Origin: Opitutia bacterium
GTDB taxonomy: Bacteria > Verrucomicrobiota > Verrucomicrobiia > Opitutales > UBA953
Direction: 5' to 3'
DNA length: 32,123 bases
Assembly (NCBI GenBank): GCA_947377865.1
Contig: CANCHK010000022.1
Location: 1 to 32,123 of the forward strand
Below are positions 1-32,123 of this stretch, piece by piece. Within the stretch, counting starts at the first letter, position 1; every line of letters starts with the position of its first letter. The notes under the pieces were generated by a model, which worked only from the letters and a program-made list of their open reading frames with translations, was not told the DNA's origin and did no database searches. The position numbers and the translations under genes were made by a program.

Positions 1-78
1 GGAGGGATTCGAACCCCCGGAGCCTTGCGGCTCGGCTGATTTCAAGTCAGCTGCAATCGACCACTCTGCCACCTCTCC
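1..78 (-). tRNA. tRNA-Ser (anticodon UGA), 3' end cut by window edge
   Basis: Read on the minus strand, the gene starts at 78 with GGAGAGGTGGC, has a D-arm containing GAGTGGTCGA, and an anticodon stem GCTGA/TCAGC enclosing the loop CTTGAAA, so the anticodon is UGA. A long variable arm built on GAGCC/GGCTC follows, which is the class II hallmark of tRNA-Ser. The T-arm contains GGTTCGAATCC. The 3' half of the acceptor stem lies beyond base 1. The structure was folded by eye. It would decode UCN serine codons, mainly UCA. Confidence 0.93.
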
Positions 79-188
79 GTAAGCGGGATTCAACGGCGGC
101 TGGGGTCTTCCCTCAAGCGGATTCGGTGCCTTTCCCTTGGGCTTTCTCCGGCTTTCCCTCGCGGGACGGTTTCGCCCTTGATGCGCGC

Positions 189-1334
189 ATGAGCACCTGC
201 GCCCGCGTCGAGGAGATCGACGGCCCCTACGGCCCCTTCGCCATCGGCGAACGCGCCATCCAACGCCTCTGGGCCTCGGGCGAAGTCCGCGGTCCGATGG
301 CCGCCACCTCCGGGGCGACGATCGAGATCGTCCACCCCGGCGACTGGAATCGCGGCGCGGGCCCCGACTTCCTGGGCGCGGAGATCCTGGTCGACGGCAA
401 GCGCCTCCGCGGGGACATCGAGATCCACCTGCGCTGCGCCGATTGGCACGCGCATGGCCACGACCGCGATCCGCATTTCGGAGGGGTGATCCTCCACGCG
501 GTCCTGCTCCCAGGCACCAAGGACGTGTCGACGCTCGCCGGCCACCGCCCGGAGACGGTGGTGCTCCTCCCGTACTTACCCCGTGACCTTGAAGACCTTG
601 CGGAGGAAGACGCGCTCCTTGAACTCCGAGGACGCTCGGGCGAAGTCGCCAAGCGCGTACTCGAAGCGGAACCCAACCTTTCGCTAGGCCTGAAGCGCCG
701 CGCGCTCGAACGTTTCCGCAACAAGGCCAAGCACGCCCGCGCGCGCATCAAGGAAGTCGGCTGGGACGCCGCCTGTCACGAGCTCTTCGTGGAATCGCTC
801 GGCCTCGGCGGCAACCGCGCCCCGATGTCGGAACTGGCCCGCAGCCATTCGCCGGAACAGATGCTCATCCTCGGCATCGACGCGCTCTACATGGAAAAGT
901 GCGGACGGTGGCGCCTCCGCGGACTTCGCCCCGCTGGTCACCCTCATCGCCGGCTCGCCCAATACCTGGAACTATACCGCCGTCGCCCCGCCTGGCGTAC
1001 GCACCTGCGCGACTGGGCTCACACCCTCCCCTGCTCACCACTGGTCTCGGCACGCCGACGGCTGATCGACGACCTGTTCGCCTGCCTGCTCTCCGATGGA
1101 CGCACCGATACGCTCTGCGTGAACGCGCTGCTGCCCCTGCTCCAGGATCCGCGACACACCCTCGACCGCAGCTGGCTCGATTGGCCGCCCGGCCATCACC
1201 CCGACGACATCCACGAAGCACGTTCCTTGCTGGGATTGTCCGGAGCGGCGCGCAACTGGGAGATCCAAGGCATCCTAGACATCCTCCGTCGCTCGATGGC
1301 CACGTCCGAACCGGCGGTGAAAACGTCGGAATGA
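189..1334 (+). CDS. DUF2851 family protein
   Basis: A 381-residue soluble protein of a conserved but uncharacterised bacterial family (DUF2851), recognised from the N-terminal block AGPDF (residues 57-61), GDIEIH (75-80) and DWHAHGHDRDPHF (85-97). The acidic and histidine-rich pattern looks like a metal or nuclease-type active site, but that is inference only. An upstream in-frame ATG at 126 exists. The ATG at 189 is preferred because family similarity begins just after it and the extra 21 residues look like non-coding sequence. There is no signal peptide. The gene is followed after 54 bases by the FAD oxidoreductase on the same strand, with no terminator seen between them, so the two may be cotranscribed. 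Confidence 0.8.
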   Translation: MSTCARVEEIDGPYGPFAIGERAIQRLWASGEVRGPMAATSGATIEIVHPGDWNRGAGPDFLGAEILVDGKRLRGDIEIHLRCADWHAHGHDRDPHFGGVILHAVLLPGTKDVSTLAGHRPETVVLLPYLPRDLEDLAEEDALLELRGRSGEVAKRVLEAEPNLSLGLKRRALERFRNKAKHARARIKEVGWDAACHELFVESLGLGGNRAPMSELARSHSPEQMLILGIDALYMEKCGRWRLRGLRPAGHPHRRLAQYLELYRRRPAWRTHLRDWAHTLPCSPLVSARRRLIDDLFACLLSDGRTDTLCVNALLPLLQDPRHTLDRSWLDWPPGHHPDDIHEARSLLGLSGAARNWEIQGILDILRRSMATSEPAVKTSE

Positions 1335-1388
1335 TCCCAGTACCCCCCCTTTGGATTGATTCCCCTTCGGCCGAAACTACGGTCGGCG

Positions 1389-3080
1389 ATGATGAAAGCC
1401 CTGACCGGAATCCTTTTGCTGACGACCCTGCTTACCCAAGCCTTCGCCAAAGAAATACCCAAGCCTTCTACGCCCAACCCGGGCCTGCGCTACTACTACC
1501 CCGTACCGAAAGCGACCGAGCCGAAGACCTACGACTTCGACGTGGTCATCTACGGCGCAAGCCCCGCGGCGGTCTCCGCCGCGTGCCAGGCGAAGAAGAT
1601 GGGCAAGTCGGTCGGCGTCTTCGTCTTCCGCCGTCACGTCGGCGGGATGTCCTCCTCCGGCCTGAGCGACGTGGACTACGGTAAGAAGGAGTCCATCGGC
1701 GGGATGGCGAAGACGGTCTTCCTCGATTTCTTCAAGAAGCAGGTCCAGAGCCCGGCCGAGGTCGAGACGCTCTTCCTGACGATGCTCACGGACCTGGATA
1801 TCCCGGTCTTCTTCGAACACCGCCTCGACAGTGTGCAGAGAGAAGGAGTCCGGATTACGAAACTCGTCTTCGAAAACGGCCACGCCGCCCGGGGCAAAGT
1901 CTTCATGGACACGACCTATGAAGGCGACCTGATGGCCCGCGCCGGCGTCTCACAGGTCGCAGGTCGCGAGGCCAACGCCGAGTTTGGTGAGAAACTCAAC
2001 GGCATCCAGATTGGCGCAGCCTCCTCGCCGCACAACTTCCAGTGGCGTGTGGACCCCTACGTCGTGCCTGGCGACCCCAAGAGCGGCGTCATCGAAGGCG
2101 TCGACGGGACGCCTTACGCCGCGGAAGACCACGGTAAACCAGACAAACGCTACCAGCCCTTCTGCTTCCGCGTTTTCGCCACCAAGAAAGACCCCCTGCC
2201 CTGGCCCAAGCCGGCCGACTATCGGGCGGCACGCTACGAACTACTCAAGCGCTACGTGAACGCGGCGCCTGATTCGACGTGGTGGAACCTCGTCTACTCT
2301 CGCGGCCCGCTCAAGCTGAACGAAGGTGACTGCAATAGTGCTGGGCCGGTGTCTCTCGACCACGTCGACGGCAGCCGGAACTGGGTCGAAGCGAGCTATG
2401 CTGAACGCGAGCAGATTTTCCAGGATCACGTCAACTACCAGCAAGGCTACCTCTACTTCCTCGCCAACGATCCGAGCATTCCGGCCGAACTCCGCGCCCG
2501 CGTGGCGAGATTCGGCCTGCCGAAGAAAGAATTCCCCGAGACCGCCGGCTGGCCGCACGAACTCTACGTACGAGAAGGCCGTCGCCTGCGGGGCGATTAC
2601 GTCCTGACGGAACACGACTGCCTCGGCAAGACGACCGTCGAGGACTCCGTCGGACTGGGCAGCTTCATCATGGATTCGCACGTGGTGCGCCGGATCATCT
2701 ACCAGACGGCCAAGGACGGGCGCATCACTCACCTGCGCACCTCGAAACCGGATGAAATCACCGAAGCTCAGCGCAGCTGGAAGGGCGATATGGTCGGCGT
2801 CGAAGGCCAGTTCGACTTCACCGTCCCGAAGCCCTACCGGATCAGCTACCGCAGCCTCCGGCCGAAAAAGAGCGAGTGCGTCAACCTGCTCGTGCCGACG
2901 GTCATCTCGTCCACCCACCCCGCCTTCGGCTCGATGCGTATGGAGCCCGTCTTCATGATTCTCGGCCAAAGCGCCGGAGCTGCCGCGTCTCTCGCGATTG
3001 ACGGCTCGCTCGCCGTGCAAGACGTCGACTACGCGAAACTGCGGGAGATTCTCCTCAAGGAAGGCCAGAAGCTGGACTGA
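1389..3080 (+). CDS. Exported FAD-dependent oxidoreductase (FAD_oxidored type)
   Basis: A 563-residue protein. Residues 1-20 form a Sec-type signal peptide (MMK, then a leucine-rich core ending TQAFA before KE). The dinucleotide-binding fold follows at about residues 49-75 with a GASPAAVSAA loop (56-65), a variant of GxGxxG typical of this family, then VGGMSSSGLSDVD (84-96). The C-terminal part contains a conserved FGSMRMEPVFMILGQSAGAAA block (FAD-contacting in relatives). Related proteins are abundant in Planctomycetes and Verrucomicrobia and are often found near polysaccharide degradation genes; the substrate is unknown. The start at 1389 is chosen because it places the signal peptide at the N-terminus; an in-frame start at 1356 would bury it. 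The gene ends shortly before a terminator. Confidence 0.85.
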   Translation: MMKALTGILLLTTLLTQAFAKEIPKPSTPNPGLRYYYPVPKATEPKTYDFDVVIYGASPAAVSAACQAKKMGKSVGVFVFRRHVGGMSSSGLSDVDYGKKESIGGMAKTVFLDFFKKQVQSPAEVETLFLTMLTDLDIPVFFEHRLDSVQREGVRITKLVFENGHAARGKVFMDTTYEGDLMARAGVSQVAGREANAEFGEKLNGIQIGAASSPHNFQWRVDPYVVPGDPKSGVIEGVDGTPYAAEDHGKPDKRYQPFCFRVFATKKDPLPWPKPADYRAARYELLKRYVNAAPDSTWWNLVYSRGPLKLNEGDCNSAGPVSLDHVDGSRNWVEASYAEREQIFQDHVNYQQGYLYFLANDPSIPAELRARVARFGLPKKEFPETAGWPHELYVREGRRLRGDYVLTEHDCLGKTTVEDSVGLGSFIMDSHVVRRIIYQTAKDGRITHLRTSKPDEITEAQRSWKGDMVGVEGQFDFTVPKPYRISYRSLRPKKSECVNLLVPTVISSTHPAFGSMRMEPVFMILGQSAGAAASLAIDGSLAVQDVDYAKLREILLKEGQKLD

Positions 3081-3100
3081 GCTCCGTCGCCTTCTCCACG

Positions 3101-3130
3101 AAAAAGGCCCCGTCACCGGGGACTTTTTCT
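3101..3130. terminator. Bidirectional intrinsic terminator between convergent genes
   Basis: A GC stem (CCCCG / CGGGG with a short loop) is flanked by AAAAAG on the left and CTTTTT on the right, so it has a U-tract in both directions. It lies between the FAD oxidoreductase (ending at 3080, plus strand) and sufS (ending at 3150, minus strand), as expected for a shared terminator that also closes the dcw-sufS run. Confidence 0.85.
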
Positions 3131-3149
3131 TTGGGCGAGGCATTCCACC

Positions 3150-4370
3150 TCAGGCCATCATCTTCCGCGCTTTCTCCAACGAGACGGCCAGGCAGTCGAC
3201 TTCCTCGAGCGTGTTATAGAACGCGAACGAGGCGCGAGCGGTGCCGCTGAGGCCGTAGTGCTTCATGAGAGGCATACAGCAATGGTGGCCGGTGCGGATG
3301 GCGATGCCGTCCGCATCCAGCAGCGTGCCGATATCATGCGGGTGTCCGCCTTCCATATTGAAAGAGATCACGGCCACCTTCTCAGGGGCTTCGCCCACGA
3401 TGGTCAGGCCCTTGATGGCCTTGAGGCGCTCGGTGGCGGCGGCGAGCAAGGCCTGCTCATACGCATGCGCGGCGGCTTGGATGGGCATGATGTATTCCAA
3501 CGCGACGCCGAGGGCGATGGCACCGGAGATATCTGGGGTGCCGGCTTCGAAACGTTCCGGGGCCTCGCGGAAGGTGGTGCCAGCGAAGTCCACCTTGCGG
3601 ATCATATCTCCGCCGAACTGATAAGGCGGCATGGCATCGAGCAACTCTGGGCGACCCCACAACACACCGATGCCGGTCGGACCGAAGGTCTTGTGGCCGG
3701 AGAACGCGTAGAAGTCGCAACCGAGAGCCGTGACGTCGACCTTGAAGTGGGCGGCGGCCTGGCATCCGTCGATGAGCACGAGAGCGCCGGCGGCCTTGGC
3801 GAGCCGCGTCATCTCGACGGCGGGATTAACCGTGCCTAGCGCATTCGAGACGTGCGCGAAAGCGACGAGCTTGGTGCGGGCGTTGAGTAGCCCCTTGAAG
3901 GCGACAAGGTCCACTTCGCCGCGCGGGGTGACGGGGGTGACGACGACTTTGGCGCCGGTACGTTCGGCAATCACCTGCCAAGGAACGATGTTCGCATGGT
4001 GCTCGAGGTGCGTGAGCAGGATCTCGTCACCCGCCTTCAGGTTCGAACGACCCCAGCATTCGGCAACAAGGTTGATGCCCTCGGTGGCGCCGCGCACGAA
4101 AACGCATCCTCGGGTATCTTTGAGACCGAGGAATTTTGCGACCGAGGCTCGGGCGGCTTCATAGGCGGTCGTGGCTTCCTCGCTCAGGAGATGGACGCCG
4201 CGATGGACGTTGGCGTTCTGCTCGGAGTAGTAGCGCTCCAAGGCCTTGATGACGACCAGCGGCTTTTGGGAAGTGGCCGCGTTATCGAGGTAGGTAAGCG
4301 GACGACCGCGCACGGAACGTCCCAAGATCGGGAAGTCCTTACGGATGGCGGCGACGTCGAACGCGGGCAT
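3150..4370 (-). CDS. sufS: Cysteine desulfurase, SufS type
   Basis: A 406-residue PLP enzyme that takes sulfur from cysteine for Fe-S cluster assembly. Visible are the N-terminal YLDNAATSQKP (28-37), NANVHRGVH (52-60), LEHHANIVPW (122-131), the Schiff-base lysine in SGHKTFGPTG (Lys227) and the catalytic cysteine region RTGHHCCMPLM (359-369). Length and motif order match group II (SufS/CsdA) desulfurases. It is the last gene before the 3101-3130 terminator and starts 47 bases after ftsZ with no terminator between them, so it probably reads through from the dcw cluster. No sufB, C, D or sufU is visible in the window. The active site has a second cysteine directly after the usual one. Confidence 0.95.
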   Translation of the reverse strand: MPAFDVAAIRKDFPILGRSVRGRPLTYLDNAATSQKPLVVIKALERYYSEQNANVHRGVHLLSEEATTAYEAARASVAKFLGLKDTRGCVFVRGATEGINLVAECWGRSNLKAGDEILLTHLEHHANIVPWQVIAERTGAKVVVTPVTPRGEVDLVAFKGLLNARTKLVAFAHVSNALGTVNPAVEMTRLAKAAGALVLIDGCQAAAHFKVDVTALGCDFYAFSGHKTFGPTGIGVLWGRPELLDAMPPYQFGGDMIRKVDFAGTTFREAPERFEAGTPDISGAIALGVALEYIMPIQAAAHAYEQALLAAATERLKAIKGLTIVGEAPEKVAVISFNMEGGHPHDIGTLLDADGIAIRTGHHCCMPLMKHYGLSGTARASFAFYNTLEEVDCLAVSLEKARKMMA

Positions 4371-4417
4371 GAGCCGAACGTAGGCGGACCCGGGCGGGGC
4401 GCAACCGGGAAGCGAAA

Positions 4418-5545
4418 TCAGGGCGCCGGCGGCAGGCGCACGGCCTTCCGGATGTAGGCCGGCACGTCCACGTCCTGTCCGTCGATGAAGGTCATCGGCG
4501 TGCCACCAAAGAGACCGCGACGCATCGATTCTTCCGTCGCGAACTCGAAGATGGGCTGGGCTGGATCCTCGGCCTTGGCGCCCTTCTTGGGCTTCGCCGG
4601 CGCCTTCGGCGCAGGCAACGAGGCGCCGAGCACCGAGACTTCGATGCGGTCGCCGAGCGACGGGTCAATGCGCGCACAGAGGACCGTGGACGTCTCGCCA
4701 CCGAAACGCGTGCGGACGGCGCCGACTGCTTCAAAGGCCTCGGTCGAGGTCATCGCGAGACCGCCAGCGACGGTAACGAAAAGTGAGGCGACCTTAGCGA
4801 CCGAGCCAGGCGCATGGGCGAGAGGACAATCGCAGGCCGCGCGGGCAGCCTTCATCGCGGCGCCTTCTCCCTCGCCGACGCCGTAGGCAAAGAGCGTAGG
4901 CGAGCCAGGCGTAGAAAGAAGTGAACGAAGGGCAGCTGGATCGACCGCGATCAGCGCGCCAGGTGCAAAGGCCGAAGCTAGGCCGCGGAGCGCGCCGGCA
5001 ACCCAGTTGTCCGCCGCCGCGAAAGATTCAGATAACGGAGCATCGGGCGTGACCTGCTGGAGGAGGAGATCGTTGTGCACGACGACGAGCCCGTGACACT
5101 TCTGGCCGAGCTTCACCGTGGCGTCATTGGCCTGGCGCATGCGACGCTCGCCTTCGTGCGAGAACGGCATCGTGGCGAAGGAGAGTACAGTCGCGCCGCA
5201 CTCGGCGGCGAGGCCAGCAACCACCGAAGCGGCGCCACTACCGGTGCCGCCACCGAGGCCGGTGACAAGCACGACGACGGGGATTCCGGCAAAGAGACGG
5301 CGCAGTGCGGCTTCTTCGGACTCAGCGGAAGCAAGACCGAGAGCGGCTTCACCACCGGTACCCATTCCGCGCGTCTGCGCGCGGCCGAGCTGCAGCGTGG
5401 CGGCCTGTCCGGAAGGCAACGAACGCGCGTCCGTGTCGAGCAACGCGACGGCGACTTCGGAGGGGAGCTCTGCCGACAGGCGCGTGACCATCGAGCAACC
5501 CGCTCCGCCGAGGCCGATCAGAAGAATGGAAGCGGGCGATGACAT
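4418..5545 (-). CDS. ftsZ: Cell division protein FtsZ (divergent, altered T7 loop)
   Basis: A 375-residue tubulin-like GTPase that forms the division ring. The nucleotide site is recognisable: GLGGAG (11-16), TDARSL (38-43), the tubulin signature GGGTGSG (98-104), and PFSHEGERR (127-135), which retains the Glu and Arg that contact GTP in E. coli. The T7 loop reads ALIAVDPAALR (197-207): the Asp aligned with E. coli Asp209 is kept (Asp202), but those aligned with Asn207 and Asp212 are Ala200 and Ala205. The C-terminus DVDVPAYIRK (358-367) matches the FtsA/ZipA-binding peptide after a short Ala/Lys/Pro linker. The start at 5545 is chosen because it lies 1 base after the ftsA stop and directly precedes the Rossmann strand; an upstream in-frame start at 5620 would lie inside ftsA. 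Context makes it the division FtsZ. Confidence 0.93.
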   Translation of the reverse strand: MSSPASILLIGLGGAGCSMVTRLSAELPSEVAVALLDTDARSLPSGQAATLQLGRAQTRGMGTGGEAALGLASAESEEAALRRLFAGIPVVVLVTGLGGGTGSGAASVVAGLAAECGATVLSFATMPFSHEGERRMRQANDATVKLGQKCHGLVVVHNDLLLQQVTPDAPLSESFAAADNWVAGALRGLASAFAPGALIAVDPAALRSLLSTPGSPTLFAYGVGEGEGAAMKAARAACDCPLAHAPGSVAKVASLFVTVAGGLAMTSTEAFEAVGAVRTRFGGETSTVLCARIDPSLGDRIEVSVLGASLPAPKAPAKPKKGAKAEDPAQPIFEFATEESMRRGLFGGTPMTFIDGQDVDVPAYIRKAVRLPPAP

Positions 5546-5546
5546 C

Positions 5547-6779
5547 TTAGAGGCGGAAGAGTTCCTTGAGCTGATCGAGGAAACCTCGAGGGCGACGCAC
5601 CGGCGGAGGAGCATCAGCAATTGCCGCGGTCATGAGGCCCACCACGCCGGCGTACTCAGGCTTACGGAGGGATTCATTTTCGAAGTGAGGAACCCCCACG
5701 CGGGCGGAGAGGCCGGTCACTAACTGGACCGCCTCGATTGCGTCAGCCAGGCTCGCCGAACCGCCGGTGAGAATCACTCCCGAAGGAATCATATTCTGGT
5801 CCAACTTCACGGCGTGACCAGGGAAGATCGCCTCAAGGCGGCGAAGCACATCCTTGCGTACGAACTCGATCGTCTCCTGGTAGCGCAGCGAGAGTACCTG
5901 CGTGATCGTGCCGCGGTTGAACTGCTGGTCGCCCACGCCCTTATCGCCGTCCTTCCAGATAGTCTGGTTCACGTCGTTCTCACGGTGCATCGCGGAACCA
6001 AAGCGGAGTTTCAGATCCTCGGCCGTTTCGCGGCTGATGCGGAGGGCCACGCTAAGGTCGTTAGTCAGATGCTCACCGCCCACGGGGATGGAGCCCGCGC
6101 AGAGAATGTGCTCCTTGTAGTAGAGAATCCAATCGGTCGTGCCGGCACCCATATCGATGACGAGCACGCCCTGTTTATCGGCGTCGCTGGCCGTCGCGCA
6201 GGCCGCCGCGTGCGAGGCCAGGATGAAATCGCGAACCTTGATGCTCATGCCGTTCACCATCCCCACGCGCATGCGCATATTGCCCTCCTCCATCGTCACG
6301 CGCCAGAAATTCACCTCGAGGCGCTTACCCGCCATGCCCACCGGATTACTTACTGGACGATTGTCCAGCATCGTCGGCTGGCGCATGTAGAGGATGGTCG
6401 TGCGGCCAGCCGGCGGCTCGAGGCGCTTGGCAGAAAGGATCGCATCGCTGACGTCCTTGGCCGTAATCTTACCGTCGTGCGCCGGCACGGCGACAAAGCC
6501 CTTTACGCGCTCCCCTTCAGCAGCGGGACCAGACAACGAAAGATAGATCTGCTCGACGGCCCGTCCAGAGCCGCGCTCGATGTCGTTGACGACCTCATGG
6601 ACGCACTGCGTCAGTTTCTCGAGGTCAGTAACGGTGCCTTTCACCACACCATCGGTTCGGCGCTCGCTGAAGCTGAGCATGCGGGCCTTGCCGTCAATAA
6701 TCTGTCCGAGGAGGCTCGCAGTCTTGTGCGTGCCGATGTCGATGACGGCGATAAGGGAAGGAAGGGGCTTGGGGGTCAT
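5547..6779 (-). CDS. ftsA: Cell division protein FtsA
   Basis: A 410-residue actin-like ATPase that anchors FtsZ to the membrane. Phosphate-1 motif VIDIGTHKTAS lies at residues 12-22, phosphate-2 motif VIDMGAGTTDW near 200, and the adenosine motif ILTGGSASLADA in the last quarter. The C-terminus RGFLDQLKELFRL is a short amphipathic helix of the FtsA membrane-targeting type. Length fits the family (about 420). The ATG overlaps the ftsQ stop as ATGA (6776-6779) and the stop is 1 base before ftsZ. Adjacent ftsQ and ftsZ, together with the intact FtsZ C-terminal peptide, support a working FtsA-FtsZ pair. Confidence 0.96.
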   Translation of the reverse strand: MTPKPLPSLIAVIDIGTHKTASLLGQIIDGKARMLSFSERRTDGVVKGTVTDLEKLTQCVHEVVNDIERGSGRAVEQIYLSLSGPAAEGERVKGFVAVPAHDGKITAKDVSDAILSAKRLEPPAGRTTILYMRQPTMLDNRPVSNPVGMAGKRLEVNFWRVTMEEGNMRMRVGMVNGMSIKVRDFILASHAAACATASDADKQGVLVIDMGAGTTDWILYYKEHILCAGSIPVGGEHLTNDLSVALRISRETAEDLKLRFGSAMHRENDVNQTIWKDGDKGVGDQQFNRGTITQVLSLRYQETIEFVRKDVLRRLEAIFPGHAVKLDQNMIPSGVILTGGSASLADAIEAVQLVTGLSARVGVPHFENESLRKPEYAGVVGLMTAAIADAPPPVRRPRGFLDQLKELFRL

Positions 6780-7759
6780 CGGAGAGGGGGGGTGGGGGCG
6801 GGAACGAGGCGAGGTTCAGGGACGGGCGAGGCAGCGTTGGTGCGATTCTGAATCGACATCTTTAGCACGTAGGCCTGCGAGGTCGTACCGGGGCGACGGA
6901 GCAGCTCGTCGACGTTAATACGCGAGAGGAGCGCCAGCTCATTACGCCAGTTGGCGGTGGAGAAGACAATCTCGACCAGAGCGGGGCGATCCATCGGCTG
7001 CGTGCCAGGACGGACGGTCACGCGCAGGTTAGAGCCAGGAGAATCCTCTTGGGCACCAAAGCAATCCCGTAGCGAGACCGCTGACCACTGCTTGTAGAGA
7101 TTCGGGTAGGTCGTACGCACAGCGAGCAGGAACGGGGCGGCGATCTCGATGCCCTCAATCAGCATCTTGTCGTCGGTGCCGGTGGCACGGTAATCCTGAA
7201 TCTCTGGTAGGTTGCGTATAGCCTGCTCAGGATAGCCTGCACCGGCGAAGGTCTGTCCGTCGGAGGCCACGAGGCGCACGAGCATCGGCGTACCCTTGCC
7301 GGGCAAGGAGGCAATCTTGGCAATGGCGAGGCGCTCTCGAACGATGACGTCGAGCGTGCCATCGGTGTGGCGGCGGACGTCGGCAGCGACAACCTGGTTA
7401 TCCACCTCGAGGTCGGCCTTGATAGAACGGACGTCGCGGGCGAAGCCTTCGGGTCCATTGGCGACAACCTTCTTCACGAAATCGGCCGAAAGGAAGCCAT
7501 CCGTCTTGTAACGGAGCGAGCCCGCGGCGGGCGTGCCAGTACCCGATTCGTCGACGGCCCACCAGAGCACTCCCACGAGGACGATGAAGAAGCCCACCGC
7601 CAAAATCGTGGGCAGCTTCGAGCGCACCGCGCGTTTGCGGCCAATCTCACCTTCAGGAACGCGGTTGACGTCCTGAGGTACGAGCGCGCGCCAGTCGCGG
7701 TCAGCCTGCCCCATAAAGGCGTCGCGGCGTTTGCTGAAAAGATTGTCAAAGAAGCCCAT
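6776..7759 (-). CDS. ftsQ: Cell division protein FtsQ
   Basis: A 327-residue bitopic membrane protein: a basic cytoplasmic N-terminus (1-48, with GRKRAVRSK just before the membrane), a single transmembrane helix at about 50-68 (ILAVGFFIVLVGVLWW), then a periplasmic part with a POTRA-like segment (strand-turn-strand region ending in DGTLDVIVRERLAIAKI) and a C-terminal beta-rich domain. FtsQ sequences are poorly conserved, so the call rests on topology, the VRER-type motif and position between ddl and ftsA. The start lies 2 bases after the ddl stop, and the stop overlaps ftsA. It recruits FtsL and FtsI-FtsW at the septum. Confidence 0.88.
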   Translation of the reverse strand: MGFFDNLFSKRRDAFMGQADRDWRALVPQDVNRVPEGEIGRKRAVRSKLPTILAVGFFIVLVGVLWWAVDESGTGTPAAGSLRYKTDGFLSADFVKKVVANGPEGFARDVRSIKADLEVDNQVVAADVRRHTDGTLDVIVRERLAIAKIASLPGKGTPMLVRLVASDGQTFAGAGYPEQAIRNLPEIQDYRATGTDDKMLIEGIEIAAPFLLAVRTTYPNLYKQWSAVSLRDCFGAQEDSPGSNLRVTVRPGTQPMDRPALVEIVFSTANWRNELALLSRINVDELLRRPGTTSQAYVLKMSIQNRTNAASPVPEPRLVPAPTPPLR

Positions 7760-7761
7760 GT

Positions 7762-8685
7762 TCAGCGGCGGACGGGTTGGGTGAAACGCGAGAGAGCCGG
7801 CGCAGCCATGCGACGGACGAGGGCGGGGAAGTCGAGGCCGACGCAGGAAGCGCTCTTAGGCATCAGGCTGGTTTCGGTCATGCCGGGCATCGTGTTGATC
7901 TCGAGGAAATAGAACTGGCCGTCAGGCTCAAGGAAGACATCCGCGCGGGCGAAATCCCGGCAACCGCACGCGGCGAAGAGCCGGGCAGCGGCCGCGCTAA
8001 TGGCAGCGGTGAGCGCCGGACCCACGGGCGCGGGGAAACGATACTCTGAGGCACCCTTGGTATACTTGGTCTTATAATCATAGACGCCGGTGAGGGCGAC
8101 GATCTCGACGAGCCCCATGGGCCGGCCGTCCAGGAGGCCGATGGACATCTCCCGGCCGCGCAGGCGGCGCTCGGCCATCCACCGGCCGGACGCGGGGATC
8201 TCGGCGAGGGCCTTGGCCACCTCGGCCGGTCCGTCCAGCATGTAGAGACCGACGCTGCTGCCTTGGTCGGAGGGCTTGATGACGATCTGTTCGCCCAAGG
8301 CGGCCACGAGCGCGGCGGCCGTGGGCTTGGCGGCGCCGGCGAAGGCGACCTCGGGGATGGCGGGCACGCCGGCGGCGCGCATGGCGGCCTTGGTCGCGAC
8401 CTTATCCATGCAAAGGCGGTTGGCGGACGACGAGCAGCCGGCGAAGGCGATGCCGCGGGCTTCCATCTCGGCCTGGGCGCGTCCGTCCTCGCCCCAACCC
8501 CCGTGCAAGATGGGCAGGACGACATGTCTGGAGCCATCAAGCCAATCAGGCAAAGCATCGGTCTCGAGCTCGACGAGGCGGGCGCCTGGTAGAACAGAGG
8601 AAACGGCCAGGCCAGATCGCAGTGAGACTTCACGTTCCGAGGAGAGGCCGCCACAGAGGACGATGAGCTCAGGGGACAAGGTCAT
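7762..8685 (-). CDS. ddl: D-alanine--D-alanine ligase
   Basis: A 307-residue ATP-grasp enzyme that joins two D-Ala for the peptidoglycan pentapeptide. Visible are LCGGLSSEREVSLRSG near the N-terminus, HGGWGEDG, the ATP-binding loop KPSDQGSSVGL, and the C-terminal EINTMPGMTETS that ligates magnesium and substrate. Length is normal for the DdlB type. The ATG at 8685 forms an ATGA overlap with the murCB stop and has an AGGA-type ribosome site about 10 bases upstream, so it is preferred over an in-frame ATG at 8700. Ddl is a separate gene here, unlike the MurC-Ddl fusion known from Chlamydia. Confidence 0.96.
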   Translation of the reverse strand: MTLSPELIVLCGGLSSEREVSLRSGLAVSSVLPGARLVELETDALPDWLDGSRHVVLPILHGGWGEDGRAQAEMEARGIAFAGCSSSANRLCMDKVATKAAMRAAGVPAIPEVAFAGAAKPTAAALVAALGEQIVIKPSDQGSSVGLYMLDGPAEVAKALAEIPASGRWMAERRLRGREMSIGLLDGRPMGLVEIVALTGVYDYKTKYTKGASEYRFPAPVGPALTAAISAAAARLFAACGCRDFARADVFLEPDGQFYFLEINTMPGMTETSLMPKSASCVGLDFPALVRRMAAPALSRFTQPVRR

Positions 8686-10958
8686 AGGAGGTCCTTCCAT
8701 TCGCGGCCGAGCGCGACGATCTCCGGCTGGAGTTCGACGCCCTGGCGGGACTTCACCTCGGCACGGACTGTGCGCATGAGTTCGATGAAGTCAGCAGCCT
8801 TGGCATCGCCAGCGTTGACGAGGAAGTTGGCATGCGTGGGCGAGACGGAGATCGGCCCGACGGCGCGGCCCTTGAGCCCGCTGAGGTCGATGAGACGGCC
8901 AGCCTTGTCGCCTTCGGGGTTCTTGAAGACGCAGCCCGCACTAGCCTCGCGAGGCTGGGAGACTCGACGGCGGGCACCCATATCGTCCATCCGCGCGCGG
9001 ATGGCGGCAGGTTCGTCACGGCCGGCGGAGCGGAGCACGGCGGAAAGCACCACCGAGCCGTGCAGCTGCGGGCAATCGCGATAGAGGGCGTCGAAGCTGT
9101 CGCGACGGGCGGCGCGCACCCTGCCCTGCGGCGTCAGCCACTCGATGGATTCGACGATGTCGAAGATCCAGCCGCCCATCGCGCCGGCATTCATGCGCAA
9201 CGAACCGCCGATTGTGCCTGGGATACCTTCCAGAAATTCAAAGCCCTTCCAGCCTTCGCGCGCGGCGAATCCGCAGAGTTCCTTGAGTCGGGTGCCGCCG
9301 CCAACGCGGAAGCGACCTTCGCCGAGGTCGGTGACCGTGCCCCAATGGGCCGCATCGAGATGCAGGATGAGGCCATCGTAGCCTTCGTCAGGGACAAGCA
9401 GGTTGGAACCGCGGCCGAGCGCGAACCAGCGCAGGTCAAGCTCCGCGGCCGCACGAAGCAGGACGACGATATCATCCACGTTCGCCGGCTCGGCATACCA
9501 GCGAGCGGCGCCGCCGAGACCGAGGGTCGTACGACGCGCGAGCGGCTCGTTGGCACGCAGGACGCAGCCTGCGGAAAGTCGACCTGACACGAGGTCGGGC
9601 AAGTCGAGCGAAAGGATGTCGGCACCACGGCGGCGAAGCACCTTGGCGTAGCCTTCGGCGTCGCGTTCGATGTCACCTGCACCCACGAAGGCCACGACCG
9701 TATCAGCACCTTGGGCGAGTCCGTCGAGCACGGCCGGCAAGGCGCAGCGATCTTCGACGAGGCGGTGCGACGAACCATTGACGATGGCGTCGGAGCCGCC
9801 GCCTTCGACGGCGGCTTCGCCCGCAGAGTAGACTGGCAGGACGAGGGCGTGGTCGGCGACGGCGAGCGCGTCGCGGAATTCGCGCGCATACTGGCGCGTA
9901 CGCGTGTGACGGTGCGGCTGGAAGACGACAATGAGCCGGCCCGCGTGCGTCTCACGCACCCACTTGAGTAGCGCGGCAATCTCCGTCGGATGGTGCGCGT
10001 AGTCGGCGAGCACGCGCAATCCAGTGCGCTCGAAGAGCACGTCTTGCCGGCGGCGAATGCCGCGCCAGCGTGCGAGCGGCTCGGCAACGAGGCCACCGGT
10101 GATGAAATGCGTGACCGCGAGCGCCAGCGAGGCGTTGGAACGGTTGAACGTGCCGGCCACCGGCAGATTGAATTGGCCCGCCGGGAAACGTCCTTCGAGC
10201 GAGACGACTGAGGAAGCATGGCCGCCCTGGACGAGACGGAAGGAATAGTCGCCGCCCTCGCCCACCCGGATGACCGGCACCTTGAGCCCGGCCGTTAGGC
10301 GTTCGAGGCGTTCGTTGCCGACCGGAATGACCACCGCGGTGCGCGTGCGTTCGAAGAGCGCACGGAACACGCCCTCGAGCGCGGCTTCGTCGCGATAATA
10401 GTCAGGGTGATCCCAGTCGAGGTTGACCGCCACCGTGACGTCGGGCGAGAACGCGCCGATCGTGCCGTCGCTCTCGTCGACCTCGGCCACGACCCAGGGG
10501 GAGGAAGACGAGGCGCGGGCCGGCGGGAAAGTCGGGTCACGGAAGAGGCCACCGAGCACGTATCCGAAATCGGCTTCTGCGCTGGCGAGCGCGGCGACGA
10601 GCAGGCCGCAGGTGGTCGTCTTGCCGTGACTACCACAGATTGCGACGAAGCGTCGGCTAGCGACGGCTTCGGCCAACAGCTCGCCGCGTCGAAGCGTGCG
10701 GACCTCATGGCGTTCGGCGAGCGCGAGGGCAGCATGACCGGGCTTCACCGCACTGGAGCGTCCGACGACGGAAGGACGGCGGCCGGCGGTCCAGGGATCG
10801 CGGAGCAACGGGATATCGGCGTTGGCGAGCTGTAGCTCCATCGGGCTACCCGTCGAGTCGTCCCAGCCGGAGACGTCCCAGCCCTCCCCTTTCAAATAGA
10901 TGGCGAGCGGACCGACACCCATACCACAGGCGCCGAGCATCCAGGCGGAGGCGCTCAT
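8682..10958 (-). CDS. murCB: MurC-MurB fusion: UDP-MurNAc--L-Ala ligase / UDP-GlcNAc-enolpyruvate reductase
   Basis: A 758-residue fusion. Residues 1 to about 450 are MurC: the N-terminal nucleotide fold GACGMGVGPLA (9-19), the P-loop GSHGKTTT (109-116), EVDESDG (159-165), ADYAHHPTEI (318-327) and QPHRHTRTR (347-355). Residues from about 465 are MurB: the FAD-binding NEPLARRTTLGLGGAA (470-485), GRGSNLLV (515-522), GIPGTIGGSLRMNAGA (578-593) and SAGCVFKNP (673-681). MurB reduces enolpyruvyl-UDP-GlcNAc to UDP-MurNAc, the substrate of MurC, so one chain catalyses two consecutive steps in the cytoplasm. The proton-donor position, Ser229 in E. coli MurB, aligns with Cys676. ATGA overlaps with murG before and ddl after fix both ends. 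No frameshift or stop separates the halves. Confidence 0.95.
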   Translation of the reverse strand: MSASAWMLGACGMGVGPLAIYLKGEGWDVSGWDDSTGSPMELQLANADIPLLRDPWTAGRRPSVVGRSSAVKPGHAALALAERHEVRTLRRGELLAEAVASRRFVAICGSHGKTTTCGLLVAALASAEADFGYVLGGLFRDPTFPPARASSSSPWVVAEVDESDGTIGAFSPDVTVAVNLDWDHPDYYRDEAALEGVFRALFERTRTAVVIPVGNERLERLTAGLKVPVIRVGEGGDYSFRLVQGGHASSVVSLEGRFPAGQFNLPVAGTFNRSNASLALAVTHFITGGLVAEPLARWRGIRRRQDVLFERTGLRVLADYAHHPTEIAALLKWVRETHAGRLIVVFQPHRHTRTRQYAREFRDALAVADHALVLPVYSAGEAAVEGGGSDAIVNGSSHRLVEDRCALPAVLDGLAQGADTVVAFVGAGDIERDAEGYAKVLRRRGADILSLDLPDLVSGRLSAGCVLRANEPLARRTTLGLGGAARWYAEPANVDDIVVLLRAAAELDLRWFALGRGSNLLVPDEGYDGLILHLDAAHWGTVTDLGEGRFRVGGGTRLKELCGFAAREGWKGFEFLEGIPGTIGGSLRMNAGAMGGWIFDIVESIEWLTPQGRVRAARRDSFDALYRDCPQLHGSVVLSAVLRSAGRDEPAAIRARMDDMGARRRVSQPREASAGCVFKNPEGDKAGRLIDLSGLKGRAVGPISVSPTHANFLVNAGDAKAADFIELMRTVRAEVKSRQGVELQPEIVALGREWKDLL

Positions 10959-12043
10959 ACGGCGGCGAGCCGGCGGCGGCCGGCGAGCGCAATGGTTTCG
11001 TGGGCAAGTTCTTCCCAGCGGTTAGCAGCATCAGCCAAGGCCAATGCATCACGCATCACTGAGAGCGCGGCGGAGTCGGCAAGACGGGCGAAGACGACAG
11101 ACGAGAGCCGAGGGAGCTCTGATTCGAATAATAGGACGGCAGCGCCGCACTGCTCGGACTGACGGGCATTAGCGGTCTGATGATCATCGGCCGAACGGGG
11201 ATAAGGGACGAGCACCGCCGGCGTGCGGCAGACAGCCAGCTCGGCGAGCGTGCCGGCGCCGGCGCGCGTGACCGCAAGGTCGGCGGCGGAATAGGCCATC
11301 TCCATCTGATGACAGAATGGGACAAACTTTACCCATGAATCGGGGGAGCGGATCTCATCCTCACGTCCGCCTGGGCCGGTGAGGCAGAGTACATGCACCC
11401 CGCGGATGGCAAACTCTTCGAGATTATCCTCCACCCAGCGGTTGAGCGCCGTCGCGCCTTGGCTGCCTCCGGTGACGAGCACCAGCCGGCCCGTTGGCGG
11501 CAGGCCGAGCGCACGGCGGGCGGCGTCGCGCGCCTGCGGACGGATTTCGGCGCGCACGGGATACCCGGAGTCATGTTGACGCTCCGCGGAAAGACCGGGG
11601 ATTCGCACGCCGGCGGGCAGGTGAATCGAGTCAGCGAAACGCGCAATCAAGCGGACGGCCTTGCCGGGCTTGCGGTTGGCTTCATGCACCAGCACCGGGA
11701 TGCCGCACAAGCGGCAGGCCAGCGAAGGACCGAGGCTCATGAAGCCGCCGAAGCAAACTAAAGCGTCCGGACGGAAGCGGCGGAGCAGGCGCCAAGACGA
11801 CCAGACCGCACCGAGCAGCGCGGGAAAGAAAAGGAGCTTCGCGACGAGACCCGGGCCGAAGCCTCGTCCCTTGCCTGACACGAAGTTCAGGCGAGGGTAG
11901 TTAGAAGTCATCCGCGCGTCGACGACCTTGCTGCTGACGATCAGCAAGCACTCATGTCCGTCGTCCGTGAGCCGCTGGGCGAGGGCGATACCCGGGGCGA
12001 GATGGCCACCGGTCCCGCCGCACGCGAGCAGCACGCGGCTCAT
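10955..12043 (-). CDS. murG: MurG, lipid II-forming GlcNAc transferase
   Basis: A 362-residue GT-B glycosyltransferase that adds GlcNAc to lipid I at the inner face of the cytoplasmic membrane. Motifs are GGTGGH near the N-terminus (9-14), FGGFMSLGP (98-106), VHEANRKPGKA (119-129), GGSQGA (192-197) and, in the C-terminal domain, SAADLAVTRAGAGTLAEL, which binds the UDP-sugar. Length is typical. Both ends are fixed by ATGA overlaps with ftsW and murC. The order ftsW-murG-murC is the common dcw order. Confidence 0.97.
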   Translation of the reverse strand: MSRVLLACGGTGGHLAPGIALAQRLTDDGHECLLIVSSKVVDARMTSNYPRLNFVSGKGRGFGPGLVAKLLFFPALLGAVWSSWRLLRRFRPDALVCFGGFMSLGPSLACRLCGIPVLVHEANRKPGKAVRLIARFADSIHLPAGVRIPGLSAERQHDSGYPVRAEIRPQARDAARRALGLPPTGRLVLVTGGSQGATALNRWVEDNLEEFAIRGVHVLCLTGPGGREDEIRSPDSWVKFVPFCHQMEMAYSAADLAVTRAGAGTLAELAVCRTPAVLVPYPRSADDHQTANARQSEQCGAAVLLFESELPRLSSVVFARLADSAALSVMRDALALADAANRWEELAHETIALAGRRRLAAV

Positions 12044-13254
12044 GCGCGCGCCTCCTTTGCCACGAAAGCCGGACGGGCCGATTCGCGGATGCAGTTGAGG
12101 ACGAGGCCGACCATGCAGCCCATGATGACGAGATTGGTACCGCCGTAGCTGATGAACGGCAGCGAGATGCCCTTGGTCGGCAGCAGGCCCGTGACGACTC
12201 CCATATTAATGAGCGCCTGCAGGACGAGGAAGAGCGTGGCGCCGAGGCAAATATTGAAGCGATAGAGGTCCGACGAGTAGCGCATGGCGCGATAGGCGCA
12301 CCAGAAGATCCCGAGGTAAACCAAGGCCACGAGCGTGGTTGCGACTAGACCGTATTCTTCACCGATAACCGAGAATACGAAGTCCGTGTGGGCCTCAGGG
12401 AGGTAGGCTCGGCCTTGGATTCCATTGGCAGCCCCCTTACCCGTTAGACCGCCCACACCGAAGGCCACCATGCCTTCGAAGAGCTGATAGGCCTCGTCCC
12501 CACGCTTCTCCCAAGGTTCAAGGAATGAAGTGAAGCGGCGCAGTCGATTTGGCCAGTTGAGGATGAGGATAGTGAACCCGCTGAGTCCGATCAGGAAGGT
12601 CGGGACCACATACGCCCAGCGCACTCCCGAGACGAGCATCATGATGCCACCCACCGCGCAGCAGAGGAGAATCGTGCCGAGGTCAGGGCCGAGCGCAATA
12701 AAACCGGCAATCAGCAGCAGGATGCCGACGGGCTTCACGAAGCCTTCTCGGCAGTCAATCCAGCCGCGCCGGGTGAATATATAGGGTTCACGAGAGCTCA
12801 GCTGGTAGATCGTGAACTTGTTCGGCAACGTATGGCGCTGCATGCGCGCAAGGAAATCGGAAAGCACGACCACCAGGGCGAGCTTACCGAGGTCCGACGC
12901 CTGCAGGCGGAAGAAACCGAAGTCGATCCAGCGCCAAGAGCCGTTGACTGAGACCCCGATATGCGGGATGCGCGCGAGGAGCATCGCCGTGCAGGCGCCA
13001 CCGAGAATCCACCAGCGCCATTCACGGGCTTTGTCGAGGTTGATGCGGAAGAAGGCGAAGCCAGCGACGAAGGCGATCGGCACGTAGGCGAGCTGGCGAT
13101 AGAACGCCGCGGTGCGGTTGCTCGACGAGAGCGAAATGCCCGCGCTGTATTGCACCACCAACCCGAACACCGCGAGGGATAAGGCGAGCAGCAGGATACC
13201 CAAGGAGTACCCACCCAGGGCTCCCGGACTTTCCTGCTGCTGCTTAATGACCAT
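12040..13254 (-). CDS. ftsW: FtsW, septal peptidoglycan glycosyltransferase (SEDS family)
   Basis: A 404-residue polytopic membrane protein (about ten helices) that polymerises lipid II together with FtsI. Signature segments are GVSVNGSWRWID (100-111), LGPDLGT (188-194), the PEAHTDFVF block (286-294) with the likely catalytic Asp291, and LPFISYGG near the C-terminus (365-372). The loop at about 138-170 between two transmembrane helices is roughly 20 residues longer than in E. coli FtsW. Position beside murG, with murD and ftsI in the same run, favours FtsW over RodA. The ATG at 13254 lies 21 bases after the LysM gene; the stop overlaps murG. Confidence 0.95.
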   Translation of the reverse strand: MVIKQQQESPGALGGYSLGILLLALSLAVFGLVVQYSAGISLSSSNRTAAFYRQLAYVPIAFVAGFAFFRINLDKAREWRWWILGGACTAMLLARIPHIGVSVNGSWRWIDFGFFRLQASDLGKLALVVVLSDFLARMQRHTLPNKFTIYQLSSREPYIFTRRGWIDCREGFVKPVGILLLIAGFIALGPDLGTILLCCAVGGIMMLVSGVRWAYVVPTFLIGLSGFTILILNWPNRLRRFTSFLEPWEKRGDEAYQLFEGMVAFGVGGLTGKGAANGIQGRAYLPEAHTDFVFSVIGEEYGLVATTLVALVYLGIFWCAYRAMRYSSDLYRFNICLGATLFLVLQALINMGVVTGLLPTKGISLPFISYGGTNLVIMGCMVGLVLNCIRESARPAFVAKEARA

Positions 13255-13275
13255 GACGCGGCGGTTGAAATGAGC

Positions 13276-13818
13276 TTACTTCTTGTCCGCAGGAGCCGGC
13301 GCAGCTTCGGCCGCCTTGGTGCCAGTGAGGGGCACGAGCTTGAGCGGAGCGAAGGTCGGCGCAGGAGCCGCAGGTGCCGGCGTCGAGGACTTCGTGGGGG
13401 TCGCCGCGGACTTCGTGCCGGCCTTTGTAGGAGCCTTGGATGCGGCCGGGATGGTCAGTACCTGACCCGGCTTGAGGTCGGCATTAAGGCTGAGTTTATT
13501 GGCCTTGGCGAGGTCGGCACGGGCGACCTTCTCGCTCGCGGCGATGCTCATGAGGGTCTCACCCTTCACCACCGTGCGCTTAGCACCGGCGCCGACGGGG
13601 CCGACGGGAGTGAGCTTAACAGGGGCGGGCGTCGGAATACGGTCGACGACCGGGACAGGTACGACGGCCGTGGCGGAACGCGCGCCAGCCGAGTAGGCGG
13701 CGAGGTCGCCGGGCTGTTCGAAGCCGCTAGTGCTTCGGCAGCCGTTGACGCCGACGAGGACGGCGATGACGCAGAGGTGCAGAAGCACGACGGCAGTAAC
13801 AGTAATGATGGGACGCAT
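13276..13818 (-). CDS. LysM-domain exported protein inside the dcw cluster
   Basis: A 180-residue protein. The N-terminus has a hydrophobic segment (about 4-24) ending VNGC, so it may be a lipoprotein with Cys27 modified, though the lipobox is weak (V-N-G-C); otherwise it is a membrane anchor. A Pro/Val-rich linker leads to one LysM domain at about residues 80-124 (TVVKGETLMSIAAS ... LKPGQVLTIP), a peptidoglycan-binding module. The C-terminus is a low-complexity Ala/Pro/Lys/Thr tail. Residues 27-180 are predicted to lie outside the cytoplasmic membrane. It sits between murD (36-base gap) and ftsW (21-base gap), unlike most neighbours, which overlap. A role in septal wall binding or remodelling is inference from context. 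Confidence 0.82.
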   Translation of the reverse strand: MRPIITVTAVVLLHLCVIAVLVGVNGCRSTSGFEQPGDLAAYSAGARSATAVVPVPVVDRIPTPAPVKLTPVGPVGAGAKRTVVKGETLMSIAASEKVARADLAKANKLSLNADLKPGQVLTIPAASKAPTKAGTKSAATPTKSSTPAPAAPAPTFAPLKLVPLTGTKAAEAAPAPADKK

Positions 13819-13854
13819 GGTGGTGGGACTGGGTTGGGTGGGTGGGTTGGAAAA

Positions 13855-15129
13855 TTAGACGCGATTAGCGAGGGCGGACGCGGCACGTTCGAAAATGAGG
13901 CCACGTTCGGCGTAGCCGCGAAACTGGTCGAAGCTCGAGAAGCCCGGACTCAGGAGGATGACCGAAGGAGCGTGCGCATCCTTGGCGGCCGCGACGACGG
14001 CGTCCTGCAGGGAGGGATAGCATCGGGCCGGCTTGCCCAGCTCGTCGAAATGACGCTTCAACTCGTCGGCGGTCTCGCCGATGAGGTAGGCGGATTCAAT
14101 CAGCGGGGCGATGTTGCGTACGAAGCGGGCGAGGTCGCCGCCCTTCCACTTCCCTCCCCCGATCCAGCGGACCGGGACGCTGAACTGCGAGAGCGCGGCC
14201 TGCACGGCATGGAAATTAGTGCCCTTCGAATCGTTCCAGAACTCAACGCCCTTATTCTCCGCGACCTTGCGGAGCCGATGGGGCGGGACGCGGAATAGTC
14301 GGGCGGCTTCCTCGAGGTGACGCATCGGGATGCCGCGCGCTTGCCAATACTTGCAAAGGATGGCCCAGTTCTCGCGCTGCGGCCAGGAATCAAAGACGGA
14401 ACCTGCGGGCACCGTCTCGGCAACCTCGGCGCGCGTGGCGATAATCGCCTCCGCCGGAAGCTCGATGCCGAACTCGCGGGCGGAGGACACAACGGATTCG
14501 CCGACGACGAGGATGCCTCCGGGCATCATGCGTTCGATCAGCCGAAACTTCGCACGGAAATAGCTCTCAAGGTCACCATGACGGTCAAGGTGATCCTCGT
14601 CAAAATTTGTCCAGAGCACCGCCTCGGGCGTGAAGTGGCGGAGATCCTCCGCCTGGAAGGAGCTGACCTCAACGATGGCGACGAACGAACCGTTCGAGAC
14701 CGTACGGTGGAGCGACGTCAGTGGCAGGCCGACGTTGCCGCAGGCGATAGCGTCGAGTCCGGAACGCTTAAAGGCGAAAGAAAGGAACTCCGTGATAGTC
14801 GTCTTGCCGTTGGTGCCGGTGATGGCGATCGCCGGTCCGGTCCAGAGCAGCGCGCCGAAATCCAGCTCAGTGAGGCAATGTAAGCCAGCGCGGCGTGCGG
14901 CGAGGATCCACGGGTGCGACTGCGCAAAGCCAGGACTATACACTAGAAGATCGTGACGCGCGGCCTCCTCCGGACCGAACTGCCGGTTCTCCCCACGTTC
15001 GTCATAGATGACCGAAGCGAAGCCGGCCGAAGCGAGAGATTCCGCGACAGAACGCCCGCTCACGCCCTCGCCGAAGACGGCGGCGGGCCGGGTGAGCCGG
15101 CGTCGGAGGGATTCGGGGAACTCGCTCAT
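13855..15129 (-). CDS. murD: MurD, UDP-MurNAc-L-Ala--D-Glu ligase
   Basis: A 424-residue cytoplasmic Mur ligase that adds D-glutamate. The N-terminal Rossmann-like part contains VFGEGVSGRS (18-27), the ATP loop GTNGKTT (105-111), and GNVGLPL slightly further on. The middle domain has EVSSFQAEDL and NFDEDHLDRHG, and the C-terminal part NDSKGTN and GGGKWKGGD, all characteristic of MurD. The start at 15129 is chosen for its ATGA overlap with mraY; an in-frame start at 15165 would run 36 bases further into mraY. A 36-base gap separates it from the LysM gene. Confidence 0.96.
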   Translation of the reverse strand: MSEFPESLRRRLTRPAAVFGEGVSGRSVAESLASAGFASVIYDERGENRQFGPEEAARHDLLVYSPGFAQSHPWILAARRAGLHCLTELDFGALLWTGPAIAITGTNGKTTITEFLSFAFKRSGLDAIACGNVGLPLTSLHRTVSNGSFVAIVEVSSFQAEDLRHFTPEAVLWTNFDEDHLDRHGDLESYFRAKFRLIERMMPGGILVVGESVVSSAREFGIELPAEAIIATRAEVAETVPAGSVFDSWPQRENWAILCKYWQARGIPMRHLEEAARLFRVPPHRLRKVAENKGVEFWNDSKGTNFHAVQAALSQFSVPVRWIGGGKWKGGDLARFVRNIAPLIESAYLIGETADELKRHFDELGKPARCYPSLQDAVVAAAKDAHAPSVILLSPGFSSFDQFRGYAERGLIFERAASALANRV

Positions 15130-16238
15130 CGGAGCTTCAGGGAGAGCAGGCCGAGGAGGCCGCACAGAAGGGAGAGAATCCAGAAGCGGGCCACGACCTT
15201 GGTTGCGGGCCAGCCCTTCTTTTGGAAATGGTGATGGATGGGCGTCATCAGGAACAGGCGCTGTCCGCCTGTCCGCTTGAAGTAGGCCACTTGGAGGATG
15301 ACCGAAGCCGCCTCGACAACGAACACGCCGCCGACAATCGCGAGGAGGAACGGCTGGTGCATCAGGCAGGCCACCGCACCGAGGCCGCCGCCGATTCCAA
15401 GCGCTCCTACGTCGCCCATATAGATTTCGGCCGGAGCAGCGTTATGCCAGAGGAAGACTAGGCTCCCGCCGACGAGGGCGGAGCAGAAGACCGCGAGCTC
15501 GCCCGCCCCTGGGACATAGCTGATGCGGAGGTAGGTCGCGAACTCATGGTGACCCGCGAGATAAGCGACCGCGCCGAGAATCGTAGTAGTGATGAGCACG
15601 CAGCCAATGGCGAGACCGTCGAGGCCGTCGGTGAGGTTGACCGCGTTGGAACAGCCAACGCAGACAAGGACGAAGAACGCGCCGGCGATGCCGAGGCAGG
15701 CGAGGAACGGCCAGCCGAGCGACTTCGCTGACCAGAGCGGCCCATTAAGCACGGGTAACCAAATCTCACAAAGGCTATCGCGGTAGGCCGGATCGAGCAG
15801 GACGATGCCGAAGGCGATCAGTGCGACGAGCCCCTGCCCCGCCAGCTTCATGCGCGCGGAAATACCATCGGAACTTCCACTACGGACCTTCAGCCAGTCA
15901 TCATAGAGGCCGACGAGTCCCATACCAATCAGGCACCAGAGCGCGGCGAGTACGAGAACGTTGAGTCGGGCCCAGAGGAGTACCGAGGGGATCATTGCCA
16001 CGGCGATGATAAGGCCGCCCATCGTCGGGACCTTGCCGCCTTCCTTGGCGAGCTCACCCATCAGTTTGGCCGAGCGCTCGGGCTGGCGCAGGCGGGCGAG
16101 CATGGCGATGAGCCGCCCAGAGAAAAGCATGCCCAGCAGCAAGGCCGTCACGCCGGCCAGGATTGCACGGACGGAGATATACTCAAAGAGACGGAAAGGC
16201 CCCCAAGTGTGGACGAGTTCGCTGAGACGGTAAAGCAT
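15126..16238 (-). CDS. mraY: MraY, phospho-MurNAc-pentapeptide translocase
   Basis: A 370-residue integral membrane enzyme with about ten helices that transfers phospho-MurNAc-pentapeptide to undecaprenyl phosphate, giving lipid I. Motifs are KVPTMGG (69-75), GLYDDWLKV with the paired aspartates (Asp113, Asp114), NLTDGLDGLAIG (201-212) and the histidine cluster PIHHHFQKKGW (333-343). Length is slightly above E. coli (360). The start is 1 base after the murF stop and the end overlaps murD by ATGA. Confidence 0.97.
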   Translation of the reverse strand: MLYRLSELVHTWGPFRLFEYISVRAILAGVTALLLGMLFSGRLIAMLARLRQPERSAKLMGELAKEGGKVPTMGGLIIAVAMIPSVLLWARLNVLVLAALWCLIGMGLVGLYDDWLKVRSGSSDGISARMKLAGQGLVALIAFGIVLLDPAYRDSLCEIWLPVLNGPLWSAKSLGWPFLACLGIAGAFFVLVCVGCSNAVNLTDGLDGLAIGCVLITTTILGAVAYLAGHHEFATYLRISYVPGAGELAVFCSALVGGSLVFLWHNAAPAEIYMGDVGALGIGGGLGAVACLMHQPFLLAIVGGVFVVEAASVILQVAYFKRTGGQRLFLMTPIHHHFQKKGWPATKVVARFWILSLLCGLLGLLSLKLR

Positions 16239-16239
16239 C

Positions 16240-17613
16240 CTAGTGGAAAGAGAGCGCGGAGCGCAGGGATTCGGGCAGGCAACGTTCGAGGGCGAAGGAA
16301 CGGCTGCCCTTCAGGAAGACGAAGCCGCGATGTGCGGCGACGCGGGCGGCGGCATCCTCGACGGAGGCTGCGACGGAAAGCTCCACCCCCGGGAGCGCAA
16401 CTCCCTGCAGGAACGCGGCCGACTCTCCCCCGAAGGCGACCACGTGGTCGCCGGAGCGGAGAGGCAGCTGCGCTCCGCAGTCGCGGTGGAGTTCCGTGGA
16501 GGTGGGACCGAGCTCGGCCATGCCGCCGAGCAGGAAAAGACGAGGGGCCGAGGCCGGGCGGCTGAGGCGATCGAACGCACGAGCCGAATCCAGCAGTGAG
16601 GCCGGGCTGGAGTTATAACAATCGACGTAGAAAGTGGAGTCACCTTCGATGTGCACGCTACCGCGACCAGCGGGCGGCATCCATTTAGCCGTCACGGCGG
16701 CGAGGGCGTCCGCTGCCCGACCGACCTCGAGTGCGGCGACGAGCGCAAGCGCGGCGTTGCGGGCCAGACCGTCAGAGATTGCAGCGAGCGGGAAGACCTC
16801 TCCATCCAGCACGAGTGAACGGTGGCCACGCGCATCAGCGAGAAAGGATGCATGCACCAACCGAGCCGGCGTAACGACCGGAGCGGCTTCGCCTTCGAAC
16901 TGCACAGCGATACACTTAGCGGCATGAGCCGCAAATTCAGGCCAATCGAGCAGCGCAGCCGGGACGATGGCCCGGCCACCGGGGGCGAGCGCGGCGACGA
17001 GAGTGGCCTTCTCGCGGGCAATGCCGGCGAGCGAACCGACGCCTTCGAGGTGGACCGGGGCGACGTTGGTGACAATCGCGAGGTCGGGGCAAATGATTTG
17101 GGCGGAGACGCCGAGTTCGCCGGGCACGCTCATGCCGGCCTCGATAACGGCGAAGCGGTGAAGCCCGTGCTCGATACGCAGGAGCATCAGCGGAACGCCG
17201 ATGAGGTTATTCAGGTTAGCTTCGGTGACGAAAGCTTCGACGCCGAGGAGTGCGGCGAGTAATTCCTTCGTGGAAGTCTTTCCCACGCTTCCGGTCACGC
17301 CGATGACGCGTCCCTGGAAGTTCGCTCGCCAACGGGCGGCGACGCGACGGAGAGCGACGAGCGGATCATCCACGACGAGCTGCGGCAGGTCGTCGGCGAC
17401 GGCTCGCCCGACCAAAGCACAAGCGGCGCCTTGCTTGCGGGCGGCGCCGAGGAAGTCATGGCCGTCGCGCCGGTCGGTGCGCACCGCCACGAAGACGTCG
17501 CCGCTGCGCAGGGCGCGAGTGTCCGTACCGAAGCCCGTGACCGCAGAGTGGGGCGCGACGGTCCAGTGGCCTTCGGCCCAGGCAGCGAGGTCGACTGAAG
17601 AGAAGGTCGGCAT
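16240..17613 (-). CDS. murF: MurF, UDP-MurNAc-tripeptide--D-Ala-D-Ala ligase
   Basis: A 457-residue Mur ligase that adds D-Ala-D-Ala, the Ddl product, to the tripeptide. It shows an N-terminal FGTDTRALRSGDVFVA substrate motif (28-43), the ATP loop GVTGSVGKTSTKE (105-117), EANLNNLIGVP (MurF-specific) and EAGMSVPGELG. The start is ATG at 17613, sharing one base with the murE stop (TGATG); a GTG at 17616 just upstream, which would make a GTGA overlap, is an equally close alternative. The stop is 1 base before mraY. Confidence 0.95.
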   Translation of the reverse strand: MPTFSSVDLAAWAEGHWTVAPHSAVTGFGTDTRALRSGDVFVAVRTDRRDGHDFLGAARKQGAACALVGRAVADDLPQLVVDDPLVALRRVAARWRANFQGRVIGVTGSVGKTSTKELLAALLGVEAFVTEANLNNLIGVPLMLLRIEHGLHRFAVIEAGMSVPGELGVSAQIICPDLAIVTNVAPVHLEGVGSLAGIAREKATLVAALAPGGRAIVPAALLDWPEFAAHAAKCIAVQFEGEAAPVVTPARLVHASFLADARGHRSLVLDGEVFPLAAISDGLARNAALALVAALEVGRAADALAAVTAKWMPPAGRGSVHIEGDSTFYVDCYNSSPASLLDSARAFDRLSRPASAPRLFLLGGMAELGPTSTELHRDCGAQLPLRSGDHVVAFGGESAAFLQGVALPGVELSVAASVEDAAARVAAHRGFVFLKGSRSFALERCLPESLRSALSFH

Positions 17614-19136
17614 CACGACTGCGCACCCCTCCGGAGCTCAAGGATTTCACGGACGATTTGACGGTCGTCGAAGGGCACCACGGTATCGGCGAATTCTTGG
17701 GTCGTCTCATGGCCCTTGCCCGCGATGACGACGCAGTCGCCGGACTTCGCGGCGGCCAGCGCACGACCGATAGCGTCGCGGCGGTCGGCGACAAACTCCA
17801 CGGTCGGCAAAGGGCCGAGGCCTTCGCGCATATCAGCAAAGATTCGCTCAAGGCTCTCCTTGCGCGGATTATCGGCGGTGGCCCAGGCGAGGTGTGCGAG
17901 TTCAGCGACAGCCTTGGTCATCGCGGGACGCTTGCCGCGATCGCGGTCGCCGCCGCAGCCGTAGACGCAGAGTACGCGGCCTGGCGTGATGTCACGGAGC
18001 ATACGCAAAGCGTTGCGAAGCGCGTCGTCAGTGTGGGCGTAGTCGACGAAGACCGGGAAAGCCTGGCCTGCTTCGACACGTTCCATGCGGCCCGGCACGC
18101 CCGGGAAGGAGGCGAGCACTGGAGAGAGAGACAGCGGGTCGCGCCCGAGGGCGGCGACCATCGCGAGAGCGCAAAGGACGTTCGAGACGTTGTAACCGCC
18201 GGGCAAGGTGGACTTGAAGATGGAAGAACGGCCTTCGTGACGGACAGTAAAGACGGCGCCACCTGTATCGAGGGCGAGGTCGGTCGCACGGAGGTCGGCG
18301 TCGGCCGCCAGACCGAAGGTGATTACCTTACCGCGCCGGCGGCAAGCCTCGGCGAGAACGCGCCCAGCTGGATCGTCGATGTTGATGACGCAGACATCGG
18401 GCACCGAGCCATTGCGTCCGTCGAACAGGGCCGTCTTCGCATCAAGATACGAGGCGAGGTCGCCATGGTAATCGACGTGGTCACGGGTCAGGTTTGTGAA
18501 TGCAGCAACGCGGAAGGCGAAGCCATGGACACGGTCTTGGTGAAGAGCGTGGGAACTAACCTCGAGGCAAGCGCCCGCACAGCCCGCATCGACCATCTGC
18601 CGGAAGAACGCGGCGAGGTCGGCGGATTCCGGCGTCGTCTTGTAAGAGGGGATAGAGCGACGGCCGAGGTGGTAGCGGACCGTGCCCACCAGACCCCACT
18701 GCGACCCATCGGACTGTAGAAGATGGCGAAGGAGCGTGGAGATGGTCGTCTTTCCATTGGTACCTGTCACTCCGACCAACTGAAGGGCGGCCTCGGGATG
18801 GCCGAAGAAACGACGGGCGACCTCGGCTAGGACGCGGCGCGGATCGGGGACTTGGGCGGCAGCCACGGCGGGCAGGCCCGCGACCGGTTCGCCAGAGATA
18901 ATGGCGGCAGCCCCGCGGGCAATCGCGTCGTCGAGGAAAGCATGGCCATTGGCACGCAGCCCGGGCAGTGCGAAGAAAAGCGATCCGGGGATGATGCGGC
19001 GGCTGTCTGTCACGATGGACGAGATACGCACAGACCCTTCACCAGTACGGCCGAGCACCGGGAGTCCTTGCAGAAGCGAGTTGAAGGTCGGGCGCTCCAT
19101 GGCGGCAGGCATCGTCATCGGGGGAGGAAGCGTCAT
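17613..19136 (-). CDS. murE: MurE, UDP-MurNAc-dipeptide--meso-diaminopimelate ligase
   Basis: A 507-residue Mur ligase that adds the third amino acid. Visible are TDSRRIIPGSLFFAL (43-57), the ATP loop GVTGTNGKTT (122-131), LEVSSHAL (191-198), a candidate carbamylated Lys in YLDAKTALF (Lys234), FVDYAHTDDAL (363-373) and the specificity motif DNPR (422-425), which marks meso-diaminopimelate rather than lysine. So the wall is expected to be the A1-gamma Gram-negative type. The start at 19136 is chosen for its ATGA overlap with ftsI; an in-frame start at 19205 would add an Arg/Pro-rich stretch read from ftsI codons. ATG codons at residues 7, 9 and 13 are further alternatives. Confidence 0.95.
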   Translation of the reverse strand: MTLPPPMTMPAAMERPTFNSLLQGLPVLGRTGEGSVRISSIVTDSRRIIPGSLFFALPGLRANGHAFLDDAIARGAAAIISGEPVAGLPAVAAAQVPDPRRVLAEVARRFFGHPEAALQLVGVTGTNGKTTISTLLRHLLQSDGSQWGLVGTVRYHLGRRSIPSYKTTPESADLAAFFRQMVDAGCAGACLEVSSHALHQDRVHGFAFRVAAFTNLTRDHVDYHGDLASYLDAKTALFDGRNGSVPDVCVINIDDPAGRVLAEACRRRGKVITFGLAADADLRATDLALDTGGAVFTVRHEGRSSIFKSTLPGGYNVSNVLCALAMVAALGRDPLSLSPVLASFPGVPGRMERVEAGQAFPVFVDYAHTDDALRNALRMLRDITPGRVLCVYGCGGDRDRGKRPAMTKAVAELAHLAWATADNPRKESLERIFADMREGLGPLPTVEFVADRRDAIGRALAAAKSGDCVVIAGKGHETTQEFADTVVPFDDRQIVREILELRRGAQS

Positions 19137-20929
19137 CGGCCGAGATCGGCGACGTGGCCGCGGGGGACGACGGACACCGGAGGGAGGTCGAGCCAGCGGA
19201 TGCATTTCTCCGCGACGTCGCGGAAGATCGGAGCGGATACCTTGCCGCCGTAGGCGATACCCTCCCCTTGCGGTTCGTCGATGATCACCGTGATGGCCAA
19301 CTTGGGGTCGCCCACCGGGAAGAAACCGGCGAAGGAAGCGACGTGGTGTGTAGATGAATAGTGGCCGTTGATGATCTTCTGCGTCGTACCGGTCTTACCC
19401 GCGACTTCGTAGCCTGGGATGTCGGCGATCGGCGCCGTGCCGCCCTTACCGCAGACGGCGCGGAGGAGCGTGGCCATCTGCGCGGCAGTCGCTGCAGTGA
19501 TGGCGCGGCCGCGGGAACGCGGTCCGTAGTTAAGGACGGTCGCCTTCGTCTTCGGGTCCTCCACGCGGAGCACGAGCTGAGGTTGCATGAGTAGCCCTTC
19601 CGCCGCGACGACCGACATCGCGAAGTGCATCTGCATCGCCGTGACGCTGACCGAGTGGCCCATCGGCATGCGCGAAATCGTCATGCCATCCCAACGCTTC
19701 GGGGGGATGAGCAGGCCAGGGACCTCCGCGCCAGTGATCAGGCCCGTATTGGCGCCGAAGCCGAAAGATTTGATGAGGGCGAAATACTTGTCCTCTCCGA
19801 GTCGTTCAGCGTACTGCATACCGACCTGCACCGTGCCGCGGTTGGAGGATTCGCGGACGATTTCTCGGATGTCGGCGGCGCCGATTGCATGCGAGTCAGC
19901 CGGCAGTGAGACCATGCGGCCACGGTAGGGCACGCTCGTGGCACCGCAGTCGAAGACGGAGTTCGGCGTGATCAGTCGCTCCTCGAGCGCGCCAGAGATC
20001 GAGACGATTTTGAAGACCGAGCCCGGCTCATAGACGTCGGACACCGCACGATTGCGCTGGCTGTCCATCGGCGCGGCCTTCGCGTCAAAGAAACGGTTGA
20101 GATCGTAGGTCGGCCAGTTGGCGAGGCCGAGGATACGGCCGGTGCGCGGCTCGCTCACGATGATGATTCCGCTCTTCGGGTTGTAACGGGCGGCAGCGGC
20201 GGCCAGCGCGTCTTCGCAGGTCTTCTGGACAAGGCTGTTGATAGTCAGTACCACCGTACTGCCATCAACCGGGGCGACTTCGCGGAGGCGGTTGCTCGCA
20301 ATTTCGCGGTGGCGGCCGTCACGTTCGGATTCAATCCAGCCGTTCTGGCCGACGAGGAGCGGATTCATCACGCTCTCGATGCCGGAAGCCGGGACACCTT
20401 CCTTGTTCACGTAGCCGAGGACGTGAGCGGCCAACTGTCCCTTGGGATAATTACGACGGTACTTAAGTTCCGCGCGAAGCGCCTTGATGCCGAGTGCCTT
20501 GATACGCTTCACCGTATCCTCGTTGACCTCGCGGGCGAGGATGGCCCAGCGAATCGCCTTCTCTTCGCCGGCATCGTCCGTGCGGGTGGCCGTCTCGAAA
20601 GCCAAGCGGACCTTCAGAAGCGGCTGGCCGAGGATGGTCGCGACCTCGAGGGCGCGTTCGCGCTCGCCCTTGACGAGGGAGTCGGGATCGACACCGATGT
20701 CCCAGACGTCCTCGGATACCGCCAGAAGGTTATCTTGGGCGTCGCGGATCTCGCCGCGGCGACAAGGTTTCTCTTGGAGCACCCGGCGGGCCTGCAAAGC
20801 TTCCGCTCGGAGACGAGGGGCGTCTACCCAATGCAACCAGACCAGCCGTGTAATCACGGCTAGGAAGCAGAGGGAAACGACCCAAGCCAGCAAACGGTAG
20901 CGCGTTCGCCTGGCGTGGGGCAGGCTCAT
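19133..20929 (-). CDS. ftsI: FtsI, septal peptidoglycan transpeptidase (class B PBP)
   Basis: A 598-residue class B penicillin-binding protein that cross-links septal peptidoglycan with FtsW. A short basic cytoplasmic N-terminus precedes one transmembrane helix (about 12-34), then the pedestal domain with RGEIRDAQDNLLA (58-70), then the transpeptidase: EPGSVFK with Ser304 and Lys307, SSN (361-363) and KTGT (512-515). No PASTA domain is present. Length matches E. coli FtsI (588). ATGA overlaps with ftsL and murE fix both ends. Confidence 0.96.
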   Translation of the reverse strand: MSLPHARRTRYRLLAWVVSLCFLAVITRLVWLHWVDAPRLRAEALQARRVLQEKPCRRGEIRDAQDNLLAVSEDVWDIGVDPDSLVKGERERALEVATILGQPLLKVRLAFETATRTDDAGEEKAIRWAILAREVNEDTVKRIKALGIKALRAELKYRRNYPKGQLAAHVLGYVNKEGVPASGIESVMNPLLVGQNGWIESERDGRHREIASNRLREVAPVDGSTVVLTINSLVQKTCEDALAAAAARYNPKSGIIIVSEPRTGRILGLANWPTYDLNRFFDAKAAPMDSQRNRAVSDVYEPGSVFKIVSISGALEERLITPNSVFDCGATSVPYRGRMVSLPADSHAIGAADIREIVRESSNRGTVQVGMQYAERLGEDKYFALIKSFGFGANTGLITGAEVPGLLIPPKRWDGMTISRMPMGHSVSVTAMQMHFAMSVVAAEGLLMQPQLVLRVEDPKTKATVLNYGPRSRGRAITAATAAQMATLLRAVCGKGGTAPIADIPGYEVAGKTGTTQKIINGHYSSTHHVASFAGFFPVGDPKLAITVIIDEPQGEGIAYGGKVSAPIFRDVAEKCIRWLDLPPVSVVPRGHVADLGR

Positions 20930-21306
20930 CGAGAGCGCGGTCCTCCCTGCCCACCCCAGGAGAGGGAGGCGATTTCGCGGGCCGTCATCCGGGGGCTCGC
21001 GGAAAGCATGGGGGTCGGGGATGCGACCGCCGGGAAATAACGTACCCAGACCACCTGTTCGGGGACTGGGGGCTTAAGCGCGTCACCGATGCGCTGCTGG
21101 AGCTGGAGAGTGTCGACGGACTGGTCGCGCTGACGGCGGACCGTATCGAGCTCCTTCTTAGAAAGGGAGATGTCACGCTCGATACGCTGGATACGGCTAC
21201 CGATGGTGTCGGCCTCGACGCGCAGGCGCATGATGTTGATTGTCCCGACGGCGAAGGCGCCGACGGCGGCGAACAGGAAAGCCCAGGTGAAGAATCGCGG
21301 ACTCAT
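20926..21306 (-). CDS. ftsL: FtsL-like bitopic division protein
   Basis: A 126-residue protein with a very short cytoplasmic end, one transmembrane helix (about 6-25) and a following heptad-like coiled coil (about 30-75, with RIQRIERDISLSKKEL), then a Pro-rich tail. FtsL proteins share topology rather than sequence, so the call rests on this and on position between rsmH and ftsI. It would form a complex with FtsQ and a FtsB-like partner and activate FtsW-FtsI. No ftsB candidate was seen in the window. Both ends are ATGA overlaps. Confidence 0.82.
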   Translation of the reverse strand: MSPRFFTWAFLFAAVGAFAVGTINIMRLRVEADTIGSRIQRIERDISLSKKELDTVRRQRDQSVDTLQLQQRIGDALKPPVPEQVVWVRYFPAVASPTPMLSASPRMTAREIASLSWGGQGGPRSR

Positions 21307-22220
21307 GCGGCGAGGCGGCGCACGGCGCGGAGACGGGCCGAGCGGCTGCGGGGGTTGCGTTCCTGTTCGGCATCCGAGGGCTGGACGGCCTTGCGGGTGA
21401 GAAGATCGGCGTGCTTTACGCGGTCGTCTTGGTTGCGGGCGTCGTCGCGATCGACCGGGCGGCCAGCGACCTCGTTCATATAGCGCTTCACCATACGGTC
21501 CTCGAGGGAATGGAAGGAGATCACGGCGAGCACCCCGCCAGCGGCGAGTTTCCCGAAGGCGAGCGGAAGGGCATCGGCCAAGGCGCCGAGCTCGTCGTTG
21601 ACCGCGATGCGGACGCCTTGGAAAGTGCGGGTGGCCGGGTGCGGACCACGGGGGCCCGGCGCAGGCGGTGCGGCTTCGGCGACGAGCTCCGCGAAGGTCG
21701 AGGTGCGGGCTAGACGGCCAGTGCCGCGGGCGGCGATAATCGCATTGACCACGCGGAACCAGCGAGGCTCCTCGCCGTAGTCGCGGACCGCACGTTCGAT
21801 TTCGGCACGTTCTCCACGCTCGAGGAACTCGGCGGCACTGCGGCCGACGCGGGTATCCATGCGCATATCGTTCGGCGCATCGAAGCGGAAGGAGAAACCG
21901 CGTTCCGGGACATCCAACTGGTATGAGGACACCCCAATGTCCATCAGAACACCATCGAAGAGCCCCGGAACGCGGTCAAGGTGGCGGAAATTTTCGGAAT
22001 GGAAACGCAGGCGGCCCGGATGAGCGGCGAGCAGATCAACGGAGCGTTCGCCGGCGGCCGGGTCTCGGTCCATCGCATCGATTGTACAGCGCGGCGCGCG
22101 CGCGAAGATTGCTGACGTGTGACCGCCGCCGCCGAAGGTGCAATCCAGGTAGGCACGTCCGTCCTGCGGGGCAAGGAGCGTCAGGCACTCCTCGAGCAGG
22201 ACTGGGACGTGGCTGGTCAT
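21303..22220 (-). CDS. rsmH: RsmH, 16S rRNA m4C1402 methyltransferase (MraW)
   Basis: A 305-residue SAM-dependent methyltransferase of the 16S rRNA P-site. It starts MTSHVPVLLEECL, then DCTFGGGGHTSAIF (26-39, SAM-binding), MDIGVSSYQLD, ERGFSFRFDAPNDMRMD and the C-terminal ISFHSLEDRMVKRYM. The start at 22220 is chosen because HVPVLL is the usual N-terminus; the frame is open to 22379 but that part overlaps mraZ. 52 bases separate it from mraZ; the stop overlaps ftsL by ATGA. Confidence 0.96.
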   Translation of the reverse strand: MTSHVPVLLEECLTLLAPQDGRAYLDCTFGGGGHTSAIFARAPRCTIDAMDRDPAAGERSVDLLAAHPGRLRFHSENFRHLDRVPGLFDGVLMDIGVSSYQLDVPERGFSFRFDAPNDMRMDTRVGRSAAEFLERGERAEIERAVRDYGEEPRWFRVVNAIIAARGTGRLARTSTFAELVAEAAPPAPGPRGPHPATRTFQGVRIAVNDELGALADALPLAFGKLAAGGVLAVISFHSLEDRMVKRYMNEVAGRPVDRDDARNQDDRVKHADLLTRKAVQPSDAEQERNPRSRSARLRAVRRLAA

Positions 22221-22272
22221 TCGGCGGGCTGTGAATAAGGTGTGAGTAGTGTAAGTAACTTCTGGATACGCG

Positions 22273-22725
22273 TCACAATCCCAACTCGCGCAAGGCACGG
22301 AGGATGGTGAGCGCGAACTCGGATTCCCGGTCGGCCTTGGGCGGCGTTGGCGAGGCGATATGGAAGGTAGTGAAGCCACCGCGGAAGATCACGTCGCGGT
22401 CGAGCTTCGCCTCCTTCACGATGTGCTCATTGAGCGTGATGCGGCCGGCCTTGTCGCACGTGACCTGGATGCTGTTCGTCGCGAGCAGGCTGATGGCGTC
22501 CATCTTGACCGGATCACTCACCGTGACCTGCTGGGCTGCGTCACGAATGCGTTCGGTCATCGACGGAGGGAACACGACGATCGAACCGAGTGCCGGATGG
22601 AACATCGCGAGAAAAGTCGCCTCCGCGTCGAAACGCCAGGCCGCCGGAATCGTGACACGATTCTTCTCATCCAATTTTCCGTTGTGGATGCCGGTAAAGA
22701 GACCGTTGTTGGCGCCAATAGACAT
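22273..22725 (-). CDS. mraZ: MraZ, dcw cluster transcriptional regulator
   Basis: A 150-residue protein with two MraZ/AbrB-like halves, each with its DNA-binding signature: DEKNRVTIPAAWR (19-31) and CDKAGRITL (90-98). In E. coli MraZ represses its own dcw promoter by binding spaced TGGG repeats. The start at 22725 is preferred to a GTG at 22767 because the GTG lies inside the G-tract repeats at 22742-22766 and the extra residues are Gly/Ser/Asn-rich with no family match. No clear Shine-Dalgarno is seen at either. It is the first gene of the cluster. Confidence 0.95.
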   Translation of the reverse strand: MSIGANNGLFTGIHNGKLDEKNRVTIPAAWRFDAEATFLAMFHPALGSIVVFPPSMTERIRDAAQQVTVSDPVKMDAISLLATNSIQVTCDKAGRITLNEHIVKEAKLDRDVIFRGGFTTFHIASPTPPKADRESEFALTILRALRELGL

Positions 22726-22741
22726 TGCGTATGGGGAGTTG

Positions 22742-22766
22742 CCCCCAGATGACCCACTTTTCCCCA
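22742..22766 (-). promoter_or_regulatory. Candidate MraZ operator (10-bp-period G-tract repeats)
   Basis: On the minus strand three 5-base units, TGGGG, TGGGT and GGGGG, are separated by exactly 5 bases each (AAAAG, CATCT). This is the TGGGN-N5 spacing known for MraZ boxes. A further degenerate TGGTG copy lies one period upstream. The array ends 17 bases before the mraZ ATG. A TTGACG hexamer at 22779-22784 (minus strand) could be a -35 element, but no good -10 follows at the right spacing. Confidence 0.72.
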
Positions 22767-22841
22767 CAGCCCACCACCCGTCAAGATTTTAGCCCCCGAT
22801 CACACCAATTTCTTGTTAACACCGTGCCCAGGGAAGGCTAT

Positions 22842-22859
22842 ATGATTGTTTTAAATCAT
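22842..22859. repeat. Inverted repeat ATGATT-N6-AATCAT in mraZ upstream region
   Basis: Perfect 6-base arms around the 6-base spacer gtttta, in AT-rich DNA about 120 bases upstream of the mraZ start. Dyads of this size can be operator sites; no known regulator motif is recognised. Confidence 0.45.
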
Positions 22860-22869
22860 TAAAATATGC

Positions 22870-22892
22870 AAACTACTGTCCACTAGTAGTTT
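22870..22892. repeat. Inverted repeat AAACTACT-N7-AGTAGTTT
   Basis: Perfect 8-base arms with a 7-base spacer (gtccact), 10 bases beyond the preceding inverted repeat. No U-tract of terminator type follows on either strand, and it lies between divergent genes, so an operator or protein-binding site is more plausible than a terminator. Confidence 0.5.
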
Positions 22893-23105
22893 AAGTAAGA
22901 AATGACCCGCCTTGGACAATTCCCCATCCCCTACCCTCCCAAAGCAGCGCCCCAGGGATCGGCCCGGCGCGGACCACGGGCTAACTTGTAATTACTTTAT
23001 CACTACAAACTCACCGCTTTCGCAGCCGCAGGATAAGGGCGAAACTGTTTGCCAACGGACCCCTCCTGTGCTTTGACTCCAAGCACTCAACCTCGACTCT
23101 CGCAC

Positions 23106-23522
23106 ATGAAAACCGCCCTCGCCCTACTCGCCGCTCTCGTCCTCGCCGGATGCACCACCCAGATCGGCGTGGACAACAGCCAGAACCACGAAGCTTCCTT
23201 CTCTAACGTCACCGGCGTGCTGACCACCCGCTACACCGCCGACACCGAGGCCGTCTTCAACGCCGTCAAGCGCACCATCGACGCCATGCCCGGCACCCTC
23301 CGCACCGGTGAGACCGACGAGCGCGGCGCCAACAAGGAACTCCTGAGCGTCGTGGCCTACGCCCGCACCATCGGCGACCTTGAGATCAAGATCACCATCG
23401 AGAAGGCCGAAGACGAAGTCACCAAGGCCGTCTTCACCCAGGTGAAGGTCAAGTACGGCTTCTTTGGCAACCTGCCCGAGAGCCAGAAGATCGTCTCCAA
23501 GATCACCTCTAACCTGCGCTAA
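23106..23522 (+). CDS. Small lipoprotein, possibly DUF3568-like
   Basis: A 138-residue protein with a clear lipoprotein signal peptide: [16 protein letters not shown], lipobox LAGC, lipidated Cys16. The mature part has repeated beta-strand-like segments with alternating polar residues ([31 protein letters not shown]). It resembles small DUF3568-type lipoproteins, but that assignment is tentative. The frame is open from 23049, but the ATG at 23106 places the signal peptide at the N-terminus. It is a single-gene unit closed by the terminator at 23548. Confidence 0.8.
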
Positions 23523-23547
23523 GCGCCGGGGCGGGACCGCCAAACGG

Positions 23548-23585
23548 ACGCCGCCCAGCCACCTGGCTAGGCGGCGTTCTTTTTT
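23548..23585 (+). terminator. Intrinsic terminator after the lipoprotein gene
   Basis: An 8-base GC stem ACGCCGCC / GGCGGCGT (23548-23555 and 23570-23577) encloses a 14-base loop, and is followed by TCTTTTTT on the plus strand. It lies 25 bases after the lipoprotein stop and 14 bases before the aroC start. Confidence 0.9.
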
Positions 23586-23598
23586 AACCACTCTCCCA

Positions 23599-24708
23599 AT
23601 GGGCAACATCCACGGACACAGTTTCCGCATCACCACCTTCGGCGAAAGCCACGGGCCAGCCCTCGGCGTCATCATTGACGGCTGTCCGCCCCGCGTGCCC
23701 TTCGACGCCGCGTTCCTCCGCAGCGAACTCGATCGACGACGCCCCGGTCAGAGCGCCCTCACTACGCAGCGCAAAGAAGCCGACGCCCCGGAGGTGCTTT
23801 CTGGCGTTTCGCATGACGGCCTCACCCTCGGCTCACCCATCGCCATCATTATCCGCAACGGCGATCAGCGCCCGCAGGCCTACGCCGAGATGAAGGCAGC
23901 CTATCGTCCTTCGCATGCCGACTTCACCTACGACGCCAAGTACGGTATCCGCGCAATCGAGGGCGGCGGCCGTTCCTCCGCCCGCGAGACCGCAGCACGT
24001 GTCGCCGCCGGAGCCGTTGCCAAGACGGTGCTGAAGCATGCGTGCGGCGCACGCATTATCGCTTGGGTAGAAAGCGTCGGCGACGTACGTATGCCCGCCG
24101 CCCCCAAGGCGCCCACACTCAAGCAAGTCGAGGCAACGCCCACACGCTGCCCACACCCCGCCACCGCCGCCAAGATTGATGCCCTCATCCGCGAGGCGCG
24201 TGCCGACGGAGATTCCGTCGGAGGCGTCATCTGCTGCGTCATCGAAAACCTTCCCGCCGGCCTCGGCTCGCCGGTCTTCGATCGTTTCGAAGCTGACCTC
24301 GCTAAGGCCATGCTCTCGCTGCCCGCGACGAAAGGTTTTGAGATCGGAAGCGGCTTCGCCGGAACGGTGCTGCGCGGCAGTGCCCATAACGACGAGTTCG
24401 TCCGCAAGGGCGGCCGCATCCGCACTGCGACCAACCGCTCCGGCGGCACACAGGGCGGCATCACCAACGGCGAAGACGTCGTCTTCCGCATCGCCTTTAA
24501 ACCCACCGCGACCGTGCTCAAACCACAGAAGACCGTGCGTCCTGACGGCCGTGCCACCGAGCTCAGCGCCAAGGGACGCCACGACCCGTGCGTCCTGCCG
24601 CGTGCCGTGCCCATTGTCGAAGCCATGGCCGCCTTGGTGGCCGTGGACCACTGGATCCGCGACCGCGGGCAGAACGCTCCCTTCGGCCGCTGCGGACGCA
24701 AGGCATGA
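23599..24708 (+). CDS. aroC: Chorismate synthase
   Basis: A 369-residue FMN-dependent enzyme that converts EPSP to chorismate, last step of the shikimate pathway. Visible are the N-terminal [17 protein letters not shown] (signature 1), [32 protein letters not shown] (signature 2), the FMN-binding [17 protein letters not shown], and [18 protein letters not shown] near the C-terminus. Length is normal. The ATG at 23599 gives the conserved MGN-HG-FR start; an open frame reaching back to 23464 overlaps the lipoprotein and terminator. The stop overlaps the next gene as ATGA. Confidence 0.97.
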
Positions 24709-25436
24709 CGCCGCTCATTATCATCCTCGGCCCCACTGGCGCAGGCCGGGCCGACACGGTGCGCGAACTGGCGGAGAACGCCTGGCCCGAAAGCCGTAAG
24801 ATCCGCATCCTTCGCGAAGCGCGCGAAGGCGGCGTCGCACCCGACCAGTGGACTTTCAAGGATGGCCAAGCCTTCCTACCTGCTCCGGGCGACGAAGACG
24901 CCGCGATTCTCGTCACCCACGGGTCGCTCCACATCATCGATCAGATGGAAGCGCTCCATCGCACAATCCGCCCGATGATGCCCGACGCCGTCTGGCACGT
25001 TGCGCGCATCATCACCGTCGTCGACTGCCCACTCACGATGAAGCACAAGGCCGTCGAGGAATGGTACCGTACCTGCGTGCACTTCTCCGACGCCGTCATC
25101 ATCAATCGCCGCTGGGAAGTCCCGGGCCAGTGGGTCAGCAAGTTCCTCGAACCCTACGAGAAGGAATTCTACCCTTGTCTCTTCTTCAACCTCACCAAGG
25201 TCGGGGCGATCTCCAACCCCCCCGCCGTCATCGACGGTGAACCGCTGCGCCTCTCCCATATCTTCGATGACATCGACGCCGTCGACGAGATGGAGTTCGA
25301 CGAGGATAATCTGCCGGACGAACCCTTCGACCTCGTCCGCCAGGTCGACAAATACTTTGCGCGCGACGAGCTCGGCCGCCGCAATATCCTCGTACCTGAG
25401 ATTGGCGACCTACTCCGGCAGGAAGGCCGCTGCTAA
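24705..25436 (+). CDS. P-loop-like protein of unknown function, degenerate Walker A
   Basis: A 243-residue soluble protein, not assigned to a named family with confidence. The N-terminus has a beta strand and GPTGAGRAD (9-17), which has the shape of a Walker A loop but with Arg where Lys is needed and Ala-Asp where Ser/Thr is usual. It goes on with [14 protein letters not shown] (103-116) and [15 protein letters not shown] (127-141), which recall the Asp and NKxD segments of CobW/YjiA-type GTPases, and ends in an acidic region (189-208). It is read as an ATGA overlap with aroC, so expression is tied to it. Catalytic nucleotide hydrolysis looks doubtful; this is an inference. Confidence 0.72.
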
Positions 25437-25447
25437 GGGCTCTTCTG

Positions 25448-26320
25448 ATGCGGCCGCTGATCGTCACCTACGCCTGGCTGCTGACCCGCCTTCCCGAAGC
25501 GTTTGCGCGCGTTAACGCGGCCCTACTGGGGGAGATTCTCTGGCTGATCCGGGGTAAACTGATCAGCCGCAACCTCGCAAGGGCCTTCCCCGCCAAGAAT
25601 GCGGCATGGGTCCACCGCATCGGCCACACGTCCTGCCGGCGTACGGCCGAGATGGGACTTTTCTCGATCGCCTCACCAATGATGTCCGAAGCGGAGATTC
25701 AAGACCGTGTCGTCGTGGACGATAGCGTGATGAGCGCCGAACACGGAATGCCTCCCAAGGGCACGGGCGCCGTCCTCTTCGTACCGCACTTCGCGCTGAT
25801 GGAGATGATGACGGCTATTATGCTGGTGCGTCCCGAGCTGGCGAAACGCGAGTGGATCGTCATCTATCGCCCACTCGACCAGCCCGCTGCCGAACGTTGG
25901 GTCAAGGAAGCCCGCGAGCGCTTCGGCATGAAGCTAGCCTCACGCCGCGAAGGTTTTGCCCGCTCAATGAAGGCAGTTCGCGAAGGGCACGTGACCGCGA
26001 TTCTCTTCGACCAGACCACCCAGACGGGGTCGATCTGGCGATTCCTCGGATCGCCCTGCGCGGTCACGGAACTACCGGGCATCATCGCGCAGCGTTTCAA
26101 ATGCCCGAGCCGCATCTTCTGGGCGGACCGAACCGGCTTCTGGCGCTGTAGACTGCGTATGGAGGCACTTCAGGCGACGGACTCCATCGGCCTAACAATC
26201 GAGTCGAACAACTGGCTAGAGGATAAACTTCGCTCAAACGAGGACACCTGCGCCAACTGGCTCTGGGCGCACGACCGCTGGAAGCACGGAGAAGCCATGT
26301 TCAAAAAACTCGGCGAGTAA
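25448..26320 (+). CDS. Lipid A acyltransferase-like protein (LpxL/HtrB family)
   Basis: A 290-residue protein with a hydrophobic N-terminus (about 4-36) that would anchor it to the inner membrane. The family HX4-5(D/E) catalytic motif is seen as PHFALME (His114, Glu119), followed by YRPLDQPAAERWVKEARERFG (140-160), ILFDQT (185-190) and WAHDRWKH (273-280), which match the acceptor-side motifs of LpxL-type acyltransferases. These transfer acyl chains to Kdo-lipid A; the exact donor and acceptor are unknown. The start lies 11 bases after the preceding gene. The stop is 2 bases from the convergent next gene, with no terminator seen. Confidence 0.86.
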   Translation: MRPLIVTYAWLLTRLPEAFARVNAALLGEILWLIRGKLISRNLARAFPAKNAAWVHRIGHTSCRRTAEMGLFSIASPMMSEAEIQDRVVVDDSVMSAEHGMPPKGTGAVLFVPHFALMEMMTAIMLVRPELAKREWIVIYRPLDQPAAERWVKEARERFGMKLASRREGFARSMKAVREGHVTAILFDQTTQTGSIWRFLGSPCAVTELPGIIAQRFKCPSRIFWADRTGFWRCRLRMEALQATDSIGLTIESNNWLEDKLRSNEDTCANWLWAHDRWKHGEAMFKKLGE

Positions 26321-26322
26321 CC

Positions 26323-26889
26323 TTACTGCTTGGGCGCGACGACAGGGGCTGGCGCAGCTGGGGCTTCGCCTTCGGCTAACTTGCGGCGCTTCTTCTCGGC
26401 CTTCTCCGCCTTCTCGGCGTCCTTGGCGTCGCCCTTACCCTTTTCCTTGGCGATTTCTGGTCCGTATTTCTCGGAAAGCTTACGGATGAATTCCATGCGC
26501 TGTTCCGGCGTGAGCGCCTGGATGCGGGCCCGCTCGGCATTTGCCTCTTCGGGTGTCAGCATCTTGAAATGGTGCTCGAGGACGCGTGAACCGTAACCCC
26601 CACGTTCGCGCATCTCCTTCATAATCTTACGTCGCTCCTCGGTCGTAGCCGTCTCATACTTGGCAAGGTTGGCAGCAAATTCGTGGCGTGATTCCGGAGA
26701 CATGCGCTCCATCTTCTCGATCGCCGAACGCATCCGGGCGAGACGCTCCGGCGGGAGCTCGAGGATTTTCCGGATGGTCTGGATATCCTCGGTGGTTGGC
26801 TCGGAGTCAGGGGAACGGCCGGAGGCCTGCTGGGCAAAGGACGAGGAGGCCACCAGGATGATGGCCGAAAGTAGAAAAAGCTTCCTCAT
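26323..26889 (-). CDS. Exported Glu/Lys/Arg-rich helical protein (DUF3106-like)
   Basis: A 188-residue protein with a Sec signal peptide (1-19, MRKLFLLSAI core ending SSFA before QQ). The mature part is predicted to be mostly helical, with repeated short motifs of the form LxPExxxxMR and LTPEQRMEF (RMSPESRHEF, MLTPEEANAE, ALTPEQRMEF), as in DUF3106 and similar periplasmic helical proteins. The C-terminal 45 residues are a charged KAEKAEK run and an Ala/Pro tail. A chaperone or stress-sensing role is only a guess. The start at 26889 is 4 bases after the anti-sigma stop; the frame is open to 27201 but that overlaps the anti-sigma gene. Confidence 0.78.
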   Translation of the reverse strand: MRKLFLLSAIILVASSSFAQQASGRSPDSEPTTEDIQTIRKILELPPERLARMRSAIEKMERMSPESRHEFAANLAKYETATTEERRKIMKEMRERGGYGSRVLEHHFKMLTPEEANAERARIQALTPEQRMEFIRKLSEKYGPEIAKEKGKGDAKDAEKAEKAEKKRRKLAEGEAPAAPAPVVAPKQ

Positions 26890-26893
26890 CGGA

Positions 26894-27256
26894 TCAGGAG
26901 CCCGGGGCGTTGAGCACATCGACCACGCTAGACTTCTCCACGGCAGGCGAAAGGAGAGAGAGGTCGTCGGCGGCGCCGAGAAGGTCGGCAAACTGGGCGG
27001 ATTCGTCGCGAGCAACGAGGGCGAGCGTCTGGCGATTAAGCGCCTCCTCGGAAGGAGTGGACAAGGCGAGGATGGCCACAAGGCAGGCGGCAGCGGCCGT
27101 GGCCACCGAGCTCCAGCGGATGACGATACGGCGGCGGCGGTCGGCGCGGACGGCTCCGACGACGCGGTCGGCAAAGCCAGATACGGCCACGGAGCGGCCA
27201 CGGCTGAGCGAGGCGGCGAGCTCCTGATCGAAAGGGGGGCGGTTGAGGTTATCCAT
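26894..27256 (-). CDS. Candidate membrane anti-sigma factor
   Basis: A 120-residue protein with a short cytoplasmic domain (1-43, Arg-rich near the membrane: VRADRRRRIVIR) and one transmembrane helix (about 44-66, Ala/Val/Leu-rich), then a small outer part. It has no zinc-binding HxxxCxxC motif. It follows an ECF sigma factor by 49 bases and precedes the exported helical protein. Position and topology are those of anti-sigma factors, but sequence alone does not prove it. Confidence 0.66.
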   Translation of the reverse strand: MDNLNRPPFDQELAASLSRGRSVAVSGFADRVVGAVRADRRRRIVIRWSSVATAAAACLVAILALSTPSEEALNRQTLALVARDESAQFADLLGAADDLSLLSPAVEKSSVVDVLNAPGS

Positions 27257-27278
27257 GGCTCAGTTCATGGGGTTAAAC

Positions 27279-27293
27279 ACCGCCTCAGGCGGT
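27279..27293 (-). other. Hairpin between sigma factor and anti-sigma candidate
   Basis: ACCGCC/GGCGGT, six G-C-rich base pairs with a 3-base loop, in the 49-base gap. On the minus strand it is followed by GTTTAA, a weak U-tract, so it could act as an attenuator that lowers expression of the downstream genes. Short, so uncertain. Confidence 0.4.
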
Positions 27294-27305
27294 AAGTTGC
27301 AGGGT

Positions 27306-27878
27306 TCATTCGTTTCCATAAAAGTCCTTCAGAAGCTCGCGCAGGCGGCTGCGGGCGCGGTGTATCCAAGTCTTCACGGAGGAGACCGGCACCCCCATGA
27401 TCTCCGCGATGTCCTCGTAGGGCAGCTCCTGCTGCACGACTAGGAGGATGGCCGAACGCTGCTCGGGCGGGAGCTGAGCGATCGCCCGCTGGAAGGCTTC
27501 ATCGAGTTCAGCTACACGGCGAGCGGACTGCTGGGAAGAATCGCCGGGCTCGGCCGCGAATTCCAAGGCAGTCGTAGGCTTACGTCCACGGCGACGCCAC
27601 TCGTTCAGAACGAGGTTGTGGGCAATATGGATTAGGTAGGTGCTCAGTTTGGCCTCGGGGCGCCAACGGGAAGCCGCCCGATGAAGACGAATGAAGACTT
27701 CCATCGCCAGTTCCTCGGCGGTGGCCTGCGACCCCACCTCACCGCGTAGATAGCCGACTAGGCGCGCGTGGTGGCGATGGACGAGCAACCGAAGCGCATC
27801 ATCGTCGCCGGCGGCGACCAACGCCATCAGCCGCTTGTCATCCTCGTCGTCGGGGAGCATGGGCTCTTCCTGGGACAT
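27306..27878 (-). CDS. ECF-type RNA polymerase sigma factor
   Basis: A 190-residue sigma-70-family protein of ECF size. Region 2 is at about 20-95: LLVHRHHARLVGYLRGEVG, AEELAMEVFIRLHRAA (core binding) and LSTYLIHIAHNLVLNEWRR (-10 recognition). Region 4 is at about 130-182: LPPEQRSAILLVVQQELPYEDIAEIMGV then a helix-turn-helix VSSVKTWIHRARSRLRELL (-35 recognition). Regions 3 and 1.1 are absent. It is followed by an anti-sigma candidate and an exported helical protein, a common envelope-stress arrangement; the trigger is unknown. Confidence 0.9.
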   Translation of the reverse strand: MSQEEPMLPDDEDDKRLMALVAAGDDDALRLLVHRHHARLVGYLRGEVGSQATAEELAMEVFIRLHRAASRWRPEAKLSTYLIHIAHNLVLNEWRRRGRKPTTALEFAAEPGDSSQQSARRVAELDEAFQRAIAQLPPEQRSAILLVVQQELPYEDIAEIMGVPVSSVKTWIHRARSRLRELLKDFYGNE

Positions 27879-27911
27879 TGCTTGGGTTTAACTCCGGGAG
27901 AAGGGTTGAGG

Positions 27912-28847
27912 TTACGCCTCGCGGGGGCGAACGGCGAACGCGCGCAGGGTGCGCAGTAAGAACTGCTCGAAGGCCGCTAGGACCTGATAGTTGAGCTCCA
28001 TGCGACGTCGGGCATCCTCGAGATACCCCACCGACCGCGCGACCTGCTCAGCACAACCGGAATGATTACGACCGATGAGCCGGAGCTTCTCTTCGACCGA
28101 AACGAGCATGCGGGCACGGATTCCCTTGGTGATGGTGGCCTCATGCGCCTTCACCACGTCGTCCTTGTCGTCATCGGAAGGCGGGGGTGGCGGCGCGGCC
28201 TCTAGGGCTTCCTCAACGAAGAGATTGAGCAGGACCTCGAAGCGGGCGCATAGAGCGTAGAGCGGAATGAAGACCTCCGAGACGCGGGCGGTCGGCGACG
28301 CCGGCCCCTTGACCATGCGCGTAAGCAGCTTGTCCATCTCGCGTAACCAGTCGGCCCAGGAGGCGTCAGTGAGAGCCGGGGCCTCGCCAACAACATGGAA
28401 ACGCATGCATCGGCTGATGACCGTCGGGAGCACCGAATAGTAATTCGCGGTCTGTAACACCACGAGCGTGCCACGTGGCGGCTCCTCCAGTGTCTTTAGG
28501 AGGCAGTTCGCGGCCATCGCATTAAGCCGGTCGGGCTCATGAATGAGGACCACGCGCCTTTCGGAGACCGAGGTGAGATTAAGGGATGAGACCACCTGCT
28601 GCGCGTACTCGACCTTGATGCTGCGCGAAAGTCCAGACGGGCGTAATACACGGCAATCCGGATGGGCCAGCGGATCAGGGTCGCCGAGGTGCATCGCAGC
28701 CAGCTGTTCAGCCACCCTCGTGAGCACGGCACCGTCGGCACCAGTAAGCAGAACGGCGTGGGGCATCCGACCCTCGGCGCGGGCACGGGCCAGCACCTTC
28801 AAGACCGGCAGGTCCAAGAGATCAGCGGAAGCGGCGGGTGATTTCAT
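27912..28847 (-). CDS. holB: DNA polymerase III delta-prime subunit, HolB type
   Basis: A 311-residue AAA+ clamp-loader-type protein. Visible are MPHAVLLTGADG (28-39) at the Walker A position, though it is degenerate (no GKT), RRVVLIHEPDRLN (97-109) at the Walker B position, CLLKTLEEPPRGTLVVLQTA (115-134) and the SRC motif PTVISRCMRF (141-150). It lacks the four-cysteine zinc module that E. coli delta-prime carries between Walker A and B. It overlaps tmk by 26 bases on the same strand, a common pairing (tmk-holB). Confidence 0.88.
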   Translation of the reverse strand: MKSPAASADLLDLPVLKVLARARAEGRMPHAVLLTGADGAVLTRVAEQLAAMHLGDPDPLAHPDCRVLRPSGLSRSIKVEYAQQVVSSLNLTSVSERRVVLIHEPDRLNAMAANCLLKTLEEPPRGTLVVLQTANYYSVLPTVISRCMRFHVVGEAPALTDASWADWLREMDKLLTRMVKGPASPTARVSEVFIPLYALCARFEVLLNLFVEEALEAAPPPPPSDDDKDDVVKAHEATITKGIRARMLVSVEEKLRLIGRNHSGCAEQVARSVGYLEDARRRMELNYQVLAAFEQFLLRTLRAFAVRPREA

Positions 28848-29451
28848 GCCAGATCTCCTCTTCGATGGCTTCGGGCGGACGGGTGGCGTCGATCACGAAG
28901 AAACGCGCTGGCTCCTCCTTGGCGAGCTTGTGGTAAAGGCCGCGGACCTTGCGGTGGAAATCCGCGCCAAGGACCTCGAAACGGTCGGGCTGACCGTGGT
29001 CGCGAACGGATGCGCGGCCGAGGCCGCTAGAGGGATCAAGGTCGAGCAGGACCGTCAGATCCGGATTAACCGGTCCGCAGGCGAGACGATTGGCAGACTC
29101 GATCAAGGCGCGGTCCAAGCCGCGACCGCCGGACTGATAAGCGACGGTTGAATCGATGAAACGGTCGCAGAGGACGATCTGGCCGGCGGCGAGAGCCGGA
29201 GCGATGACGTCGGCAACCAGCTGCGCCCGACAAGCCGCAAACAGCAGGGCCTCGGCGGCTGGCCGAATCGCCGAACCAGGATGCTTGAGAACATCGCGCA
29301 TCTTCTCGCCGAAAGGCGTGCCGCCAGGTTCGCGCAAGCTGAGCACTGCCTCGCCGGAAACACGTAAGCGATCCGCTAGGCGGGTTAGCTGGGTGGATTT
29401 ACCCGCCCCCTCCCCTCCTTCGAACGTGATGAATTTACCGGCGATCGGCAT
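28822..29451 (-). CDS. tmk: Thymidylate kinase
   Basis: A 209-residue enzyme that phosphorylates dTMP to dTDP. The P-loop is EGGEGAGKST (11-20), followed by LREPGGTPFGEKMRD (the DR[YF]-family REPGGT motif) and CDRFIDSTVAYQSGGRGLD, which binds dTMP. Length is typical (E. coli 213). It lies just downstream of the FecR gene's terminator (29509-29536) and is followed at once by holB, so tmk-holB is probably one unit. Confidence 0.97.
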   Translation of the reverse strand: MPIAGKFITFEGGEGAGKSTQLTRLADRLRVSGEAVLSLREPGGTPFGEKMRDVLKHPGSAIRPAAEALLFAACRAQLVADVIAPALAAGQIVLCDRFIDSTVAYQSGGRGLDRALIESANRLACGPVNPDLTVLLDLDPSSGLGRASVRDHGQPDRFEVLGADFHRKVRGLYHKLAKEEPARFFVIDATRPPEAIEEEIWHEITRRFR

Positions 29452-29508
29452 GTGGCTCCAAGATGCCGTCCGACCCGCTCAAAGCGAGCGGAGAAAACCC
29501 GGCTCATA

Positions 29509-29536
29509 AAAAGACCCGGCGTATGCCGGGTCTTTT
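29509..29536 (-). terminator. Intrinsic terminator (12-bp perfect stem), after the FecR gene
   Basis: AAAAGACCCGGC and GCCGGGTCTTTT (29509-29520 and 29525-29536) with loop gtat form 12 perfect base pairs with A-tract and T-tract at the ends, so it can work on either strand. It lies between the FecR gene stop (29558) and tmk (29451) and separates their transcripts. Confidence 0.92.
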
Positions 29537-29557
29537 CGAGGCGAAGCGAGCGCGGGC

Positions 29558-30694
29558 TCAGCCACCGGTCGGAGTAACGTGGACCTGCTTGGCTTCAACC
29601 ATGCGACTCACATTATCGGTAATTTTCTTGAGCGTCGCGTCGAGAGTCGTCGCGCCGCCTGCGGTGGCAGCAGCCATGATGCCAGGGACAGGCGCGCTGC
29701 CATCGGAAGCAGAGCTCCCTCCGGTGGTCGTATTGGTCGGACCGCCGGGCGCTCCGGACTTGTCTTCCTTTGCGACCGTATCCGTCACCTGTGCGCCAGA
29801 AATCACTACGCCGAAGCCCTTGGCGGGAGCGCCGTCGACACCGCCTCCAAAGATCTGCGCACGGGTAGGCATGCTCTGGGCCATGGCGTTGACCGTCGCG
29901 GCGACTTCTTCGGGAAGCGTAGAATTCTCGCTGAGGAAGGCGGCGATTGTCGCCATATCCTCTGCCGGGATGGGGAAAAGCATGATTTGTACCGGCTGCG
30001 AAAGCTTATCCATCGTAGCAACGGAAGGAGCGGCGGCCTTCGGGGCGCCGGCAGCCTTGGCAACGTTATTGATGAGAGCCGAAGATGCCACGGCGCTAGC
30101 CAGCTGCATGCCCGGATCAACGGAGACGGGGCCGGCGTCGGATGCGTAAACATTAGTCTCGACGGAACCGCGCACGCAGTCGACGACGATGCGTCCGATG
30201 CCATCCGAGCCGACGCGATATTCTACCGTGAAGACGGTGCCGCGGATACGTACCAGGCCGGCGGGAGTCTTAACGGTGAAAGCGGAAAGGGCGTTGAGCT
30301 TACGGGCCTCGCCGATGATTTTTCCGCGGAGCACTTCCAACTCCGTCACGGATGGGCTGGGGTCCTTTTCAATCGAGCGATACGGGCTGGCGATGCCAGC
30401 GGAGGCAACCTGACGGAAAGTGCGGACCTCGAACAAAGTATTCGGAGTGAGTAGGACGGAAGACCCGTTGGAGAAGACCAGTTCAGCTGAGGAGTTGGCC
30501 CCCGTCTCAACCATTGTGCCCTCCTGAAAGACGGCTCCGCTGGCCAAAGGCTTACGCTGCGACTTGCCATCGATGAGTGTCACGGTGCCGCTGGCCTTGC
30601 CGACTTGGACCTTGCCGGACTGAAGAGCGGCGGAAGAAAGGACAGGCAGGAGCGAGATGGCTACCATTCCTAGGTACTTGAAAAAGGAATTCAT
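29558..30694 (-). CDS. FecR-domain exported protein
   Basis: A 378-residue protein with a signal peptide (1-22, ending SSA before ALQ). A FecR domain lies at about 55-180: AVFQEGTMVETGANSSAELVF then VLLTPNTLFEV, GKIIGEA, FTVKTPAGLVRIRGTVF. In classical systems FecR is membrane-tethered and controls a sigma factor; here no transmembrane helix beyond the signal peptide is seen and no sigma gene is adjacent, so this looks like a periplasmic or secreted FecR-fold protein. The C-terminal 80 residues are low complexity (Gly/Thr/Ser/Ala). The start at 30694 places the signal peptide at the N-terminus; the frame is open to 30967 but that part overlaps pfp and its terminator. Confidence 0.84.
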   Translation of the reverse strand: MNSFFKYLGMVAISLLPVLSSAALQSGKVQVGKASGTVTLIDGKSQRKPLASGAVFQEGTMVETGANSSAELVFSNGSSVLLTPNTLFEVRTFRQVASAGIASPYRSIEKDPSPSVTELEVLRGKIIGEARKLNALSAFTVKTPAGLVRIRGTVFTVEYRVGSDGIGRIVVDCVRGSVETNVYASDAGPVSVDPGMQLASAVASSALINNVAKAAGAPKAAAPSVATMDKLSQPVQIMLFPIPAEDMATIAAFLSENSTLPEEVAATVNAMAQSMPTRAQIFGGGVDGAPAKGFGVVISGAQVTDTVAKEDKSGAPGGPTNTTTGGSSASDGSAPVPGIMAAATAGGATTLDATLKKITDNVSRMVEAKQVHVTPTGG

Positions 30695-30754
30695 GAGACT
30701 GTGGGGAGACAAAAAAGTAACCCGTATGGAAAGCGAGGCAACCCCTTTAAAACA

Positions 30755-30778
30755 AAAGACCCCCAAATGGGGGTCTTT
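30755..30778 (-). terminator. Intrinsic terminator after pfp
   Basis: AAAGACCCCC and GGGGGTCTTT (30755-30764 and 30769-30778) with loop aaat give ten perfect base pairs. It lies 24 bases after the pfp stop (minus strand), and upstream of the FecR gene, so FecR needs its own promoter in 30695-30754. Confidence 0.9.
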
Positions 30779-30801
30779 ACGGAAGGCCGGTGCAACTTTC
30801 C

Positions 30802-32103
30802 TCAGGCCGTGACGTACTTCTCGAGGCGGCGCTGGACAGCGATGGCCGAGAGCTGAGCGTACTTCGGAAGTCCCTGATCGTAAGGCAGTTGCATTTCTCC
30901 CTGGATAAGAGGGAGAGCGTAGCGCACGAAGTCCGGGTGGATGGACATCTTGTCTTCGCCGATCCACTTTTCCGGGAAGACCTTCACGCCGTTGGCGATT
31001 TGGTCGAGAGGGGCGAGCATGGTCTGGACGGCGTAGTTCTCCTTTTCGGAGCGGGTCAGAATGACCATCTTACCGGACTCGCCTTCGAGGGCGGCCTTGA
31101 CGGCGGCGCCACCGCAAAGTTCGGCTTCATCAACGTCGGTCTTCGAAGCGTTGTGCGAAGCGGCGCGCTGGGTGATGCCGAGCTTGGAGGAGCGGGCCTT
31201 GACGCCATCGAAGCGGGACTCGACGAGCGTGCGGAGGTATTCGCCGGCGCCGCCGAGGACGGCGTGGCCGAACGCGTCGGTACTGGAGGTGTCGGCGCCG
31301 AGGTAGTTACCGGTGGCGTCCTGGACGCCTTCGGAGACGACGACGAAACAGTGACCATTGGCCTTAAGCACTTCTTCGACGCGGCGGATGAAGTTGTCGG
31401 CGTTGAAGGCGACTTCCGGGAGCAGCACGATGTGCGGCGCGGTGTTATTGTAGTGGGTGTTCTTGACGGCCTTGTCTTCGCCCTTGTCGCGACGCTGCGC
31501 GAGGACGGACGAGGCGGCGAGCCAGCCGGCGTTGCGGCCCATGACTTCGAGGATGGAGACGAAGTCGTTCTGGCCCATGGCGGCGTTGTCGAGAGCGGTC
31601 TCACGGATGGTCACGCCGATGTGCTTGGCGACGGAGCCGAAGCCGGGGCAGTGGTCGGTGAGGGGAAGGTCGTTGTCGATGGTCTTAGGCACGCCGACGA
31701 CGCGGAGTTCGTAGCCGCGCTCCTTGGCGAGGGCGTCGATCTTGGCGGCGGTGTCCTGGGAGTCGTTGCCGCCGATGTAGTGGAAGTAGCGGATGTTGTG
31801 CGCTTCGAAGACCTGGAGGATGCGGTCGAAATCTTCAGCCTTCTTCACCTTGTAGCGGCAGGTACCGAGGGCGGCGCCGGGGGTGTGGCGAAGAGCGCGG
31901 AGGGTCTGCTGGGATTCGGCGGCGAGGTCGACGAGCTGTTCGTGGAGGACGCCCTGGATGCCATTGAGACCACCATAGATCTCGACGATTTCGTCCTCAT
32001 GCTTGAGGGCTTCCGAGATCACCCCGGCGAGGCTGGCGTTGATGACGGGGGTCGGACCGCCGCTCTGCGCGACGAGAAGGTTGCCAATGAGGGGAGAAGA
32101 CAT
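30802..32103 (-). CDS. pfp: Pyrophosphate--fructose-6-phosphate 1-phosphotransferase (PPi-PFK)
   Basis: A 433-residue phosphofructokinase that uses pyrophosphate, making the step reversible in glycolysis and gluconeogenesis. It shows AQSGGPTPVINASL (12-25), GGNDSQDTA (111-119) with Asp114 where ATP enzymes have Gly, and PKTIDND (139-145) with Lys140; Asp114 and Lys140 are the residues that select PPi over ATP. GFGSVAKH (154-161) and EVMGRNAGWLA match the sugar-phosphate site. Soluble, no signal peptide. The start lies 20 bases from the window end, so the promoter is not seen. Confidence 0.96.
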   Translation of the reverse strand: MSSPLIGNLLVAQSGGPTPVINASLAGVISEALKHEDEIVEIYGGLNGIQGVLHEQLVDLAAESQQTLRALRHTPGAALGTCRYKVKKAEDFDRILQVFEAHNIRYFHYIGGNDSQDTAAKIDALAKERGYELRVVGVPKTIDNDLPLTDHCPGFGSVAKHIGVTIRETALDNAAMGQNDFVSILEVMGRNAGWLAASSVLAQRRDKGEDKAVKNTHYNNTAPHIVLLPEVAFNADNFIRRVEEVLKANGHCFVVVSEGVQDATGNYLGADTSSTDAFGHAVLGGAGEYLRTLVESRFDGVKARSSKLGITQRAASHNASKTDVDEAELCGGAAVKAALEGESGKMVILTRSEKENYAVQTMLAPLDQIANGVKVFPEKWIGEDKMSIHPDFVRYALPLIQGEMQLPYDQGLPKYAQLSAIAVQRRLEKYVTA

Positions 32104-32123
32104 GGGAGTGAACGAGTTGAAAA

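Follow-up and report, generated by a model that had tools for sequence, protein, structure and literature searches.

Can a bacterial cell divide with an FtsZ that retains only one of the two acidic residues of its T7 loop, and how would such a protein hydrolyse GTP? The two T7 aspartates have been described as conserved across species and as key to the chemistry or the assembly of FtsZ (PMC8936486). The question is raised by a locus of an Opitutae-type bacterium. The window, by which is meant the whole 32,123-nucleotide stretch of DNA analysed here, carries an ftsZ gene whose product was predicted to lack the aspartate aligned with E. coli Asp212. Two consequences had been proposed: the lineage either uses another residue for catalysis, for example Asp202, or possesses an FtsZ that hydrolyses GTP slowly and forms more stable filaments. 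The features relevant to the argument, in ascending order of position, are listed below.

4418..5545, minus strand: ftsZ, 375 amino acids (translation; PF00091 and PF12327 above cut-off)
4445..4468, minus strand: C-terminal conserved peptide DVPAYIRK, residues 360-367 (by eye)
4925..4957, minus strand: T7 (synergy) loop and start of the helix that we take to be H8, residues 197-207, ALIAVDPAALR (gapless alignment, DNA)
4931..4933, minus strand: codon of Ala205, at the position of E. coli Asp212 (DNA and alignment)
4940..4942, minus strand: codon of Asp202, at the position of E. coli Asp209, the sole T7 acid left (DNA and alignment)
4946..4948, minus strand: codon of Ala200, at the position of E. 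coli Asn207 (DNA and alignment)
5141..5167, minus strand: PFSHEGERR, residues 127-135, with Glu131 equivalent to E. coli Glu138 and Arg135 to E. coli Arg142
5234..5254, minus strand: GTP-binding motif GGGTGSG, residues 98-104 (sequence, conserved columns)
5547..6779, minus strand: ftsA, directly upstream of ftsZ (TIGR01174, 235.4 bits; cut-off 175.85)
6776..22767, minus strand: remaining genes of the dcw (division and cell wall) cluster (family scans and ORF translations)

The ftsZ gene and its surroundings

The product of the gene is recognized by the Tubulin/FtsZ domain PF00091 (100.2 bits, cut-off 33) and by the FtsZ_C domain PF12327 (34 bits, cut-off 27). On the NCBIfam FtsZ equivalog TIGR00065 it scores 188.2 bits, below the cut-off of 295.2, a threshold that is passed by 26 of the 178 genomes in a draw from the window's order and by 14 of 144 in a draw from the phylum. 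Verrucomicrobial FtsZ proteins have been placed among the most divergent FtsZs (PMC9871819, PMC12283558). All 51 solved structures listed as phmmer matches of the window protein bear the name FtsZ, and when the solved structures were queried with a profile made from an FtsZ alignment, the matches were FtsZ and distant tubulin-like chains only.

The motifs GGGTGSG, PFSHEGERR and DVPAYIRK, originally described as intact, are all found in the translation. The last of these is the C-terminal conserved peptide of FtsZ, which is predicted to bind FtsA. Within the window's genus the GTP motif and the equivalents of Glu138, Arg142 and Asp45 are kept: the Thr of the motif is substituted in 4 of 43 sequences, and the Arg142 column is occupied by Arg in all 45 sequences that cover it. 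The gene evolves under purifying selection, with a median dN/dS of 0.13 over 575 pairs among 42 genus sequences.

A single base separates ftsZ from the stop codon of ftsA. The remainder of the cluster comprises ftsQ-like, ddl, murC-murB fusion, murG, ftsW, murD, mraY, murF, murE, ftsI-like, ftsL-like, rsmH and mraZ-like genes, of which murF, murE, ftsL-like and mraZ-like were named from ORF translations alone. A family scan of ten cluster genes, ftsA included, matched nine to a family, with murG, ftsW, the ftsI-like gene and the murC half below the family cut-off and the ftsQ-like gene giving no family match at 1e-10. The dcw cluster is for the most part recognizable. The murC-murB fusion gene, at 8682-10958 on the minus strand, has a counterpart reported from Verrucomicrobium spinosum (PMC12283558).

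The original prediction had suggested a search for a second ftsZ elsewhere in the genome. No second PF00091 match emerged from the window's own genome (75.7% complete; E values up to 10), and four of four genus mates, 97–99% complete, have one match each and no second tubulin-family gene. A second FtsZ or a tubulin partner is thus set aside for these genomes on the evidence of PF00091. Two FtsZ copies do occur on separate contigs in G060 and G070, which belong to the window genus, and in a further genome, G228, perhaps as a result of mixed strains or contamination. Purifying selection, the kept motifs, the place among ftsA and the dcw genes and the lack of a second copy together indicate that the window FtsZ is most likely the working FtsZ of the cell. 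It is a genuine cell-division FtsZ of an Opitutae-type bacterium, the only one found and probably the single one.

A T7 loop with one acid

The T7 loop of the window protein reads A-V-D-P-A-A and departs from the canonical N-x-D-x-x-D motif. Ala200, Asp202 and Ala205 stand for E. coli Asn207, Asp209 and Asp212, with residues and numbering as originally given. Two independent alignments of the loop, one made by phmmer against M. tuberculosis FtsZ and the other by MAFFT against E. coli K-12 FtsZ, are both gapless, which rules out misalignment in the window and its genus.

The same arrangement characterizes the genus. Its 45 readable sequences derive from 43 genomes, the window's own among them, G060 and G070 contributing two each; two further loci end before the loop. 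The 209 position is Asp in 45 of 45, whereas the 212 position is Asp or Glu in none (43 Ala, 1 Ser, 1 Val). Synonymous variation is evident in the 42 sequences whose length allowed a codon alignment, in which the Asp is encoded by GAT in 25 and GAC in 17 and four different Ala codons are found at 212, so that a single base error does not explain the change. A sequencing error in the T7 codons, which had been named as a possible refutation, is ruled out by the agreement of all 45 sequences.

Asp202 is followed by Pro in all 45 readable genus sequences. In the window this residue is Pro203 (4937-4939, minus strand), standing for the Phe210 of 62 out of 62 outgroup sequences, and the D-P pair is also present in all 4 readable sequences of sister genus g5 and in a few other families.

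Distribution of the two acids in the phylum

An FtsZ match is present in 66 of the 79 genomes of the window's family, 148 of 178 in the order draw, 139 of 141 in the class draw and 143 of 144 in the phylum draw, the wider draws overlapping in part with the narrower ones and the last two including members of the window's order. In the two outgroup phyla the figures are 30 of 31 and 31 of 31 genomes. The FtsZ genes read are part of all matches: 292 loci, followed by a hold-out of 60 sequences, with several loci taken per family inside the order and, as far as possible, a single one for each family beyond it. Asp and Glu both count as acid in all figures for positions 209 and 212. Loci L032-L068 were excluded as repeats of numbered genomes and L001 as a repeat of L002. 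L106, the second, canonical FtsZ (400 bits) of G228, a genome of the order, was kept out of the group counts as it possibly lies on a contaminant contig. Two genus loci and one sister-genus locus are unreadable at the loop, and L176 and L199, which are the same gene, both stand inside the order count of 93. The outgroup searches were seeded with loci from Burkholderiales and Selenomonadaceae and contributed the best 30 loci each; four lower-scoring extra copies and one broken fragment were left out, so that deviant extra copies may have been missed there.

The outgroups uniformly display N-D-D, with both acids in 62 of 62 sequences. In the sister genera of the window's family the 209 acid is present in 19 of 19 readable sequences and the 212 acid in 1 of 19; in the other families of the order the respective counts are 86 and 8 of 93. 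The 212 position is Thr, Ser or Ala in 55 of the 73 sequences of the order's first set, and the eight of the 93 sequences that retain an acid there belong to families f2, f8, f20 and f22, the alignment of f22 being unsure. Asn207 is kept in 71 of the 93 sequences from other families of the order and in 0 of 45 from the window genus. The missing 212 acid is not the oddity of a single gene; most of the order shows the same loss. Elsewhere in the class it is usually the opposite acid, that at 209, which is lost: other orders of the class retain the 209 acid in 27 and the 212 acid in 63 of 74 sequences. In other classes of the phylum the numbers are 40 and 32 of 55.

One sister genus, f1.g4 (L078-L084, L086), has an FtsZ active site more eroded than that of the window, with the Arg142 and Asn207 equivalents lost in 8 of 8 sequences each and the Asp45 equivalent in 7 of 8.

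Mutual avoidance of the two losses

Very few FtsZs of the phylum have lost both T7 acids. The 286 readable in-phylum sequences include 45 with both acids, 172 with the 209 acid only, 59 with the 212 acid only and 10 with neither. When each of 90 families is reduced to one representative, the corresponding numbers are 20, 36, 31 and 3, and independent losses would lead one to expect 14.7 families with neither acid. Fisher's test gives p 1e-7, or 7.5e-5 when only the 71 families from other orders and classes are counted. Random redrawing of the representatives, repeated 1000 times, left 3–5 with neither acid and gave a largest p of 7e-6. The alignment of the loop is less sure in the most divergent families, f4, f22 and f31; after removal of all sequences below 250 bits, the Fisher p is 2e-6 (81 families) and 0.0011 (62 outside the order), and the tree-based p, from the analysis described below, is 0.005. 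The hold-out of 60 further sequences, which is not fully independent because it draws mainly on families represented in the first set, contains 15, 22, 19 and 4 sequences in the same four classes (p 0.0014; outside the order p 0.021). Two of the four hold-out sequences from family f7, within the order, have neither acid.

The avoidance is also apparent on a poorly resolved 94-row tree, computed after removal of the T7 columns, in which 11 of the 91 inner branches are starred. At least 15 changes are required at position 209 and at least 14 at 212. A model in which the two losses depend on each other fits better (LR 19.9, p 0.0005): the fitted rate of 209-acid loss is 0.561 with the 212 acid present vs 0.045 without it, and that of 212-acid loss is 0.445 with the 209 acid vs 0.085 without it, which means that an acid is lost some 4–13 times more slowly once the other has gone. 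Three replicates, with other representatives, with another tree method and with high-scoring sequences only, returned p values of 0.0013, 0.00099 and 0.0049. Against the dependence stand a simulation of independent losses, in which the count of tips with neither acid did not reach significance (fraction 0.088), and a test of independent pairs, which had no more than three pairs on supported branches to draw upon.

Might these changes reflect general decay of an FtsZ under relaxed constraint in the whole phylum, with no special logic in the T7 loop? The shortage of genomes whose FtsZ exceeds the NCBI cut-off (14 of 144 in the phylum draw) would fit such a view, as would the missing Arg142 (8 of 8) and Asp45 (7 of 8) equivalents of f1.g4 and the 13 small genomes of the order in which no FtsZ match is found. 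Under decay the losses should be either independent or joint, and this is indeed the general tendency, the median log odds ratio being +0.31 over 3474 pairs of outgroup-conserved columns. The 209-212 pair, however, lies at -2.57 and has the smallest avoidance p of all 3474 pairs (2.9e-7; the next is 5e-4). Ten column pairs are more negative, but have nearly empty cells and p values of at least 0.006. The dN/dS of 0.13 in the window genus likewise speaks against decay, an explanation that we consider improbable.

A structural reading of the either-or pattern holds that helix H8 has the 209 Asp as its N-cap and the 212 acid as a capping partner, so that the stability of the helix would be at stake. 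The Pro that follows Asp202 throughout the genus (45 of 45 readable) suits a helix start. In 30 representatives of families with the 212 acid only, the six commonest residues at 209 are Gly (9), Ser (8), Thr (6), His (3), Asn (2) and Ala (1). The residues mostly found there are good N-caps. A Ser or Thr N-cap would nevertheless free the 212 acid to be lost as well, and yet only 3–5 of 90 representatives have neither acid. Moreover, solved filament structures show the two residues holding the attacking water (PMC8936486). Helix capping is, on these grounds, a doubtful account of the pattern.

A new residue elsewhere might instead restore hydrolysis at full speed, a candidate being the Gly-Asp/Glu at positions 72-73 of the T3 loop. 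Asp or Glu occupies position 73 in 77 of the 90 family representatives vs 8 of 62 outgroup sequences, and the neighbouring equivalent of Gly71 helps to hold the water in S. aureus FtsZ (PMC8936486). The acid at 73 is, however, as much a feature of families with both T7 acids (17 of 19) as of those in which one or both are lost (60 of 71; Fisher p 0.73), and M. tuberculosis FtsZ has that Asp together with a normal T7 loop. Given this lack of association, the T3-loop acid was rejected as a compensation, and full-speed hydrolysis restored from elsewhere is very unlikely.

What a single acid could do

The pattern in the sequences is real and well supported, and it is from this pattern, joined to published work on the two aspartates, that we infer a mechanism. 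The S. aureus residue D210, equivalent to E. coli D209, places the attacking water by a swinging movement. D213, equivalent to E. coli D212, is fixed in position, supplies the environment and is water-bridged to Arg143; both D210N and D213N suppress assembly (PMC8936486). Changes of Asp212 had been said to abolish GTP hydrolysis. The published figures point instead to a reduction: the GTPase of E. coli D212A stands at 7% of the wild-type level in a value cited by PMC8142252, that of the equivalent change in chloroplast FtsZ1 is ∼15% (PMC8142252), and that of D212G is almost tenfold down, with less than 1% in an earlier assay cited in the same report (PMC7320174). Rings of D212G are static in vitro (PMC7320174), and D212G complements an E. 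coli ftsZ null only with a genomic suppressor (PMC5405962). In cells that also contain wild-type FtsZ, FtsZ(D212A) with FtsA forms septa that complete division (PMC4383033).

The roles of the residues in S. aureus and the residual activity of the D212 mutants suggest a one-acid FtsZ that uses Asp202 and is slower than that of E. coli, but not dead. On balance we favour the view that the window FtsZ is functional with one T7-loop acid, Asp202, rather than two, probably with slow GTP hydrolysis. Like D210 in S. aureus, Asp202 of the upper subunit would position and polarize the water that attacks the GTP held by the subunit below, and the second acid, which would normally tune the water network together with the arginine, would be absent. 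Slower hydrolysis and longer-lived filaments would be expected, with turnover still going on. By analogy with the D212 mutants, slow hydrolysis is likely. The suggestion that another residue such as Asp202 serves in catalysis is favoured, indirectly, by the retention of the 209 acid in the genus (45 of 45), the sister genera (19 of 19) and the order's remaining families (86 of 93), and by the lower fitted rate at which either acid is lost when the other has already gone. A counterpoint is provided by the 10 of 286 sequences with neither acid, whose owners presumably still divide. Position 212 of E. coli FtsZ is taken here to be equivalent to tubulin residue 254. At that residue alpha-tubulin has the catalytic Glu254 and beta-tubulin the inactive Lys254 (PMC13394414); as the equivalent of 212 decides hydrolysis in tubulin, an acid at 209 may be too weak on its own.

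Since D210N and D213N each suppress assembly in S. aureus (PMC8936486), assembly, and not chemistry, may be the reason why a single acid is retained. Asp202 would then serve the shape of the loop and the binding of K and Mg at the interface, the GTPase would be nearly absent and the turnover of filaments would depend on other proteins or on slow exchange. The septa of D212A with FtsA that complete division beside wild-type FtsZ (PMC4383033) and the static D212G rings (PMC7320174) are consistent with such a role. On the other hand, D212G fails on an E. coli ftsZ null in the absence of a suppressor (PMC5405962), and the genus keeps its GTP motif and its Arg142 and Asp45 equivalents, which would be odd if hydrolysis were unimportant. 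Assembly as the sole reason for keeping the acid is unlikely, albeit worth bearing in mind.

Returning to a catalytic Asp202, a wider proposal can be put forward tentatively. The FtsZ active site of this Verrucomicrobiota-type phylum may have split into one-acid GTPases of two types, a 209 type in this order and a 212 type in much of the rest of the class, through repeated single losses after which the second acid became hard to lose. A site relaxed in this manner could be a step toward the FtsZ-free division of the wider superphylum, and perhaps of reduced genomes in the order.

Relatives without FtsZ

Thirteen genomes of 0.8–1.1 Mb, 86–95% complete, have neither FtsZ (TIGR00065, PF00091) nor an FtsA above the TIGR01174 cut-off (G083, G098, G102, G107, G115, G130, G141, G142, G151, G152, G161, G164, G170). 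They belong to families f6, f21, f23 and f24 of the order and were found among the 20 listed of 30 genomes that have no TIGR00065 match. FtsZ-free division in reduced relatives within the order is possible. Five larger genomes of the order (G092, G109, G146, G144 and G160; 1.3–4.1 Mb, 91–98% complete) also have no PF00091 match and no FtsA above cut-off, which could be due to assembly gaps or to true losses.

The separate roles of the T7 aspartates have so far rested on mutants with poor hydrolysis, failed assembly or failed complementation. Natural one-acid FtsZs of either type, spread over many genera, would make both roles measurable in proteins whose function evolution has preserved. The pattern bears on how much GTP hydrolysis division needs and on the route from FtsZ-based to FtsZ-free division. 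A search of the open-access literature for T7-loop or catalytic-residue changes in this phylum brought up, among the titles and abstracts listed, no description of the pattern, which is no proof of novelty.

Comparison with known systems

The window FtsZ shares with canonical FtsZ, as known from E. coli and S. aureus, the GTP motif, the equivalents of Glu138, Arg142, Asp45 and Asp209, the C-terminal peptide, the place after ftsA and a gapless T7 alignment. Its Arg135 (E. coli Arg142) is the equivalent of the S. aureus arginine that is water-bridged to the 212 acid (PMC8936486). It differs from canonical FtsZ in having Ala at Asn207 and Asp212, Arg at Gln47 and Pro at Phe210, and in its score of 188.2 bits vs the NCBI cut-off of 295.2. 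The E. coli D212A and D212G mutants have lost the same position and kept D209, and are slow but still form filaments (PMC8142252, PMC7320174, PMC4383033, PMC5405962). In contrast to those mutants, the loss in the window is natural, extends over most of the order, is accompanied by many other changes and has no normal FtsZ found alongside it.

Two further systems invite comparison. The T7 loop of beta-tubulin, with Lys254 at the non-hydrolysing site, likewise has a non-acidic residue at the position of the catalytic acid (PMC13394414); there, however, a second subunit with Glu254 is at hand, whereas PF00091 detected no partner tubulin here. The FtsZ of Nitrosopumilus maritimus is a natural protein that seems to be without the T7 motif according to PMC3684127. 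As described in that report, it is also without the GTP-binding motif and gave no filaments in a yeast assay, whereas the window FtsZ keeps its GTP motif and its place beside ftsA and the dcw genes.
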